In this document: piece by piece, positions 1 to 64,000 of the stretch
How the letters are laid out: every line of letters starts with the position of its first letter
Position numbering within the stretch: the first letter of the stretch is position 1
Origin: Fibrobacteria bacterium
Lineage (GTDB): Bacteria > Fibrobacterota > Fibrobacteria > UBA11236
DNA: 64,000 nt
Assembly: GCA_025360005.1 (NCBI GenBank)
Contig: JANYDA010000006.1
Location: 1-64,000 of the forward strand
Direction of reading: 5' to 3'
Position numbers and translations under genes: made by a program
Notes under the pieces: model-generated
What the model was told of the DNA's origin: nothing
The model's database searches: none
Seen by the model: the letters and a program-made list of their open reading frames with translations, nothing else

Positions 1-800
1 CCGATAAATGTATGCCTTCGTATGCGATTGTACCAGGTCTCTATCCAATCAATCAGAACAGATTCAACTTCCGCTGGTCCGGACAAATGGATTTTAGCCA
101 ATCCCGTTTCCATTTTCAATGTCCTGAAGAAGCTTTCGGTCGGGGCGTTGTCCCAACACTGACCTCGCCTGCTCATCGATTGAATAATGCCTCGATCACG
201 AAGGAACCCGCACAGTTCCCCAGAAGTGTACTGGCAACCCTGGTCTGAATGGAACATGAGTTGACCTCGAACGTAACTCCGGCTCACCAAGGCCTGCGAG
301 AGTGCCGCAATCACCAGCGCAGTATCCGGCTTGTCCGACACCGACCAACCGATCACCTTCCTCGAATACAGATCCAGGACAACCGCCAAGTAGGCCCATC
401 CGCTTCGCGTCCAAATGTAGGTGATATCGGACGTCCAAACCCGGTTCAATCCCGGCGGCGAAAAGTTCCGTTGGAGCAGGTGTTTACACACCTTGGGATC
501 ACTCGCCTTTTTGAGAATGGAATACGGAGACGGCTTCCAAGGCCCTGGTATCAGGGCCATTTCCTTCATCTGCCTCAAAATCAGTTTGCGCCCGAAGTGC
601 ATGCCCTCTTTGATCAAGACATCCCTGACGGAGCGGTGGCCATAGGTTTTTCGGCTCTCCAAGAACACCCTTTTGATGTCGTCTCGAAGCTTGGTTCGCT
701 CGACTTTAATGGGCAACGATCGCTGTCGCCACTCATAGAATCCCGAGCGGCCCACCTTGAGGACCCGGCACATCAGTTCAATGGAATGTTCGGCCTTCAT
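1..800 (-). CDS. IS3-family transposase OrfB (DDE integrase), partial at window edge
   Basis: Reading from an ATG at 800 gives 266 codons without a stop up to the window edge. The DDE triad is intact: Asp125 in TSDITYI, Asp186 in FHSDQG and Glu222 in DNAPTESFF. The last two are separated by exactly 35 residues, the D-35-E spacing of rve integrases in IS3. The visible end, WYNRIRRHTFI, corresponds to the conserved C-terminal region just before the usual stop, so only a short tail should be missing. The ATG overlaps the orfA stop by ATGA and follows an A6 run, so translation may come from a -1 frameshift (OrfAB fusion) or from coupled re-initiation. No disabling mutation is visible. Confidence 0.9.
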   Translation of the reverse strand, partial: MKAEHSIELMCRVLKVGRSGFYEWRQRSLPIKVERTKLRDDIKRVFLESRKTYGHRSVRDVLIKEGMHFGRKLILRQMKEMALIPGPWKPSPYSILKKASDPKVCKHLLQRNFSPPGLNRVWTSDITYIWTRSGWAYLAVVLDLYSRKVIGWSVSDKPDTALVIAALSQALVSRSYVRGQLMFHSDQGCQYTSGELCGFLRDRGIIQSMSRRGQCWDNAPTESFFRTLKMETGLAKIHLSGPAEVESVLIDWIETWYNRIRRHTFI

Positions 801-1117
801 TTTTTCGATCCATGCGTATTTCTCTTGAGTCGTTCCTGTGCGAAATACGCCGTCGCTTTTTTTATGATTTCGAGCTCCTCTTCGGCTTCGGCAAGTCGCT
901 TGCGAAGTCGCTCAAGCTCCTGCTTCTCCTCCAAGGCTCCGGCAAGTCCCTTACCACGGGCCTCAGCAGTCTCGGCGGCAGCTATCCAGGTTCTCAGCAG
1001 ACTGCCGCTGATCTCCAGTTCACGGGCCGCCTGGGCCACATTTTTCCGCTCCTTGGCCAAAGCCACGGCCCGCTCCTTGAACTTCCCATCAAATGCACGT
1101 CTTTTCTCGTTTGACAT
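797..1117 (-). CDS. IS3-family transposase OrfA (HTH protein)
   Basis: This 106-residue protein has the N-terminal helix-turn-helix typical of IS3 OrfA (Tnp_1 family: FKERAVALAKE, then ARELEISGSLLRTWI). A leucine-zipper-like coiled coil follows (EKQELERLRKRLAEAEEELEIIKKA). OrfA proteins bind the terminal repeats and multimerise with OrfAB. The gene ends TCG AAA AAA TGA, and the A6 tract directly before the stop is the likely slippage site into orfB. Length and architecture are normal for the family. Confidence 0.9.
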   Translation of the reverse strand: MSNEKRRAFDGKFKERAVALAKERKNVAQAARELEISGSLLRTWIAAAETAEARGKGLAGALEEKQELERLRKRLAEAEEELEIIKKATAYFAQERLKRNTHGSKK

Positions 1118-1223
1118 TGGACTCCATTCTCAGGTAAATCTACCTGAAGTGTGTGTCCGGTGTCAGGGAGACAGTTCAGTTCGGGCTTTTTGCTTCAGGT
1201 ACCCGAAGACGGGTTATTTTTGA

Positions 1224-2285
1224 TCACTTGTCCGAATATTCCCCCTGAATGGATACGAATTCGGGGAGGTTGGCCAGGAAGATATCCACCATGCGCGGAT
1301 CGAAATGCTTGCCTCGGCCTTCGGTGATAATGCCTACTGATTGTTCCATGGAAAAAGGGGGCTTGTAGCAACGCTTCATGGTCAAGGCGTCGAAAACATC
1401 GGCCACGGCGGTGATGCGTCCCATTAACGGGATCTCCTCGCCCTTGAGGCCGCGGGGGTAGCCGCTCCCGTCCCACTTCTCGTGATGGGACATGGCGACG
1501 GTTTCAGCCACTTGCAGTACCCGCGAATTCGCGTTCTTGAGGATTTGTCCGCCAATTTCGGCGTGCTTCTTCATGATCTCGAACTCTTCCGCGGTCAGCC
1601 GTCCCGGTTTGAGCAGAATGGAGTCCGGGATGCCAATCTTGCCGATATCATGGAGCGGGCTGGCTTTGCTCAGCAACCAGGTTTCTTCCGGGCTCAAGCC
1701 GACGCCGCGCGCCATCACTTCGCAATATTTGCTGATGCGCAAAACATGATACCCGGTTTCATCATCCCGGTACTCGGCCGCCTGGCACAAGCGGTTGATG
1801 GTGTCCAGATGGGACCCCTCCAACATTTGCATCGCATCCTTGATCTGGTTGGTGCGCTCGGTGACGAGCTTTTCCAGGTTCCGCTGGTAGTTAAGCAGCT
1901 CCAATTTCATCCGCTTCTTTTCCAACGCGTTGGTGATGCTGTGGATCACCTGTTTGAGCTGGATGGGCTTCAGGATGAAATCGTATGCGCCTTCCTGCAT
2001 GGACGCTACGGCGGTATGGATCTCGGCGTTACCGGTAAAGAGGATCACAGCCATTTCCGGCCAATTGTTTTTCACTTCCCGCAGAAGATCGATGCCTGTC
2101 TTACCAGGCATTTTGATATCCGACAATATGCAGTCCACGCCTTGGACGGTCCGAAGGATTTGCATGGCTGAGTCGACGGCATTGGCACTGGCGCAATTGT
2201 AGCCTTGCAATCGCAGATAATCGCAGATAACCGTGCAAATGGACGGTTCATCATCAACAATCAGAATATTTCCTTTGGAGTCCAA
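1224..2285 (-). CDS. Response regulator with HD-GYP domain (c-di-GMP phosphodiesterase family)
   Basis: 353 residues. Residues about 7-120 form a CheY-type receiver: ILIVDDEPS acidic pocket, SDIKMPG with the likely phospho-acceptor Asp, and a conserved K near ILKPIQ. A coiled linker (EKKRMKLELLNYQRNLEKL) leads to an HD-GYP domain with HDIGKIGIPD, the HAEIG and SHHEKWDGSGYP motifs and DVFDALT. HD-GYP domains of this class hydrolyse cyclic di-GMP, so this is probably an RpfG-like signalling protein whose output is c-di-GMP degradation. The start is a TTG at 2285 with AGAGG four bases upstream; I see no better ATG. No partner histidine kinase is in the window. Confidence 0.9.
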   Translation of the reverse strand: MDSKGNILIVDDEPSICTVICDYLRLQGYNCASANAVDSAMQILRTVQGVDCILSDIKMPGKTGIDLLREVKNNWPEMAVILFTGNAEIHTAVASMQEGAYDFILKPIQLKQVIHSITNALEKKRMKLELLNYQRNLEKLVTERTNQIKDAMQMLEGSHLDTINRLCQAAEYRDDETGYHVLRISKYCEVMARGVGLSPEETWLLSKASPLHDIGKIGIPDSILLKPGRLTAEEFEIMKKHAEIGGQILKNANSRVLQVAETVAMSHHEKWDGSGYPRGLKGEEIPLMGRITAVADVFDALTMKRCYKPPFSMEQSVGIITEGRGKHFDPRMVDIFLANLPEFVSIQGEYSDK

Positions 2286-2750
2286 TTTGCCTCTAGGGGT
2301 TATAACCTCGCTAATCTTAACGGCCGGTACACTTCAAAGCCAACAGCAAAGTGCGGGGGCTAACGGGTTTCCCGGAACCGGGAAAGCGCTAATAGCTAAA
2401 ATATGAGGATTGAAATCACGAATCGAGGACGGAAAGTAGCGTAACCCCTGGAACATGTCCCGGGCTGGGAGGAGATAGGGGGGCAGTGCTAGTGGAAAAG
2501 TTCCTTGAACATGGCCCACCCGGAAGAGGACATGGACGGCGAGCCCAGGGATAAACTCTTGCTGAAAACATTTCCCAGGCCTGCCAAGGCGAAGCTGATC
2601 AAGGTCAGTATGATAAGCTTTTTCATCGTTCCCTTAAATTACCAAGATACCGATCTCGGACAAGCTGCGCCGGGAAGAATCCGTTTACCGTCGTTGTGGC
2701 GCAAGCTTTGGCCCATGGCCTGTTGGGGGGCCTAGGATGCCCCAATACCC
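2286..2750. other. Intergenic stretch between HD-GYP gene and parvulin gene
   Basis: This 465-bp stretch holds one small minus-strand ORF (2489-2626, listed separately). It also contains a perfect 8-bp-stem inverted repeat TTTCCCGG-AA-CCGGGAAA at 2368-2385 that is not followed by a T tract on either strand. A hairpin-capable GGGGC...GCCCC pair lies just beyond the parvulin stop. I see no tRNA, riboswitch or other gene here. Confidence 0.5.
2489..2626 (-). CDS. Small hydrophobic or secreted peptide, 45 aa, unknown
   Basis: An ATG at 2626 opens a 45-codon frame ending at TAG (2489). AAGGGA lies three bases upstream, slightly close but a good ribosome binding site. The N-terminus MKKLIILTLISFALAGLGNVFS has two lysines, a hydrophobic core and small residues, which looks like a signal peptide or a single membrane helix. 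The rest is Ser/Gly-rich and ends MFKELFH. It lies on the same strand as the flanking genes. I recognise no family; the call rests on the binding site and the signal-like N-terminus, and chance remains possible. Confidence 0.45.
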   Translation of the reverse strand: MKKLIILTLISFALAGLGNVFSKSLSLGSPSMSSSGWAMFKELFH

Positions 2751-4607
2751 CTAATTACGGAATACCATATCCATCGTGTTCTGCACTTTCGCGGATTTGG
2801 GCAACGCTGCCACCCATTCCTGGTAGATGCCGGATACCTGGTACTGGTCGTTCTGTGCCATTTGCGCCTGGACTTTCATGGCCAGATCCGCGTCCGACAT
2901 AGGCACCTTTTCCATCACCTTGGCAATGACCGCTCCCATTTCCGTTGCTTCGACGGAACCCCAAGTGCCTATCGGCTGGTTGAATACTTTGAATAGGAGA
3001 GGGCTGGAGTAGCCGAAGCCCGCCAGCCAATTGTCAGCGGAAATGGCTCCCGCCGCAGTGCTATCCAATACCGCTTTGCCCAGATGCGGCGGCAGGGCCC
3101 CATCCGGAGCCGCGGCGATGGCGGATTTCTGGGCCTCGAGTTCCTTTTTGGCCAAGCCCAATTTCTCTTCCCGGACGAGCGTGTTTGCGATTTGCGGTTT
3201 GGCGCGCTCGAAGCTGCGGCCCTTGTCGAATTGCGCGTCGCGCTGAAAGAGGTAAATGCCGTCATCCGATTGCAGGGCTTCGGAAATCTTTTCCTTGGCT
3301 TCAAACTGGCTGAAGGCGAAGGAGTTGGCGCCCTGCACATAGCCGCCTCCCAAGGGGGAAAGGTTGCTCTTCTCGAAGATGGGAGTCTTTTCCACGTTCA
3401 GCTTGAAGTCCTTGGCTACCGGTTCCAAGCCGTTCTTCTGCGCGGCGGTGCGGATCTTGTCCGCTTCGCCCATCAGGCTGTCGATGGTTTCGGTTCCGGC
3501 GGAGACTTTGAGGAGGATGTGGCTGACTTCGATCTTTTCGGCGCTATCGACCTTCTTCTTGTCATGAAGCAGGATGATGTGATAGCCGAACTGGGTGAGC
3601 ACCGGATCGGAAATGTCGCCGGGGTTGAGGGCGAAAGCCGCATTGGCGAAGGCGGGATCGAAAGCCTCTCGGCCGCGCAGGCCATCCAGCTTGCCGCCTT
3701 TTTCCGCGCTTCCCGGATCGTTGGAATAATCTTTGGCCAGATCGGCGAACTTCTCGCCCCCCTTGATGCGCTCCTTCAGCTCTTTGGCGAAGTCGGCCAT
3801 CAAGGTGCTGTCGTTGTGGGAAGGCTTCAGGGGGATTTTGACGTAGGCCAGCCTGGCGGCATCGTCATGGAAGTAGAAGCTGTCCGGATGCGCCTCGTAA
3901 TAAGCCTTGAGATCCGCGTCCTTGTACTTATCGGCATTGACGGGGAAGGAGTCGATGGAGACGCGGTAGTATTTAACCTTTGCCTTGGTTTCCCGCGTGG
4001 CCACGGTGTAGCTTTCTTCCAGCGGCGTGCGATGGATCTGGGATTTGAGGATCTGTTGCAGCTGGATCTGCGGGATCACGGAAGTGCGGAGCTGTTCCTC
4101 CAGTTCGCGCATGGAGTAGCGATCGTAGATGGAATCCTGCGCCAGCCAGTTCTCATAGCGGGCCTGATCGACGGAGGAGTCCGCCAGGAATGGGGGCAAT
4201 TCTTCATAGCCTTTGTACCTGGCTATGTGTCCGGCCACTTCCCGGGGATGCTTGACTATATAGTCCATCATTTCCTCGCGGGAGGCGTGGAGCTGGTAGT
4301 CCTCGAATATCTTTTCCATCAGGATGGTCTGCACCTTGAAGTTGAAAAGCCCTTCGCGGATCTGCGCCAATTGCAACCCTTCCGGAGCTTTACCATTCTG
4401 CGCTTCCTGGCCGCGCACATAGTTCTGCAGCTCCTTCTGGAAGCGTTCGGTGGGGATTTCCTCGCCGTTCACCTTGCCCACGATATTATGATGCCGATCG
4501 CTGCGATAGCTGCCTGCGCGATCCATCATGACCAGGCCCCCGAGGATAAAAATCCCGAAGATGCCGATCACCCACTTGGCCTGCTTTTTCATCCATTCCA
4601 AAGTCAT
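2751..4607 (-). CDS. Membrane-anchored parvulin-type peptidyl-prolyl isomerase (PpiD/SurA-like)
   Basis: 618 residues. A single membrane anchor (about residues 11-28, WVIGIFGIFILGGLVMM) is followed by a SurA_N-like chaperone region (about 40-200). A parvulin domain spans about 250-350 (FADLAKDYSNDPGS, GGKLDGL, FALNPGDISDPVLTQFGYHII). A second, partial parvulin-like segment begins at VSHILLK (about 361). The layout matches PpiD or PrsA-type periplasmic foldases that help outer-membrane proteins mature. I chose the ATG at 4607 because GGAG lies nine bases upstream; the ATG at 4622 has AGGA immediately adjacent, which is too close. The gene is divergent from nadB across an AT-rich gap. Confidence 0.85.
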   Translation of the reverse strand: MTLEWMKKQAKWVIGIFGIFILGGLVMMDRAGSYRSDRHHNIVGKVNGEEIPTERFQKELQNYVRGQEAQNGKAPEGLQLAQIREGLFNFKVQTILMEKIFEDYQLHASREEMMDYIVKHPREVAGHIARYKGYEELPPFLADSSVDQARYENWLAQDSIYDRYSMRELEEQLRTSVIPQIQLQQILKSQIHRTPLEESYTVATRETKAKVKYYRVSIDSFPVNADKYKDADLKAYYEAHPDSFYFHDDAARLAYVKIPLKPSHNDSTLMADFAKELKERIKGGEKFADLAKDYSNDPGSAEKGGKLDGLRGREAFDPAFANAAFALNPGDISDPVLTQFGYHIILLHDKKKVDSAEKIEVSHILLKVSAGTETIDSLMGEADKIRTAAQKNGLEPVAKDFKLNVEKTPIFEKSNLSPLGGGYVQGANSFAFSQFEAKEKISEALQSDDGIYLFQRDAQFDKGRSFERAKPQIANTLVREEKLGLAKKELEAQKSAIAAAPDGALPPHLGKAVLDSTAAGAISADNWLAGFGYSSPLLFKVFNQPIGTWGSVEATEMGAVIAKVMEKVPMSDADLAMKVQAQMAQNDQYQVSGIYQEWVAALPKSAKVQNTMDMVFRN

Positions 4608-4716
4608 CGCGGAGAGCTCCATTCCTAAGTTGGCCGGGATCCGGCCTCAATGATCCATCGCCACGCCGGTCAAAGGCGGAACGCGTCTTTACCAGCGCAT
4701 CGCTGGCCTTGCGGCT

Positions 4717-4740
4717 TAAATTTATATATTTGGCCGCATC
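4717..4740. promoter_or_regulatory. AT-rich divergent promoter region between parvulin gene and nadB
   Basis: The 211-bp gap between the divergent starts is GC-rich except for one AT block at 4717-4731. On the plus strand this block contains TATATTTG (4725-4732), an exact match to the TAnnTTTG -7 element known from Bacteroidetes promoters. The block is flanked by GCGGC and GCCGC arms. No convincing -35 or -33 element is visible at standard spacing. Confidence 0.35.
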
Positions 4741-4818
4741 CGGTCGACCCTTCGACCGGCCTGGATGAGCCTTAACCGGACCTGATCCTTCCCGATCACG
4801 ATCAAAGGCGGAGTTCGC

Positions 4819-6450
4819 ATGCCCGTATATGATTTCATCGTAGTCGGGTCCGGGATCGCGGGCCTCTCCTTCGCTCTGAAAGCCGCCGCGCATGGCAGCG
4901 TCCTGGTCCTGACCAAGAAGTTGAGCTGGTCCGGCTCCACCAACCTGGCTCAGGGGGGAATCGCTTCCGTAATGGATCCCAGCGATTCCGTGGAAAGGCA
5001 TGCTCAGGACACCTTGACGGCCGGAGCGGGCTTATGCCGGGAGGACCGGGTCCGCATCCTGGTCAATCAAGGGCCCCAGGCCATCCGGGATCTGGTCGAA
5101 TGGGGCGTACGTTTCACGCTGGCATCGGGCAAGCATGGTTCCGTTTCCAAGGGCAAGCGGGCAAGCATTCCCTTCCACCTGGCGCGGGAAGGCGGCCATT
5201 CCAGCTCCCGCATCGTGCATGCGGACGATCTCACCGGCCATGAAATCCAGCGCGCCCTGATCGAAGCGGCCTCCCGGCATAAGAACGTGACGATCCTGGA
5301 AAATTACCTGGCCATCGATTTGGTGACTAAAAAGCACCTGCGACAAGGCGAGCGGGAGTCCGGACCGCGGCGTTGCTATGGGCTGTACGCCTTGGACGTG
5401 AAAGCGGATAAAATCGACCTGTTCCTGGCGCGCGCCAGCGTGCTTTGCACAGGCGGGGTGGGGCAGATATACGCCCATTCCACCAACGATTCCGTTTCCA
5501 CCGGGGACGGCATCGCAATGGCTTTCCGCGCCGGCGCCGCTGTAGAGGACATGGAGTTCATGCAGTTCCATCCCACCGCCTTGTACAATCCCGGCCAACC
5601 CACCTACCTGATCACGGAGGCCATGCGCGGGCACGGAGGCATCCTGCGCAACCATGACGGCGAACCCTTCATGGACAAGGTGCATCCCATGAAGTCGCTG
5701 GCCCCGCGGGATATCGTGGCGCGCGCCATCGACGCGGAGATGAAGCGCACCGGGCAACCCTGCGTTTACCTGGACGTTACCTCCATCGGCAGGACGGAAC
5801 TGGCCAAACATTTCCCCAACATCCACGCGCATTGCCTGGAGATGGGACTGGACATATCCAAGCAATGGATTCCGGTGGTGCCGGCCGCGCATTTCATGTG
5901 CGGCGGGGTAAAGGTGGACGTGAATTCGGCGACCGAGCTGGCGGGGTTGTACGCGGTGGGGGAAACCGCCTGCACCGGCGTGCATGGGGCCAACCGCCTG
6001 GCGAGTAATTCCCTGCTGGAAGGCGTGGTCTTCGCGGATCGGGCCTTGACGCATATCGTGGCCCATCCCTCCCCGAAACCGGCGCGCAGTAGGTTCAAGA
6101 GTTGGAACAACTTCGCCTTGAAACCGGCCCCGGAAACCATCATCTACAGCCATTCCCTGGAAACCATCAAATCCACCATGTGGCATTACGTGGGCATCGT
6201 CCGCAGCGATTTCCGCCTGGCGCGCGCGGAGGAATTCCTCCAAGTCATCAGCCGTCAGATACAAAAGGATTACTGGTCCTTTTCCATGGTGCCCGATCTG
6301 ATCGAACTCCGCAACCTGACCCTCTGTGCGGAGCTCATCATCCAAAGCGCCCGCAAGCGCAAGGAGTCGCGCGGGCTTCATTACAACCTCGATCATCCCA
6401 AGCTGGCAAAGGCGGCCAGGCACACGATCCTGCGGTTGAAGCCGGAGTAG
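4819..6450 (+). CDS. nadB: L-aspartate oxidase
   Basis: 543 residues, normal for NadB, which oxidises L-aspartate to iminoaspartate with FAD in the first step of de novo NAD synthesis. Visible features are the N-terminal dinucleotide-binding motif VVGSGIAGLSFAL (about 8-20), the SGSTNLAQGGIA flavoprotein motif (about 38-49), the active-site segment AREGGHSSSRI, the capping region MEFMQFHPTA and the C-terminal GANRLASNSLLEG signature of the succinate dehydrogenase/fumarate reductase flavoprotein family. The ATG at 4819 is the first in frame. nadA and nadC are not in the window. Confidence 0.95.
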   Translation: MPVYDFIVVGSGIAGLSFALKAAAHGSVLVLTKKLSWSGSTNLAQGGIASVMDPSDSVERHAQDTLTAGAGLCREDRVRILVNQGPQAIRDLVEWGVRFTLASGKHGSVSKGKRASIPFHLAREGGHSSSRIVHADDLTGHEIQRALIEAASRHKNVTILENYLAIDLVTKKHLRQGERESGPRRCYGLYALDVKADKIDLFLARASVLCTGGVGQIYAHSTNDSVSTGDGIAMAFRAGAAVEDMEFMQFHPTALYNPGQPTYLITEAMRGHGGILRNHDGEPFMDKVHPMKSLAPRDIVARAIDAEMKRTGQPCVYLDVTSIGRTELAKHFPNIHAHCLEMGLDISKQWIPVVPAAHFMCGGVKVDVNSATELAGLYAVGETACTGVHGANRLASNSLLEGVVFADRALTHIVAHPSPKPARSRFKSWNNFALKPAPETIIYSHSLETIKSTMWHYVGIVRSDFRLARAEEFLQVISRQIQKDYWSFSMVPDLIELRNLTLCAELIIQSARKRKESRGLHYNLDHPKLAKAARHTILRLKPE

Positions 6451-6469
6451 GGGAAGAGTATTCTTTTGC

Positions 6470-6496
6470 AAATTGAAAATCGCAATTTTCAATTTT
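6470..6496. repeat. AT-only perfect hairpin after nadB
   Basis: AAATTGAAAAT and ATTTTCAATTT form an 11-bp perfect stem around the loop CGCA, 20 bp after the nadB stop. The stem contains no G+C beyond one pair and is not followed by a long T run. It could be a weak terminator. It could also belong to the A-rich intergenic sequences seen elsewhere in the window. Confidence 0.5.
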
Positions 6497-6522
6497 CCGT
6501 GTCCCCGGATTGACCCCGAGGT

Positions 6523-8724
6523 ATGTACTCCCTCCATCTTACCGGTAATCACTGGTACCTGCTGTTCGTCCCGCCGGGGCTTTGGATCCTGTGGCGTCAA
6601 TACGCCGGTTTCGCCCGCGGGGGCCTTTCCGGATCCCGCCGCATCCTGTTCGCCCTGCAAGCGGCCGCGCTGATATTATTGGCGGCATCGCTTACCGGGC
6701 CGGAGCTGCGCCGCCATGAGGTGGCCTTCCATAATCCGGCCGTGCTCATCCTCCGCGATCAAAGCGCCAGCTTCCGCGCGGGCGCATACCTGGGAGCCGG
6801 CGCGCGTTACCGGGATTTCGAGCAGGCCCTGATCCAAGCCTACGGCGCTCGCAAGTTCGACGTGCGCGTGATCGATTTCGCGGAAACGGCCTGGCCGGTT
6901 TCCGGATTCGCCAAAGCCGGCCGTCCCCGGGCCTCCGTAAATCCGGAGGGGGACGTTTTCCTGACCAGCCTGGGTGCGCTCGCCGATTTCGTGGATTCGG
7001 CCGCCATCCCCAATCTGCAGGGCGCTTTTCTTTTTTCCGATGGGCGGGCCAACCTGGATTCCGGCAGGGCCGCGGCGGCCTGGAAGGTTCCTGTCTATCC
7101 CGTGGTGGTTCCCTGCGACTCGATCGCGGAAGTGCAACCGGAAACGGCGCTGCTATCCTTTGCGGCTGATGGTACGGGCGGGCAAGCCGGCGCGGGTGCT
7201 CGGGCGGGCCGGTCCGTGGATGTAGACGTGGCGTGGCTATCGGTAGGCAAGGCGGCGGAAGAAGTCTCCATACGGCTGTTGCAGGGAAATAAAACGATCC
7301 TGGCCCGCAAGTTTTCCGCCCGGAGTTTCCCAGGCCGGAAACTCCCCGACAAGCCGAAGGCATCCCCTTCCCCCGATGCGGACGGCGGGGGGATAGTCCC
7401 GACCGGTGCCGGGGAGAAAATCCGTTTCACGTGGAATCCGGATCGATCGGCGTTGGAAGCCGGCGCTCCTCTGCGGGCCGTACTGCAACCGGGCAATCCC
7501 GATGCCGACTTCGATAAGTATAACGATACGTTGGCGGTTGCTTTCCCTCAGGGCCGCGCCGCGCGGGACATCCATGTTTTCCGCCCCGTTCGCAGCTTGG
7601 ATGAAAAAGGCATGCTGGGGATTCTGCAAGCCTGGGAAGGCACGCGCGTTACCTTTTTCGGCGCCGAGGATCTGGCCCGCCTGCGATTGACGTCCAAAGA
7701 CCAGGTCTGGATCGAGTCCGCTTCGCTGGGCGCGGGCGGATTGATGGCCTGGCTGCTGGCCTCTCCCGCCAAGGTGGTGGTGTATTCCCGGCCCGGATCG
7801 GTACGTAACCTGCGGGTTGCGGGATTGCCCAATCCGTCCCGGCACATTTTTACGCCGGCGGCCGAGATCACGGTGGGCAGGCAGGCCGCCGACGCCTTCC
7901 CGGTGGAGGTAGCCCGGCTGAAAAGCCTCACGCCGGAAGGAATGGAAGCTCCGGAGGCCGCCGGGGAAGCCTGGGTGGAATTGTCGGAAGACGGGAAACG
8001 CGGATTATTGATGGGGCGAATCGCTTTGGGACAAGGGAAAAAGGCCTTCTATTTCGGGCTTCCCGCCCTTTGGACCACGCTCTTCGACGCCCAAGGGGAC
8101 TACGGTGCCCGGGAAAATATCGCGGCTTACGTCAAGGCGGCGGCGATGCTGGCCCAAACGGACGATGGAACCGTTAAGGTAACTCGGCCGTTACGGAGCT
8201 ACGAAGGCGTCCCGTTCGACATCGAGGTGATCGTTCCGGCGGAGGGAGCCAGGTCCGGGCCGGCGGTTTTCTCGGTCTCCGGCGGTCCCGGATATGCGCG
8301 GGAATGGCCGCAAGCCGATGGGGTAAAGGCGGGAGCCGCCGATAAAGCCGGGACGATCAGGATCAAATCCTTGCGACTTGCCCGCGGAACCTATCTTTTG
8401 CGCCTGCGATCCGGATCGGAAACGCTTTGGAGCGACTCCCTGGAAGCGGCTCCCAAAGCGGCGTTGGAATTGAGCCGCATCGGTTTCGATGTGCCGGCCT
8501 TGCAGGACGCGGCTTCTCGTTCGGGCGGAGCCGTTCTTGCCCCCCCTACCGGCGGCGGCGGCTCTCCCCAGGTAACTGCTATGTTACCCAGGCTTCCCGC
8601 TGCCCAGATCCGCATGGAAACAACGGTTTCCACCCCCCTGTATAACACCCCGTTGCAATGCGCCCTAATCCTCCTGCTCCTATCCTGTTCCTGGCTGCTC
8701 AGGAAAAAATGGGATTTAGATTGA
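6523..8724 (+). CDS. vWA-type membrane protein (BatA-like architecture), function unknown
   Basis: 733 residues. Two N-terminal hydrophobic segments (about 10-22 and 38-58) precede a von Willebrand A-like region with an intact MIDAS start DQSAS (VLILRDQSASF, about 76-86) and a later LFSDGRA. A long extracytoplasmic part has possible beta-sandwich and class I amidotransferase-like segments. A C-terminal membrane helix ends in LLRKKWDLD. This TM-vWA-TM layout, ending in a basic -RRKW-type tail, is known from uncharacterised BatA/BatB-related proteins. Such proteins often accompany MoxR ATPases, but none is visible here. The gene follows nadB after 72 bp and the AT hairpin. Confidence 0.6.
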   Translation: MYSLHLTGNHWYLLFVPPGLWILWRQYAGFARGGLSGSRRILFALQAAALILLAASLTGPELRRHEVAFHNPAVLILRDQSASFRAGAYLGAGARYRDFEQALIQAYGARKFDVRVIDFAETAWPVSGFAKAGRPRASVNPEGDVFLTSLGALADFVDSAAIPNLQGAFLFSDGRANLDSGRAAAAWKVPVYPVVVPCDSIAEVQPETALLSFAADGTGGQAGAGARAGRSVDVDVAWLSVGKAAEEVSIRLLQGNKTILARKFSARSFPGRKLPDKPKASPSPDADGGGIVPTGAGEKIRFTWNPDRSALEAGAPLRAVLQPGNPDADFDKYNDTLAVAFPQGRAARDIHVFRPVRSLDEKGMLGILQAWEGTRVTFFGAEDLARLRLTSKDQVWIESASLGAGGLMAWLLASPAKVVVYSRPGSVRNLRVAGLPNPSRHIFTPAAEITVGRQAADAFPVEVARLKSLTPEGMEAPEAAGEAWVELSEDGKRGLLMGRIALGQGKKAFYFGLPALWTTLFDAQGDYGARENIAAYVKAAAMLAQTDDGTVKVTRPLRSYEGVPFDIEVIVPAEGARSGPAVFSVSGGPGYAREWPQADGVKAGAADKAGTIRIKSLRLARGTYLLRLRSGSETLWSDSLEAAPKAALELSRIGFDVPALQDAASRSGGAVLAPPTGGGGSPQVTAMLPRLPAAQIRMETTVSTPLYNTPLQCALILLLLSCSWLLRKKWDLD

Positions 8725-8725
8725 C

Positions 8726-8750
8726 TGCCCATGCGGGCATTATTCCTTCT
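8726..8750 (+). terminator. Possible weak intrinsic terminator after the vWA gene
   Basis: TGCCC-ATGC-GGGCA forms a 5-bp stem two bases after the vWA gene stop, followed by TTATTCCTTCTT. The stem is short, so this is a weak call. It would separate the vWA gene from the dcw cluster. Confidence 0.4.
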
Positions 8751-8935
8751 TAGTATCTTGCCTGCGCTCTCCAAATAACCGTTCCCCGCTTCTCTTTTTC
8801 GCTTTGGTTAAGTCCATGATTTAATGGTCGTTACCTTTTCAAACAAGACAAACCGACCCACGTTTGAACCGCGCCAATACAGCTTTTTGAGACTCAGGGG
8901 AGGATTTTTTTCCTTGATGATTTCTTGTTTATTTA

Positions 8936-8970
8936 GGGGTAATTATGGTAGATTTTGGGTAAAATTGGTT
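8936..8970 (+). promoter_or_regulatory. MraZ box array (four 10-bp-spaced GG-T repeats)
   Basis: GGGGT (8936-8940), TGGTA (8946-8950), TGGGT (8956-8960) and TGGTT (8966-8970) recur at exactly 10-bp steps directly in front of the mraZ ATG at 8975. Known MraZ operators are TGGG-type repeats with about 10-bp periodicity upstream of mraZ. The array reaches into the position of the ribosome binding site, since mraZ lacks a clear Shine-Dalgarno. MraZ bound here could therefore block both transcription and initiation. The promoter position itself is uncertain. Confidence 0.6.
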
Positions 8971-8974
8971 AACA

Positions 8975-9436
8975 ATGGCTGATGCAAAGAACACAATCAA
9001 ATTAGAGTCCTTCATCGGAAAGGCAACGGTGGCGATGGACGCCACCGGTCGCACGAATTTCCCCAAGGACTTCCGCAAGATCCTGAAAGAGGAAGCGGGG
9101 GGCCAAGTGGTAGTGACGATGGCGGAAGGCCGGACCTTGGCGCTCTACCCGGTATACGAATGGAACAACTACATCCAATATCTGGAGAGTCTGGGTCGCG
9201 GCGCCGAAGTCTCCAAGTTCCGTACGCGCATCACGTCCATGGCCAAGCTTTCCTTACTGGACGGGCAGAACCGCATTTCGCTGACCTCCGAACAGATGAG
9301 CTATGCCGGCATTTCCGGCGAAGTGACTTTCGTGGGTGATGGAAAGCGGGTGCGCCTGTGGGCCCCGGAGAAATTCGCGCAGCAGATCGAAGTGATCTCT
9401 CCTGACGAGGAAAAGCAATTCGAGAACTGGTTCTGA
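8975..9436 (+). CDS. mraZ: Transcriptional regulator MraZ
   Basis: 153 residues containing two AbrB-like swapped-hairpin MraZ repeats (AMDATGRTNFPKDFR at about 22-36 and LLDGQNRISLTSEQM at about 90-104). MraZ is a ring-shaped DNA-binding protein that represses its own dcw operon. It is the first gene of the cluster, as in most bacteria, and is preceded by the repeat array described separately. Its stop shares one base with the rsmH start (TGATG), indicating translational coupling. Confidence 0.93.
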   Translation: MADAKNTIKLESFIGKATVAMDATGRTNFPKDFRKILKEEAGGQVVVTMAEGRTLALYPVYEWNNYIQYLESLGRGAEVSKFRTRITSMAKLSLLDGQNRISLTSEQMSYAGISGEVTFVGDGKRVRLWAPEKFAQQIEVISPDEEKQFENWF

Positions 9437-10410
9437 TGGGCAAGCAGGCCCCGCGCCGCAAGCCGGCGATTTCACGTGGACCGCGGGCCGACCACGGTTA
9501 CCACTTGCCGGTGATGGCGGATGAGATTGTCGAGCAGATGGTGACGGATCCTCATGGGCTGTACCTGGATGCCACCATGGGAGGCGGCGGGCACTCCGCC
9601 CGGATCCTGGAAAAGTTGGGGCCGCATGGCGGCCTGCTGGGTTTGGACAGGGACATGGAAGCAGTGGCCAGAAACCAGGCGACATTCGCGAACGACCCCA
9701 GGGTGCGGATTCAGCGCGCGGAATTTTCCCGGCTGGCGGAATTCTGCGCGCCCGAAAGCCTGGCCGGAGCGCTATTCGATCTGGGCGTGAGTTCCCGGCA
9801 GTTGGATGCCAAGGAGCGCGGCTTCTCCTTCACTCCCGGCACCGCGCTCGATATGCGCATGGGTCCCGAGGGGCCCGCCGCCGCCGATCTGATTTCCGGT
9901 TGGGACGAATATGCGCTTGCCACCGTGCTGCGCCGCAATGCGGACGTAGTGGAAGCCAAACGCCTGGCGCGCAACATCCTGGCCGCCGTGGAACGGGGCG
10001 ACGGGCTGAACAGCGATTTGATCCGCAAGGCCGTGGAAAAACTTCCGGGAATCCGCGACGATAATCGCAATTCCCTGCTGGCGCGGGTGTTCCAGGCCAT
10101 CCGTATGGAAGTGAACGACGAGATGGGACAGGTGGAAAAGGGACTGCGGGCCGCCGTCGTCCGCTTGCGCAAGGGCGGACGCCTATGCGTGCTCAGTTAC
10201 CATTCCGTGGAAGACCGTATGGTCAAGGAGACGCTGGCCGAGTTCGAGAAGGAATGCATCTGCGCCCAGAACCTGCCCGTGTGCACGTGCGGGAGCAACC
10301 ATCGCAGGTTGCGCAAGGTGCTGCGCAAGCCCGGCTTACCCACGGATGCGGAGCGGGACCGGAATCCGCGCGCGCGGAGCGCCAAGCTCCGGGTGATGGA
10401 GAAGGTATGA
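9436..10410 (+). CDS. rsmH: 16S rRNA (cytosine(1402)-N(4))-methyltransferase RsmH
   Basis: 324 residues, standard size. It has HLPVMADEIV at the N-terminus, the SAM-binding motif LDATMGGGGHS (about 40-50), LGLDRD, LFDLGVSSRQLD and the later LSYHSVEDRMVK. The enzyme methylates the exocyclic amine of C1402 in the ribosomal P site and is the usual second dcw gene (mraW). The basic N-terminal stretch KQAPRRKPAISRGPR is slightly longer than average. It overlaps both mraZ and ftsL by a few bases. Confidence 0.96.
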   Translation: MGKQAPRRKPAISRGPRADHGYHLPVMADEIVEQMVTDPHGLYLDATMGGGGHSARILEKLGPHGGLLGLDRDMEAVARNQATFANDPRVRIQRAEFSRLAEFCAPESLAGALFDLGVSSRQLDAKERGFSFTPGTALDMRMGPEGPAAADLISGWDEYALATVLRRNADVVEAKRLARNILAAVERGDGLNSDLIRKAVEKLPGIRDDNRNSLLARVFQAIRMEVNDEMGQVEKGLRAAVVRLRKGGRLCVLSYHSVEDRMVKETLAEFEKECICAQNLPVCTCGSNHRRLRKVLRKPGLPTDAERDRNPRARSAKLRVMEKV

Positions 10411-10844
10411 AGGGCCTCAAGCTGCGTACGGTGGTGGGGCTGTTCTGCTTGGTGCTGTGCCTGGCCGGCATTTTGGTGGCGCACGTGTGGAAGCAGAACG
10501 CCTATGTCCGGCTTTCCATGTCCACCGTCAGGATAGGCAAGCAGACGGTGCAGCTGCAGAATGACATTGCCTTGCTGGAGATAGCCGTGGGCGGGCTCAA
10601 GAAACTTTCCCGCATCGAGGCCATGGCCAAAGGCCGGTTTGGATTGGAATACGGGAATGCACCCGTGCTGGTTTACCTGGAAAGCGATGCCGCCGGCAAC
10701 GATGCCGGAGCCGCCAGGGCCGATCTTGCCTCCGCGGCGGTGGGGGGTTCAGAGACGGTGGCCCAGGCGGGGTCGATTGTCAAGGACGCGGATGCCAAGG
10801 GACTGGAAGCGGGGAAGGGCGCATGGCGAATAAAAGGATTCTGA
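10407..10844 (+). CDS. ftsL: Cell division protein FtsL-like
   Basis: 145 residues. The ATG at 10407 overlaps the rsmH stop as ATGA and has GGAGAAGG just upstream, so I prefer it to any longer frame inside rsmH. A short basic cytoplasmic start (MKGLKLR) is followed by one membrane helix (about 8-25, VVGLFCLVLCLAGILVAHV) and a periplasmic coiled-coil-like segment (IGKQTVQLQNDIALLEIAVGGLKKL). This is the FtsL topology. The C-terminal 60 residues are Ala/Gly/Asp-rich and probably disordered. Sequence conservation is low in FtsL, so position in the cluster carries much of the call. Confidence 0.85.
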   Translation: MKGLKLRTVVGLFCLVLCLAGILVAHVWKQNAYVRLSMSTVRIGKQTVQLQNDIALLEIAVGGLKKLSRIEAMAKGRFGLEYGNAPVLVYLESDAAGNDAGAARADLASAAVGGSETVAQAGSIVKDADAKGLEAGKGAWRIKGF

Positions 10845-12775
10845 CCCTTGGCTTCCTGCTGGCGATCGCCTGGTTAGGGATGCTTGCGCGCGTGGCCTGG
10901 GTACAGGTGGTGAAGTCCGGCTACTACCAGGAGATGGCTTCCAGCCAAAGCATCCGCCGCAATGTGGTGGCGCCCAAACGCGGGGAGATCCTCGATCGGG
11001 ATTTGCAGAAGCTGGTGGTGAACGCGGACATCGAGCTGGAGTCCGGCGCTTTCGCCGATGCGAAAGGGAACGTCACCGGCGCGCGCATGCGCAGGCTGAG
11101 CCGCGTTTGCCCGCAAGGGTTCCTGGCCGGGCAGGTGCTGGGCACGGTGGGCAAGGACGGTTACGGCCAATTGGGCCTGGAATATTTCCTGGACAAGGAA
11201 TTACGGGGGACCGACGGCTGGAAATACCTGCGCCATGACGTGAAGAACCATTATTATCCCGGCTTTGAAGAACGCCAGAAGGAAGCCGTCAACGGCGCCA
11301 ACGTGGTGTTGACGCTGGATTCCAAGCTGCAGGAAATCGTGGAACACGCGTTGGAGCGGGGAGTGCAGAAATCGGGGGCCAAGCAGGGCGTGGCCATCAT
11401 CGTCGATCCCTATACCGGGGACATCCTTTCGATGGCGAATTATCCCTTCTATAATCCCAATACCCGCGACGGCGAGGACAAGGACGCTTGGAAGAACGAG
11501 GCCGTGGTCAAGGTTTATGAGCCCGGCTCCACCTTCAAGATCATCACCAGCACTGCCTTGCTGGAAGAGAAGCTCATCAAACCGACCGACACTTTGGACG
11601 GCGAGAACGGGCAGTACAAGATTTCCGGCCAGATCATCCGCGACACGCATGCGCGCGGACGGATCAGCTTCACGGATGCGCTGGCCTATTCCAGCAATAT
11701 CTGTTTCGCCAAAGCTTCGACGCGGCTCAAGCCGGAGACCTTCTATAAGTACATCCGCTCTTTTGGCTTCGGGATGAAAAGCGGGGTGGGGCTGCCGGCG
11801 GAGGAAAGCGGGGTGCTTAAGGCCGTGGGCGAGTGGAGCGGGCGGACCCAGGCAACCATCGCATTCGGGCATGAGATCTCCACAACGCCTTTGCAGGTGG
11901 TGATGGCCGCCGCCGCCATTGCCAACGGCGGGATGCTGATGAAGCCGCGCATAGTCAAGGCCTTCGCGGACAATGAGGGCCGCGTGATCCAGGAATTACC
12001 GCCCCGCAGCGTGCGCAGGGTGATGTCCGAAGCCACCGCCGATCAGGTGAAGGTCATGATGGCGGCCGTAGTGCAATACGGAACGGCCAGCGACATCAAA
12101 AGCGATCGCATCGCCTTGGCCGGCAAAACGGGGACCGCGGAGAAAATCGACGCCGGAACAGGCAAATACGTGCATGGCCTTTTCAACTCCTCCTTCCTGG
12201 GCATGGCACCGGTGGACAGGCCGGAGTTCGTCTGCCTGGTGCTGTTGGACGAGCCTTCCATGCTGAAATACGGAGGCCAGAGCGCGGCCCCGATCTTCCG
12301 GGAGATAGTGGATCGCGTTTTGGCCAACCCCGACTACCCCTTGGCCCGCCGCGCCATGAAGCCGCTGGAAGTGGCAGCCGAGCCCATGGCCGTTCCGGAT
12401 GCCCCTGGTTTCACCTTGGCGGATGCCAAGCAGACCATGTCCGGTTCCGCCAGTAACGTGCATGCTACCCATTCCGCAGCAAGCGCTAAGGGACGCGGCG
12501 CGCGAAATGCGGGGAACGCGCCCCCGGCCCTGGCGGGTAAGCCGGCAGCCTATGCCGCCTCCGATTCCATGGTTCCTACCCAATCGGCTCCGGATGCGCG
12601 CATCATGCCCGACCTCAATAACTACACGCTGCGCGACGCCTTGTTCCGCCTCAAGAACCTTGGTCTGGACGTGGAGTATACGGGCACAGGACGCATTATC
12701 CGCCAGGAACCGGCGGTTGGAACTCCCGTGAAGCCCGGCCGGAAATGCACGCTCACTTTGGGATGGATGGGCTGA
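10823..12775 (+). CDS. ftsI: Septal peptidoglycan transpeptidase FtsI/PBP3 with C-terminal PASTA domain
   Basis: 650 residues. An N-terminal membrane anchor (about 5-20) leads to the class B PBP dimerisation region (RGEILDRDLQKLVV). The transpeptidase domain has all three motifs: SxxK at Ser236 (EPGSTFKI), SSN and AGKTGTA. After an Ala/Pro/Ser-rich linker comes a single PASTA domain (about 590-648, MPDLNNYTLRDALFRLKNLG ending CTLTLGW). PASTA-tailed PBPs are typical of SpoVD/PBP2x-like proteins and are less usual in Gram-negatives. The gene overlaps ftsL by 22 bp and the murE start follows one base after its stop. Confidence 0.95.
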   Translation: MANKRILTLGFLLAIAWLGMLARVAWVQVVKSGYYQEMASSQSIRRNVVAPKRGEILDRDLQKLVVNADIELESGAFADAKGNVTGARMRRLSRVCPQGFLAGQVLGTVGKDGYGQLGLEYFLDKELRGTDGWKYLRHDVKNHYYPGFEERQKEAVNGANVVLTLDSKLQEIVEHALERGVQKSGAKQGVAIIVDPYTGDILSMANYPFYNPNTRDGEDKDAWKNEAVVKVYEPGSTFKIITSTALLEEKLIKPTDTLDGENGQYKISGQIIRDTHARGRISFTDALAYSSNICFAKASTRLKPETFYKYIRSFGFGMKSGVGLPAEESGVLKAVGEWSGRTQATIAFGHEISTTPLQVVMAAAAIANGGMLMKPRIVKAFADNEGRVIQELPPRSVRRVMSEATADQVKVMMAAVVQYGTASDIKSDRIALAGKTGTAEKIDAGTGKYVHGLFNSSFLGMAPVDRPEFVCLVLLDEPSMLKYGGQSAAPIFREIVDRVLANPDYPLARRAMKPLEVAAEPMAVPDAPGFTLADAKQTMSGSASNVHATHSAASAKGRGARNAGNAPPALAGKPAAYAASDSMVPTQSAPDARIMPDLNNYTLRDALFRLKNLGLDVEYTGTGRIIRQEPAVGTPVKPGRKCTLTLGWMG

Positions 12776-12776
12776 T

Positions 12777-14324
12777 ATGAAGTTGTCCGCATTGATCCGA
12801 GAGGCGGGCCTGGGTTTGCTTGCCAATTCCGATCCGGAACTGACGGGCGTCCGCATCGATTCCCGCAAAGTGGAAAAGGGCAATCTCTTCCTGGCCTTGA
12901 AGGGCGCCCATGACGACGGCTCCCGCTACGTGGCCGATGTGATCGCCCGCGGGGCCGCCGCAGTGCTCTCGGAGGGCAATTCCCATCCGGCCCTGGAAGG
13001 CGCCACCGAGCCTCATCCGGGCGCCGAAATCATCCCTTGCCCCGGCTTGCGCAAGCATGTCGGCGATTTGTTCAACGCCTGGTACGGCCGTCCCGCCGAG
13101 AGTATGGAAACGGTTGCCGTGACCGGGACCAACGGCAAATCCTCGATCACCAAGTTGGTTTCCGGGATCCTCACGGCTGCGGGCCGCAGGGTGATTTCCC
13201 TGGGCACCATCAGCTATGATATCGACGGCGAGGCGTTGCCTTCCAACCTGACCACTCCCGGCCCGGACGAGTTCTTCCATATGCTGCGCCTGGGCGCGGA
13301 CAAGCAATGCACGGCGCTGTCGATGGAGGTCTCTTCCCATGCGCTCAGCCAGGATCGCGTGCGCGGCGTGCTCTTCTCGCGCGCCATCTTCACCAACCTC
13401 ACCCGCGACCATATGGATTACCATCGCGACTTCGAGGACTATTACCAGGCCAAGAAGCGCTTGTTCACCTCTTACCTTCGCCCCGGCGGGATAGCGATCC
13501 TGAACCTGGATTCGGACCACGGAGTCCGCCTGAACCGGGAGTTGGCTTGCCAAAAGCTGACTTTTTCCCGCGGAGAGGATGCCGGCATCGGGAATTCCCC
13601 GGCTAGAGGGAAAGATCCCCAAAGCGCATCGGTTGCGGACGTGGTCCTGGCCGGGAGCCGGCTTAGCCTCAACGGAACCTGGTTCCAGGTAGCTTTCCGC
13701 GGAGTCCCCTTCGCTTTCACCTCCAAATTGGTTGGCGCCATCAACCTGGAAAACCTGCTGGCCGCGGTGACCCTGGGTTTTTCCATGGGCTTCGACGCCG
13801 GAACCATCGACCAGGGTATCAAAGACGTTACCGTAACGGGGCGGAATCAGGTTTTCCCCTTGACCGGGAAGCGGTTCGCCGTGGTCGACTACGCGCATAC
13901 CCCGGACGCGCTGGAGCGCGTGCTCATGAGCCTGCGCCCGTTGACCAAGGGGCGGTTGGTTTGCCTATTCGGTTGCGGCGGCGATCGCGATCGCACCAAG
14001 CGGCCCATCATGGGCGGGATTGCGGCGGAACGCGCAGACAAGGCTTTCCTCACCAGCGATAATCCCCGCAACGAGGATCCCCGGGCCATCCTGGCGGAAG
14101 TCGCAGCCGGGATCCGCGAGCGGGCCAAAGTGTCCATCGTACCCGATCGGCGCGAGGCCATCCGCTTGGCCTTGGAGTCATTGGACGAGAATGACTGTCT
14201 GCTGATCGCGGGCAAGGGCCATGAGGATTACCAGATCATCGGTAAGGAAAAAAAGCATTTCAGCGATCAGGAAGAGATCCTGGCGTGGGCGGCGGGAAAG
14301 GGAAGGGAAGGGCGTGGAGCTTAA
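12777..14324 (+). CDS. murE: UDP-MurNAc-tripeptide synthetase MurE (meso-diaminopimelate type)
   Basis: 515 residues with the Mur ligase three-domain layout: N-terminal UDP-binding domain (VRIDSRKVEKGNLFLALKG), central ATPase with P-loop VTGTNGKSS, the MEVSSHAL and TRDHMDYH motifs, and a C-terminal ligase domain. The substrate motif DNPRNEDP is the DNPR form that marks meso-diaminopimelate rather than lysine addition, so the wall should be DAP-type. The enzyme acts in the cytoplasm on UDP-MurNAc-L-Ala-D-Glu. The 3' end overlaps the murF start by 11 bp. Confidence 0.96.
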   Translation: MKLSALIREAGLGLLANSDPELTGVRIDSRKVEKGNLFLALKGAHDDGSRYVADVIARGAAAVLSEGNSHPALEGATEPHPGAEIIPCPGLRKHVGDLFNAWYGRPAESMETVAVTGTNGKSSITKLVSGILTAAGRRVISLGTISYDIDGEALPSNLTTPGPDEFFHMLRLGADKQCTALSMEVSSHALSQDRVRGVLFSRAIFTNLTRDHMDYHRDFEDYYQAKKRLFTSYLRPGGIAILNLDSDHGVRLNRELACQKLTFSRGEDAGIGNSPARGKDPQSASVADVVLAGSRLSLNGTWFQVAFRGVPFAFTSKLVGAINLENLLAAVTLGFSMGFDAGTIDQGIKDVTVTGRNQVFPLTGKRFAVVDYAHTPDALERVLMSLRPLTKGRLVCLFGCGGDRDRTKRPIMGGIAAERADKAFLTSDNPRNEDPRAILAEVAAGIRERAKVSIVPDRREAIRLALESLDENDCLLIAGKGHEDYQIIGKEKKHFSDQEEILAWAAGKGREGRGA

Positions 14325-15726
14325 GCTTTCCGAACTGGCCGCCATGTTGGGCGTGGAAATCCGCGGTAAGCACCGCGGCAGCAAAGCCGTGCGCCTTTGC
14401 ACGGATTCGCGGGCGCTCAAGGCCGGCCAGGTTTTCTGGGCGCTCAAGGGGGAGAATTTCGATGGACACGTATTTGCGAACGAGGCTTTCACCAAGGGAG
14501 GGTATGCGGCCGTGGTAGATGAAAAATGGTTATTGGAGAACGGCAAACCCGTCAATGTCTATATCCCCGTCAAGGACACCAATCTGGCCCTGCTGGATTT
14601 GGCCCGCGCCTACGCGGCCAAGTTCCGCATCCCCAAGATTGCGGTCACGGGATCCAATGGTAAAACGACCACCAAGGACATGATCGCCAGGGTGTTGGCC
14701 AAGGTGGGGCCCACGCTTTCCACCCAGGGCAACTTCAACAATCAGGTGGGCGTGCCGCTCACCCTGTTCGAGTTGAAACGCGCGCATCGCTTCGCCGTGA
14801 TCGAGATGGGCACCAACCATCCCGGGGAAATAGCGCCCTTGTCGCTTTGCGCCAGGCCCTCCATCGCCGTGGTTACCAACATCGGCTACAGCCACCTGGA
14901 GCATTTCGGTTCCAAGGAAAAGGTAAGGGAGGAAAAACTGACCATCACCGCCGGCTTTGATCCTAAGGGAACCTTGATCCTGAACGTGGATGATCCCCTG
15001 CTGGCGGAAGTGCGCGCCAATTCTCGCCAGAAACTGTTGACCTTCGGCATCGATCGCGGTCAGATCCGTCCCTCCGATTTGACCTTCGGCGATGACGGCT
15101 GCGCCTCGTTCCGCATCGGCCGCACCAAATTCGCCCTCCAGGTCCCGGGCCGCCACAATGTGTACAATGCGTTGGCCGCCATCGCCGTGGCCACCCAGTT
15201 GCGCATCCCCAAGGCCGTGATTGCGCAGGCATTGGGCGCCTTTACCGCAAGCAAGAACAGAATGCAGGTCAAGAAGCTTCCCGGCCTCACCGTGCTGGAC
15301 GATTGCTATAACGCCAATCCCTCCTCCATGAAATCGGCCTTGTCCACCTTGGGCGCCTTCCGCGTTCCCGGCCGCCGCGTGGCTGTGCTGGGCGACATGC
15401 TGGAACTTGGGCCCGAGGGCGAAAGCCTGCACCGCGAGATGGGCCAGTACCTGGCCGAGATGGGTGTGGATGAACTCTTCACCTTCGGCTCCTTAAGCCG
15501 GCATATCAACAGCGGAGCGCGCGAAAAAGGCATGCCGCGATCCCGGACCCACCATTTTTCCGATTTCGATCTGATGGCGGAAGAGCTGATGCGTTACCTG
15601 ATGGCCGGCGACGTGGTGCTGGTAAAGGCTTCGCGCGGGATGAAGCTGGAGCGCGTGTTCGAGTTTCTCAAAGAGAAGGCGAATACGGGAACGCTGCGGG
15701 CGGAAGGCAGACGGGTCGATTTTTAA
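14314..15726 (+). CDS. murF: UDP-MurNAc-tripeptide:D-Ala-D-Ala ligase MurF
   Basis: 470 residues from a GTG at 14314, preceded by GGGAAGGGAAGG; the longer ATG frame starting inside murE is unlikely. The protein begins VELKLSELAAMLGVEIRG and has DSRALKAGQVFWALKG, the P-loop VTGSNGKTTTKDM (about 113-125), EMGTNHPGEI and the C-terminal DDCYNANPSSM and LGDMLELG motifs. MurF adds D-Ala-D-Ala to finish the cytoplasmic pentapeptide precursor. In most dcw clusters mraY and murD would follow; here a 164-bp gap leads straight to ftsW. Confidence 0.95.
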   Translation: MELKLSELAAMLGVEIRGKHRGSKAVRLCTDSRALKAGQVFWALKGENFDGHVFANEAFTKGGYAAVVDEKWLLENGKPVNVYIPVKDTNLALLDLARAYAAKFRIPKIAVTGSNGKTTTKDMIARVLAKVGPTLSTQGNFNNQVGVPLTLFELKRAHRFAVIEMGTNHPGEIAPLSLCARPSIAVVTNIGYSHLEHFGSKEKVREEKLTITAGFDPKGTLILNVDDPLLAEVRANSRQKLLTFGIDRGQIRPSDLTFGDDGCASFRIGRTKFALQVPGRHNVYNALAAIAVATQLRIPKAVIAQALGAFTASKNRMQVKKLPGLTVLDDCYNANPSSMKSALSTLGAFRVPGRRVAVLGDMLELGPEGESLHREMGQYLAEMGVDELFTFGSLSRHINSGAREKGMPRSRTHHFSDFDLMAEELMRYLMAGDVVLVKASRGMKLERVFEFLKEKANTGTLRAEGRRVDF

Positions 15727-15890
15727 GGATGCAACGGGTAAAAGGTAAAAGGCAAAATGCAAAGTGAAAGATTGAAGACGGAATCGGTTCGCATGAACCC
15801 CGTACGGAAGGACCACGGCCGTGCCGGTTCCCCATTTTGCAGTCTGGCTTTTGCACTTTGCGCTCCGGCTTCTACCCGCGCAGCCATCCC
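15727..15890. other. murF-ftsW gap with A-rich imperfect inverted repeats, at the usual mraY-murD site
   Basis: This is the largest gap in the murE-to-ftsQ run. It contains AAAAGGTAAAAGGCAAAAT (15740-15758) then GCAAAGTGAAAG. On the far side CATTTTGC and TTTTGCACTTTGC form an imperfect inverted repeat with the first block. I see no ORF, promoter or Shine-Dalgarno that stands out. mraY and murD normally sit at this place. Confidence 0.5.
15740..15758 (+). repeat. A-rich dispersed motif, copy near murF stop
   Basis: AAAAGGTAAAAGGCAAAAT matches the two better copies at 33861 and 45821 at about 15 of 19 positions. All three copies occur within 20 bp after a stop codon. Confidence 0.35.
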
Positions 15891-17102
15891 ATGAAGCACC
15901 TCCGTATCGACGTCTTTCTCCTGCTGGGCATCCTGGCCTTGATCGGATTCGGCATCGTCATCATCTATAGTTCCTCGGCCGCGTTCGCGCAAAGCCGCGG
16001 ATTGCCGGATTCGTTTTACCTGGTCAACCATATCAAGAAGGTGATCATAGGTTTCATGGCCTTCCTAATCGGCTTGAGCGTGCCTTATAAGACCTGGGAA
16101 AAAGCGGCGCGGCCGGTAATGCTGCTGGCATTGCTGCTCTTGGGGGTGGTTGTGACCATGGGCATGGCGGCGCATGGCGCGCGCCGGTGGATCCAATTCG
16201 CCAGCTTCGGGTTGCAGCCTTCGGAACTGGCCAAGGTGGCCATGGTGTTTTTCCTGGCGCGCCTGCTCACGGAAAAGGCCGAAGTGATGGGCCATTTCCG
16301 CCAGGGATTCGTGGCCTCGCTGTTGGTTTCCGGAGTCACCTTCCTTTTGATCCTCAAGCAACCGAATTACAGCACGGCCGCTACGGTGCTGGCCATTTCC
16401 GTGGCCATGGTTTTCGCGGGCGGCTGCCGCATGGCCCATTTGATGAGCGTGGGCCTGGTGGCCATCCCGGCCTTGGGCGCATTGATGATCAGCAGCCCTT
16501 ACCGTCTCAAGCGCGTGATGGCCTTTCTGCATCCGGAAAACAATCCCGCCAGTTCCTACCAGAGTCTGCAAGCCCTGATCAGCCTGGGCAATGGGGGATT
16601 GTTCGGCACCGGTCTGGGCACCAGCACGCAGAAACTGGGCTACCTGCCCATGCCTTTTACCGATACCATCTTCTCCATCCTGGGCGAGGAGTTGGGGCTG
16701 ATGGGCACCGTGCTGTGCCTGGCCCTGTTCGCGCTGGTCATCTGGCGCGGCCTGCGCGTCTCCTACTTTTGCCCGGATCGTTTCGGCAGCCTGGCGGCGC
16801 TGGGCATCATCGTATCCTTGTCGGTCAACGTCATCATGCATGTGGGCGTGTGCGCCAAGTTCTTCCCCACCACCGGCCAGCCGCTGCCTTTCGTTTCCTA
16901 CGGCGGAACCTCCCTGTGCGCGGGCCTGTTCGCCATGGGCGTGCTGCTGAATATCTCCGGACATTCGTTGGAGTCGATCCCGGAATCCTGGCGCGAGAAT
17001 CCCAAGAAGTGGCAACTACTCGCAGGCGCGGCCCAGAACCACCCCGGCGGAGGCGGCGGACGGACGCGCCGCGCGGCTTTGGGCGGAAAGGTGGCGGCAT
17101 GA
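15891..17102 (+). CDS. ftsW: Septal peptidoglycan polymerase FtsW (SEDS family)
   Basis: 403 residues with about ten membrane helices. SEDS hallmarks are IIYSSSAAFA near the N-terminus, ARRWIQFASFGLQPSELAK (about 95-113), NPASSYQSLQALISLGNGG and the C-terminal FVSYGGTS. FtsW polymerises lipid II together with FtsI. The ATG at 15891 begins MKHLRIDVFLLLG; an upstream in-frame TTG at 15837 lies within the repeat-like gap and is less likely. No clear Shine-Dalgarno is visible for either. The basic Gly/Arg-rich C-terminal tail (GGGGRTRRAALGG) is cytoplasmic. It overlaps murC by ATGA. Confidence 0.95.
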   Translation: MKHLRIDVFLLLGILALIGFGIVIIYSSSAAFAQSRGLPDSFYLVNHIKKVIIGFMAFLIGLSVPYKTWEKAARPVMLLALLLLGVVVTMGMAAHGARRWIQFASFGLQPSELAKVAMVFFLARLLTEKAEVMGHFRQGFVASLLVSGVTFLLILKQPNYSTAATVLAISVAMVFAGGCRMAHLMSVGLVAIPALGALMISSPYRLKRVMAFLHPENNPASSYQSLQALISLGNGGLFGTGLGTSTQKLGYLPMPFTDTIFSILGEELGLMGTVLCLALFALVIWRGLRVSYFCPDRFGSLAALGIIVSLSVNVIMHVGVCAKFFPTTGQPLPFVSYGGTSLCAGLFAMGVLLNISGHSLESIPESWRENPKKWQLLAGAAQNHPGGGGGRTRRAALGGKVAA

Positions 17103-18499
17103 AGGCTTCCATCCGCCTGTCGCGGTTGCATTTCATCGGTATTGGCGGATCCGGCATGAGCGTGCTGGCGGAAGTGCTGGCTGCCTGGGGGTTCCGGATT
17201 TCCGGATCGGATAGTCAAGCCGGCGGGCAAACGTGGGAGCATTTGCGGTCGCTCGGGATGCGTTTGGAAACGGGCCACCGGGCGGAAAACGTGGGCGAAG
17301 CGGACGCCGTGGTATATTCATCCGCGGTTCCGCAGGACAATCCCGAGTTGACGGAAGCGCATAGGCGCGGCATCCCCGCCCTCAAGCGCGCGGAAATGCT
17401 GGGCGAGGTCCTCCGCGGCAAATACGCCCTGGCCGTATCCGGCACGCACGGCAAGACCACCACCACCACCATGCTGGGGCGCATTTGGCTGCAAGCCGGC
17501 AAAGAGCCCACCTTGCTTGCGGGCGGTACGGCTCGCGGGGAAAATCTTTCCGCCTTGGCCGGCAAAGGCGAGGTCCTGATCGTGGAAGCCGATGAATTCG
17601 ATCGCTCCTTTCTCGCCATGCGTCCCGCCTGCGCCATCATAGGAAACATCGACTCCGATCACCTGGATTGCTATGGAAGCCTGGAGGCGGTCCGCGAGGC
17701 CTTCATCGCATTCGCGGAAAGCCTGCCCTTCTACGGATTGCTGGTTGCCAATCTCGACGATGCGGGCGTGCGCTCCATCCTTCCCCGCCTAACCCGGCGC
17801 ACCGTCACCTACGGCATGGCGGCGGAAGCGGACTATCGCGCCATCGATGCGCGCACGGATGGCCAGGGCATGGCCTTTGGCTTGGAGCATAAGGGAAAGA
17901 GGCTTGGGAACCTGGTTTTGAGGGTCCCGGGTAACCACAATGTTTACAATGCCTTAGCCGCCGCCGCCCTTTCCCTGGAGGAAGGGCTTTCCTTCCAGCA
18001 AGTCGAGCGGGGATTGCGCGAGTATCCCGGCGTCAAGCGCCGCTTGGAGTACCGCGGCGAGAAAAGCGGCGTGAAATTCTATGACGATTATGCCCATCAT
18101 CCCACGGAAGTGGCTGCGGCATTGGAGGCCGCACGGGGACTGATCACGGCGCGCCCAGGGGAAACCGGCCGGCTCATCGCGGTTTTCCAGCCTCATTTAT
18201 ACAGCCGCACCCAACAGCTCTACCGGGAGTTCGCCGGCGCCTTCGCGGCGGCCGATGAATTGTTCGTGACCCGCGTTTATGCCTCGCGCGAGAAACCTAT
18301 CCCAGGAGTGGAAGGCGATTTGATCGCCGAAGAAGCGGGAAAAGATTCCCTGGCGCCGGACAAGGTGCATTATGTCGAGGACCTGGAAGCCCTGCCCAAG
18401 CTGGTGGCCGCGAAACTGAAGGCCGGGGATCTGGTGATGACCATGGGCGCCGGCGATATTGGTCAGCGCTGCGCCGGTATCCTGGAGGCTTTGGCATGA
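17099..18499 (+). CDS. murC: UDP-N-acetylmuramate--L-alanine ligase MurC
   Basis: 466 residues. The N-terminal Rossmann domain starts HFIGIGGSGMSVLAEVL; the P-loop is SGTHGKTTTTTM (about 113-124). Other Mur ligase motifs are EADEFDRSF, NIDSDHLD and VPGNHNVYNALAA, with a C-terminal domain including DDYAHHPTEV and FQPHLYSRT. MurC attaches L-Ala to UDP-MurNAc, the first peptide addition. The ATG at 17099 overlaps the ftsW stop. murG, which usually lies between ftsW and murC, is absent. Confidence 0.95.
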   Translation: MKASIRLSRLHFIGIGGSGMSVLAEVLAAWGFRISGSDSQAGGQTWEHLRSLGMRLETGHRAENVGEADAVVYSSAVPQDNPELTEAHRRGIPALKRAEMLGEVLRGKYALAVSGTHGKTTTTTMLGRIWLQAGKEPTLLAGGTARGENLSALAGKGEVLIVEADEFDRSFLAMRPACAIIGNIDSDHLDCYGSLEAVREAFIAFAESLPFYGLLVANLDDAGVRSILPRLTRRTVTYGMAAEADYRAIDARTDGQGMAFGLEHKGKRLGNLVLRVPGNHNVYNALAAAALSLEEGLSFQQVERGLREYPGVKRRLEYRGEKSGVKFYDDYAHHPTEVAAALEAARGLITARPGETGRLIAVFQPHLYSRTQQLYREFAGAFAAADELFVTRVYASREKPIPGVEGDLIAEEAGKDSLAPDKVHYVEDLEALPKLVAAKLKAGDLVMTMGAGDIGQRCAGILEALA

Positions 18500-19464
18500 C
18501 GAGCCCCAGGCGCGAATCGGCCGGATCCCCTAAGGGTTCCCGGGGAGCCAAGCTACAGCGCGGAAGCAGCCGGGAAAATCGCGTGCTCCGCAATGTACCG
18601 CCGCCCGCGCGCCGGGGCGTCAACTCCCAGAAGTCGGACCAGGCCCGCAACGAACGCACGCGCACGCGCCGCGCGGGATGGCTCCGCAGGGCCTGGACGA
18701 TGATGCGCGCCTCCATGCTGCTCGCCTTGGCGGCCGGCGGGCTTGGATCCGCCGGATGGGCGGGCTGGCGTTATTTCCAAAGCAACGGTTTCCTGGCTTT
18801 GCGCCAAGTGGACGTGGTGGGGAACAAACTGGTGGGCAAGGCCGAAATCCTGGAGAAGGCGGGGCTGGAGTTGGGTACCAAGCTGCCGGCCATCCCGATC
18901 AAGAAAATCGAATCCTCCCTGCTTACCCTTTCCGGCGTGGAACGGGTAGACGTACGGCGTATCTTCCCGTCCCGCATGGAGATCCGCGTGCAGGAGAAAG
19001 AACCTGTGGCCATGGGATATGCGCGCGGCTGGTATGGATTGGCGCCGGATGGATCGCGCATCGCCGGCGTCGATTGGGGACAATCCGATCTGCCCGTGGT
19101 AGACGGTTTCGCGGGCCTGGACTCGACCGCGCGCGCCGCAGTGGGCGGCTTCCTGGCCGGAGCCAAGCGCGAGCATCCCGCGCTCTACGGCAATTTTTCC
19201 CAGCTGGCTTTGCGCGGCAACGACGGCGTGGAGATCATCCTGCGCGACGGGCGGCTGAAGGTACTGGTGGGTCTGGAGCTGGTCTCGCGGCGCCTGGCGG
19301 CGGCTAACCCATTGATAGGCATGGAAAAAGCCACTAATAGGGAAGCCGACAAGGCATTGAATTCACTGGAGTTCCTGCAAGCGCTCATCGACCAGCAGGG
19401 CGCCTCGATCGATGCGGGCAAGACCGTGGACCTGAGAGTGTACGGGTACGCGTATGTGCGGTGA
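18496..19464 (+). CDS. ftsQ: Cell division protein FtsQ (POTRA domain)
   Basis: 322 residues. A long, strongly basic cytoplasmic tail (about 1-70, many Arg/Lys) precedes one membrane helix (about 72-92, SMLLALAAGGLGSAGWAGW). A POTRA domain follows (LRQVDVVGNKLVGKAEILEKAG) with the FtsQ/DivIB beta region (VERVDVRRIFPSRMEIRVQEKEPVA). FtsQ bridges early and late divisome proteins. The tail is longer than in E. coli. The gene overlaps murC by four bases; murB and ddl, commonly found here, are missing. Confidence 0.9.
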   Translation: MTSPRRESAGSPKGSRGAKLQRGSSRENRVLRNVPPPARRGVNSQKSDQARNERTRTRRAGWLRRAWTMMRASMLLALAAGGLGSAGWAGWRYFQSNGFLALRQVDVVGNKLVGKAEILEKAGLELGTKLPAIPIKKIESSLLTLSGVERVDVRRIFPSRMEIRVQEKEPVAMGYARGWYGLAPDGSRIAGVDWGQSDLPVVDGFAGLDSTARAAVGGFLAGAKREHPALYGNFSQLALRGNDGVEIILRDGRLKVLVGLELVSRRLAAANPLIGMEKATNREADKALNSLEFLQALIDQQGASIDAGKTVDLRVYGYAYVR

Positions 19465-19623
19465 GATCGCTTCCGTAGCCGCTGTGGCCGGGCCTCCGGG
19501 AGGGGGTCTGACGGATGTTACCCCCTGCCGCGCACTTACGTCCCATCATGCGATCATTAGGAAACGAAAAAGATTGTAGCGGAATCCGCTGCAAAAGAAT
19601 TACTATAATTGAAGGAGATCCCC

Positions 19624-20859
19624 ATGGCAAACCCAATAGTCGGATTGGACATCGGCACCACCAAGATCGGCGTTATCATCGGCGAGGTGGATGCGAACGG
19701 CCAATTGAAGATCGTAGGCGTGGGCACCAGCCCCAGCGAAGGCCTGCGCAAGGGCGTGGTGGTCAACATCGAAAAGACGGTGAAGTCCATCCATCGCGCC
19801 GTCGAGGAAGCCGAACTGATGGCGGGCGTGGACGTGGAATCGGTTTTCGTCGGCATCGCGGGGGATCACATCCGCTCTATCAATAGCCGCGGCGTCATCG
19901 CCGTTTCCCGCACGGACAATGAGATTACCCGCCAGGATGTGGCGCGCGTGATCGAAGCGGCCCGCGCCGTGGCCATCCCCATGGACAGGGAGATGCTGCA
20001 TGTCATCCCGCAGGAGTTCATCGTGGACGATCAGCCGGGTATCAAGGATCCGGTGGGCATGTCCGGCGTGCGCCTGGAAGGCGATGTCCACATCGTGACC
20101 GGAGCCATAACTTCGGCCCAGAACATCTATAAGAGCGTAGAGAAAGCCGGCCTCAAGGTGGCCGACATCGTGCTGGAGCCCCTGGCGTCCTCCTATTCCG
20201 TGCTCGAGGACGACGAACGCGAACTGGGGGCGGCCGTCATCGACATGGGCGGCGGCACCACGGACCTCATCGTGTTCATCGAGGACAGCGTGCGCCATAC
20301 CGCCAGCATCGGCCTGGGCGGCAAGAACGTGACCAACGACCTGGCCATCGGCATCCGCACCCCTCTGGAGCGCGCGGAGGAGATCAAGCGCAACCACGGC
20401 ACTTGCCTACGCGCCGGGCTGGAGAATTCCGAGTATATCGCCGTCCCCGGCGTGGGCGGCCGCGAGCAGCGCGAGGTGAGCCGCGCGGTGCTGGCATCCA
20501 TCATCGAGCCGCGCATGAGGGAGATCTTCACCCTTATCATGCGCGAGCTCCAGAAGAACCACTACCTCGACATGCTCGGGGCGGGCGTGGTCCTGACCGG
20601 CGGCGGCGCGCTCATGCATGGCGCCGTGGAACTGGCCGAGCAGGTTTTCGGGATGCCGGTGAAGCTGGGCGTTCCCAAGGGTTTCGGCGGATTGGTGGAC
20701 TCGGTAGCCACTCCCGTGCATGCCACGGGGGTGGGCCTGGTCCAGTACGGGGTGATGCGCTCCAGCCAGAACCGGGACGAACAGGCGTTCGTGCAGGGCA
20801 GCGATCGATTCAAAGAGATTTTGCGGAAGATGACCGATTGGGTCAAGCAGTACGTGTAG
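19624..20859 (+). CDS. ftsA: Cell division protein FtsA
   Basis: 411 residues. The actin-like fold is evident from VGLDIGTTKIGVIIGE (phosphate 1), the SHS2/1C insert region, VIDMGGGTTDLIVF (phosphate 2) and VLTGGGALMHG. The C-terminal amphipathic helix (about 397-411, ILRKMTDWVKQYV) is the membrane-targeting sequence that tethers FtsZ to the membrane. I use the ATG at 19624 with GAAGGAGA upstream; an in-frame TTG at 19609 lies before that site. A 159-bp gap after ftsQ suggests a separate promoter. Confidence 0.96.
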   Translation: MANPIVGLDIGTTKIGVIIGEVDANGQLKIVGVGTSPSEGLRKGVVVNIEKTVKSIHRAVEEAELMAGVDVESVFVGIAGDHIRSINSRGVIAVSRTDNEITRQDVARVIEAARAVAIPMDREMLHVIPQEFIVDDQPGIKDPVGMSGVRLEGDVHIVTGAITSAQNIYKSVEKAGLKVADIVLEPLASSYSVLEDDERELGAAVIDMGGGTTDLIVFIEDSVRHTASIGLGGKNVTNDLAIGIRTPLERAEEIKRNHGTCLRAGLENSEYIAVPGVGGREQREVSRAVLASIIEPRMREIFTLIMRELQKNHYLDMLGAGVVLTGGGALMHGAVELAEQVFGMPVKLGVPKGFGGLVDSVATPVHATGVGLVQYGVMRSSQNRDEQAFVQGSDRFKEILRKMTDWVKQYV

Positions 20860-20881
20860 GTATAGGGACGATGTAGGAAGT

Positions 20882-20936
20882 TTTATGAAAGCCAGGAGCG
20901 CGGGGTTGCGCAGCAACTCCGGAGCGACGAGCCTGC
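20882..20936 (-). repeat. Palindromic intergenic repeat, copy C (ftsA-ftsZ gap)
   Basis: Read on the minus strand this sequence has GGCTCGTCGCT, then a hairpin GGAGTTGC-TGC-GCAACCCC, then GCGCTCCTGGCTT. The same order of blocks occurs twice at 35592-35714. It therefore belongs to a dispersed REP-like family. It separates ftsA from the ftsZ ribosome binding site. Confidence 0.65.
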
Positions 20937-20966
20937 TTCAAACCTTTTAGGGCAAGGAGAATTCCC

Positions 20967-22511
20967 ATGGTTTTTTCATTCGACGACAGCGTCAAGACGG
21001 TTGCCAAGCTCAAGGTAGTGGGAGTCGGCGGCGCAGGCGGCAACGCCATCAATCGCATGGTCATTTCCGGTCTGCAGGGAGTCGAGTTCATCGCCGTCAA
21101 CACGGATGCGATGGCGCTGGAGCATAACCGCGCGGACGTGAAGATCCAGATCGGCACCAAATTGACGGGCGGACTGGGCGCGGGAGCGAATCCCAATGTG
21201 GGCAATATGTCCATGCAGGAGGATCGCGAACGCGTGCGTGCGCAGCTCGAGGGCGCGGACATGGTTTTCATCGCGGCCGGCATGGGCGGCGGCACGGGAA
21301 CCGGAGCCGCTCCGGTCGTGGCCGAAATCGCCCGCGAGATGGGCATCCTCACCGTGGCCGTGGTGACCAAGCCTTTCCTGTGGGAAGGTCCCGTGCGCGA
21401 TAAGAACGCCACCGGCGGCCTGGAAGCCCTGCGCAAGAACGTGGACACGGTGATCGTGGTTCCCAACCAGAAATTGCTTTCCGTGGTCAGCAAGTCCACG
21501 CCTTTGCGCGAAGCCTTCAAGATGGCCGATGATATCCTCAGCTCGGCCACCAGGGGCATCTCGGAAATAATCCTCAAGCATGGCGATATCCAGGTCGACT
21601 TCGCGGACGTTAGGGCCATCATGTCCCAGGGCGGCGACGCCTTGATGGGCACCGGCCACGCCAGCGGCGAGAACCGGGCCACCATCGCCGCCGATCGCGC
21701 CATCCACTCGCCCCTGCTGGACAATGTCAGCATCGCGGGCGCCACAGGCGTTCTGGTCAACATCACCGGTGGCGAAGACCTGGGCATCATGGAAGTCAAC
21801 GACGCCATGAACTTCATCTACGAGGCCGTGGGCACGGATACCCAGTCCAACATCATCTTCGGCACCGTCATCAACCCGGAATTCAAGGATGAGATCGCCA
21901 TTACCGTGATAGCAACCGGTTTCGGCCAGGTGCATACGCCCAAGCAATTGAATCCCAAGCTGTCGCAGGGAATGGATTTGTCCAAGCGTTATGATGCCGC
22001 AACGCGAAGCGATGCGACCGCGCGCCCGGCTCCGGCCTACCCCGGATACGGAGAACCAAAACAGTCCGGCCCGGAGTCGTACCGGGACATGGGATTCGAT
22101 CGCCCCTCGGCCCAGCAGGAGCGCGGCGCTCCTCTTGATCGTATCGTCCCCGAGCGCGTGGTCTTGCCGGAACGCGGCGCTCCTTTGGAGCGCTTGGCTC
22201 CGCCCGAGCGCGTGGCCGGATTCCAGGATCGCGGTATTCCTTTGGATCGCTCCAAGCCTGCGGAGGAAATCCCTCCTTCCCGGGATCCTTTCGCCAAGCC
22301 GGTCCCGTCCCCCATTCCCGGCAGGGCCGGATTCAGCCATGTGACACCGGCTCCCCGCGACGATGAGAATCGCGTGCTGTTCAACGATGGCGTCGATCCC
22401 TCCCGCAAGTCCAGCGCCACCACGCCTCCCGGGCAGAAGGGCCGGTACAAGGATTTGGATCCGGACATCGACTATGAGACTCCGGCGTTCCTGAGGAATC
22501 AGGCGGACTGA
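20967..22511 (+). CDS. ftsZ: Cell division GTPase FtsZ
   Basis: 514 residues, longer than the usual 380-400. The GTPase core has VVGVGGAGGNAINRM (about 17-31), NTDAMAL, the tubulin signature AGMGGGTGTGAAP (about 104-116) and the T7-loop region. After about residue 330 comes an extended linker rich in Pro, Arg and Glu. It contains three RGxPL[DE]R repeats (about 386-430). The conserved C-terminal peptide IDYETPAFLRNQ binds FtsA and other partners. AAGGAGA sits seven bases before the ATG. The long linker is the only unusual trait. Confidence 0.97.
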   Translation: MVFSFDDSVKTVAKLKVVGVGGAGGNAINRMVISGLQGVEFIAVNTDAMALEHNRADVKIQIGTKLTGGLGAGANPNVGNMSMQEDRERVRAQLEGADMVFIAAGMGGGTGTGAAPVVAEIAREMGILTVAVVTKPFLWEGPVRDKNATGGLEALRKNVDTVIVVPNQKLLSVVSKSTPLREAFKMADDILSSATRGISEIILKHGDIQVDFADVRAIMSQGGDALMGTGHASGENRATIAADRAIHSPLLDNVSIAGATGVLVNITGGEDLGIMEVNDAMNFIYEAVGTDTQSNIIFGTVINPEFKDEIAITVIATGFGQVHTPKQLNPKLSQGMDLSKRYDAATRSDATARPAPAYPGYGEPKQSGPESYRDMGFDRPSAQQERGAPLDRIVPERVVLPERGAPLERLAPPERVAGFQDRGIPLDRSKPAEEIPPSRDPFAKPVPSPIPGRAGFSHVTPAPRDDENRVLFNDGVDPSRKSSATTPPGQKGRYKDLDPDIDYETPAFLRNQAD

Positions 22512-22670
22512 AGAGGGGAGGATCGGGAAGCGGAGGCTGCTGAGAAGCGGCTTCTGCGTTCGTTTCCCCGACGCCCCATGAAATTCCCCCCAATCCGCTC
22601 CGCCTCAAATCCTCCAATCCCACAATCCCCTTCAAACCACTCCTCCCGCCTTTCCTATATTCCCATCTCC

Positions 22671-23834
22671 ATGTCCTTCCCCATCCAACTCTACGTCCAC
22701 GTCCCTTTCTGCGAAAAGAAATGCCACTATTGCGATTTCGCCAGTTGGGAATTGCCCGCCGTGCAACAACGCCGGTGGACGGAGATCATCCTGAAGGAGA
22801 TTGCCGTGCGCGCTCCGCTGGCGCAGGGCCGTCCCGTGGACACGGTCTTTTTCGGGGGCGGCACGCCGTCCTTGCTGGCCACGGAGTTCCTGGAACGTAT
22901 CCTGGCGGAAATCCGATCCTTGTACGATTTGTCACGCTTGCGGGAGATGTCCATCGAGTGCAATCCCAGCAGCCTCAAGAAGGAAAAGCTGGATCTCTAT
23001 CATCGCCTGGGCTTCACGCGCATGAGCATCGGCATCCAGAGCTTCCATGCGGACGAACTGATCCGCCTGGGCCGCGTGCACACTCCCCAGGCCGCGCGCC
23101 TGGCCTTGGAAACCTTGGCCGCGGACGGGCGGTTCCAGTTCAGCGGGGATTTGATTTTCGGCGTACCGGGACAAACGGAAAAGTCATTCTTGGCCAGCCT
23201 GGAAATCCTGATAGCATTGGGTCCTGACCATGTTTCCTTTTACGGGCTTACCATCGAGGACGGCACCGAGTTCGCCAGGCAACAGGCCTCCGGCGTGCTG
23301 ATCATGCCGGAAGACGGCATATACAATGTCATGTACACGGCCGGCGTGGCCATGCTGCGGCGGCACGGGTACCATCGTTACGAGGTTTCCAATTTCTGCA
23401 AGCCGGGAAAACCCAGCTTGCATAACCAGGGATATTGGAACGGCGTGGAATACCTGGCATTCGGGCCGGGCGCGCATAGCTTGTACGCGGGCAAGCGCAC
23501 CGTCAGCCCCAGGTCATTCGAGGGTTATCTGGACTGGGGCGTCGGCGGATTCGCCCCGGCCGCCTGCACGGAAGAGATCCTGAGCGCGGACAACCTGGTT
23601 TCCGAGGCCGTATTGTTGGGTCTGCGCCAATCGGACGGCGTGCACCTGGGGCGGTTGCGGGAAATGGGTTTCACGTTGCCGGAGGACGTTTTGGGCAAGT
23701 GGGAAAAGGTGGGGATGCTGTCTCGGGACGGGGGCGCCATCCGTCTCATCGACGAGGGCTGGCTTTTCCTGGACGAGATCGGTTCCGATTTACTGGCGCG
23801 TGGCAAAGCCGCGCCCGTGGAGGTGTTCAGATGA
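22671..23834 (+). CDS. hemW: HemW-type radical SAM protein (heme chaperone)
   Basis: 387 residues from the ATG at 22671 (MSFPIQLYVHVPFC). The cluster motif CEKKCHYCDF has Phe at the position where true coproporphyrinogen dehydrogenase HemN has an extra Cys, which indicates HemW. Other family motifs are FFGGGTPSLL, ECNPSS, RMSIGIQSF and the C-terminal HemN_C-like region (LGLRQSDGV). HemW proteins bind heme and pass it to respiratory targets rather than oxidising coproporphyrinogen. The stop overlaps the next gene as ATGA. Confidence 0.9.
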   Translation: MSFPIQLYVHVPFCEKKCHYCDFASWELPAVQQRRWTEIILKEIAVRAPLAQGRPVDTVFFGGGTPSLLATEFLERILAEIRSLYDLSRLREMSIECNPSSLKKEKLDLYHRLGFTRMSIGIQSFHADELIRLGRVHTPQAARLALETLAADGRFQFSGDLIFGVPGQTEKSFLASLEILIALGPDHVSFYGLTIEDGTEFARQQASGVLIMPEDGIYNVMYTAGVAMLRRHGYHRYEVSNFCKPGKPSLHNQGYWNGVEYLAFGPGAHSLYAGKRTVSPRSFEGYLDWGVGGFAPAACTEEILSADNLVSEAVLLGLRQSDGVHLGRLREMGFTLPEDVLGKWEKVGMLSRDGGAIRLIDEGWLFLDEIGSDLLARGKAAPVEVFR

Positions 23835-26467
23835 TGATACGGACATTGCTTGCCGGCATTCTTGCGATGCTTTGCCTGTCGGCCCGGGCCGATACCGGCG
23901 CCTCGCTGCATGGCTCTATGATCTGGCATCCCACCGCTGCCGCCAAATCCGTGGGCTTCCGGAAGCGCTTCACGCTTCCAGCTAACCCGGCCCCGGCCAC
24001 CCTCCACATCTTCGCCGACGCGCGCTATATGCTGTGGATCAATGGGACCTACGTCCTGCGGGGGCCCAACCGTTTCGATCCCAAGCGTCCTGAATACGAC
24101 TCCCTGATCGTGACCCCATATCTCAAGGCAGGGGACAACATCATCGAGGTCCTGGTCTACGGACACGTCAGCAACGGCAAAACCATGGAGCATGGCCCGG
24201 GGCTCTCCCTGAGGCTGGAGGGCAACGGAGCTCCCTTGGTGACCGACGCGACGTGGCGGGCCAGCGACAAGACCCGCTTCCGGCCCCCCATTGTGAGCTG
24301 GGGCGATATCGGGGACCGGGTGGACGCCACCTTCGAGGACGGAGACTGGCTGCAGGAGGGTTATGACGATTCGCAGTGGAGCGCCGCGGTCCCCGTCTCC
24401 GGCGACAATTGGGGAGCCTTCCATACGCGCCTCACCCCGCTGCTGCGCGGCAAGGAAATCCCCTTCACCATAACCGGCAAGACCCTGCCTTTCGAGGTCA
24501 CGGGGCCGGCCACGGTCACCCTCAATCTCCAGCGGAACGCCATGGTGTATTGCGTCCTGGACTTCGACGCGGACAAGGGAAGCCGGCTCACGATCCGGAA
24601 CCTGCACCAATATACGGCCCGGGCCGGACGCCAGACCTATGTCACCTTCGACTCCTTTGGATCGGGAGACCTGGGTAACGTGAACACGGTCTCGCTCACC
24701 ATCCAGGTGGATGTCGGCCGGGTCAAATTCTACGGCATCAAGGTGGTGAACCTGGTCTATCCCTTCGACATCAAGGCTTCCTTCGCCAGCAGCGACGCCA
24801 TGCTCAACCGGTTCTGGGACGTTATGACCTATGGGAACGCCCAGTTGAGCGAGGACGGATACGTGGACTGTCCCTGGGAACGGGCGGAATGGATGGGGGG
24901 CATGGACCACGTCTACGATATCACCCGGACCACCTATGCGGGGCCGGGCGCGGACGGAAAACCCGTCTACGGGGATTCCCGCCTGATGGGCAAGATGCTG
25001 ATGGACATCGGCCAGAGCCAGTTCCCGGACGGGCGGGTCAAGGCGCACCATCCCTCGGATCGCTACGACAAGCATGGATACATCGAGGATTATTCCTGCG
25101 TGTGGATATGGGACATCAAGCAGCACTACGACGTCACCGGGGACAAGGCCTTCCTTTCCGAGCTCTGGCCGGTGGTGAAAAAGCAGATCAAGCTGTTCCA
25201 GGACAGCATCAAGGCCAATGGACTCATCAACGCGCGCGATTTCTTCATCTTCGACAACCCTTATGCCTACCAGATCTGCCAGGGCGCCACCCTCAACGCC
25301 TTCCTGTACAAGGCCCTGCGGGCCGCGGCGGAAATGGCGGCGGTCATGGGCGAGCCCGCCACTGCGGACGCCTATAACGCGACCGCTGACAAACTGGGGA
25401 ACGCATTCAACACCCTTCTCTGGGATGGCGCTTCCGGAACCTTTCTGGGCAAGGTGGGTGGCGCCGCGACCCTCCACGCGGCCGTGACCGCCCTGTACAG
25501 CGGAGTCTGTTCCCAGGCGCATCTGATCACGACCCGGAAATGGCTGCTGGGCGCGGATACCAAGGGAATCGCCTATCCCTGGATTTACAACTACTGGTTC
25601 CGGGCGCTTTACGACATGGATACGGAAGCCGCGGATCAGCAGGTGTTGACCACAATACGCACCCAGTTCAACAATACCTGGAACGCGAACAATCCCGGCT
25701 TCGTGCCTTCGGAGGCCAACAACGGGGGTCGGAACTTCCATACCTACGGGGCCGTGCCCGCCTACTTTTTCGGCGCTTACATGCTGGGGGTGAAGGCGGA
25801 ACTTCCCCTAACCTCGAAAGCCGTCCGCATCGAGCCGCGCCTGGGCGATCTGCAGAAAGCTTCCGGCACCGTGGTCACGGAGTTCGGGACGGTCGACGTT
25901 TCCTGGAACCGTTCCAGCAAGGATACCACCCTGGATTTTTCCTTCACCATCCCGGAAGGGACCATCGGGCGCGTTTCCGTTCCCATGGGAATTCCGAATG
26001 CGACGGTGGTGATGGACAACGTCCTCTGGATCTTGAAGGGCAAGGCCGTCAGAACGGGGGTTTCCATCGTTTCCCGCTTCGCCTATTTCGACACGGTAGC
26101 CGGAGGATCCCATAACGGGCGCGTGCAGCCGCCCTCTATGTCCGTCGGCATTGGGAGCGTCAAGAGAACCGGCTTACCGGTCCCGGGAGGATTCTTCTTC
26201 AATGAGATCGAGGTGCCGGCAGGCGGGAGTGCGATTCCGATCCGGTTCTCGCTCGCTTCCGGTTCCGAGCGCGTCCGGCTGATCATCATGGACGCCCGCG
26301 GCCGCTTGGTGCGGACCCTGGCCGACGGGAATTGGAAGCCCGGAGAGCATACGGTTCCATTCGATCGGCTCGATGCCGGGGGCAAGCCGGTTCCCCGGGG
26401 CAGGTACCTGTGCCACGCCTCCGCAAAGGACTTCAGCGCGTCGGCGGAATTCACGATCGGGAACTGA
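23831..26467 (+). CDS. Secreted GH78-like alpha-L-rhamnosidase with FlgD-like C-terminal domain
   Basis: 878 residues. A signal peptide (MMIRTLLAGILAMLCLSARA) leads to N-terminal beta-sandwich domains resembling the rhamnosidase N region (LHIFADARYMLWINGTYV, PYLKAGDNIIEVLVYGH). The central (alpha/alpha)6 catalytic domain has CPWERAEWMGGMD, which matches the GH78 CPxRxExxGWxGD signature. A C-terminal concave domain follows. The last 75 residues (VRLIIMDARGRLVRTL, PRGRYLCH) form a FlgD-like immunoglobulin fold, common on secreted Fibrobacterota enzymes. It probably removes rhamnose from plant polysaccharides outside the cell. Exact specificity cannot be told. Its start overlaps the hemW stop, although the functions look unrelated. 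Confidence 0.8.
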   Translation: MMIRTLLAGILAMLCLSARADTGASLHGSMIWHPTAAAKSVGFRKRFTLPANPAPATLHIFADARYMLWINGTYVLRGPNRFDPKRPEYDSLIVTPYLKAGDNIIEVLVYGHVSNGKTMEHGPGLSLRLEGNGAPLVTDATWRASDKTRFRPPIVSWGDIGDRVDATFEDGDWLQEGYDDSQWSAAVPVSGDNWGAFHTRLTPLLRGKEIPFTITGKTLPFEVTGPATVTLNLQRNAMVYCVLDFDADKGSRLTIRNLHQYTARAGRQTYVTFDSFGSGDLGNVNTVSLTIQVDVGRVKFYGIKVVNLVYPFDIKASFASSDAMLNRFWDVMTYGNAQLSEDGYVDCPWERAEWMGGMDHVYDITRTTYAGPGADGKPVYGDSRLMGKMLMDIGQSQFPDGRVKAHHPSDRYDKHGYIEDYSCVWIWDIKQHYDVTGDKAFLSELWPVVKKQIKLFQDSIKANGLINARDFFIFDNPYAYQICQGATLNAFLYKALRAAAEMAAVMGEPATADAYNATADKLGNAFNTLLWDGASGTFLGKVGGAATLHAAVTALYSGVCSQAHLITTRKWLLGADTKGIAYPWIYNYWFRALYDMDTEAADQQVLTTIRTQFNNTWNANNPGFVPSEANNGGRNFHTYGAVPAYFFGAYMLGVKAELPLTSKAVRIEPRLGDLQKASGTVVTEFGTVDVSWNRSSKDTTLDFSFTIPEGTIGRVSVPMGIPNATVVMDNVLWILKGKAVRTGVSIVSRFAYFDTVAGGSHNGRVQPPSMSVGIGSVKRTGLPVPGGFFFNEIEVPAGGSAIPIRFSLASGSERVRLIIMDARGRLVRTLADGNWKPGEHTVPFDRLDAGGKPVPRGRYLCHASAKDFSASAEFTIGN

Positions 26468-26491
26468 TCAAGGCCGCTTTCCGGCCCAACT

Positions 26492-27256
26492 TCACGCTTC
26501 GCAGATGAGCTTGGGCGTATAGTCGAGGTAATCGCACGAAGCCAGGTGGTACTCCACCCCGGCCAGGTTCCCGAAAGCCCTGCCCGCCATTTCCTTCTTC
26601 ACCGAATGCAAATGGCCGAAGAGGACATGCTCGGCATCCGCCTGAGCATAGAGATTCGAGGCCCGCGAAGGCTTGAGCAGATGATCCAGGGGCGGATAGT
26701 GGCTGAGGCCGATGCGAATGCCCGCGGTCCCGGCCGGGATGGAATCCACGGATAATTTCAGGCGCATCAGCTCGCGATCGTAGATACGTTCCTGCTCCGC
26801 CAAATCGCCCCCGCTTTTGACGCCGGGGATGGCGCCTTTCTTTGCATCCCATTCGATCAGATCGAAGACGGAATACTCCTGCGTATCCCACATGCGTGAA
26901 CCGAAGAAAACGAACGGTCCGATTTTCACGTGGTTGTTCTGGATGAAGGAGATGCTGGGATGCAATTCCCTTTCCAACAGGGAAGGCGACGGCCACCAGA
27001 TATCGTGGTTGCCGCGCAGGATGATCTTCTTTCCGGGCAGGCCGCCGATCCAATCCAGGTCCGCCATGGCCGCCTCGAATTTCTTGGCCCAGCTGATGTC
27101 TCCGGGCACCGCCACCACGTCTTCCGGGCCTACCAACCGTTCCCAATGGGCCTTGATCTTATCGGGATGCTTTACCCATTCTTCGCCGAAACGGTCCATG
27201 GACTTGCCGGGAACGCCGAAGGAAAGGTGGGGGTCGGAGAGGGCGAAAAGCTTCAT
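26492..27256 (-). CDS. Calcineurin-like metallophosphoesterase
   Basis: 254 residues. The metal-binding motifs are in order: ALSDPHLSF (about 5-13), PGDISWA, LRGNHDIWW, LSHYPP and FGHLHS. These mark the calcineurin-like phosphoesterase superfamily. Proteins of this length and pattern are cytoplasmic phosphoesterases of unproven substrate. The stop lies 25 bp from the rhamnosidase stop (convergent), and a GC stem GGCCG-CTTTC-CGGCC fills the gap. The gene is divergent from dinB, and a TAACTTTG element ends only four bases before its ATG. Confidence 0.85.
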   Translation of the reverse strand: MKLFALSDPHLSFGVPGKSMDRFGEEWVKHPDKIKAHWERLVGPEDVVAVPGDISWAKKFEAAMADLDWIGGLPGKKIILRGNHDIWWPSPSLLERELHPSISFIQNNHVKIGPFVFFGSRMWDTQEYSVFDLIEWDAKKGAIPGVKSGGDLAEQERIYDRELMRLKLSVDSIPAGTAGIRIGLSHYPPLDHLLKPSRASNLYAQADAEHVLFGHLHSVKKEMAGRAFGNLAGVEYHLASCDYLDYTPKLICEA

Positions 27257-27260
27257 GCGG

Positions 27261-27310
27261 CAAAGTTAGCATCCTGCGCGGAAAAACAGGATGCAGGCTT
27301 GCTACCTTTG
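27261..27310. promoter_or_regulatory. Divergent promoter-like palindrome between metallophosphoesterase and dinB
   Basis: GCATCCTG (27269-27276) and CAGGATGC (27287-27294) form an 8-bp inverted repeat. On each outer side lies a TAnnTTTG element pointing to its own gene: TACCTTTG (27303-27310) toward dinB and, on the minus strand, TAACTTTG (27268-27261) toward the phosphoesterase. No -35-like element is obvious. No LexA-type box that I recognise is visible. Confidence 0.4.
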
Positions 27311-27348
27311 GGAAGGGCCCGGCGGCAAGCGCGGCGGGGCCCGCAGCC

Positions 27349-28551
27349 ATGGGAACCAAACCGCAAACCCCTTTTCCGGATCGCATGATCTTCCATGTGG
27401 ACATGGATGCGTTCTACGCTTCCGTGGAGCAGTTGGAGAATCCCACCCTGCGGGGCAAGCCCGTGATCGTGGGCGGAGTGGATTCCCTGCGCGGCGTGGT
27501 TTCCTCCGCATCCTACGAAGCGCGCGTATTCGGCGTGCATTCGGCCATGCCCGTCCAGCAAGCCCGGCGTCGGTGCCCGCACGGCATCTATGTCCCGGGA
27601 CGCCATGCCGTTTACGGGGAATACTCCCGCCGCCTGATGGATGTGCTTTCCGAGTTTTCGCCTGTGCTGGAGCAGGTCTCCGTGGACGAGGCCTTCCTGG
27701 ACATGACGGGTACGGAAGGCCTGTTCGGGCAGGCGGCGGAATCCGGCCGCGGGCTGAAGGCCGCCATCAGAAACCGCCTGGGCCTCACGGCTTCCGTGGG
27801 CGTGGCGAAAAACAAGTTCCTGGCCAAGCTGGCATCGGATGCCATGAAGCCGGACGGAATGGTGGTGGTGGAGCCGGCGGCGACGCAAACCTTCCTCGAT
27901 CCCATGCCGGTGGGCCGCTTGTGGGGCGTGGGCAAAAAGACGGTGCTGGAGCTGCATCGCGTAGGGCTTTACTCCATTGCCCAATTGCGCGGGCAATCGT
28001 TGGAAATCTTGGCCGGGAATTTCGGCGATAACTTCGCGGAGCATCTCTACGCGCTGGCCCGGGGCGAGGACGATCGGGACGTCGTGACCGAAACAGAGGA
28101 AAAAAGCATCTCCCATGAGCGGACCTTCGAGACCGATAGTTCCGACGCGGATTCCTTGACGGCCGTCTTGCTGGATCTCTCGGAGCGCGTGGCCAGGCGC
28201 GCCCGCAAGGACGGTTACTCCGGACGTACGGTAACCTTCGTGTGGCGTAACCCGGATTTTACCCGCCAGTCGCATGCGCGTTCGCTTGCGGAGCCCACCA
28301 ATTCCAGTCAAACCATCTACGCGTCCGCCATCGCTCTTTTCCGGGAAGTAGCCAAGCCGCGCGCAGGCCGCAAGTTCCGCCTCATCGGCGTCAGGCTTTC
28401 CAATTTCTCACAGGACCCGCAACAACAGTCCCTTTTCCAAATCCCCAAAAGCGCATCCAACCTGGACGCGGCCATGGACGCCGTGCGCGATAAATTCGGG
28501 GAAAGCTCCATCCGCCGCGCCCGCCTGGCGGATTCCGAAGCGGAAGACTAG
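27349..28551 (+). CDS. dinB: DNA polymerase IV (Y-family)
   Basis: 400 residues, slightly longer than E. coli DinB. Catalytic motifs are FHVDMDAFYASVEQ (about 13-26), the fingers segment SYEARVFGVHSAMP, and SVDEAFLDMTG with the catalytic acidic pair. A helix-hairpin-helix region (WGVGKKTVLELHRVG) and a little-finger domain follow. The polymerase carries out error-prone bypass of lesions. The tail (DPQQQSLF) may carry a beta-clamp-binding motif of QxxLF type. An alternative ATG at 27385 (MIFHVDMDAFY) would give the more usual N-terminus. Confidence 0.93.
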   Translation: MGTKPQTPFPDRMIFHVDMDAFYASVEQLENPTLRGKPVIVGGVDSLRGVVSSASYEARVFGVHSAMPVQQARRRCPHGIYVPGRHAVYGEYSRRLMDVLSEFSPVLEQVSVDEAFLDMTGTEGLFGQAAESGRGLKAAIRNRLGLTASVGVAKNKFLAKLASDAMKPDGMVVVEPAATQTFLDPMPVGRLWGVGKKTVLELHRVGLYSIAQLRGQSLEILAGNFGDNFAEHLYALARGEDDRDVVTETEEKSISHERTFETDSSDADSLTAVLLDLSERVARRARKDGYSGRTVTFVWRNPDFTRQSHARSLAEPTNSSQTIYASAIALFREVAKPRAGRKFRLIGVRLSNFSQDPQQQSLFQIPKSASNLDAAMDAVRDKFGESSIRRARLADSEAED

Positions 28552-28765
28552 CGACTCCGGAGGCGGCGGTCTTGCGTTAAGGAAATAGCGTTATCGCCTG
28601 CGCAAAAAAACATCCTGTCTCCGTCCCGGTTGGCGGATCGACCCGGTAAATGCGCTTCGGGAAGCGGATTTGGGTTTATTTTTCCGCCGCTCCGGGTTAC
28701 TTTTACTCGGGACTCGGGAACCGCAAGGTGAGGTTTCCTCTGTGCGAATGCGCGAAAGGCGGACG

Positions 28766-30100
28766 ATGAAAACGGAAACCATGGCAGGCAGGCCGGTAGC
28801 GGTCAAGAGCTCGGGCGGATTGATGGGTAACGCGAAGTGGATGGCCCTGGCCGCCGCCGTGCTGGGATGGATGTTCGACGGTCTGGAAATGGGGATTTTC
28901 CCCCTTGTCGGGCGGCCCGCGCTGACGGAGATGCTGGGCGGGGCGGATATCGGTCCCTGGTTCGGCCGCATCATCGCCGTGTTTCTGGTCGGCGCCGCGT
29001 TCGGCGGTTTCGCTCTGGGATGGCTGGGCGATCGCATCGGCCGCACCCGCGCCATGGTCTGGAGCGTGCTGGCTTACTCGGTGTTTTCCGGACTCGGAGC
29101 CATCGTCACCGCGCCTTGGCAACTGGCCGTGTTCCGTTTTCTGGCGGCCCTCGGCATGGGCGGCCAATGGGCGCTGGGCGTGGCCCTGGTCATGGAAATC
29201 TTCCCGAACAGATCCCGTCCTCTCATGGCCGGCGTCATCGGCGCCTCCGCCAACATCGGCTTCCTCCTGATCGCCCTGCTGGCCATCGGCCTCAACTCCT
29301 TCCTAGCGAGCCTGTCGACCGTGCTGCACGCCGTGCTTCCCAACTCCCTGGCCACCGTGCTGCTGCAGAACGGTAGCTGGCGCTTGCTGATGATCCTCAG
29401 CGCCTTCCCTGCCTTGCTTACCTTCCTCATCCGCGTTTTTGTTCCCGAATCGGAGATGTGGGAAGCCAACTCCAAGAAAGCCGACGCCAAGGTCGGCATC
29501 GCCGACCTGTTCAAGAACGGCTTGGCCAAGCACACCTTGTTGGGCGCGGCGCTAGGCGCAGTGGCCTTGATGGGCACCTGGGCATCGGTGCAGTGGATTC
29601 CCGCCTGGGCCGGCAAGCTCGCGGCCGGCATCCCCAACGTGGCCGCCAAGGTGCAAATCGCCTCGGCCGTGGGCGCCATTTGCTTCAGCTTGGGTTTCGG
29701 TTTGATCGCCGAGAAGTTCAACCGCCGCAGCGCGTATTTCACCTTGTCCCTGCTGTCCCTGGTCTCCTGCGCCGTCCTTTTCCGCCTGGACATGCATTAC
29801 GGCATCGGCTTCCTGTTCTGGACCTTCTTCGTAGGCGGTATTACCGCCGGCTTCTACGGCTTGCTGCCCTTGTACCTGCCCGAGCTGTTCCCGACGCGGG
29901 TGCGCGCCATGGGTTCCGGCGTCACCTTCAACGCCGGCCGCATGATCGCCGCCGGCGGCGCCATCTACGGCGGGGCCATGGTCAAGTCCTTCGGCGGCGA
30001 TATCGCACGCATGTGTTCCATCGTCAGCCTGGTCTATGTCCTGGGCCTGGTGCTCATCTGGTTCGCGCCGGAAACCAAGGGTAAACCTCTGCCGGATTGA
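28766..30100 (+). CDS. MFS transporter, sugar/organic-acid type
   Basis: 444 residues from the ATG at 28766, preceded by AAAGG with six-base spacing. About twelve membrane helices are visible. Family signatures are GWMFDGLEMGIFPL in helix 1, the loop 2-3 motif GWLGDRIGRTRAM and, late in the protein, PLYLPELFPTRVRAMGSG, which matches the sugar-porter/AAHS-type PELFPTRVR signature. The substrate is unknown. The next gene downstream encodes a D-apionate-lactonase-like protein, so a sugar-acid or lactone substrate is possible, but a strong terminator lies between the two. Confidence 0.85.
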   Translation: MKTETMAGRPVAVKSSGGLMGNAKWMALAAAVLGWMFDGLEMGIFPLVGRPALTEMLGGADIGPWFGRIIAVFLVGAAFGGFALGWLGDRIGRTRAMVWSVLAYSVFSGLGAIVTAPWQLAVFRFLAALGMGGQWALGVALVMEIFPNRSRPLMAGVIGASANIGFLLIALLAIGLNSFLASLSTVLHAVLPNSLATVLLQNGSWRLLMILSAFPALLTFLIRVFVPESEMWEANSKKADAKVGIADLFKNGLAKHTLLGAALGAVALMGTWASVQWIPAWAGKLAAGIPNVAAKVQIASAVGAICFSLGFGLIAEKFNRRSAYFTLSLLSLVSCAVLFRLDMHYGIGFLFWTFFVGGITAGFYGLLPLYLPELFPTRVRAMGSGVTFNAGRMIAAGGAIYGGAMVKSFGGDIARMCSIVSLVYVLGLVLIWFAPETKGKPLPD

Positions 30101-30143
30101 TAGCCTGAGGGCCGTTGCGTCCTTTCCCGCCATTACCTTCTCC

Positions 30144-30180
30144 AGGGCCGGCTTCCAGCCGGCCCTTTCTATTTTAATTT
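30144..30180 (+). terminator. Strong rho-independent terminator after the MFS gene
   Basis: AGGGCCGGCT-TCC-AGCCGGCCCT is a perfect 10-bp stem with a 3-base loop, followed by TTCTATTTTAATTTT. It lies 44 bp after the MFS stop and 66 bp before the next gene. Confidence 0.9.
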
Positions 30181-30245
30181 TACCTACCGACGTTATTTCA
30201 TTTCCCGGGCTTTCCCTCCCGAGGACAAACCGGAGAACCGATCCC

Positions 30246-32243
30246 ATGGCTTCGCTTTCCATCCCCGCGCTGCGTTGCGGCGGCCCCAATAACCTTCCCT
30301 TCTCGCGGACGCTCCGGTCCGGACCCTTCAGTCTGCTCTTTGAGCAAGGCGAATTGCGCCGCATACGCCTGGGCGATCGCGAAGTCATACGGCGCATCTA
30401 CCTGACCGTGCGCGGTCCGGATTGGGGCACGATACCGGGTATCCTGTCCGACCTGAAAGCGGACGTAGCCGACGATCATTTTTCCCTGTCCTTCCTCCTG
30501 GGCTATAAGCAAGGCGAAATCGATTTCAGCTGGCAGGTTGCCGTCACCGGCGGACCGGAAGGGAACATCCGCGTGGAGGCCAAAGGCCGCGCGGGCTCCG
30601 CGTTCGCCACCAACCGCGTTGGCATCTGCGTCCTGCATCCATTGCGCGAATGCGCGGGCATGCCCGCCCTGGTGCGCGGCATGGACGACGAAGCACGCGA
30701 AGGCCGTTTCCCCGATCTCATCAATCCCCAGCAGCCTTTCCTCGCCTTCAAGGAGGTGGCGCATGTGGTGGAGAAGGAGTGGCTGGGCTTGATCCGCCTG
30801 GAAGGGGAAACCTTCGAGATGGAAGATCAACGCAATTGGAGCGACGGTTCCTTCAAGACCTACTGTCCGCCCCAGGACCAGCCCAAGCCCCGCCGCATCG
30901 AGGCCGGATGGGAAACCGTCCTGTCCGCCACCCTGATGCTGCTGAACCCGGAATCCAAGCCGGTGGAAGAACTCATCGCGGCCCTGCCCGCCTCCGTTAC
31001 CGTACCCGGAATGTTACCCCAGACGGACGTGGGCAAACCGGTGCCGGGTTTCGGGTTCGGTTTGCCCAGCCACGGTATGCTCCCCGATCCCCGGGACGCG
31101 GCTCGCTTGAAGTCCCTGTCGCCGTTCCATCTGCGGGCGGATTTCCGGCTGGCGCAGCCCGGTTGGCGGGAAGAGTTGCGGCGCGCCGTGGCCCAGGCCG
31201 ACGCGCTTTCGCTGCCGTTGGAAGCGGCTTTGGTGGTGCCGGAAAATCCGGATGCCGCCTTGGCCGAGTTCGCGGCAGCCTGGGAGGCCGCAGGCGCGGA
31301 GGCGGTCCGTTGGCTGGTATTCTCCGAGACGGCGGATGCGCCCGGCGACGGTTTGATGCATGCCGCGCGCACCCACTTGGCCGGGTTGGATCCGCTCGCC
31401 ACTTTCGCGCGGGGATCGAAAGGCGATTTCGTACTCTTGAACCGGAACCGGCCCGGACCGCAACCGGGCATTTCCCTGGCCTACGGGATATCCCCGCAAG
31501 TGCACTTGACCGATAACCGCACCTTGGTCGAATCACTGGAAGGCCAGGCCTGGGGCCTCCGGACCGTAGCCTCGCTATGGCCCAGATCCAATGCCATCGC
31601 TACGCCGATCACGTTGAAGCGCAGCCCGCTCGCCATGGCCCTGAAAGGGCGCCCTTCGCCCGAGCCCGGTTCCCCGGTGGGGGGCAAATGGCGCAATCAG
31701 GTGGACACGCGGCAATTCTCCCTGTTCGGAGCCGGGTGGACCTTGGGCTCCCTGAAACGCATGGCCTTGGAAGGAGCCAACTCCGCTACCTATTATGAGA
31801 CCACCGGTTTGTTGGGAATCCTGGCGGGCGGCAACCTGTCTGCGGATTTGCTGCAATCGCCCGCGTTCGATTTCGCCGTCTCACCCGGCTGGGTCTATCC
31901 GCTATACCACGTCTTCGCCGATTTTGCGGAATTCGTAGGCGGGAATGCCTATGATGTCAAATCCGATCTGCCCCTGCGTTTCGACGGCGTGCTTTTGCAC
32001 GCGGGAAGCAAAGCCGCAATCCTGCTGGCCAATCTTGAGGAAACCGCCGGGCCCGTGCGCCTGCGGGAACTGGGGAACGTGGCCGGCATCCGGCGCTTGC
32101 ACGAAGGCAATGCGATAGCGGCGATGGAGGATCCGGAACACTACCGCGCTCTGCCCCTGGATGCGTGTTCCGGCGATGAGGACGGTTGGGAAATCACCAT
32201 GCAGCCGTTCGAATACATACGCATCGATCTGGCCGCGGGTTGA
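30246..32243 (+). CDS. apnL: D-apionate lactonase-like protein (ApnL family)
   Basis: 665 residues from the ATG at 30246. Characteristic segments of the apionate lactonase family are present: FEQGELRRIRLGDREVIRRI near the N-terminus, RGPDWGTIP, VGICVLHPLRECAG, FPDLINPQQPF and FEMEDQRNWSDGSFKTY. A TIM-barrel-like middle and a beta-rich C-terminus follow. ApnL converts D-apionolactone to D-apionate in apiose breakdown; apiose occurs in plant pectin (rhamnogalacturonan II). No signal peptide is seen, so it should be cytoplasmic. Family membership is recalled from sequence pattern and its true substrate is not proven. No other apiose gene is in the window. Confidence 0.7.
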   Translation: MASLSIPALRCGGPNNLPFSRTLRSGPFSLLFEQGELRRIRLGDREVIRRIYLTVRGPDWGTIPGILSDLKADVADDHFSLSFLLGYKQGEIDFSWQVAVTGGPEGNIRVEAKGRAGSAFATNRVGICVLHPLRECAGMPALVRGMDDEAREGRFPDLINPQQPFLAFKEVAHVVEKEWLGLIRLEGETFEMEDQRNWSDGSFKTYCPPQDQPKPRRIEAGWETVLSATLMLLNPESKPVEELIAALPASVTVPGMLPQTDVGKPVPGFGFGLPSHGMLPDPRDAARLKSLSPFHLRADFRLAQPGWREELRRAVAQADALSLPLEAALVVPENPDAALAEFAAAWEAAGAEAVRWLVFSETADAPGDGLMHAARTHLAGLDPLATFARGSKGDFVLLNRNRPGPQPGISLAYGISPQVHLTDNRTLVESLEGQAWGLRTVASLWPRSNAIATPITLKRSPLAMALKGRPSPEPGSPVGGKWRNQVDTRQFSLFGAGWTLGSLKRMALEGANSATYYETTGLLGILAGGNLSADLLQSPAFDFAVSPGWVYPLYHVFADFAEFVGGNAYDVKSDLPLRFDGVLLHAGSKAAILLANLEETAGPVRLRELGNVAGIRRLHEGNAIAAMEDPEHYRALPLDACSGDEDGWEITMQPFEYIRIDLAAG

Positions 32244-32253
32244 AGGCAATCCG

Positions 32254-32538
32254 CTAGCTTTGGGCCGAGGGCTTTCCCCGGCGGCGGCGTGTCCGGAGTA
32301 ACAGGTATCCGCCGGCCCCGAAAATCAGCCCTACCAAGGGAATCCAGATCCGGCGAGAGCCCAACTTTGGTTTCAGCTTGCGGCCCAGCCGGGCCAGGTC
32401 TTTATCGATATGGGAATGGGTGCGCAGGATTTCGGATCGCAATTCCTCGCTGGTGGCCTTCGCCAAATCGGTTTCTGCAAGCTCACCGATGGGCCGAGCC
32501 ACGGATGATTTTTCCTGGTTGCTATCGTCCTTTTTCAT
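32254..32538 (-). CDS. Small DUF3618/YqjD-like membrane protein
   Basis: 94 residues from the ATG at 32538 (an ATG at 32556 adds six residues). The N-terminal half is a charged helix with the pattern SEELRSEILRTHSHIDKDLARLGRKL, as in DUF3618 proteins (RxEIxRTRxxLxxTL). A C-terminal membrane helix (WIPLVGLIFGAGGYLLL) and a basic RTRRRRGK tail follow. Such proteins are small membrane anchors, and the related YqjD binds ribosomes in E. coli. The start overlaps the stop of the preceding DUF1469-like gene, so the two are coupled. Confidence 0.65.
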   Translation of the reverse strand: MKKDDSNQEKSSVARPIGELAETDLAKATSEELRSEILRTHSHIDKDLARLGRKLKPKLGSRRIWIPLVGLIFGAGGYLLLRTRRRRGKPSAQS

Positions 32539-32950
32539 CCCTATCCATCCCCGCATTTCCAGGTACGCGAAAAGCGGGCCGGCGAAAAAATCGCGGCTTG
32601 GATTCCCGTTGCAGCCGGCTCTTCGACAACAGCAATAGCGCGCCCAACGCTAGGAGGCAACCAAGGCCCAGGGGCGATATCCAGGAGGCCTCCCAGACCG
32701 GCAGGCCCGCGGCAGTCAAACCGAACATGAGGAGCTTGCTGACGGCCAGGAGCAAAAAGAACGCGGCGAAAAGTCCCAAACAGGCTGAAGCGCCCATGAA
32801 AACGGCGGTTTTCAAGTACCCCTCCGCTTTCCCTTTTATCTCGCTCTTGACCAAGGCCGCTTCTTGGCGCATCAAGGTGGTGATGTCATTGCGAAGATCC
32901 ATTATGATATTCAAAAAGGTAGCGTCCGCTTCGATTTCGGAGATGGCCAT
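32522..32950 (-). CDS. DUF1469/YqjE-like (putative holin-superfamily) membrane protein
   Basis: 142 residues from the ATG at 32950, which has GGGGG about six bases upstream. An N-terminal amphipathic helix (FLNIIMDLRNDITTLMRQEAALVKSEIKGK) precedes two membrane helices separated by a short turn, as in YqjE/DUF1469 proteins once labelled phage-holin-like. The C-terminal tail is basic (SRLQRESKPRFFRRPAFR). It pairs with a DUF3618-like protein, the same pairing as YqjE-YqjD in E. coli and many environmental bacteria. A role in envelope stress or membrane organisation is inferred only. Confidence 0.7.
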   Translation of the reverse strand: MAISEIEADATFLNIIMDLRNDITTLMRQEAALVKSEIKGKAEGYLKTAVFMGASACLGLFAAFFLLLAVSKLLMFGLTAAGLPVWEASWISPLGLGCLLALGALLLLSKSRLQRESKPRFFRRPAFRVPGNAGMDRDEKGR

Positions 32951-33087
32951 AAAAACCCCCTTCACCGCTAAACTATGTTTTGCGGGATATCGGGGAAAGG
33001 ACGGTTATCTCCCGACGGCCGGGATGCTATTATTCCAGCAATACGCCGATCAAGCGCCCGGGAGGATTCCCGATAGGAGAAAAATCG

Positions 33088-33855
33088 ATGGCTTTATATC
33101 GGGAAGAAACGGAGTTGGCCCTGCGCATGGCCGCGGAGGCGAAGCGGATCGTCTTGGGATATTTCCAGACCGGATTGCAAGTGGAAACCAAATCGGACAA
33201 CAGCCCGGTCACCATCGCCGATCGTAAATCGGAAGAGGCGCTGCGCGCCCTGATGGAAAAGCATACTCCCGGCTACGGCATCATCGGGGAGGAGTTCGGG
33301 ACCCAGGCGGGCCGGGCCGATCGGGAATGGGTCATCGATCCCATCGACGGCACCAAGGCCTTTATCCATGGCGTTCCCCTCTTCGGCACCCTATTGGCTT
33401 TGTTGGAAAACGGCAAACCGGTGGTGGGCGTTATCGCATTGCCCGCCCTGGGCCACGTCCTGCATGCGAGCCTGGGAGGCGGCGCATGGCTGGACGGAAA
33501 GCCGTGCCGGGTCTCCGGCGTCGACCGCATCGAGGACTCCTTGCTGTTGGACGGCAGCGCTTCCACCATGGAGAGATTGGGCCACGGCCCCGCTTGGACC
33601 GCTCTCCGCACGCGCGCCAAACTGCACCGGGGTTGGGGAGACTGTTACGGGCATTTCCTCGTGGCCGCCGGCCGGGCGGAAGCCATGGTCGATCCCATCG
33701 TATCGGTGTGGGACGTGGCACCCATGGCCATCATCCTGCCGGAAGCCGGAGGCAGATTCAGCGCGCTATCGGGCCGGGATGCGATTACCGAGAATTCGGG
33801 GGTGTCGAGCAATGGATTGGTACACGACGAGATCCTGCGCGGGCTGTCCGGGTAG
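33088..33855 (+). CDS. hisN: Histidinol-phosphatase, inositol monophosphatase family
   Basis: 255 residues from the ATG at 33088 with TAGGAGA upstream. The metal-binding motifs are GEEFG (about 70), DPIDGTKAFIHGVPLFGTLLAL (about 85-106) and SVWDVAPMAIILPEAGG near the C-terminus. The DPIDGTKxFIxGVPxxGTLxAL pattern fits the HisN subgroup (histidinol-phosphate to histidinol) better than classical SuhB or CysQ, although other sugar phosphates are possible. There are no his-operon genes nearby, so the function rests on subgroup resemblance. Confidence 0.75.
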   Translation: MALYREETELALRMAAEAKRIVLGYFQTGLQVETKSDNSPVTIADRKSEEALRALMEKHTPGYGIIGEEFGTQAGRADREWVIDPIDGTKAFIHGVPLFGTLLALLENGKPVVGVIALPALGHVLHASLGGGAWLDGKPCRVSGVDRIEDSLLLDGSASTMERLGHGPAWTALRTRAKLHRGWGDCYGHFLVAAGRAEAMVDPIVSVWDVAPMAIILPEAGGRFSALSGRDAITENSGVSSNGLVHDEILRGLSG

Positions 33856-33860
33856 CAGGG

Positions 33861-33879
33861 AAAAGTCGAAGCGCAGAAT
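33861..33879 (+). repeat. A-rich dispersed motif after hisN stop
   Basis: AAAAGTCGAAGCGCAGAAT lies five bases after the hisN stop in a convergent gap. It shares 17 of 19 bases with the copy at 45821-45839. Confidence 0.45.
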
Positions 33880-33898
33880 GAAAAGCGCGAAATTTTCC

Positions 33899-35578
33899 TC
33901 AGTCGCTAACCCACTCCCCCGAATCATCCTCGCCGCCTTCTTCGATCTCCATCAGCGACATGGGCAGGTAGAGCAGCAGGTCGGATGCGACCAAGCCCAG
34001 GGTGCCGCGATCCTTGCGAGCCAGATCGCCTGATTTGCCGTGGCTGAAGATCGCCAGCATGGAGGCGGAATCCGGAGGCTTGATAGCCAGGAAACCCGCC
34101 ACGATGCCCGCCAGTACATCGCCGGATCCGGCCGTGGCCATGCCGGGATTGCCAACGGGAAGCACAGCGATGCGGCCATCAGGGGAGGCGAAAACCGTGG
34201 TCGCGCCCTTGAGGACCAGGTTCAGGTTCATGGCCTGGGCGAAAGATCGCGCCGCCTTGATGAGTTCCAGCGGACGCTCATAATCGTACTCGCCCCCCAT
34301 GCGCTTGTATTCGCCGGCATGGGGCGTGATGACGAAATGATCGTAGCCGCGCAGATCGGTTTGCAGCGGGAACTCGGGGGTGATATACGCCAGGGCATCG
34401 CCGTCCAGGACGATGCGTTTGCCTTTGAGCCGGCGGATCAGAGCCTGCAGGAAAGCCGTTGTCTCGGGATGCTTGCCCAGGCCGGGGCCGACCAGGATGC
34501 TGTCCGCCCATTCAATCATCTCTTCCAATTCCGCCAGATGATCCAAGCGGAAATGCGGCGGACCTTGCGGCCCTATGCCCTGTTCCGCCCCGATGGGCAC
34601 TCCGATGACTTCCAGGATGTGGACGGAGACTTCCGCATGGATGCCGGCGGGATAGGCGAGCTTGACCAGTCCCGCGCCTGCGCGCAAGGAGGCGTTGGAA
34701 CACAGGGCCGCGGCGCCGTGCATTCCGCGCGATCCCGAGATTACCAGCACCTTGCCGGTGGTGTACTTGTTGGCGCGGTAATCGCGCTCCGGATAGTCGG
34801 TGACGGCATCGTCCAAGGTATACAGGCGCAGGCGCGAGGGTTGGCCCATGAGCAGCTTCTCATCGAAGCAGATGGGGCTGTAGCCCACCTTGCCGTAGGC
34901 GAGGGACGCCGGATAGAAGGCGGCGGAAACCTTCATGGCGCCCAGGCATACGGTGGCGGAAGCCTGGACGGTGCTGCCGGAAAGCTCGGGCGAATCGCAG
35001 CGCACTCCGGAGGGCACGTCCACGGAAAGGATAGGCACGCCGCTTTGGTTCATGCCGAAGATGCAGGATTGGATCAGGCCTTCCGGATCCCTGGTGATGC
35101 CGCGGCCCAGCAATGCGTCCACGATCAGCGAGATGTCCTGGAACACGGGGAGGTCCAAGGGGGAACGCACGGAGTGGATGGTGAGATCCGCGTCCACGAT
35201 GGCGGCTTGCAACTTTTCCGTTTCGGCGGAATAGCCGCGCTCGGCGGTCATCTGGTAAATGACCACAGGGTAACCCGCCTGTGACGCCAGCAAGGCGGCG
35301 GCGAGCCCGTCCGCCCCGTTATGGCCCGGTCCGCAGACGAAGGCGATGCTTTCTTCGCGGCGCCCCGGCCGCGGCGGCTCATCGGGAGGCGCGTCCTCAT
35401 CCATTTCCTCATCGCGGATGTCGGCAGCGGCGGCTTCATGCTGCTCCAACATGGTCTTGATGGTCTCGAAGACCGCTTCCCCGGCGCTTTGGATCATGTC
35501 ATATTCGCTGAGACCGGATTCGCTTGCGGTCTTGCGTTCGACTTCCTTGATCTCGGCCAAGGTGAGGATGGGAATCAT
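33899..35578 (-). CDS. nnr: Bifunctional NAD(P)H-hydrate repair enzyme (epimerase and dehydratase)
   Basis: 559 residues. The N-terminal YjeF_N epimerase domain has VCGPGHNGADGLAAA (about 81-95) and SVDVPSGVRCDS. The C-terminal carbohydrate-kinase-like dehydratase has VLVISGSRGMHGAA, VGPGLG, ITPHAGEYKRM, LKGATTVFASPDG and NPGMATAGSGDVLAGI with the catalytic GSGD. The enzyme repairs damaged NAD(P)HX. An unusual Asp/Glu/Pro-rich insert (about 52-76) splits the epimerase start from its nucleotide motif. Both gene halves are intact. The upstream region carries a tandem palindromic repeat. Confidence 0.93.
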   Translation of the reverse strand: MIPILTLAEIKEVERKTASESGLSEYDMIQSAGEAVFETIKTMLEQHEAAAADIRDEEMDEDAPPDEPPRPGRREESIAFVCGPGHNGADGLAAALLASQAGYPVVIYQMTAERGYSAETEKLQAAIVDADLTIHSVRSPLDLPVFQDISLIVDALLGRGITRDPEGLIQSCIFGMNQSGVPILSVDVPSGVRCDSPELSGSTVQASATVCLGAMKVSAAFYPASLAYGKVGYSPICFDEKLLMGQPSRLRLYTLDDAVTDYPERDYRANKYTTGKVLVISGSRGMHGAAALCSNASLRAGAGLVKLAYPAGIHAEVSVHILEVIGVPIGAEQGIGPQGPPHFRLDHLAELEEMIEWADSILVGPGLGKHPETTAFLQALIRRLKGKRIVLDGDALAYITPEFPLQTDLRGYDHFVITPHAGEYKRMGGEYDYERPLELIKAARSFAQAMNLNLVLKGATTVFASPDGRIAVLPVGNPGMATAGSGDVLAGIVAGFLAIKPPDSASMLAIFSHGKSGDLARKDRGTLGLVASDLLLYLPMSLMEIEEGGEDDSGEWVSD

Positions 35579-35591
35579 GCTTTCTCCTAGA

Positions 35592-35714
35592 GTGGCTCGT
35601 CGCTTTGGAGTTTGCTAAGGCAAACTCCACGCTCCTCGCTTGAAAGTTACTGGTGGCTTGTCGCTTTGGAGTTCGCTTGTGCAAAACTCCACGCTCCTCG
35701 CTTGAAAGTGACTG
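35592..35714 (+). repeat. Palindromic intergenic repeat, two tandem copies (A and B)
   Basis: Two head-to-tail copies of 61 and 62 bp begin at 35592 and 35653. Both have GTGGC[TC]-GTCGCTTTGGAGTT, a loop of variable sequence, then AACTCCACGCTCCTCGCTTGAAAGT. The GGAGTT...AACTCC arms pair. The start of a third copy (GTGG) follows at 35715. A related single copy lies at 20882-20936. The array lies upstream of nnr on the minus strand, between its start and the preceding operon's terminator. Confidence 0.8.
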
Positions 35715-35736
35715 GTGGGGAACCTGAATGGGATGA

Positions 35737-35767
35737 AAATAAAAAATCCCGGCCATGGGACCGGGAT
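35737..35767 (-). terminator. Rho-independent terminator of the GT2-GH57 operon
   Basis: On the minus strand ATCCCGG...CCGGGAT forms a 7-bp stem with an 8-base loop, followed by TTTTTTATTTT. It lies 60 bp after the stop of the 86-aa gene and ends the six-gene minus-strand unit. Confidence 0.8.
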
Positions 35768-35826
35768 GAATCCCAGCGGGTCATGCAAAAAAAGGTGCGG
35801 GGGAAATGCGTTTGGGACGGACCGGA

Positions 35827-36087
35827 TCAGGAGTTCTCTATGTCTCCGAGGATTTCATCGATCTCGTCCTGGACTTCCTGCTCGAACTTGGTGGGACGGC
35901 GGCGTTCGATGATGATAGCGCGCGAGTTGATGGCCTTCTTCAAATCCACGATGCGTTTCTGCTCCATCTCCAGATTCATCCGTTCCATCTTGGCCAGCCG
36001 CATGCGCAGCAGCAACTGTCCCAACGAGGCGCCCGTGATGAACACGGCCGCGAGGATGGTCAGGATGAGGATGGTTTCCGAAATCAT
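35827..36087 (-). CDS. Small membrane protein with coiled coil, unknown function
   Basis: 86 residues. An N-terminal membrane helix (ISETILILTILAAVFITGASLGQLLL) is followed by a charged helical segment (KMERMNLEMEQKRIVDLKKAI) and an acidic end (EQEVQDEIDEILGDIENS). No family is recognised. The start overlaps the GH57 gene stop by four bases, so it is translationally coupled and may anchor or accompany that enzyme. It is the last gene of the operon before the terminator. Confidence 0.7.
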   Translation of the reverse strand: MISETILILTILAAVFITGASLGQLLLRMRLAKMERMNLEMEQKRIVDLKKAINSRAIIIERRRPTKFEQEVQDEIDEILGDIENS

Positions 36088-38555
36088 GATCCGGCAGCTT
36101 TCAGGGAATCGAGGCGCTTCTTAGCCGACTCTGTATTGAAATTTAATCTATCCAAAAGCAAAATGGCGTCTTCGGGATCGAATTTCATCCCGAAGTTCCC
36201 GGACTCTTGCCACGAATTTAGCGCTTTTAGGATGGGAAATGCCAAATTTTCAATCCGATAGCGTTCGAGGTTCAATTTCAGAGTATCGATCAGATCTAAA
36301 AGCACAAAAAACGGTTTCAGGTCCATCTTTTCCTTGGACTCGAGGAGGCGGCGGCCCAAAAGCAGCAGATAGCCGTGCAACCGGGTTTTCGCAGGTCCCA
36401 GATGCGCCACTATGCCCTGGCTGCGGAGGCGCGTGGCCAGTACTAGAGCCCGCAGCATTTCCCCGATATCGTCCTTTCCAATTCCGGAAAGCAGGGCCTC
36501 CACCAGACGGAAATTCTCGATGATGTGCAAGGTTTGCTGGATGCTCACCGGCAGCGGCCAACCCAGTCTTTGGAACTGCTTCTGCTTGACGGCCAGGCGC
36601 CATTCCTGCATGCGCACTTCCGTTTCCGACTCCAGCCAGAACTCATGCTTAAGGTGCGCCGCCATGTTGTCCTTGATGTCCATCGGCAGGCTCTTGGCCG
36701 GGAGCACCATGGGGTTGAGCGGCGCCAACCATTGCTGGACCGTATCCGAATGGGGATCGGTATCCGGCGTCCATGTTTCCAGGGAGACCGGAGGGTTGCG
36801 GCAATAGGCGAACACGTCCGCGTCGAAACCGTCCTGATGGAATACCAGCCAGGCGGTTTCGCTTGTTCCCGTGACCTCATGCACAAATTGCGATTCGCGG
36901 ATGGTCCACAGGCCGAAGGCGCGGCGCGCCTCGGCGGCAAGCTGCCAAGCCTGGCTTTGCGCATAGCTGAACGGGCGTTCCGTGAAATCCTTGACCCACT
37001 GGCCCAGGGCCAGATAGGCATGCAAAGGCAGGGTATCCCGCTCCATATCCAGGAAGATCCTGTCTCCGGCGGCATGCGATACGTTGGATTGGGCCTTGGA
37101 GAGCGCGGCGAGGAAGTCCGTGCGTAACTCAGGTGTTACTCCGGCCGATTCCAGCATGGCCAGCACGCGCTGGGCGTACTTCAGGTTCTGCATCGCCTCG
37201 ATGCCGGTGAGTTCGGCGAAGAACCAGGCGCAACTGGTGAAAATGTAGTGCGAGAAGCGAAGAATGTCGATCAGGTCGGCGGCGCGGGAGCGATCGGCCT
37301 CCGGCTTGAGGTTGGCCTGCCACCAGGCCTTGCGCACGGAGGCATCCAACTGCCAGGCCAGGATGGCCGTGTCCTTGGCGCGGGCCCAATCCTTGAATAG
37401 CTCCGGCCCGTTGGCCTCGGTGTATTTTTCCGCATGGCCGTAAAGGATATCGAAGGCGCGGCGCAACGGCCCCCGCCATTTCTGGTTCCAGCCCGGCTGC
37501 TCGCCGTTGGTGCAGCCGCAATCCTCTTTCCAGCGGCCCACGCCGTGCGCGCAGGACCAGGCGGTACCGTCGCCATGGGCGTTCTTGAGGCGCGCTTCGT
37601 GGCGGGGCGGGTGCTTGGCCAGGTACCAGGCGTAATTGACGGGAACCATGTTCTGCCGCGGCGCGATGCCCTTGAACAGGTAAGCCGCGCACATGTCGCC
37701 GAAGGGCTCGTGATGGCCGTACGATTCGCCGTCCGTACAGACGGACACCAGCTGATCGCCGGGATCGTTGGCGTCGAACGCCTGCGTGAAGCGTTCGCCG
37801 AAATGCGCCGCGTTCTTGAGCAGGTGATCGAACCCGACGCCGTGCGAAAGCGGGCCATCGTAGAAGAATACGTCCAGATAGCCCTTCTCGATAGGCGTGC
37901 CGTCTTCCGCCACCGGGAAGATGCGGTAGGGCCGGCGCGGGTCGATACTGTTGTTCGCCACGTCGATCCAGCTGTCCTCGGTAAGGGGGCGCACGCGATG
38001 GGCCTGGGTGGGCGCGAGCACCGTGAACTTGATGCCTTCGCGGATCAAAGCGACCACGGTGCCCATATTGATGGCGGTCTCCGCCAGCCACATGCCTTCC
38101 GGGCGGCGATGGAAACGGCGCTCGAAATCGGCGATGCCCCATTTCACCTGCAGGCGTTTCTGCTCCTCGCTTGCCAAGGGCATGATCACGTGGTTGTATA
38201 CCTGCGCAATGGCGTTGCCGTGCCCTTCCAGGCGTTCGCAACTCTGCCTGTCCGCCTCCAGGATGCGGGAATAGGTATAGGGATGCTTCTCCTCCAGCCA
38301 GGAGAACAGGGTGGGGCCGATATTGAAGCTCATGTAGGCGTAGTTGTTGAGGATATCCTCGATGCGGCCGTTGGCGTCAAGAATGCGCGAAGCGCCGTTG
38401 GGCGCATAGCATTCCAGGAACACGCGTTCGTTCCAATCGTGGGCGGGCTGCGCGGAAGGCTGCAGTTCCACTTGTTCGATGAGAGGATTCTCGCGAGGAG
38501 GCTGGTAGAAATGTCCGTGGACGCAGAAGTAGCGGTTGGTCTTGGAGTCAGCCAT
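36084..38555 (-). CDS. GH57 family glycoside hydrolase with DUF3536 region
   Basis: 823 residues. The N-terminal GH57 barrel starts VHGHFYQPPRENP. The likely nucleophile is Glu159 in MWLAETAIN; the acid/base Asp lies in SVCTDGESYGHHEPFGD. A CxC-type segment GRWKEDCGCTNGE and a long helical C-terminal region match the DUF3536 part found in large cytoplasmic GH57 proteins. Such proteins are linked to alpha-glucan (glycogen-like) metabolism but are mostly uncharacterised. There is no signal peptide. GGAG stands eight bases before the ATG. It is the fifth of six genes in its operon. Confidence 0.85.
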   Translation of the reverse strand: MADSKTNRYFCVHGHFYQPPRENPLIEQVELQPSAQPAHDWNERVFLECYAPNGASRILDANGRIEDILNNYAYMSFNIGPTLFSWLEEKHPYTYSRILEADRQSCERLEGHGNAIAQVYNHVIMPLASEEQKRLQVKWGIADFERRFHRRPEGMWLAETAINMGTVVALIREGIKFTVLAPTQAHRVRPLTEDSWIDVANNSIDPRRPYRIFPVAEDGTPIEKGYLDVFFYDGPLSHGVGFDHLLKNAAHFGERFTQAFDANDPGDQLVSVCTDGESYGHHEPFGDMCAAYLFKGIAPRQNMVPVNYAWYLAKHPPRHEARLKNAHGDGTAWSCAHGVGRWKEDCGCTNGEQPGWNQKWRGPLRRAFDILYGHAEKYTEANGPELFKDWARAKDTAILAWQLDASVRKAWWQANLKPEADRSRAADLIDILRFSHYIFTSCAWFFAELTGIEAMQNLKYAQRVLAMLESAGVTPELRTDFLAALSKAQSNVSHAAGDRIFLDMERDTLPLHAYLALGQWVKDFTERPFSYAQSQAWQLAAEARRAFGLWTIRESQFVHEVTGTSETAWLVFHQDGFDADVFAYCRNPPVSLETWTPDTDPHSDTVQQWLAPLNPMVLPAKSLPMDIKDNMAAHLKHEFWLESETEVRMQEWRLAVKQKQFQRLGWPLPVSIQQTLHIIENFRLVEALLSGIGKDDIGEMLRALVLATRLRSQGIVAHLGPAKTRLHGYLLLLGRRLLESKEKMDLKPFFVLLDLIDTLKLNLERYRIENLAFPILKALNSWQESGNFGMKFDPEDAILLLDRLNFNTESAKKRLDSLKAAGS

Positions 38556-38624
38556 ATTAATGCTCCAATGTACCTATTTCCGCCACCCGCAGGACAGTGG
38601 ATTCTTCTCCGCCGGGCGGCTATT

Positions 38625-38870
38625 TCAATGCCAGGGAAACGAGGAACCGTTCTGGGCCAGCACTTTTTTTCCGTCCAGCCGGCTCTTGAGCATTTCTATG
38701 CCTTGCTGCAAGATGGCGTGACGATCATCGGAACTTGGCCGGAACCAGAACTCCTCGTCCTGGTTGACGCGGATGTAGCATTTATCCGCGATGCGGGTTT
38801 CCCCGAGCAGGACCTCCAGGGTGGTCTGTCTGCCGTCCACGACCACGTTGCGAATCCAGCGTATGCTCAT
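38625..38870 (-). CDS. Conserved-looking 81-aa protein, unknown function
   Basis: 81 residues without signal peptide or membrane segment. It begins MSIRWIRNVVVDGRQTTLEVLLGE and is probably a small beta-rich domain followed by a helix (DDRHAILQQGIEMLKSRLDG). I recognise no family. It starts nine bases after the stop of the TPR gene, in frame with an AGGTGAT-type upstream sequence, and ends 69 bp before the GH57 gene. Its place inside a tight operon supports that it is real. Confidence 0.6.
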   Translation of the reverse strand: MSIRWIRNVVVDGRQTTLEVLLGETRIADKCYIRVNQDEEFWFRPSSDDRHAILQQGIEMLKSRLDGKKVLAQNGSSFPWH

Positions 38871-38879
38871 GCCTTGCGA

Positions 38880-40604
38880 TCACCTCAAGGCTTTGATCCT
38901 CCCGCGGGAAAACTCGGGGATGACGCCTTGCTGGTATTTTATCAGGAGGTCTTCGTATCTGGCAAGGGCGGCTTGGCGTCCGCCGGGAAGTTTTTCGGCC
39001 GTGAAGGCGGCTTTGGCCTCCGCCTGGAAGCCCGTCAAGCGGTCCGGGCTGCGTTTGCTGACCCTGTCCAATACCGCTTCGGCGCTGTCCGGTTCGCTTT
39101 CCGCCAAATGGATTTGGGCTTTTTCAAGCTGTGCGAACGACCATAAAGGGGAATCTTCCCCAACCTGGTTCAGGGATTGTCTCCGCTCCGCCCGGCTATG
39201 TGGGGATTCTGGCAGGCCCTGGAAAAAAGGGCCGCGCGCCTTGCCGGTATCCACCAATAGGAAGAAACGGTACTCCAGCGCGCGCTGGGATTCTTCCGCT
39301 CCCGTATAGGCGGATGCCAGCACCAGAAGGGATTCCGCAGCCGGGTATCGGCCTAGGTCCAAGGCAAGGCAGGCTTGCCAGAAGAGGATGGGGCCGGTGG
39401 CTTCCTGGCGTTTGGGATCGCGCTTCAACGCATCCAGGGTACGGGCCGCTTCCTGGGTCTTTCCCAAAGCGGACAAGGCCCGCGCCTGCAGCAGCCGGCC
39501 GCGGAAACCCCAAGGGGCTTCGCCTTTTTCCGCCAGTTGCCTGGCCCGCGCCAGCGCCGGATCGGCCTGGCCCAGGCTCAAGAACGCGTTGCCGATCAGA
39601 AAGGTCTCCTCGTCGTTGAAACGGCGGGGAGGTAACGTGCCAGTTACAATGGGCGCCGTCTCCGCCACGATGGCGGGCCAATCCTGCAGCTGGCTGCGGA
39701 TTTGCAGGTAAGCGGTTCCGGCCAGCGCCAGCCACGGTTGCGGCAAGCGGCGCCAATCCAGCTTGTCCAGGATGGCGGCGGCGAAATCGAAATACCCCAG
39801 GGACTGGAAACGGTTCACGCGTTCGATGGCAACCGATGCGTCGGCCTTTTTCAAGGCCATCATCGCCAGAAGGTTCTTGTAGGCGGCGGCATAGTCGCGC
39901 ACCGACCAGGAAAGGGTTTCCAGCAATTCCGCCGTGCGCGCGGTGCGATGGCGGTAGGCGGCAGTCAGGGAATCCAGCAAAGCGGCGGCCGGGATCTCCG
40001 AACCGGCGAAATGGGTTAGGTTTTCCAACTGGTATTGGATGTATCCCGATTGCGTGGAGTCCGTTTCGCTTTGCCGCAGCAAGGCCAATCCCGCGCGATA
40101 GGTATCCGGCACCGCCAGATACAGCGCCGCCAATTCGCGGTAGATCTCCGCGTCCGCGAATCCCTTGGCTTCGGCCAGGTAGGCCATGTCCAGCACCTTG
40201 GCCAGGTCCCGGCGTACGCGGGCGCGTTCCATTTGGTTCAGGAACCAGTCTTTGCCGGCGGGGAGGCGGGCTTTCAGGATCGAATCGGAAACCGATCCCG
40301 GTCCTGGAGAGGGAGAACGGATGATGCGCTCCAGCGGGGAATGCGCCCCGCCATCTCCCGCAACCGCTTCCGAGGAATCCCGTTTCCGCAGGCAGGCGGC
40401 GGCGGCCAAGTAGGGAGCGGGTTCGGTTTGCCCCAATGGCAACGCCGCCAGCAGGTCGCGGCATGCGCCATCGGCTGCCCCCGAAGGATGCGAGGAGGCG
40501 ACAGGCGATAGGGACCTTGACGGCGCGGTTTTACCGACGGGAGGCGAGACCGCAATTGCGGCGGATATGCCGATCAGGGCCGTCGCCGCCCATCGGAAGC
40601 GCAT
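38880..40604 (-). CDS. Secreted TPR-repeat protein, unknown function
   Basis: 574 residues from the ATG at 40604, which begins one base after the upstream stop. A signal peptide (MRFRWAATALIGISAAIAV) precedes a Ser/Pro-rich segment. About 400 residues of helical repeats follow with TPR-like patterns (YRELAALYLAVPDTYRAGLALL, GRLLQARALSALGKTQEAARTL, PILFWQACLALDLGRYPAAESLL). A longer in-frame start at 40658 would bury the signal sequence and is rejected. TPR proteins of this type are periplasmic scaffolds; the partner is not known. Confidence 0.75.
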   Translation of the reverse strand: MRFRWAATALIGISAAIAVSPPVGKTAPSRSLSPVASSHPSGAADGACRDLLAALPLGQTEPAPYLAAAACLRKRDSSEAVAGDGGAHSPLERIIRSPSPGPGSVSDSILKARLPAGKDWFLNQMERARVRRDLAKVLDMAYLAEAKGFADAEIYRELAALYLAVPDTYRAGLALLRQSETDSTQSGYIQYQLENLTHFAGSEIPAAALLDSLTAAYRHRTARTAELLETLSWSVRDYAAAYKNLLAMMALKKADASVAIERVNRFQSLGYFDFAAAILDKLDWRRLPQPWLALAGTAYLQIRSQLQDWPAIVAETAPIVTGTLPPRRFNDEETFLIGNAFLSLGQADPALARARQLAEKGEAPWGFRGRLLQARALSALGKTQEAARTLDALKRDPKRQEATGPILFWQACLALDLGRYPAAESLLVLASAYTGAEESQRALEYRFFLLVDTGKARGPFFQGLPESPHSRAERRQSLNQVGEDSPLWSFAQLEKAQIHLAESEPDSAEAVLDRVSKRSPDRLTGFQAEAKAAFTAEKLPGGRQAALARYEDLLIKYQQGVIPEFSRGRIKALR

Positions 40605-40605
40605 T

Positions 40606-41052
40606 TCAGTTGTTCCGGATGAGGGTGGCCGTCGCAGTGTCCAGGCGGCCTTGCGCATCCGAAGCGATGGCGGTCAAAGTATAGGTGGTCTTGTCGCTTA
40701 ATAAGGTGAGATGCGCCGTCCAACTGTTTCCGCTGATGACGGCGGCTCCCGCCGAACCGCTGGGAAGGATGCTCAGGGCTATGCCGGTGGCGTTGAAATG
40801 GGTCCCCGTCACAGTGAGGCTGTCCGTGGAGATAGGGGAGATGGGATTGATATTGACCTGGACCTTGCATTCCACGTCGCAATCCGAATCCTGGCAATCT
40901 ATCAGGCCGTCCCCGTCATTGTCGATCTTATCGTTGCAGATTTCCTGGACGTAGGGCACTATAACCGTGTCCGTCTCGCATTTTGAAGCGGTCAAGGCGA
41001 AGGCCAGGGCGGAGGCTCCGGCTAAGGCGTACAGGGCTTTGGCTGCCTTCAT
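40606..41052 (-). CDS. Secreted protein with MopE-like metal-binding motif and Ig-like domain
   Basis: 148 residues. The signal peptide ALYALAGASALAFALTASKC ends near a cysteine, but the lipobox is not canonical. Residues about 37-60 contain ICNDKIDNDGDGLIDCQDSDC, the acidic Cys/Asp repeat known as a putative metal-binding (MopE) motif. The remaining 80 residues resemble an IPT/TIG Ig-like domain (NPISPISTDSLTVTGTHF). It is likely periplasmic or cell-surface. AGGA lies five bases before the ATG. It sits between the GT2 and TPR genes. Confidence 0.75.
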   Translation of the reverse strand: MKAAKALYALAGASALAFALTASKCETDTVIVPYVQEICNDKIDNDGDGLIDCQDSDCDVECKVQVNINPISPISTDSLTVTGTHFNATGIALSILPSGSAGAAVISGNSWTAHLTLLSDKTTYTLTAIASDAQGRLDTATATLIRNN

Positions 41053-41094
41053 GGAATTCCTAGGAACGGAGGTGAAAGGCGGAAAGGAAAATAG

Positions 41095-42477
41095 CTACTT
41101 CCAGCGATACAGGCCAAGATGGCCCAGGATAACGGCGGCGATCACGATGGGCACATGCAGGATTTCGCACCAGAGCAAATCCCGGAGCAGCCCGCGGTGG
41201 CCCAGGCGGCGGGAGGTGATTCCCAGGAAGAGGGCGCTGGAAAGGATTTTCACCGCGGCGGTGAAGGCGTAGAGCCGCCAGGATACCACCCCCACGGCGG
41301 CAAGCACGGGCCCGATGGCCAGCCACCAATAGAACGCGTAGATGCAGGACAACAAGGCGACGAAATTCTTTTCCCGGTAGTGGGCCCCGTTGCTGGCCCA
41401 GCGGGCCCGCTGTTGCAGCATGCCCCCCCAGGTTCCGGCCGGCGAGGTGGTAACGCAGGCTTCCGGGGATGGATTATAGGCTACCTTCCAGCGCGGGTCT
41501 TTCTGCATCTTCCGCACCAAAAGATCATCGTCGCCTGAAATGGAATCTTCGATGCCGGCGAACCCGCCCACGCTTTCGTAAAGGGTTTTCCGATAGGCGA
41601 GGGAAGGCGCGCTGGCGATCATGGGACGCCCCAACGCGAAGGTGGCGGCCTCGACGCTGACCAGACCGAACACTTCGTGTTCCTGGTAACGGGACAGGAT
41701 GGTGCCGTTGCCGCGGATGCGCTTGGGGCCCTGCACAATCCCGGTATCCGCCGCGAAGCTCATGGCCATCGATCGCAGCCAGCCCGGCTCCGCCAGGCAA
41801 TCCGCATCCGTGGTCATCAGGATCTCGCCTTTGGCGGCCGCGAACCCCGCGGCCAAGGCCCTTTTTTTGGGGCTGGGAACCGCAGGCGCATCCACGGAGA
41901 CGTTCACGATGGAGAAGCGCCCGTCCCGGCTGCCGGGGCCGCGATCGTCTCCCGGGCTTGCGCAGAAGGAACGGATCACGGATTCGGTCGCGTCCGTGGA
42001 ACGATCGTTAACGCAGATGATTTCCCATTCGCCCGCATAATCCTGGTTGGACAGTGCGAGCAGGGTGGACGGGGCGTGCGTCTCTTCATTGCGCATGGGC
42101 ACGATCACGGAAACGCTCGGCAGGTAAGGGAAATCCTCATCCTCATTATCATCCGGACCCGAATCCGCAAGGCCCGATGCGCGCGCGCCGGATGGGGAGC
42201 GCGAAGCCAGGGAGGCGGTTTGCGATCGCACCCGCGGGTAGGGGGGGCGCGCAGACGACGGGGCGGAATCGAATATGGCCGCCGGCCCTTTGTTTACGGG
42301 GCTCGCGCAGGCGGAAGGCGCCCGGGCAAGGCGCAATGCGCCCAGGATGAAAAAGCCCATCAGCCCGGCGTATACGGCCGTCAGGAAAATGACAAAAATG
42401 ATCAATCGGCATTCCGCGACATGGTGCGGAAAATATACATCCGGGAGGCATGGGCGGATGCTATCTTTCCCGGACAT
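41095..42477 (-). CDS. Membrane glycosyltransferase, family 2
   Basis: About 460 residues. One N-terminal helix (LIIFVIFLTAVYAGLMGFFILGAL) precedes a Ser/Ala/Pro-rich linker of about 70 residues. The GT-A domain has VSVIVPMRNEE, ICVNDRSTDATE, MTTDADCL and the QQRARW (QxxRW) motif of processive transferases. Two or three C-terminal helices follow. It probably adds or polymerises sugars at the inner membrane. The start is unsure: the ATG at 42477 overlaps the divergent pyk start, so an in-frame TTG at 42405 or the ATG in LMGFF is possible. It is the first gene of the six-gene unit. Confidence 0.85.
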   Translation of the reverse strand: MSGKDSIRPCLPDVYFPHHVAECRLIIFVIFLTAVYAGLMGFFILGALRLARAPSACASPVNKGPAAIFDSAPSSARPPYPRVRSQTASLASRSPSGARASGLADSGPDDNEDEDFPYLPSVSVIVPMRNEETHAPSTLLALSNQDYAGEWEIICVNDRSTDATESVIRSFCASPGDDRGPGSRDGRFSIVNVSVDAPAVPSPKKRALAAGFAAAKGEILMTTDADCLAEPGWLRSMAMSFAADTGIVQGPKRIRGNGTILSRYQEHEVFGLVSVEAATFALGRPMIASAPSLAYRKTLYESVGGFAGIEDSISGDDDLLVRKMQKDPRWKVAYNPSPEACVTTSPAGTWGGMLQQRARWASNGAHYREKNFVALLSCIYAFYWWLAIGPVLAAVGVVSWRLYAFTAAVKILSSALFLGITSRRLGHRGLLRDLLWCEILHVPIVIAAVILGHLGLYRWK

Positions 42478-43948
42478 GAAGCCTCGCCGATCGAAAATCC
42501 TGGCCACCATGGGACCCGCTTTGGAAGATCCCGCAATCCTGGAAAGGGTCATGAGCGCGGGCGCCAACGCCTTCCGGATCAATTTCTCCCACGGCAGCCG
42601 GGAGCAACACATCCGTTACCTGGATCTGATCCGGACCGCCGCCAAGAAGTTGAAAAGGCCTTGCGGGATCCTGGCCGATCTGATGGGCCCCAAGGTGCGG
42701 GTGGACGCGCGCGAATATCAGTTGGAGAACGGTTCCGAAATGGCCCTGGTAGCCCGGCCGGGCGATCCGTCCCGCGCCGAAATCGGCATCTCGTATCCCG
42801 GCTTAGTGGAACTGGTGGCGCCCGGGCAGCGTATTCTGCTGGACGACGGCAAATTGGAAATCCGCGCGGATCGCCTGGCTAAGCGCGATAAGGGAGCGGG
42901 CCGGAAAATCATCTGCCGCGTCATCCGCGGCGGCATACTTAAGCCCAACAAATCCCTGAACGTTCCGGGCGTGAGCCTGGGTCTTCCCATCCTGAGCAAG
43001 AAGGACAAGGAGGATCTCCGCTTCATCGCCACCGCCGGGTTCGATTGGGTCGCCGCTTCTTTCATCGGCCACGGCGACGATGTCCGCACCATCAAGAAAT
43101 TCATGGAGACGCTGGATCTCAGCATCCCCGTGGTGGCGAAAGTGGAAAGCGCTGAAGCCGTGGAAAACCTGAGGGGAATCATCGAGGCCGCGGAAGGCGT
43201 GATGGTGGCGCGCGGGGACTTGGGCGTGGAACTGGATCTGGAAATGATACCGACGGTGCAACGCGACGTGGTCATGCTGGCCCGCGAGCTGGGTAAGGTC
43301 ACCATTATCGCCACGCAAATGCTGGAATCGATGACGTCTTCGGCGCGGCCATCCCGCGCGGAGGTCACCGACGTTTCCACCGCCGCCCTGGCGCGCGTGG
43401 ATTCGCTCATGCTTTCCGGCGAAACCGCCACCGGCATGTACCCGGTTGAAACGGTGGAGATGATGGACCGCATCATCCGCACCACGGAAGAGAATTTGGA
43501 CGAAGAGATCGTCGGCATTTCGCATCCGGAAACCATCGCCTTGGTATGCGAAGCCGGCTTGTACCTGGCGGCCAACAGCGGCGCCAAGCTCCTGGTGGCC
43601 ATCAGCACCCATGGGACCACGCCGCGCATCCTCTCCAGCTATCGCGGCAATATCCCCGTGGTAGTGGCCTGCCTTAACGCGGAAGTGTACCAGCGCAGCA
43701 CCCTGTATTATTCCGTGCTGCCTTCCATGATCAAGGCGGTACGCAATCCGGAACTGGTCTTCCGGAAACTGGAGAGCGAATTGAAGGCGAAGGGATTGGT
43801 CGACACCGGCGACGTCATCATCTTCACATTCGGGCATCCCATCCATACCAAGCTGGGGACCAACAGCATCCGGCGCTGGGTGGTGGATGCCTCTTCCAGC
43901 TCCGGTAAACTCAAATCCCGCGGCTCCGCCAAGAGGAAAAAAATCTAG
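42476..43948 (+). CDS. pyk: Pyruvate kinase
   Basis: 490 residues. Motifs are SKILATMGPAL at the N-terminus, FRINFSHG, the B-domain region, the catalytic KVESAEAVENL, MVARGDLGVEL and TQMLESMTSSARPSRAEVTDVSTA with the pyruvate kinase C-terminal domain after it. The enzyme makes ATP and pyruvate from phosphoenolpyruvate, the same donor that feeds the enzyme I encoded near the window end. The ATG at 42476 lacks a good Shine-Dalgarno. It is divergent from the GT2 gene with an AT-rich element AATATACATCC at 42432-42442. Confidence 0.96.
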   Translation: MKPRRSKILATMGPALEDPAILERVMSAGANAFRINFSHGSREQHIRYLDLIRTAAKKLKRPCGILADLMGPKVRVDAREYQLENGSEMALVARPGDPSRAEIGISYPGLVELVAPGQRILLDDGKLEIRADRLAKRDKGAGRKIICRVIRGGILKPNKSLNVPGVSLGLPILSKKDKEDLRFIATAGFDWVAASFIGHGDDVRTIKKFMETLDLSIPVVAKVESAEAVENLRGIIEAAEGVMVARGDLGVELDLEMIPTVQRDVVMLARELGKVTIIATQMLESMTSSARPSRAEVTDVSTAALARVDSLMLSGETATGMYPVETVEMMDRIIRTTEENLDEEIVGISHPETIALVCEAGLYLAANSGAKLLVAISTHGTTPRILSSYRGNIPVVVACLNAEVYQRSTLYYSVLPSMIKAVRNPELVFRKLESELKAKGLVDTGDVIIFTFGHPIHTKLGTNSIRRWVVDASSSSGKLKSRGSAKRKKI

Positions 43949-43981
43949 CCGCGGATTGAATCGGCCCATAACGGGGCATTG

Positions 43982-44010
43982 AAAAAATCCCGCCGGCTTC
44001 GGCCGGGGGA
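43982..44010 (-). terminator. Rho-independent terminator of the ApaH-like gene
   Basis: On the minus strand a GC stem (TCCC-CCGGCC/GGCCGG-type, one bulged base, 4-base loop CGAA) is followed by TTTTTTC. It is 15 bp past the stop of the minus-strand phosphatase gene. On the plus strand it has no T tract, so it serves pyk only weakly. Confidence 0.75.
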
Positions 44011-44025
44011 GTGGTTCAAGGGGTA

Positions 44026-44706
44026 TCAATTATAATGGACAGGCGCGTATGCCCGAGCGGCTTCCACTTGCAGGAAAATGTTCTCCTCCGGGCACCAACC
44101 CGTCAGTTTCCCGCCATAAACGCAACCCGTGTCAAGTCCTTTGAAACCGGGGAGATCGATCAATCCCCGTTTCGCCCAATGGCCGAAGACGATGATCTTG
44201 CCGGGATGGATGCATTCGAACCAGGGCGGATCGCCGTCGCGATTCAGGTCTTGGCCGCTCCCGTCCCAGGTGCGTATCTGCATCAGGATACGCGGATCCA
44301 TGGCGGCCGGGTGGGATTTGCCCGGCTCCAATCCGGCATGCGTCAGGATGATGTCCGGCAATTCCAGATAGAAGGGCCATGCGGACAGATAGGCGATCCA
44401 TTCGTCGCGTTCTTCGCCCAGCGAGGCCGGATAGTCCGCATGCTTGGGCTTCCGTCCCGCTTGCATCTGGCGCGCGGCCTGCAAGAGGGCGAAGTCGTGG
44501 TTGCCGAGCACCGCATGGGCTCCCAGTTCCTTGAGGCGGCGCAGCGTTCCCGGAACGTCCGGGCCCTTGCCGACCACGTCCCCCACGGAGAACAACCTGT
44601 CGATGCCCGGTCGGAAAGCGAACTTGGCCAGCAACGCATCCAGTTCCGGCAGGCAACCGTGAAGGTCGCCCACGAACAGGCGGCGGGCTTGGGTGGGGGA
44701 GTCCAT
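44026..44706 (-). CDS. ApaH-like metallophosphoesterase (diadenosine tetraphosphatase family)
   Basis: 226 residues. Metal-binding motifs are VGDLHGC (about 12-18), GDVVGKGPD, LGNHDF, LTHAG and FGHW with LDTGCVYGGKLT near the C-terminus. These features group it with symmetrical diadenosine tetraphosphatase (ApaH) and PrpE-type phosphatases. It is shorter than E. coli ApaH (about 280), so it may be a broader Ser/Thr-phosphatase-like enzyme. It is divergent from the SirB1-like gene; the gap has a TATATT element shared with the pyk/GT2 gap. Confidence 0.8.
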   Translation of the reverse strand: MDSPTQARRLFVGDLHGCLPELDALLAKFAFRPGIDRLFSVGDVVGKGPDVPGTLRRLKELGAHAVLGNHDFALLQAARQMQAGRKPKHADYPASLGEERDEWIAYLSAWPFYLELPDIILTHAGLEPGKSHPAAMDPRILMQIRTWDGSGQDLNRDGDPPWFECIHPGKIIVFGHWAKRGLIDLPGFKGLDTGCVYGGKLTGWCPEENIFLQVEAARAYAPVHYN

Positions 44707-44777
44707 GGGTCCTGCCGGGAATATACATCCTGGCCCGGCATTTTTTAACTTGTCCGATCACACATCCGGAATTGGTA

Positions 44778-45803
44778 ATGGCGGAAGACAAAGATCTGGT
44801 CCACATCCTGAAATTGCTCGATGACGAAAGCCCCAACGTGCGCAACCGCGTATGGGAAAAGCTGGAAGCCAATCTGCCCGCCTGGGAGGCGGGTATCCGC
44901 GCGCGGCTGGGCGAAATCCCGAGCGTTCCGCGCCGCAAGATCATGGACCTGCTTTCCGGACGCGCCCGGAAGGGGTTCCGCGCGGCTTGGCTGAGCTGGC
45001 GCGATTTGCCCACGGATATGGAAAAGCTGGAGGCGGCCCTTTCCGGTCTATCATGGTACCTGGCGGAGGACCGCTTGCGGCGGGAACGCGGGAGCGGGGA
45101 AGAGGTTATCCGAACCGGCGAGAACGGGAACCATCGCGAAAACGTGGACTACCATGCGGACTTCGAGTCCGCCGCGGATCCGGACGCGGCCATGGATGCG
45201 GACGGTTTCGAGGACCCCCAAGGTAACTCAGATGTTACTGGAGGCGCCGCGCCGCACCACCCGGCTCTGGGCGCATTGCTGGACGGATTGGCCGCGGAAT
45301 TCAGCCGCTGCGGACAGCCGTTGCGGCCCACTTCCCTGGCGCGCTTCCTGTTCACGGAGAAAGGTTTCAAAGGCGCCGAGCACGACTATTACAATCCGGC
45401 CAATAGCGATTTGGTCCAGGTGATCGAAACCGGGCAGGGCATCCCCATCAGCCTGGCCTGTATATTCATGTTGGTGGGACAGCGCCTGGGTTTCACCATC
45501 CAAGGTTGCGATGTGCCCGAGCATTTCCTGACCCGCGCGAGCGAGGACGGCGGGGAGGTGATCATCGATTGCTTCGATGGAGGAGCGGTGCTGGAGCCGG
45601 AGCGGCTGGCGCAGTTGGAACGCAAATACGCTCCCGAATTCTCACGTCTGATCCGGTCGACCGCCAAACCGGAAGCCATCGTGGCCCGCGTGCTGCGCAA
45701 CCTGATCAATGCTTATCATCTGGCGGGCGAACGCCAGGCCAGCCAATTCATATGGTCGTTGGCGGAAGACCTCAGGGGGGAGAGGGACGGCGAGGTTGAG
45801 TGA
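44778..45803 (+). CDS. SirB1/transglutaminase-core-2 family protein
   Basis: 341 residues from the ATG at 44778. The first 60 residues look HEAT-like (LLDDESPNVRNRVWEKLEANL). A charged low-complexity linker (about 100-155) follows, then the SirB1_N domain with DYYNPANSDLVQVIETGQGIPISLACIFMLVGQRLGF, GCDVPEHFL and IIDCFDGG. Proteins with this domain are widespread but not biochemically defined. The low-complexity insert is longer than usual. It converges with the FNR-type gene. Confidence 0.8.
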   Translation: MAEDKDLVHILKLLDDESPNVRNRVWEKLEANLPAWEAGIRARLGEIPSVPRRKIMDLLSGRARKGFRAAWLSWRDLPTDMEKLEAALSGLSWYLAEDRLRRERGSGEEVIRTGENGNHRENVDYHADFESAADPDAAMDADGFEDPQGNSDVTGGAAPHHPALGALLDGLAAEFSRCGQPLRPTSLARFLFTEKGFKGAEHDYYNPANSDLVQVIETGQGIPISLACIFMLVGQRLGFTIQGCDVPEHFLTRASEDGGEVIIDCFDGGAVLEPERLAQLERKYAPEFSRLIRSTAKPEAIVARVLRNLINAYHLAGERQASQFIWSLAEDLRGERDGEVE

Positions 45804-45820
45804 GTGGGGGAGAGAGAATT

Positions 45821-45839
45821 CAAAAGTCAAAGCGCAAAA
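45821..45839 (+). repeat. A-rich dispersed motif after the SirB1-like gene
   Basis: AAAAGTCAAAGCGCAAAAT lies 17 bases after the stop of the SirB1-like gene in a convergent gap. It shares 17 of 19 bases with the copy at 33861-33879. Confidence 0.45.
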
Positions 45840-45850
45840 TCCCCCCAAGC

Positions 45851-46669
45851 CTACCAGTATTCCTCCGTATGCAGGCTTCCCGGGGTCTGCGTAGTATAGG
45901 CGGTGTACCCCAGTGGCGCCAGGGTTTCCCCCACTTCGTGGATCATGGCCGGGTTGCCGCACAGGAAGATCGAGGTCTTGGCGGGATCGAGTTCCACTTC
46001 CAGTTTATCCCGCAACAAGTGCGACTGGAAATACTTGGTAATGCGCCCGGATTCCCCGGTCCACCAGGGGTCCTCCTTGGTCCTGGTGATCGAGGGGACA
46101 TAGGCGACCCTGGAAAGATAGCGGGACTGCAAACGCAGTTCTTCCAGGTATCCCAGTTCCCAACTCCGCGGCGCGCCGTGCAGGATCACGAAACGGAAAG
46201 GGTACGGATGCACCGCATGCCGGCGCATCATGGACACGTAGGGTGCCAAACCGGTGCCGGTCGCTGCCAGGATCACCGTCTTATGTTCCTTGGGAACGGT
46301 TTCCAACGTGAAGAAACCGCGGATCTTATCGCCTACCATCAGGCGATCGCCGGGCTGCAACCCCGCCAGGCGCGGCGTGAGCGCTCCGTTGGAGACCACG
46401 GAGATGTAGAATTCGAGCAGGCCCGGTTCCAGGCCGGAGGACGCGATGGAATAGGCCCTCAGGACCATGCGATCCGGTTTGCTTTCCTTGAACTCCGGTT
46501 CGCAGCCGGCGCGACGCGGGACATTGGACGACATCCCCAGTAAAACGTATTGGCCGGAGATGAATTCCGCCAAGGGCTTGTCCGGCTTCACTTTCATGAT
46601 GAACAAGTCCGCGGTCAAAGCCTGCTTGGCGACTACGACGGCGTTATACTTATCGGAAACGGCTTCCAT
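45851..46669 (-). CDS. Ferredoxin/flavodoxin--NADP+ reductase family protein
   Basis: 272 residues. FAD-binding motif LRAYSIASS (Arg-x-Tyr-Ser), GxxTPRLAGLQPGD, the NADP-binding ILAATGTGLAPYVSM (about 133-147) and the C-terminal IFLCGNPAMIHEV and EEYW end fit the bacterial FNR (Fpr) family. It moves electrons between NADPH and ferredoxin or flavodoxin. A stretch of about 15 residues (RRAGCEPEFKESKPD) between the first strand and the FAD motif is longer than typical. TACATTTG lies 14 bases upstream of the ATG on the minus strand. Confidence 0.88.
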   Translation of the reverse strand: MEAVSDKYNAVVVAKQALTADLFIMKVKPDKPLAEFISGQYVLLGMSSNVPRRAGCEPEFKESKPDRMVLRAYSIASSGLEPGLLEFYISVVSNGALTPRLAGLQPGDRLMVGDKIRGFFTLETVPKEHKTVILAATGTGLAPYVSMMRRHAVHPYPFRFVILHGAPRSWELGYLEELRLQSRYLSRVAYVPSITRTKEDPWWTGESGRITKYFQSHLLRDKLEVELDPAKTSIFLCGNPAMIHEVGETLAPLGYTAYTTQTPGSLHTEEYW

Positions 46670-46788
46670 CAGAACCCCCGATGCAAATGTAATATCGGTA
46701 ACCTGGGGCGCCTGACCCCTTTCTAGTACTTTATTGGTATACGCGATTCCGGGACTTTCCCTTCAGGATAGTCATCCGGAACCCCGGG

Positions 46789-47142
46789 ATGATCAGCATG
46801 TCCACCTATGTCATAAACAACCGGATCCCCCGCTTCCCCATCAAATCCCATTATCCGGATCGGTCCCAGTTGCAGGCACGTTTGGAGGACGTGTTCCAGG
46901 TTTGGTTGAAGGAACGCTTCATTTCCAATCTGGTGCGCCGGAAAACCTGCTCCCAGCTATACGATTTTTCCGTGTGGATGGCCGATCAAGAGGAAGAGGT
47001 GGAGTCTTCCAGCGGGGACGACTTCACCGCTTGGTGCGCGGAGCAGGGTTCCCGGCCGCAATCCGATTGGGGCGATTTCCTGATCTATGCCCGCCGCCGT
47101 TTGCCGGAACTGGAATGGGAGACGCAGGAATTTCCATCCTGA
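46789..47142 (+). CDS. Hypothetical 117-aa soluble protein
   Basis: 117 residues, no signal or membrane segment. It starts MISMSTYVINNRIPRFPIKSHYPD and is rich in Trp, Arg and acidic residues (FSVWMADQEEEVESS, SDWGDFLIYARRRLPELEW). No family is recognised. A second ATG at 46798 is a possible start. It lies 62 bp before pyrF on the same strand and has coding-like codon use, but no operon logic is clear. Confidence 0.6.
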   Translation: MISMSTYVINNRIPRFPIKSHYPDRSQLQARLEDVFQVWLKERFISNLVRRKTCSQLYDFSVWMADQEEEVESSSGDDFTAWCAEQGSRPQSDWGDFLIYARRRLPELEWETQEFPS

Positions 47143-47204
47143 TCCGGTTTGAGTAACTTTTACCCGGCCGACTGCGGCGCCGGAAAACCGTAAAAGGATG
47201 GGAC

Positions 47205-48071
47205 ATGAGCTATCTGGAAAAAGTATCCGCGCGGACGAAGGCCGCCGGCAACACCGTTTGCGTGGGATTGGATCCCGTACCGGCCAAGATCCCGGGAACC
47301 GGAGCGACGGAAGAGCGCATCAGGCGTTTCTATTCGGATATGTTGGAGGCCATGCTCGCACGCAACGTGATGCCCGCGGCGGTCAAGCCCAACATGGCCT
47401 ATTACGAAGCCGTCAGCCTGCCTTGCCTGCAAGTGCTGCACGATTTGATCGCGGCTTTCAAACAAGCCGGCGCCTTGGTGGTCTTGGATGCCAAGCGCGG
47501 GGACATTTCCAGCACCTCCGGCGCCTATGCCAAGATGGCTTTCGACGTTTTCGGCGCGGACGCGGTCACCACGGCCCCGTATATGGGCCGGGACACCGTG
47601 AAGCCCTTCCAGGACGTATCCAAAGGCCAGGGCATCTATGTGCTGGTGCGTACGTCCAATCCCAGCGCGCGGGATTTCCAGAACCTGTCGGTGGGACCGG
47701 AAGGCGTTCCACTCTATCGTAAAGTGGCGGAGAAGCTGGCGGATTGGAACGACGGCAATCTGGGAGCCGTGGTGGGCGCCACCGCGCCGGATGAATTGCG
47801 GGAACTGCTGGCGTATTGGAAAGGGCGGGGCAGGGACGTCCCCGTGCTCATACCCGGCATAGCCATCGCGGGCGTTTCCGGCGGCCAGGCAGGCAGCGTC
47901 GCGGATGTGTACCGGGCCATCAGGGATGCGGGAAGCGATCCCTCCCTGCACCTGATCAATAGTTCTTCGGGAATCAATTACGCGTACGAGAAGTTCCCTT
48001 CCCTCAAACCCGCGCAGGCCTCCGTGAACGCATTGGAAGAATTGATCGGGGAAATCGCCCCGCGCATTTGA
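47205..48071 (+). CDS. pyrF: Orotidine 5'-phosphate decarboxylase
   Basis: 288 residues, the length of the type 2 enzyme family. Motifs are VCVGLDPVPAKIP (about 20-32), AVKPNMAYYE, the catalytic VLDAKRGDI (Asp-Lys-x-x-Asp), TTAPYMGRD, VRTSNPSARDFQ and IPGIAIAGVSGGQ. It performs the final step of UMP synthesis. AAAAGGA is eight bases before the ATG. A TAACTTTTACCCGG element lies about 40 bases upstream of the start. Other pyr genes are not in the window. Confidence 0.95.
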   Translation: MSYLEKVSARTKAAGNTVCVGLDPVPAKIPGTGATEERIRRFYSDMLEAMLARNVMPAAVKPNMAYYEAVSLPCLQVLHDLIAAFKQAGALVVLDAKRGDISSTSGAYAKMAFDVFGADAVTTAPYMGRDTVKPFQDVSKGQGIYVLVRTSNPSARDFQNLSVGPEGVPLYRKVAEKLADWNDGNLGAVVGATAPDELRELLAYWKGRGRDVPVLIPGIAIAGVSGGQAGSVADVYRAIRDAGSDPSLHLINSSSGINYAYEKFPSLKPAQASVNALEELIGEIAPRI

Positions 48072-48077
48072 TCGGGG

Positions 48078-48515
48078 TCAACCCGAAAGGATGGGGAACA
48101 AGTCCGCGATTTCCCGCGGAGGCCTGATGGCCCGCCCCTCCGGATGCATGAAGGCGTGTTCCGTATAGCCCTGCGCCAGCAATTCCCCTTCGCGCAACAC
48201 GCGATAGTCGAAGCGGATGCGTGCCGCGCCTTTGCGCCATCGCAAGGTCCGGATCAGCAACTGATCCCCGTAACGTCCCGGTTTCAGGTATTCGCAATGG
48301 GCGGCCAGCACCGGGATCAGCACATTGCGCTTTTCCATTTCCCAATAGGGATGCCCCAGTTCCGCCAGCGCCGAAGTGCGCGCCACTTCAAAGTAGACCA
48401 GGTAATTGGCGTAGTAGACGAACTTCATGGCGTCCGTTTCCGAGTAGCGCACCTGGATGCGGATCTCGCTTTGGTTTCCCGGAGCGGGAGGTTCCGTAGC
48501 AATCGTCACGCGCAT
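48078..48515 (-). CDS. Acyl-CoA thioesterase, 4-hydroxybenzoyl-CoA thioesterase family
   Basis: 145 residues from the ATG at 48515; longer frames run into the MATE gene. The hot-dog fold signature is VRYSETDAMKFVYYANYLVYFEVART with the catalytic Asp, then KRNVLIPVLAAHCEYLKPGRYGD. It matches YbgC/4HBT-type thioesterases that release acyl groups from CoA. It follows the MATE gene by 14 bp and is probably cotranscribed with it. Its substrate cannot be assigned, and no tol-pal genes are near to support a YbgC name. Confidence 0.85.
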   Translation of the reverse strand: MRVTIATEPPAPGNQSEIRIQVRYSETDAMKFVYYANYLVYFEVARTSALAELGHPYWEMEKRNVLIPVLAAHCEYLKPGRYGDQLLIRTLRWRKGAARIRFDYRVLREGELLAQGYTEHAFMHPEGRAIRPPREIADLFPILSG

Positions 48516-48529
48516 TCCTTTTCCGGCTT

Positions 48530-49936
48530 CTAGGCCGCTACCGTAACGGGCGTTAGCGCGGAAGCCGCGGGGCTTTTCTGCAATTTGGCCACCGTGGCCA
48601 GGATCCAAGTGGTGGCTATGAGCGCGGTGGTGCCGCTCGCGATCATGGGAGCATAATGCAGGCCGTATTCCCCATGCGTGCGCGCCAGGTACCAACCCAG
48701 CGGCGCGGCGATCCCCAAAAGGCGCATGGTGTTCAAGAACAGGAAAGGCATCCCGCGGCCCAAGCCCTGGAAAGCGCCGCTGGAGACGATGCTGATGCCG
48801 GCGAACCCGTAGGCGAGCGTGGTCAGGCCAAGGTAATGGTAGGCGGCCGGAAAGGCGGCCGGATCGGGATGGAACTTGGCCAGCAAGGACGCGCGGAAAA
48901 GATGGACCAGGATGCCCACCGCGGTCAAGGTAAGGAAGGCCGTGCCCAATCCCATGCGAACGGACTGGGCCACGCGGTCATAACGCTTGGCGCCGAAATT
49001 CTGCCCCACCAGGGAAAGCACCGCTATCATGATGGACAGGGAGGGGAATACCGCCAGGGTTTCCAACCGCGAACCTATCCCGATGGCCGCTTGCGCCGCG
49101 GGCCCGAATTCTCCCGCCAAGCGCGTCATCACGAAAATGTTGATGCCGGTCAGCGATTGGGAAACGATGGAAGGGAGACCGACACTGAAGGCATCCTTCA
49201 TTGCGGAACGCTCGCTCCAATCCGGCCAGAGTCTCAGGCTCAAGATGGTCTTTTTCCGCACATAGATGGCGAGCACGATGGCTACGGTCACGATGTTCGC
49301 CGCCGACGAAGCCAACCCGGCGCCTTTTACGCCCCATCCCATCCCTGTCCAGTCGATCCCCGCAAAATGGAAATGCGAGAAGATCAGAAAGGGCGCGCCC
49401 GCGATATTGAGCAAGGTGCCCACCATCATGCCGGTCATCAAAGTGCGGGTATTGCCTTCCGCCCGCAGCCCCGATCCCCACAGCAGGGCCAGGATCAGAA
49501 AGGGCACGCCCAGGAACAGGGTGTTCAGGTAATCCCGGGTCAAGGCCCCTCCCAGCGCGGAAGCCCTCTGCGCGCTCAGGTAGATGGGGAGTACCAACGG
49601 GTAGGCGATCAGGAACAGCAGGAAAATCCCCAGGGCTATCCACACCACCTGGCTCATGGCATTCTCCGCCTTCGCCTTTTCCTTGGCGCCCAGCAAACGG
49701 GCCATCACCGAGGTGGCGCCGCTGGTTAATCCGTTGAAGACGGCGAAGATGAGGTAGAAGAAAGGGAAACCATAATTGAGTACCGCCAAGCTTTCTTCCA
49801 TCCCCAAACGGCTGACATAAATCCCATCGATGATGTTCAGGAACATATGCGAGGTCATGCCGATCATCATGGGAAGAGCCATGCGCAGCATATGGGGGAA
49901 CAGGGGCCCCTCGGTTAAATCTTTGGTTTTTCTCAA
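48530..49936 (-). CDS. MATE-family multidrug/metabolite efflux transporter
   Basis: 468 residues with about twelve membrane helices in two homologous halves. The family pattern is LPMMIGMTSHMFLNIIDGIYVSRLG in helix 1-2 and LPSIVSQSLTGINIFVMTRLA in the second half, with NGLTSGATSVMARLLGAKEK between. MATE pumps export drugs or metabolites using Na+ or H+. Its closest subgroup looks like NorM/DinF-type bacterial pumps. It forms a two-gene unit with the thioesterase. Confidence 0.9.
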   Translation of the reverse strand: MRKTKDLTEGPLFPHMLRMALPMMIGMTSHMFLNIIDGIYVSRLGMEESLAVLNYGFPFFYLIFAVFNGLTSGATSVMARLLGAKEKAKAENAMSQVVWIALGIFLLFLIAYPLVLPIYLSAQRASALGGALTRDYLNTLFLGVPFLILALLWGSGLRAEGNTRTLMTGMMVGTLLNIAGAPFLIFSHFHFAGIDWTGMGWGVKGAGLASSAANIVTVAIVLAIYVRKKTILSLRLWPDWSERSAMKDAFSVGLPSIVSQSLTGINIFVMTRLAGEFGPAAQAAIGIGSRLETLAVFPSLSIMIAVLSLVGQNFGAKRYDRVAQSVRMGLGTAFLTLTAVGILVHLFRASLLAKFHPDPAAFPAAYHYLGLTTLAYGFAGISIVSSGAFQGLGRGMPFLFLNTMRLLGIAAPLGWYLARTHGEYGLHYAPMIASGTTALIATTWILATVAKLQKSPAASALTPVTVAA

Positions 49937-50179
49937 CTTGGAGAGCCTTGGTTAAGCTGGGATTTTCGGCGCCGGGCCTCGCCGTCAATGATAACTTTTC
50001 CCGGCCGGCCCGTAAAATTGGGCTCGGGAACAATCATCGCTCCCGATACGCATAGTAAAGTGAGGACGGAAATTCACGTCTGCCGGATTGAAAATCGGTG
50101 CCTTTGACGGTACCATAATCCCGGACAAGACCTTGCAGGAGAGTACCTGAAACGCATCCGGTTTAAGTATTTTAAGGCG

Positions 50180-50884
50180 ATGTATTGGATGGCATTTATT
50201 TTGCTCATGCTGGCGGCTTGCAGCAAAGTCGGGGATCAACCCAAGGCCAAGGGACCTATCAAGGAATTGCCCTTGGCAGAATACAAGGACAGCACCACTT
50301 TGGATATGTACGAAGGCTCTCATAAGAGCTGGGTCCTGAAAACCAAATACTTGGTCAAATGGCCGCGCACGGATCTGGTGCGCGCCCGCCCCGTTGACCT
50401 GGTGGTCTATGATACCCTGGGCAAATCCCTGTTCCGCGTCACGTCCGATTCCGGCACCGTGGACGAGGGCATCAGCTTCCTGGTGGCTTCCGGGCACGTC
50501 CACGGGCACTCGGAAAAAGGCGTGGACATCACCTCGGATTCCTTGCGTTGGAACAAAGCCATCAACAAGATCAGTACGGAAGCGCGCGTGCGCGTGATCT
50601 CCGAAGAGGGGGATGTGCTGACGGGCAAAGGTTTCCTTTCGGACGCCAAGCTCGACAATTGGCAAATCCTCTCGGAGGTCAAAGGCGTATTCCAAAAGGT
50701 GGAAAAGCGCATCCAGGACGCCGATAAGGATACAGCCGCGGGAAAGGCCGGTTCCAAGCCTCCCGATTCGGCCGCTTCCCCCGGTAACCGGTCCGTTACG
50801 GGGGCCCCCTCGCCGGCCCCTGCGGATGCGGGAAAGCATCCGGCCCCGGATACGGCCAAACCCGCTCCCGGATCGGCGCATTGA
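50180..50884 (+). CDS. lptC: LptC-like LPS export lipoprotein
   Basis: 234 residues from the ATG at 50180. The lipobox LMLAAC (Cys at about 15) gives an exported lipoprotein. The body has the LptC/LptA-type beta-jellyroll pattern (LVVYDTLGKSLFRVTSDSGTVDEG, ITSDSLRWNKAINKISTEARVRV). The C-terminal 60 residues are Pro/Ala/Ser-rich. LptC-type proteins receive LPS from the LptB2FG transporter. The visible signal lacks an N-terminal positive charge. An in-frame CTG at 50147, with GGAGA upstream, would add KRIRFKYFKA and repair this. It is the first gene of lptCAB. Confidence 0.8.
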   Translation: MYWMAFILLMLAACSKVGDQPKAKGPIKELPLAEYKDSTTLDMYEGSHKSWVLKTKYLVKWPRTDLVRARPVDLVVYDTLGKSLFRVTSDSGTVDEGISFLVASGHVHGHSEKGVDITSDSLRWNKAINKISTEARVRVISEEGDVLTGKGFLSDAKLDNWQILSEVKGVFQKVEKRIQDADKDTAAGKAGSKPPDSAASPGNRSVTGAPSPAPADAGKHPAPDTAKPAPGSAH

Positions 50885-50886
50885 TT

Positions 50887-52425
50887 ATGCCTCTCCGCCA
50901 ACGCCCGCGCCCCGCGGCGCCAGGCCCGGAACGTTCCGTGCTTGCCCTGGGCGTAGTATGCATGCTCGCGCTCGGCTTACCGATCCGGCCCGCCGTCGCC
51001 AGTGCGTTGCTGCCTCCTACCCAGGAACGCAATGCGCCCTTGATCATGGAGAACGCGGACAAGTTCGAAGGCTACCGCAGCCGCGGAGAGTACGTTCTCA
51101 GCGGCAAGGTCCGGTTCCGCCATGGCGAACTGCACGTAGAAACGGAACGGGCGGTATGGCAGAAGGAACGGAACATCATCTTCTGCGAAGCCGGCATGCG
51201 CATCACCCGCAACGGTTCGCTGCTTACCGCCGATAGGGGGACCTATGACAAGAACCTGGGCCAGGCCACGGCGCAAGGCAACGTTTCCATGCGGGACAGC
51301 AGCGGAGAAGTCACCGCCACGGGGCAGAGCATAGTCTACATGCGCTTCAAGCATATCGCCACCTTGACCGGCAATCCGGAAGTGCGCCGTTTGTACCGGG
51401 ATTCCGCCAAGACGCTCGCGAAGGGGGATTCCCTGAAGGCAGCCGGCAAGGATCCGTTCAAGGCCGCCAAGCCCGCCGCGGCGGAACCGCTGGCCAAGGC
51501 CTCCAAAAAAACCGCCGACCCCGCGCCTTCAAAAAAGGATTCCGTCCCCGACACCTTGTCCATCAAAGGCGATATCATGACCTACGACGATTCGCTGCGC
51601 GTGGCGATAGCGGACGGCAGCGTCGTTATCCATCGGGACAAACTGAACATCACTTGCAAGAAGGCCGAGTACCACGATTCCAACGACTCCTTGTACCTTC
51701 TGGGCAAGCCTCAGATGGTGGTGGACGACAACCAGGTGAAAGGCGAGATCATGCGGATGGGCATGCACGGGGAAGAGATCAAGAGCCTGCTGGTGAAGGG
51801 CGCGGCCCAGGCGCATTCCGTGGAACCGGCGACGGATACCTCGGCGGCGCGCCAATCCGATATCCATGGGGACTCCCTGTTCCTGGTCTTCAAGGAAAAG
51901 GCCATCGACAGCGTGCAGGTATTCAAGAACGCGGACGGCGCCTATTTCGACGTGGATAAGCCGGACTTCGTCAACAAGATGAGCGGGGACTATATGGTGC
52001 TCCGCTTTACCGGCAAGCAGGTGGCCAGCGCCAACGTGCTGGGCGGGGCCAAGAGCACCTATTACCATTTCGAGAATAAGGCGCTCAAGGGCAAAAACGA
52101 TGCGCAAGGCGATACCATCGATTTCGCTTTCAAGAACGGCAAGGTGGACGAGGTGACGGTTAAGGGCACCGCGAAGGGAACCTATTTCGGCGAGAAACCC
52201 GGCAAATCCGCGACAGGCAATGGTCCCGATTCCGCGGGGCGGCGCGGATCCGATCCGGCCGGTTCCAAAGCCAAGGCTTCCCCGGCCGCGGCGCCGACAC
52301 AAGCGAACCCGGTTCTCAAACAGAATCCCAAGCCGGCGCCGACGCGGCCCGCGCAAGCGATTCCCGACGCGGCCAATCCGAGTCCCGCGGGCACGAGGCC
52401 GAAACTTCCCTGGAGGGCTAAATAG
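50887..52425 (+). CDS. lptA: LptA/OstA-domain LPS transport protein
   Basis: 512 residues, far longer than E. coli LptA (185). A signal peptide precedes repeated OstA-type jellyroll segments: LIMENADKFEGYRSRGEYVLSGKVRF, LTADRGTYDKNLGQATAQGNV, a low-complexity Lys/Ala/Pro linker (about 170-215), then IMTYDDSLRVAIADGSVVIH and LKGKNDAQGDTIDFAFKNGKVDEVTV. It therefore looks like several LptA modules or part of an LptD N-region in one chain. It would bridge the periplasm for LPS transfer. It starts three bases after the lptC stop and shares one base with the lptB start. Confidence 0.75.
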   Translation: MPLRQRPRPAAPGPERSVLALGVVCMLALGLPIRPAVASALLPPTQERNAPLIMENADKFEGYRSRGEYVLSGKVRFRHGELHVETERAVWQKERNIIFCEAGMRITRNGSLLTADRGTYDKNLGQATAQGNVSMRDSSGEVTATGQSIVYMRFKHIATLTGNPEVRRLYRDSAKTLAKGDSLKAAGKDPFKAAKPAAAEPLAKASKKTADPAPSKKDSVPDTLSIKGDIMTYDDSLRVAIADGSVVIHRDKLNITCKKAEYHDSNDSLYLLGKPQMVVDDNQVKGEIMRMGMHGEEIKSLLVKGAAQAHSVEPATDTSAARQSDIHGDSLFLVFKEKAIDSVQVFKNADGAYFDVDKPDFVNKMSGDYMVLRFTGKQVASANVLGGAKSTYYHFENKALKGKNDAQGDTIDFAFKNGKVDEVTVKGTAKGTYFGEKPGKSATGNGPDSAGRRGSDPAGSKAKASPAAAPTQANPVLKQNPKPAPTRPAQAIPDAANPSPAGTRPKLPWRAK

Positions 52426-53147
52426 TGCAGATCAAGGCTGAGTCCCTGGTCAAGGTTTACAATGGCCGCAAGGTGGTGGACGGCGTAAGCTTCGACGTGA
52501 ACCAAGGCGAGGTGGTGGGCCTGCTGGGCCCCAACGGCGCCGGCAAGACCACCTCGTTCTATATGATAGTGGGGATGATACGGGCCAATTCCGGAAGCAT
52601 CCATATGGGCGACGCGGACGTTTCTTCCATGCCCATGTACAAGCGGGCCCGGCTGGGGTTGGGCTACCTGGCCCAGGAGACCTCCGTGTTCCGCAAATTG
52701 TCCGTGGAAGACAACATCATGGCCATCCTGCAAACCCGCAAGCTGTCGCGGGCGGAGTGCCGCTCGGAAACCGATCGCCTGATGGAAGAATTCAAAATCT
52801 CCCACCTGCGGAAAAACAAAGCCAATACGCTGAGCGGAGGCGAACGCCGCCGCCTGGAAATCGCGCGCGCCCTGACCACCGATCCCAAGTTCCTGCTTCT
52901 GGACGAACCCTTCGCGGGTATCGATCCCATCGCCGTGGAAGACATCCAATCGGTTATATTTAACCTCAGGGACAAAGGCATGGGAATCCTGATCACGGAT
53001 CACAGCGTGCGCGAAACCCTGGCGACCACCAACCGGGCTTATATCATGTTTGAAGGCAGGGTTCTGGTCGAGGGAACGGCGGAGCATTTGGCGCAAGACG
53101 AAGAAGCCAGGCGGATATACCTGGGCAAATCCTTCTCCCTAGGATGA
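52425..53147 (+). CDS. lptB: LPS export ABC transporter ATPase LptB
   Basis: 240 residues from a GTG at 52425 overlapping the lptA stop. Walker A GPNGAGKTT (about 35-43), Q-loop in LAQETSVFRKLSVEDN, signature LSGGERRRLEIARAL, Walker B FLLLDEPFAGIDPIA and ITDHSVRETL match LptB closely. It powers LPS extraction with LptFG, which are not in the window. rpoN begins seven bases after its stop. Confidence 0.95.
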   Translation: MQIKAESLVKVYNGRKVVDGVSFDVNQGEVVGLLGPNGAGKTTSFYMIVGMIRANSGSIHMGDADVSSMPMYKRARLGLGYLAQETSVFRKLSVEDNIMAILQTRKLSRAECRSETDRLMEEFKISHLRKNKANTLSGGERRRLEIARALTTDPKFLLLDEPFAGIDPIAVEDIQSVIFNLRDKGMGILITDHSVRETLATTNRAYIMFEGRVLVEGTAEHLAQDEEARRIYLGKSFSLG

Positions 53148-53154
53148 TGGCGGC

Positions 53155-54969
53155 ATGAATTTTGGTCTCGATCTGAACCTACACGTGGGGCTGGAGCAAA
53201 AGCTCTCGCCCCAGATGATCCAATCCCTCAAACTCCTGCAAATGAATTCGCTGGAGTTGGAAATGGTGGTCAAGCAGGAGCTTGAAACCAACCCGTTGCT
53301 GGAAACGGTGGAAGAGGTGGAAGAAGAGCAGGAACGCCCGCAAGCGGAATCCAGCGACGATGGATCCATCTCCGCCGAGGACCGAACGCCGGAAATCGCC
53401 GCCCCGGAAAACACCTCCGAGGAAACCGAAACCGCCGCCCCCGAGTTGAACGAGCTTGATCGGGCCAATTCCGACGATCCCAAGGACCCGAAGGAAATCG
53501 ACTGGGAAACCTACCTGGAAGACGGATTCGATCTTGGCAACAAGCGCACGGAGGAACTGGAAAGCCCCGATGAACGCTTCGAGAAGATCCCCGTCTACTC
53601 CAAGACCTTGCAGGATCACCTGCTTGGCCAATTGCAGGATCGCACCGTGGCGCCGGACGTTGCGGCCCTGGTGGAATACCTTATCAACAGCTTGGACGAG
53701 CGCGGCTACCTGGTGCCGGAAAGCCAACTGCTGGCCCGCGAGGAGGACGACGACAGGGAGGAAGGCGACGGGGCGAAATCGGTGGTCGAATCCCAGATCG
53801 CACGCGACGGCAACGGCGCCTCCAATCCGGCGAAGCCTGCCGGGACCGGCAGCCTCTCCGGAGGACCTTCCAAGTCCGGCGGGAACGGCAACGGAAACCC
53901 GGAACCGGAAACCCCAAAGGCCCCCGCTCCCCGCTCGGAAGCCGCGTTGGCCACGGACGTCATCGCGGCCCGGAATGCCGCGCTGGCGGCCGGCAATCCC
54001 TTGATCGCGGAAATCCAATCCATCATCGACGGTTCCGTAAAGCTGGATACGGCCTCGCCCATAGTGCGCGAAGCATTCCATGTGCTGCAAGCCCTGGATC
54101 CCGCCGGAATAGGCGCCCGCAACCTGCGCGAATGCCTTTTGCTCCAGATCTACCGTTACGGACGCGTCAGCCCGCTGGCCAAGCGCATCGTGGAAGAGGA
54201 ATTCGAGCTGCTGGAAAAACTCAAGGTCGCCGCCATCGCCAAGAAATTCGACGTGCCGCCCGACCGGATCCAAACCGCCATGAAGGAGATCGGTTCCCTG
54301 GAGCCGCATCCCGGCCGGCAGGTGAGCGCCTCCGTGGCAACTCCCATCACCCCGGATCTCATCGTGGAGGACGTGGAGGGCGAGCTGGTGCTGATGCTGA
54401 ACGATCGTACCGTCCCATCTTTGAAGGTGTCCCGCGCCTATGCCGAGCTTTTGAAAAAGGGGAGCCGGGCCTCCACGGACGAGAAGAAATACGTGCGCGA
54501 AAAACTGAACTCGGCCACTTGGCTCATCCGCGCTATCGAGCAGCGCAAATCCACCATGCTCAAGGTGATGCAGGCGATCATCGAAAGCCAGCCGGACTTC
54601 TTCAAACAAGGCCCTACCAATCTCCGCCCGCTCATCCTACAGGATGTGGCGGACAAGATCGGTATGCATATCTCTACGGTCAGCCGCGTCACCAACGGCA
54701 AATACGTGCAGACCAGCCACGGCATCTTCGAGCTGAAATATTTCTTCACCGCCGGTGTCACCCAGTCGGACGGGCGCGAAGTCTCCTCCGTCACCACCAA
54801 GGACGAGATCAAGAAATTGATCGAGTCGGAGGATACCAAACGGCCCCTGAGCGATCAGAAGATCGTGGAGATCCTCAAGGCGAAAGGATTGGACGTGGCC
54901 CGCCGTACGGTGGCTAAGTACCGGGATCAATTGGAGATCCTGCCGGCCAGGCTGCGCAAGCAATATTGA
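53155..54969 (+). CDS. rpoN: RNA polymerase sigma-54 factor RpoN with expanded regions
   Basis: 604 residues versus about 480 in E. coli. Region I is normal (LEQKLSPQMIQSLKLLQMNSLELEM). An acidic region II (about 50-140) is followed by the start of the core-binding domain. A Gly/Asn/Pro-rich insert (about 187-280) precedes LQALDPAGIGARNLRECLL. The DNA-binding region has the helix-turn-helix KIGMHISTVSRVTNGKY and the RpoN box ARRTVAKYR. Sigma-54 directs transcription with enhancer-binding ATPases, none of which is in the window. It lies directly downstream of lptB as in proteobacteria. Confidence 0.95.
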   Translation: MNFGLDLNLHVGLEQKLSPQMIQSLKLLQMNSLELEMVVKQELETNPLLETVEEVEEEQERPQAESSDDGSISAEDRTPEIAAPENTSEETETAAPELNELDRANSDDPKDPKEIDWETYLEDGFDLGNKRTEELESPDERFEKIPVYSKTLQDHLLGQLQDRTVAPDVAALVEYLINSLDERGYLVPESQLLAREEDDDREEGDGAKSVVESQIARDGNGASNPAKPAGTGSLSGGPSKSGGNGNGNPEPETPKAPAPRSEAALATDVIAARNAALAAGNPLIAEIQSIIDGSVKLDTASPIVREAFHVLQALDPAGIGARNLRECLLLQIYRYGRVSPLAKRIVEEEFELLEKLKVAAIAKKFDVPPDRIQTAMKEIGSLEPHPGRQVSASVATPITPDLIVEDVEGELVLMLNDRTVPSLKVSRAYAELLKKGSRASTDEKKYVREKLNSATWLIRAIEQRKSTMLKVMQAIIESQPDFFKQGPTNLRPLILQDVADKIGMHISTVSRVTNGKYVQTSHGIFELKYFFTAGVTQSDGREVSSVTTKDEIKKLIESEDTKRPLSDQKIVEILKAKGLDVARRTVAKYRDQLEILPARLRKQY

Positions 54970-55391
54970 AGTTTTGGGCGGTGTTGCTGCCGTCGGCCAA
55001 TCCGTTCCTTCCTGAATTGCGCAGCGCTCGCGCCCGATTGGGCACTCTCGCAAACCTCTTGCCAAACTTTCTTTGCAACTTGTTGGAAATCAGGCGAATA
55101 GCCGCAAGCTTGGAAGGGTGATTCCGGGATGTAAAAGCCCGCAAGAACGGCTTGACAAGATCCGGGCTATCCGCGTAAGATACCTAACATGCGCCTCTTC
55201 TCCTCCTTTTTGGTTAGACTGTTTTTGCTGGGGGGATTCAACGCGGGACGCAGTGGGGTTTGGACCGCCCTCGCATGCAAAAACGGCACGGCAAAGTGCT
55301 CACTTCTTAACGGCCCATTTATGTAGATTAAACCTTGGCTAACCCCGCTTCCGACCCTCGGCCCGGAAGCTCTTCTTCAAAGGAGAAACAC
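54970..55391. other. rpoN-hpf intergenic region (422 bp)
   Basis: The first 180 bp show no ORF or terminator that I can support. A sigma-70-like promoter lies at 55152-55181. From 55189 a 45-codon frame (ATG to TAG at 55326) begins at about the expected transcription start and could be leaderless. The remaining leader ends in the hpf ribosome binding site AGGAGA at 55381. No known riboswitch fold is recognised. Confidence 0.5.
55152..55181 (+). promoter_or_regulatory. Sigma-70-type promoter upstream of hpf
   Basis: TTGACA (55152-55157) is a perfect -35 hexamer. An 18-base spacer leads to TAAGAT (55176-55181), five of six matches to TATAAT. The expected start is at about 55188, giving an approximately 200-base leader before hpf. 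This separates hpf-hprK transcription from rpoN. Confidence 0.65.
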
Positions 55392-55715
55392 ATGAAGATT
55401 CAGATAACCGCGCGGCATTTCCATGCCTCCCCCCAACTTCATGCCAGTTTGAAAGACAGCCTTAACAAGATTGAAAAGTTCAATGACTCCATCACCGGCG
55501 CCCACGTGATCCTGGACGCGGAGAAAAGCGGAGTGAGGAGGGCCGAAATCATCGTCAAGGTCCTGGACAAGACCGTCTGCGCGCACGCTGAAGAAGACAA
55601 CATGTACAAGGCCATCGAAAGCATGCTGGACAAGGTCGAACGCCAATTGAAAAAAGAGAATGAGAAATTGAAGATCCATAAGTCCGTGCCCGTTTCGGCG
55701 CTCGTGGCGGAATGA
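55392..55715 (+). CDS. hpf: Ribosome hibernation promoting factor, short form
   Basis: 107 residues from the ATG at 55392, with AGGAGA five bases upstream. It has the HPF/RaiA fold: KIQITARHFHASPQLHASLKDSLNKIEKF, AHVILDAEKSGVRRAEIIVKV and YKAIESMLDKVERQLKKE. The short form lacks the dimerising C-terminal domain of long HPF, so it should act like E. coli HPF or YfiA on 70S/100S ribosomes. Location after rpoN matches the proteobacterial gene order. Confidence 0.92.
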   Translation: MKIQITARHFHASPQLHASLKDSLNKIEKFNDSITGAHVILDAEKSGVRRAEIIVKVLDKTVCAHAEEDNMYKAIESMLDKVERQLKKENEKLKIHKSVPVSALVAE

Positions 55716-55730
55716 GGCTCTGATCCAAAT

Positions 55731-56747
55731 TTGCCCGACAGCATCGAATTCAACCGTCTCGAAATAAACCGCAAGAGATCCCTCCCCGTGAGGGATTTCT
55801 ATTACCAATTCAAGGACGAACTGTCCTTGACCATCAAGACGCCCGAGTCTTCCCTTTGCACGGAAATCATCGAGGCCAACCTGCACAGGCCGGGCTTGGC
55901 CCTGGCGGGTTTTACCGGCGTCTATTCCTACCAACGCGTCCAGATCATTGGAACCACGGAATGGTCCTACCTGGAATCGGTAGGCGCGGAAAAGCGCCGC
56001 GAGATCTTCGCGCGCCTGCAGGACTATCGATCGCCTCTGTGGGTGTTGACCCACAACGCCGGGCTCCATGAGGAGCTGCTGCAAATGTGCCTTACCCAGA
56101 ACGTCCCCATCATCACCACTTCCCGGGAAACCCTGGACTTCTGCACGGAGGTCCAGGACATCCTGGAGGATTGGTTCGCGCCCTATTGCTCCGTGCACGC
56201 CTCCTTGGTGGACGTATACGGCGTGGGCATGCTCTACGTGGGCGAAAGCGGCGTCGGCAAATCGGAATGCGTGCTGGATCTGGTGGAGCGCGGCCATCGC
56301 CTGGTGGCGGACGACATCGTGCATTTGATCCGCAAGGGCCATTCCATCATCGGCAAGGGCAACAAGATCCTGGGCCACCATATGGAGATCCGCGGCATCG
56401 GCATCGTGGACGTAGGCAAGTTGTTCGGCATCCGCGCCATCCGCAACACCAAGAAGGTGGAAGTGGTGGTGGAACTCCAGAAATGGCGGGACGGCGAGAA
56501 TTACGAGCGCACGGGCTTGGACCCTCTCACCACGGACGTTATCGGCGTGCCGGTGTCCAAGGTGATCATCCCCATTTCTCCCGGCAAGAACATCACGGTG
56601 ATATCCGAGGTTATTGCCATGAACATGCTCCTCAAGATGAACGGCATCGACGCGGCCAAGCTTTTCAACGAGAAGCTGATCGAAACGATGAAGAACAAGA
56701 GCAGGTTGAATTCTTTGACACGGTTATCGACCGAGGTCTACGAATAA
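55731..56747 (+). CDS. hprK: HPr kinase/phosphorylase
   Basis: 338 residues from a TTG at 55731 (MPDSIEF); no good Shine-Dalgarno is visible, so the start is tentative. The C-terminal kinase has the P-loop GESGVGKSE (about 171-179), ERGHRLVADDIV, the HprK signature MEIRGIGIVDV and VELQKWRD. The enzyme phosphorylates and dephosphorylates Ser46 of HPr. The HPr encoded 3.3 kb downstream has that serine. ptsN, which often neighbours hpf in proteobacteria, is not seen. Confidence 0.95.
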   Translation: MPDSIEFNRLEINRKRSLPVRDFYYQFKDELSLTIKTPESSLCTEIIEANLHRPGLALAGFTGVYSYQRVQIIGTTEWSYLESVGAEKRREIFARLQDYRSPLWVLTHNAGLHEELLQMCLTQNVPIITTSRETLDFCTEVQDILEDWFAPYCSVHASLVDVYGVGMLYVGESGVGKSECVLDLVERGHRLVADDIVHLIRKGHSIIGKGNKILGHHMEIRGIGIVDVGKLFGIRAIRNTKKVEVVVELQKWRDGENYERTGLDPLTTDVIGVPVSKVIIPISPGKNITVISEVIAMNMLLKMNGIDAAKLFNEKLIETMKNKSRLNSLTRLSTEVYE

Positions 56748-56776
56748 GAGTCTGCGCGGTGAGCTCTTGCTTTTGC

Positions 56777-56850
56777 CGGGCGTCGGGCGCCGGGCGAAAA
56801 ATCCCGGAAATGATTGTGAGTAAGGGATTTTTCTCCGCGCCCGACGCCCG
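56777..56850. repeat. Long near-perfect inverted repeat after hprK
   Basis: Left arm CGGGCGTCGGGCGC (56777-56790) plus AAAAATCCC (56797-56805) pairs with right arm GGGATTTTT (56824-56832) plus GCGCCCGACGCCCG (56837-56850). An asymmetric internal loop (6 and 4 bases) and an 18-base terminal loop remain. It lies in the hprK-mlaD gap, 29 bp after the hprK stop. It could act as a bidirectional terminator, a REP element or a MITE-like remnant. Confidence 0.7.
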
Positions 56851-56927
56851 TCGCCAAAACGACGGTAGCATCGGTGTACCAGAGGTCCTGCTTAACCCAC
56901 TTCAGACCATCCGGATTCCTAATTCCT

Positions 56928-56956
56928 TTGTCTATATAAGCTATATTTGCGATAAT
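56928..56956 (+). promoter_or_regulatory. Promoter candidate upstream of the mlaD-like gene
   Basis: TTGTCT (56928-56933), a 17-base spacer and GATAAT (56951-56956) make a sigma-70-like promoter. TATATTTG (56942-56949), an exact TAnnTTTG element, overlaps it. The start of transcription would be about 56963, which favours the ATG at 57010 over 56965 for the following gene. Confidence 0.5.
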
Positions 56957-57009
56957 ACGGGAAAATGGAGGCATTCTCCGGCGTCTTTCCTCTGCGCCGG
57001 TACCTGGAC

Positions 57010-57915
57010 ATGACCAACCGAAAAAACAACATCGTGGTGGGACTTTTCGTCATCCTGTCCTTGCTGATTCTCCTCTTCGGAGTGTATTTCTTAAAAGAGA
57101 CCGTGCCCGGGCGAAAGTCGGACAACTACCATGTGCTTTTCTCCCAGGTATCCACCCTCCAAGACGGCGACCCCGTGAAGGTGAACGGCGTGAAGATGGG
57201 GAAGGTACAGGGCATCGAACTCCAAGGCAACCGCGTGCGCGTCAACATCAAGTTGGATCGCGGCCTCAAGCTGCCCAAGGATTCGGAAGTGCGCATCCAG
57301 AACATCGGCCTTATGGGCGAGCGCCAGATCGGCATCATGCTCGGGCAATCCCCGGAATACTGGCCCACCGGCGCGGAGCTGGACGGCAAGATAGACGCCG
57401 GCATCGCGGAGGCCATGGGCGTGGCCGGAGAGGTGTTCGTGGAATCGGAAACCCTGGTGCGCTCCTTGCATGCCATCATGGACAGCACGGTGGGCAAGCC
57501 GGAGTTCGTGGCTTCCTTCAACAACGTAGTCGGCCAGACCCAGGAGCTCAGCACCCGTCTCAACGTTTTCATCCGCGAGATCGATCCCAAGGTCAAGCAT
57601 AGCCTGGCCAATCTCGAAGACGCCAGCTCGCGCGTGCACATCCTCCTCAAGGATCAGGAGATCCCCGTCAAGAACATCATCCAGAACGGCCAGGAGGTTT
57701 CCGGCAAATTGCGGGATGTGGTGGAGAAAGCCGATCGCGTGGCCGAAGAGATGAACCGGCTACTGGCAAAAGTCAATTCCAGCAACAGCACCCTCGGGGC
57801 GATGCTCAACGACTCCACCTTCTACCTGGAGCTGCGCGGCACCATGAAGAGCGCGGACTCGCTCTTCCGCCATATCGAGAAAAAGGGGCTGGACGTCAAC
57901 GTGAATCTTTTCTGA
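57010..57915 (+). CDS. MlaD-family (MCE domain) protein
   Basis: 301 residues from the ATG at 57010. One N-terminal membrane helix (VVGLFVILSLLILLFGVYFL) precedes an MCE domain (VLFSQVSTLQDGDPVKVNGVKMGKV, VRIQNIGLMGERQIGIMLG) and a long alpha-helical C-terminal part. MCE proteins such as MlaD form hexameric tunnels for phospholipid transport across the periplasm. They usually sit beside the permease mlaE and the ATPase mlaF, which are absent here. A start at 56965 would add 15 residues. Confidence 0.85.
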   Translation: MTNRKNNIVVGLFVILSLLILLFGVYFLKETVPGRKSDNYHVLFSQVSTLQDGDPVKVNGVKMGKVQGIELQGNRVRVNIKLDRGLKLPKDSEVRIQNIGLMGERQIGIMLGQSPEYWPTGAELDGKIDAGIAEAMGVAGEVFVESETLVRSLHAIMDSTVGKPEFVASFNNVVGQTQELSTRLNVFIREIDPKVKHSLANLEDASSRVHILLKDQEIPVKNIIQNGQEVSGKLRDVVEKADRVAEEMNRLLAKVNSSNSTLGAMLNDSTFYLELRGTMKSADSLFRHIEKKGLDVNVNLF

Positions 57916-57925
57916 AAGCAGCCTC

Positions 57926-60046
57926 ATGATCAACCTCCATTGGGCGATCCATAACCACCAACCGGTGGGAAATTTCGACTTCATTTTCGAGCGGGCCTTC
58001 AACCAGGCCTACGGACCCTTCCTGGACGTGTTGGGTTCCCATCCCAAGATCCGCATGAGCATGCATTTCTCGGGCATATTGCTGGACTGGTTGGAAGCCA
58101 ATCGTCCCGGGTATCTGGCCTCCCTGCGGACGCTGGTGGAAAAGGGCCAGTTGGAAATCCTGGGGGGCGGCTTTTACGAGCCCATCCTCCCCGTGATCTC
58201 GGACTCGCACAAGATCGCGCAGCTCCGCAAGCTATCGGATACCGTGCGCCGCCTGTTCGGCATGGCACCCAAGGGCATCTGGCTGGCCGAGCGCGTCTGG
58301 GAGCCCACCTTGGTGAAGCCCATCTCGGAAGCGGGCCTGGAATTCGTGCTCCTGGACGGCAGCCATTTCAAGATGGTGGGGAAAACGGATGCGGATATGG
58401 ACGGCTATTTCATGTCCGAGGATCAAGGGCATACCATCAAGCTGTTCCCCATCCACGACGTGGTGCGGGATTATATCCCGTTCCGATCGGTGGAAGAGGT
58501 GGTGGACACCTTGCTTTCCCTGGACAAGGGCGGGGAAGTGCAAGTGGTGTTCGGGGACGACGGCGAGAAGTTCGGCGATTGGCCGGGCACGCATCATACC
58601 GTCTATACGGATGGCTGGCTGCACCGCTTCTTCGAGAAAGTGGAAGGCATGCCGGATCGAATCCGGGTGGTGCCCATGGAGGCCGGCCTCAAGCCCGAGA
58701 AGAACCTGGGGCTGGTGTACCTGCCGCCCGCCTCCTATCAGGAGATGATGGTGTGGGCCCAGGACGCGCATGATATCGGCAAGTTCCGGCAGGCGCAAAG
58801 GTCCCTGGCCCAGCAAGACGGCAGCGACTCCGTGAAATTCCTGCGCGGGACATTCTGGCGGAATTTCTTTAACAAGTATTCCGAGAGCAACCAGATCCAT
58901 AAGCAGGGGGTCCGCCTGGCGCGCGTCTACGAACGCCTGCAAGGCACGCTTCCGGCCAAGGTCAAGGACGAGGCCCTGAACCATATCCTGCAATCGGAAT
59001 GCAATTGCGCGTACTGGCACGGGGTTTTCGGCGGCTTGTACCTGCCGCATCTGCGCTTCGCCCTTTATCGCCAGCTCATCCGGGCCCAGCGCCTTTTGGA
59101 CGTGGGGCTGTTCGCCTCCAAAGAGGAACCGCTGTGGGAGATAACGGATTGGAATTGCGACGGCAAACCCGAGTACACGCTGAACTCCCATGAAGTCTAC
59201 CTCAGCATTTCCCACAACGGGGAAATCGATCAGTTCTGGCTCAAGGATACCGGCATCAACCTTACCGATACCCTGACGCGCAGGTTCGAGGCCTACCATG
59301 AGATGGTGGGCGGCAAAGCGGAAGCGGGCACCAAGTTGGAGAACACCTTGGGCGAGAAGGAAGCCAACCTGCGCGGTTATCTTACTTATGATCGCCGCAT
59401 GCGCCGTTCTCTGGGAGATGTGTTCATGAAGCCCGGCACGGGCTTTGGGGAATATGCGTCCCAAGGCTACGACATCGCCTTCCGGTTCGAGGCCAAGGAA
59501 GTGACTTTGGCGCGGCGTCCGGAAGAGACCGAGGTCAAATTCCTGGGTATCGCCATCTCCCCGGAGGGCACCGTCATAGGGGTGGAGAAGAAGATAATCC
59601 TGGCCAAGGGATCCCCCAATCTCAGGGCGGAATGGAAATTCTCCAATCCGGTGACCCACTCCGGCAAAGGCGCCGTCGAGTTCCGCTTTGGCACGGAAGC
59701 GCTGTTCTGCCTGCTGGCGGGGAACGCTCCGGACCGCTATATCGAATGGGACGCCCCCCCCGGGCAGGTCACGGGCCGCCCGCGCGATATCCTGGCCTCG
59801 CATGGCGAGATGCCCGGTACCAGCCGTGTTACCGTCGCGGACGAGTGGCTCAAGCTCCGCTGCGAGGCCGCCTTCCCGGGCGCCGGCAGTGCCTGGCGGG
59901 ACGCCATCGAAACCGTCAGCCAGTCCGAAGGCGGATATGAACGCGTCTACCAGGGCACGGTCCTGGTGCCCGTCTGGGACATGAAAATCCAACCCGGGGC
60001 CGAAGGCGCAGCCGCCCTGTCCATCCAATTCGTAGAGGGAGCCTGA
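57926..60046 (+). CDS. GH57 4-alpha-glucanotransferase/alpha-amylase-like enzyme
   Basis: 706 residues. The N-terminal barrel starts LHWAIHNHQPVGNFDFIFE. The nucleophile is Glu122 in IWLAERVWEP; the acid/base Asp lies in VFGDDGEKFGDWPG (Asp211/Asp212). C-terminal beta-domains match the GH57 4-alpha-glucanotransferase group (Thermococcus type). The enzyme probably remodels alpha-glucans such as glycogen in the cytoplasm, since no signal peptide is present. It lies 10 bp after the mlaD-like gene and six before ptsH, inside the phosphorelay block. Confidence 0.85.
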   Translation: MINLHWAIHNHQPVGNFDFIFERAFNQAYGPFLDVLGSHPKIRMSMHFSGILLDWLEANRPGYLASLRTLVEKGQLEILGGGFYEPILPVISDSHKIAQLRKLSDTVRRLFGMAPKGIWLAERVWEPTLVKPISEAGLEFVLLDGSHFKMVGKTDADMDGYFMSEDQGHTIKLFPIHDVVRDYIPFRSVEEVVDTLLSLDKGGEVQVVFGDDGEKFGDWPGTHHTVYTDGWLHRFFEKVEGMPDRIRVVPMEAGLKPEKNLGLVYLPPASYQEMMVWAQDAHDIGKFRQAQRSLAQQDGSDSVKFLRGTFWRNFFNKYSESNQIHKQGVRLARVYERLQGTLPAKVKDEALNHILQSECNCAYWHGVFGGLYLPHLRFALYRQLIRAQRLLDVGLFASKEEPLWEITDWNCDGKPEYTLNSHEVYLSISHNGEIDQFWLKDTGINLTDTLTRRFEAYHEMVGGKAEAGTKLENTLGEKEANLRGYLTYDRRMRRSLGDVFMKPGTGFGEYASQGYDIAFRFEAKEVTLARRPEETEVKFLGIAISPEGTVIGVEKKIILAKGSPNLRAEWKFSNPVTHSGKGAVEFRFGTEALFCLLAGNAPDRYIEWDAPPGQVTGRPRDILASHGEMPGTSRVTVADEWLKLRCEAAFPGAGSAWRDAIETVSQSEGGYERVYQGTVLVPVWDMKIQPGAEGAAALSIQFVEGA

Positions 60047-60051
60047 AAGCC

Positions 60052-60318
60052 ATGGTCACCATAGAACTCACCGTCATCAACGATTCCGGCATCCATGCAC
60101 GGCCGGCCGCGCTGATCGTGGAGACCGCCACCAAGTTCAAGAGCAATGTCATCTTCATCAAGGACGGCATGCGCGCCAACGCCAAGAGCATCATGAACAT
60201 CATGCTGCTGGCGGCGGAACCGGGGGCCGTCATCAAGGTGGAGACGGAAGGCCCGGACGAGGCGGAAGCCCTGGCCGCCATCGAGTCGCTGTTCCTCTCC
60301 CGCTTCAAATACGAATGA
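60052..60318 (+). CDS. ptsH: Phosphocarrier protein HPr
   Basis: 88 residues. The catalytic histidine is His15 in SGIHARPAAL. The regulatory serine is Ser46 in AKSIMNIML, at exactly the position targeted by HprK. Both sites are intact, so it can act in the enzyme I relay and in serine-phosphate control. ptsI starts nine bases after the stop. No enzyme II gene lies in the window, suggesting a mainly regulatory role, which is an inference. Confidence 0.96.
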   Translation: MVTIELTVINDSGIHARPAALIVETATKFKSNVIFIKDGMRANAKSIMNIMLLAAEPGAVIKVETEGPDEAEALAAIESLFLSRFKYE

Positions 60319-60327
60319 TAGGATAGC

Positions 60328-62127
<1,800 letters not shown>

Positions 62128-62197
62128 CTTTCCTTCCCTCCCGGATTCTCGCCCCACCTTGCCTTCTCCGGCGCGGCTTGATTGCTAGTTTTCAAAA

Positions 62198-64000
62198 ATG
62201 GCCGGCGCTTGGAAATATCTCGCCTTCACCCTATGCTTGGGCGCTATCTGCGCTCCCGCGCCCGATCTCGCGGCCGGGCCGGGCAAAACACCTTCCGCCT
62301 CCTCTCCCGCAGCCTCAGCATCCGCCCCGCAGCCCGATAAGAATGCCGCGCCGGATACGGCCAAGGCGGCCGCCGCTCTGGCCGCCGCCGTACGCAGGGC
62401 CAATGATTCCACCGTTGCTGCCCAGCAGGCCGCCCATCCGGTGGCTGCTAAGAGCGCGTCGGAATCCGCACCCGCCTCCGGTCCCACGGTAACGCCGCCT
62501 CCGGTTCCCTTGGCCCCCGTTCCCGCGCCCGCTCCGGGCGCCTCCGCCGCCCGGGCCACCGTGGACTCGCTTTTGAAAACCGGCCCCATGGTCAATCGGG
62601 ACGAGGACAGCCTGGCGCAAGCGGAAGCCGATTCCGGCGCGTCTCCCCTCGGCAAACCGTCTCTGCCGTTCCCGATGAAGAAACCCGGCCGCAAGGACGT
62701 AGCGGCGTTCCAACTCTCGGTGCTGAACGCGGTCACGGCCATGGAAAGGAAAGATTATGCCAAGGCCAGGAAGGTGCTGGCCAAAAGCGAACCCAGCGAG
62801 CGCTTGGCGCAGGTATATAAAACCATCCTGATGGCCAACGCCTACATGGGCCTGGCGGATTACACGCGGGCGGACAGCGTCTTGCAGGCCTGCCTGGAAT
62901 GGGTGGGAGGATCCGTATGGCAGGGTTACCTGCTCAATCGCCGTATCCAAATCTTTCCGCTCACCCGGCCCGGCGATTCCGCCCGCATGCAATTCTACGC
63001 CAAGGTGATCCAGGCTCCGGTCGCGACCCAGGTGAAGGTGAATTTCCTTTATGGACTGCTCCGCTTACAGGGATTCACGGGATCAACGGCGGGCTTCGAG
63101 ACCTTGATCAAGCGCCTGGTGGCATCCGCGCCCGCGGACAAACGCCTGGACACGCTTTACCAGCTCCTGGCGCCCAACTTGCCCGCGGGTACGGGCAGCT
63201 GGGAGGCGCAGAACATGATGCTGGATCTGGAAAGCAAGCTGGGCTTCACCGAGAAGGCGATAGCCCGCAGCGAGGCCGCGCTCAGGCTGGTGCCGGGCAA
63301 GGCGGAGAAGCAGCAACTGCATTGGAACTACGCCAACCTGCTCTACAAGAGCAGGGAATACCAGAAGGCCATTCCTTCCTTGCTGAAATTCATGGAGAAG
63401 TACGGCGAAACGCCCGATGCCCTGCTGCAAATCGCCCGCTGTTATGATCGCCTGGAAGAGCCTAAGAAGGCCATCATCTGGTACGATAAATTGCTGGAGA
63501 AATTCCCCAAGGCCGATAAGACCTCGGAAATCTACTGGCTGCGGGCCTGGGATTTGGAACAGCAGGGCGACTATACGGAAGCCATCGAGTTCTACTTCCG
63601 GCAATTGGCGGATTTCAGCGCCAACAAGCGCGGGGACTGGGCGAATTTCCGGATCGGGCTTTGCCAATACAAGGCCGGCAATGCCGCCGCGGCCCATCAG
63701 GCTTTCAAGGCCATCCGCGATCAGGTGAATTCGAGCGCCTATCCGGCGGGTTTGTATTGGGAAGCCAAGTCGCTGGATTCCCTCAAGGATTCCCTGGGCG
63801 CGCGCGCCACCTTGACTTTGTTGACGGCCAAATATCCGCTCAACTTCTATGGGCATCTGGCCCGCCAGGCCTTGCAAGCGCGCGGGCAGTGGGCGGACAG
63901 CCTGGAACCCTGGCGCCGTTTCGCTCCCTCCACGCCGGAAGGCATCAAAGGTTGGATGAAGCGCGAGATGTCCGGTTATCGCGAGCGCTTGGACAATGAA
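62198..64000 (+). CDS. TPR-rich periplasmic protein, probable lytic transglycosylase N-terminal part (partial)
   Basis: 601 codons are visible and the frame stays open at the window edge. From the ATG at 62198 a signal peptide (KYLAFTLCLGAICAPAPDLA) leads to a 100-residue Ala/Pro/Ser-rich region. Helical repeats follow (YAKARKVLAKSEPSERLAQVY, LHWNYANLLYKSREYQKAI, LLQIARCYDRLEEPKKAI). The segment LTLLTAKYPLNFYGHLARQAL resembles the superhelical part of soluble lytic transglycosylases, whose catalytic SLT domain would be further downstream. It starts 70 bp after ptsI with no clear terminator between them. Confidence 0.7.
   Translation, partial: MAGAWKYLAFTLCLGAICAPAPDLAAGPGKTPSASSPAASASAPQPDKNAAPDTAKAAAALAAAVRRANDSTVAAQQAAHPVAAKSASESAPASGPTVTPPPVPLAPVPAPAPGASAARATVDSLLKTGPMVNRDEDSLAQAEADSGASPLGKPSLPFPMKKPGRKDVAAFQLSVLNAVTAMERKDYAKARKVLAKSEPSERLAQVYKTILMANAYMGLADYTRADSVLQACLEWVGGSVWQGYLLNRRIQIFPLTRPGDSARMQFYAKVIQAPVATQVKVNFLYGLLRLQGFTGSTAGFETLIKRLVASAPADKRLDTLYQLLAPNLPAGTGSWEAQNMMLDLESKLGFTEKAIARSEAALRLVPGKAEKQQLHWNYANLLYKSREYQKAIPSLLKFMEKYGETPDALLQIARCYDRLEEPKKAIIWYDKLLEKFPKADKTSEIYWLRAWDLEQQGDYTEAIEFYFRQLADFSANKRGDWANFRIGLCQYKAGNAAAAHQAFKAIRDQVNSSAYPAGLYWEAKSLDSLKDSLGARATLTLLTAKYPLNFYGHLARQALQARGQWADSLEPWRRFAPSTPEGIKGWMKREMSGYRERLDNE

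Follow-up and report, generated by a model that had tools for sequence, protein, structure and literature searches.

Does a gene related to D-apionate lactonase (ApnL) mark its carrier as a consumer of apiose? Such genes may be taken by genome readers as a sign of apiose use. The window analyzed here, a 64,000-nucleotide stretch of DNA from a Fibrobacteria bacterium, was initially annotated in this sense: an ApnL-like gene, an adjoining MFS transporter gene and a secreted rhamnosidase gene about 4 kb upstream were proposed to hint at the use of apiose and RG-II-type pectin. The ApnL homology stands; the step to apiose and RG-II fails for the pathway genes tested.

The 665-aa protein and the ApnL family

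Both ORFs of the proposed pair lie at the positions initially assigned to them (Table 1). The longest frame of the lactonase-like ORF runs from position 30036, and the start common to its relatives is 30246 (MASLSIPALRCG).

Table 1. Features identified at the lactonase-like locus (window coordinates).
Feature	Position	Strand	Evidence and remarks
Secreted GH78-like rhamnosidase	23831..26467	+	PF17389 (74.3 bits), PF17390, PF08531, C-terminal FlgD_ig; start near 23831 is our reading of the frame
dinB-type DNA polymerase gene, upstream	27349..28551	+	PF00817/PF11799; cut by contig end in L012
MFS transporter, 444 aa	28766..30100	+	PF07690/PF00083; TIGR00895 133.8 bits, below cut-off 418.55
Terminator-like hairpin, 10 pairs, T-rich tail, between MFS and lactonase-like genes	30144..30166	+	Hairpin scan
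ApnL-family lactonase-like protein, 665 aa	30246..32243	+	NF049900 205.9 bits, conserved core, AlphaFold2 model, fold matches
Signature FEMEDQRNWSDGSFKTY, residues 190-206	30813..30863	+	Alignment of 78 sequences
Inositol-monophosphatase-family gene, downstream	33088..33855	+	PF00459 163 bits; kept in 6/6 genomes

The profile search bore out the family assignment. NF049900 (D-apionate lactonase, EC 3.1.1.115) matched the 665-aa protein far beyond chance (E 1.1e-60) and from end to end, with protein residues 21-605 aligned to profile positions 15-591 of 595. This was the sole NCBIfam match (E ≤ 0.01); no other family scored, the Pfam search returned nothing at E ≤ 0.001, and PDB sequence searches were empty for both the protein (E ≤ 1) and the profile (E ≤ 10). 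However, the score of 205.9 bits is far below the curated cut-off of 750 bits, and identity to four reference ApnL proteins (three chosen by score as well as gene context, L099 by context alone) is 27-29%. Three plasmid proteins encoded beside apiose-type genes (L094, L100 and L095) scored 770, 835 and 1055 bits, respectively. No signal peptide was seen by eye. Judged by its sequence, the 665-aa protein is a full-length, distant relative of ApnL.

The segment quoted in the initial annotation as distinctive of the family proved to be so: an alignment of 78 sequences, the window's included, shows no variation at 10 of its 17 positions (residues 190-206) and conservation of at least 90% at another 4. 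Across the 15 Fibrobacterota relatives that do not belong to the genus, only positions 192, 202 and 205 of these 14 show any variation. The core of the family (residues 56, 60, 124, 191, 193, 194, 196-198, 200, 399, 420, 423, 487 and 489) is kept in all six members of the genus, in the 15 other Fibrobacterota relatives, in the four reference proteins and, among the matches listed, in 77-79 of 79 other relatives. In total, 44 positions are common to at least 90% of these 79 relatives, to all six genus members and to all seven plasmid proteins. A further 26 conserved positions differ in at least one genus member, four of them in all six. Residues 208, 271, 421 and 483, at least 90% conserved in the relatives L015-L093, are different in all six genus members.

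The comparison draws on 80 loci of relatives, the best of 542 confirmed ones. The ApnL-like proteins L015-L093, from Chloroflexota, Acidobacteriota, Poribacteria, Verrucomicrobiota and other groups, lie on the same side of the tree as the 665-aa protein (31-40% identity) and share R297 and E518 with it, whereas the seven plasmid proteins lack both. In addition to these two residues, the protein differs from ApnL at E429 and at residues 208, 421 and 483.

In the free trees (quick method, SH-aLRT support only) the genus was placed beside three Verrucomicrobia, apart from the other Fibrobacterota. The first tree contained 91 rows, with genus protein repeats and L093 omitted; the second, of 97 rows, was sped up by omitting nine more (L036, L037, L045, L053, L060, L070, L079, L088 and L092), among which L092 is not a close repeat. 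A script set the protein starts, and of L131 only the last 640 residues were used. Constraining the 21 phylum rows to group together raised the log-likelihood by 16.6 over the free tree (p-AU 0.634), and thus a single Fibrobacterota lineage is allowed, neither rejected nor proven.

Distribution of apiose-pathway genes

Searches matched OiaK, OiaX and ApnO in none of the six genus genomes; since the window genome is partly N (one very long open frame proved to be N sequence), this absence rests mainly on the five relatives. At the genus loci, no apiose dehydrogenase, ApnO, OiaK, OiaX or OiaC gene (OiaC being a xylose-isomerase-like TIM barrel) clusters with the lactonase-like gene, in which respect the locus differs from those of ApnL.

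Relatives of the lactonase-like gene were found in 21 of 167 Fibrobacterota genomes, none above the NF049900 cut-off. ApnO had no match in any of the 21 (6 of the genus and 15 others) with a 13-row profile for which the 50 comparison genomes served as controls, the 15 phylum genomes being run without a same-run control. OiaK gave just two partial matches in these 15 (19 and 21 bits), where two control genomes scored 486 and 522 bits. When the 15 loci were read by eye, no sugar-catabolism gene in common was recognized. A literature search for apiose in Fibrobacter found nothing; the apiose and apionate literature is represented here by PMC6302742 (which mentions Carter et al. 2018) and PMC11747546.

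The comparison genomes (L015-L061, L073, L080 and L082; 50 of the best 80 of 542 loci) belong to other groups by title, L045 being titled only “bacterium”. ApnO exceeded 270 bits in 22 of the 50, and OiaK exceeded 390 bits in 16, all of them among the 22. The remaining 28 have no strong ApnO match, so members of the family often occur without one. At least one of the ten largest neighbor clusters occurs at 45 of the best 80 of 542 loci (at four of these, only cluster c0), while many of the other loci are short contigs; these counts rely on a simple ORF caller, which missed the center gene in L034 and L073, and on clusters named from one representative each, some of them mixed. Many of the genes L015-L093 are found beside ApnO, OiaK, OiaX or a 2-hydroxyacid dehydrogenase paired with an HpaI-type aldolase, whereas neither context occurs at the genus locus.

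The genome-wide picture for the window organism is mixed. It holds four matches to PF13204 (apiosidase-like) and, on another contig, a Gfo dehydrogenase with an intermediate score of 243 bits to the apiose-dehydrogenase profile, which reaches 426-600 bits in 9 of 11 comparison genomes. The latter gene is accompanied by an MFS gene, a tartrate-dehydrogenase-like gene (474 bits) and a kinase-like gene weakly matching D-threonate kinase (57 bits). Neither candidate tracks the lactonase-like gene, since PF13204 is present in only three of the six genus genomes and the dehydrogenase profile gives ≤97 bits in the other five; a PF13204 apiosidase was thus rejected as its partner.

These genes, together with the fully kept ApnL core, leave some room for a genuine D-apionate lactonase that acts in trans, with apionate degraded by enzymes outside the tested families. 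A precedent for such separation is provided by G108, the genome of the Verrucomicrobial L073, in which a cluster combines a PF13204 apiosidase (379 bits), a Gfo dehydrogenase (516 bits), ApnO (377 bits), an OiaC-like TIM barrel and a sugar-binding protein; no ApnL relative was seen in the 19.9 kb covered, and an ApnL-like gene is on another contig. The L at residue 421 of L089, which lies beside ApnO, also speaks for this explanation. Given the lack of ApnO matches in all carriers in the phylum, of OiaK and OiaX matches in the genus, and of a consistent apiosidase or dehydrogenase, we regard this explanation as doubtful.

Residue 421, which adjoins the invariant H420, was considered as a marker for the loss of apionate activity. 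It is L in all six genus members, T in 14 of the 15 other phylum members, and A in the four references and in 74 of the 79 other relatives (among the matches listed). However, the split by ApnO is not clean: A is present in all 22 ApnO-positive comparison genomes and also in 26 of the other 28, while L089 (L, as in the genus) and L072 (S) depart from A beside ApnO. The marker is thereby weakened, and on the aligned residues position 421 tracks phylum more than pathway.

Conservation of the locus and the neighboring genes

The lactonase-like gene occupies the same place, with an intact frame, in all six genomes of the genus. The dinB and phosphatase genes accompany it in 6/6, the MFS gene in 5/6, and the phosphoesterase and hemW genes in all five loci reaching that far.

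The rhamnosidase is real, as its domains show, and 3.8 kb separate its end from the lactonase-like gene. No match to it was found in loci L009-L013, four of which hold both of its flanking genes (L012 falls short). A linkage between the two genes was therefore rejected as not conserved at the locus, and we judge the rhamnosidase, which the window genome alone shows at this position, to be unrelated to the lactonase-like gene. With no match to OiaK, OiaX or ApnO in the genus as well, the proposed apiose and RG-II pectin use was not borne out.

The adjacency of the MFS gene is better conserved: the two genes are neighbors on the same strand in five of six genomes, and the transporter is 80-91% identical to the window copy in four relatives. 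As a pair, the two could be dedicated to taking up and hydrolyzing a single sugar acid or lactone. However, a terminator-like hairpin with a T-rich tail intervenes in three of the five genomes (the window genome, G002 and G004); the scan found 7 such sites in 4.2 kb compared to 5.2±2.6 in shuffles, the stem between the genes being the longest. Moreover, G001 keeps the lactonase-like gene with no transporter match at E ≤ 1e-50, and a search of L014-L100 gave no transporter match at E ≤ 1e-5 at any locus from outside the genus. A dedicated pair is thus unlikely. Such a pair would be compatible with an apionate lactonase, a glycosidase of clan GH-A or a hydrolase of another lactone.

Predicted structure and probable function

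The AlphaFold2 model (pLDDT 92.6) consists of (i) a predicted mutarotase-like β-supersandwich (residues ~17-235) and (ii) a predicted barrel with a C-terminal β-sandwich (~253-665). The N-terminal domain resembles galactose mutarotase and the C-terminal domain of LacZ (Z 13.7-15.1 among the matches listed), at only 6-11% identity and with the difference that in the 665-aa protein this domain carries the ApnL signature. For the whole model, the best Foldseek E-value was obtained with a GH97 structure (5xfm_B, E 7.1e-13); this match was rejected, and domain-level alignments were preferred, because its rmsd is near 20 over two domains and its TM ~0.3.

In the fold search, the barrel and C-terminal domain matched GH79, GH51 and GH30 structures, best a GH79 enzyme (Z 26.4, 369 residues, rmsd 3.7, 13% identity), which raises the question of whether the protein is a clan GH-A glycoside hydrolase and not a lactonase. 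Retaining glycosidases of this clan are expected to carry a catalytic carboxylate pair at the ends of strands 4 and 7. The candidates, E361 (end of barrel strand 4) and E518, occur in all six genus members; of the 79 other relatives among the matches listed, 62 carry an E somewhere from residue 360 to residue 366, and 77 carry E518. However, the strand-4 position drifts (E361 in 20/79, E363 in 51/79 of the matches listed) and is E in none of the four reference ApnL proteins, while E518 is on strand 8, with strands counted from DSSP only, is missing from the seven plasmid proteins and is E in only 5 of the 15 other phylum members. The pair is thus not conserved across the ApnL family, the residues invariant everywhere are different ones, and the PDB sequence searches gave no match. 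A glycosidase is accordingly quite improbable.

Decay to a non-catalytic remnant, which might be suspected in the least conserved of four genes compared (45% identity to G001, versus 70.5% for dinB and 79% for the phosphatase), is very improbable given the intact frames, the kept core residues and a dN/dS of 0.14-0.24 against five relatives, indicative of purifying selection in the genus although partly saturated (dS 0.95-2.26).

Since the rest of the apiose pathway was not found in its bacterial group, the gene probably opens a different sugar lactone. The explanation that we favor, with a little better than even confidence, is that it encodes a cytoplasmic hydrolase of the ApnL superfamily, most likely opening a sugar-derived lactone that is not D-apionolactone, or not D-apionolactone alone. 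The protein would belong to a Fibrobacterota lineage without a detected known apionate pathway, with its genes among apparent housekeeping genes. Family identity suggests lactone hydrolysis as the reaction. The putative active site would lie at the junction of the mutarotase-like domain and the barrel, with E191, E193, D194, R196, N197, W198, D200, K204 and Y206 contributed by the former and N399, H420, D423, D487 and R489 by the latter; a carboxylate or His may activate the water.

We tentatively suggest, as a possibility, that Fibrobacterota keep a vertically inherited, near-housekeeping lactone hydrolase of the ApnL fold with a non-catabolic or otherwise new role. The clearing or processing of an internally made sugar lactone would be an example of such a role. 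If so, ApnL-like genes other than those of the classical subfamily would not indicate apiose use.

The lactonase-like gene should not count as a sign of pectin use. ApnL homology alone would overcall RG-II or apiose degradation, since the full core is present here with no recognized ApnO and, in the genus, with no OiaK or OiaX either. The case also draws attention to an enzyme family in which at least one other gene context recurs.

Sequence relationships and predicted structure of the lactonase-like protein

The positions and identities assigned to the MFS and lactonase-like genes in the initial annotation proved correct, and the proposed homology of the latter to the D-apionate lactonase (ApnL) family was upheld by an end-to-end match to the NCBIfam profile NF049900 (205.9 bits, E = 1.1e-60). 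A Pfam search with the protein returned nothing at E ≤ 0.001, and a PDB sequence search nothing at E ≤ 1. Plasmid-encoded ApnL-type proteins adjoining apiose-type genes score far higher than the window protein (L094, 770 bits; L100, 835 bits; L095, 1055 bits), and plasmid relatives in other contexts (L096–L098) reach 617–627 bits. Since the curated cut-off of NF049900 is 750 bits and the plasmid proteins score 617–1055 bits, the window protein is, as judged from its sequence, a real homologue of the ApnL family placed outside the curated equivalog.

Features discussed in the text
Feature	Location	Coordinates	Strand	Description
MFS gene	window	28766-30100	+	
Lactonase-like protein	window	30246-32243	+	665 aa; end-to-end match to NF049900
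Sugar-acid gene cluster	window genome (G000), other contig (L109)	8258-13710		five genes, MFS to tartrate-dehydrogenase-like
Verrucomicrobial apiose-type cluster	G108 (L110)	6164-11452		PF13204 apiosidase, Gfo dehydrogenase, ApnO, OiaC-like gene

In the tree, a fully supported split sets the seven plasmid proteins apart from the rest, and the genus (the window genome and five relatives) forms a long branch within the larger part. The latter is distinguished from all seven plasmid proteins by R297 and E518, both retained in the genus; among other Fibrobacterota, R297 occurs in 15/15 and E518 in 5/15 relatives. Position 421, beside H420, is occupied by A in all four reference ApnL proteins and in 74 of 79 other relatives (among the best 80 of 542), by L in all six genus members and by T in 14 of the 15 other members of the phylum. 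Because A is found in both ApnO-positive (22/22) and other (26/28) comparison genomes, and L089 (with L) and L072 (with S) lie beside ApnO, the substitution tracks the phylum and offers no more than a hint about substrate.

In the AlphaFold2 model (78 sequences; mean pLDDT 92.6, pTM 0.93), the barrel and C-terminal domain match GH79 beta-glucuronidase (Z 26.4, 369 residues, rmsd 3.7), as well as GH51 and GH30 enzymes. The N-terminal domain, modelled alone (pLDDT 88.1), resembles the LacZ C-terminal domain and galactose mutarotases (Z up to 15.1, 204 residues, rmsd 3.6). Residues retained in all groups comprise an N-domain motif together with N399, H420, D423, D487 and R489, which fall after barrel strands 5, 6 and 7 (our strand count). 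The positions of these residues, rather than a superposition, point to a putative active site at the domain interface.

Conservation of the locus within the genus

The lactonase-like gene is present in all six genus genomes and absent from the other 55 genomes of the same search. The order hemW, phosphoesterase, dinB, MFS, lactonase-like and inositol-monophosphatase-family gene is kept wherever the contigs extend, except that the MFS gene is missing from G001. None of the loci of the five relatives (L009–L013) matches the GH78-like rhamnosidase gene previously linked to the lactonase-like gene, and four of them contain both its flanking genes; this linkage was therefore abandoned. Comparison of the relatives with the window gave dN/dS values, all at high dS, of 0.14–0.24 for the lactonase-like gene, 0.08–0.16 for MFS, 0.07–0.15 for dinB and 0.09–0.14 for the inositol-monophosphatase-family gene.

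Between the MFS and lactonase-like genes, the window genome carries a hairpin of 10 pairs followed by a T-rich tail; the two genes therefore need not form one operon. Comparable hairpins occupy this place in G002 and G004; in G003 and G005 it has a different fold, without such a tail.

Distribution of apiose-pathway genes

The apiose cluster described in PMC11747546 comprises OiaK, OiaX and ApnO, a dehydrogenase and the lactonase. OiaK (3-oxo-isoapionate kinase; NF042436), OiaX (decarboxylase; NF042437) and ApnO (apionate oxidoisomerase; 13-row profile) were each detected in 0/6 genus genomes. Of the initial annotation, the family homology stands; the genomes do not support the apiose/RG-II biology. 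The best match to an apiose-dehydrogenase-type profile was 243 bits in the window genome and ≤97 bits in its five relatives; nine of 11 comparison genomes scored 426–600 bits, the other two 83 and 101 bits.

ApnL relatives were found in 21 of 167 phylum genomes (the genus, 6; family f7, 13; family f9, 2), none exceeding the NF049900 cut-off. The 15 carriers outside the genus gave no match to ApnO, and OiaK gave only two partial matches (19 and 21 bits) in them; control genomes in the same search scored 486 and 522 bits. Mutual comparison of neighbours, read by eye, revealed no common sugar-catabolism gene at these 15 loci. In six f7 loci (L117, L118, L122, L123, L125 and L129) the same short CxxC-motif gene adjoins the ApnL-like gene, and in five of them a second small gene is also nearby.

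Among 50 relative-bearing genomes of other groups (from the best 80 of 542 confirmed candidates), ApnO exceeded 270 bits in 22 and OiaK exceeded 390 bits in 16, all among those 22; nine further genomes gave ApnO scores of only 26–34 bits, and 11 gave weak or partial OiaK scores (26–48 bits). Hence, for many family members the same genome also encodes the apionate pathway; for many others it does not. Recurrent neighbours at the best 80 of 542 loci were ApnO (15 loci), a Gfo-type dehydrogenase (14), OiaX (12), OiaK (11), a ribose-type permease (9) and an AP-endonuclease-type TIM barrel fitting OiaC (9). Seven of them (L018, L019, L024, L037, L049, L052 and L069) carry genes for both an HpaI-type aldolase and a 2-hydroxyacid dehydrogenase, and at plasmid loci L097 and L098 the neighbours of the ApnL-like gene bear the annotations aldolase/citrate lyase and NAD(P)-dependent oxidoreductase; such contexts look like a second sugar-lactone route, perhaps via 2-keto acids and hydroxypyruvate.

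Possible function in Fibrobacterota

A less likely reading is that the protein works in trans as a true apionate lactonase; the genus would then require enzymes invisible to the tested profiles. Genome G108 speaks for this reading. Its apiose-type cluster, which also includes a sugar-binding protein gene, has no ApnL relative within the 19.9 kb read, and its ApnL-like gene, whose product (L073) is one of the closest neighbours of the genus in the free tree, is on another contig; an ApnL-like gene standing by itself may thus still contribute to apiose degradation.

In the sugar-acid cluster of the window genome, the MFS matches TIGR00893 (260 bits, under cut-off), a kinase-like gene scores 57 bits to D-threonate kinase, and the tartrate-dehydrogenase-like enzyme scores 474 bits, over its cut-off. 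Further members are a cyclase-like hydrolase (by eye) and a Gfo/Idh/MocA dehydrogenase; for the latter, a search of the five relatives gave nothing comparable. A very long open reading frame listed elsewhere in the search of the window genome proved to be an artefact of sequence represented as N.

Ahead of the apionate lactonase in trans we place, as the most likely reading and with modest confidence, an ApnL-fold sugar-lactone hydrolase of unassigned substrate, belonging to an orphan Fibrobacterota lineage.
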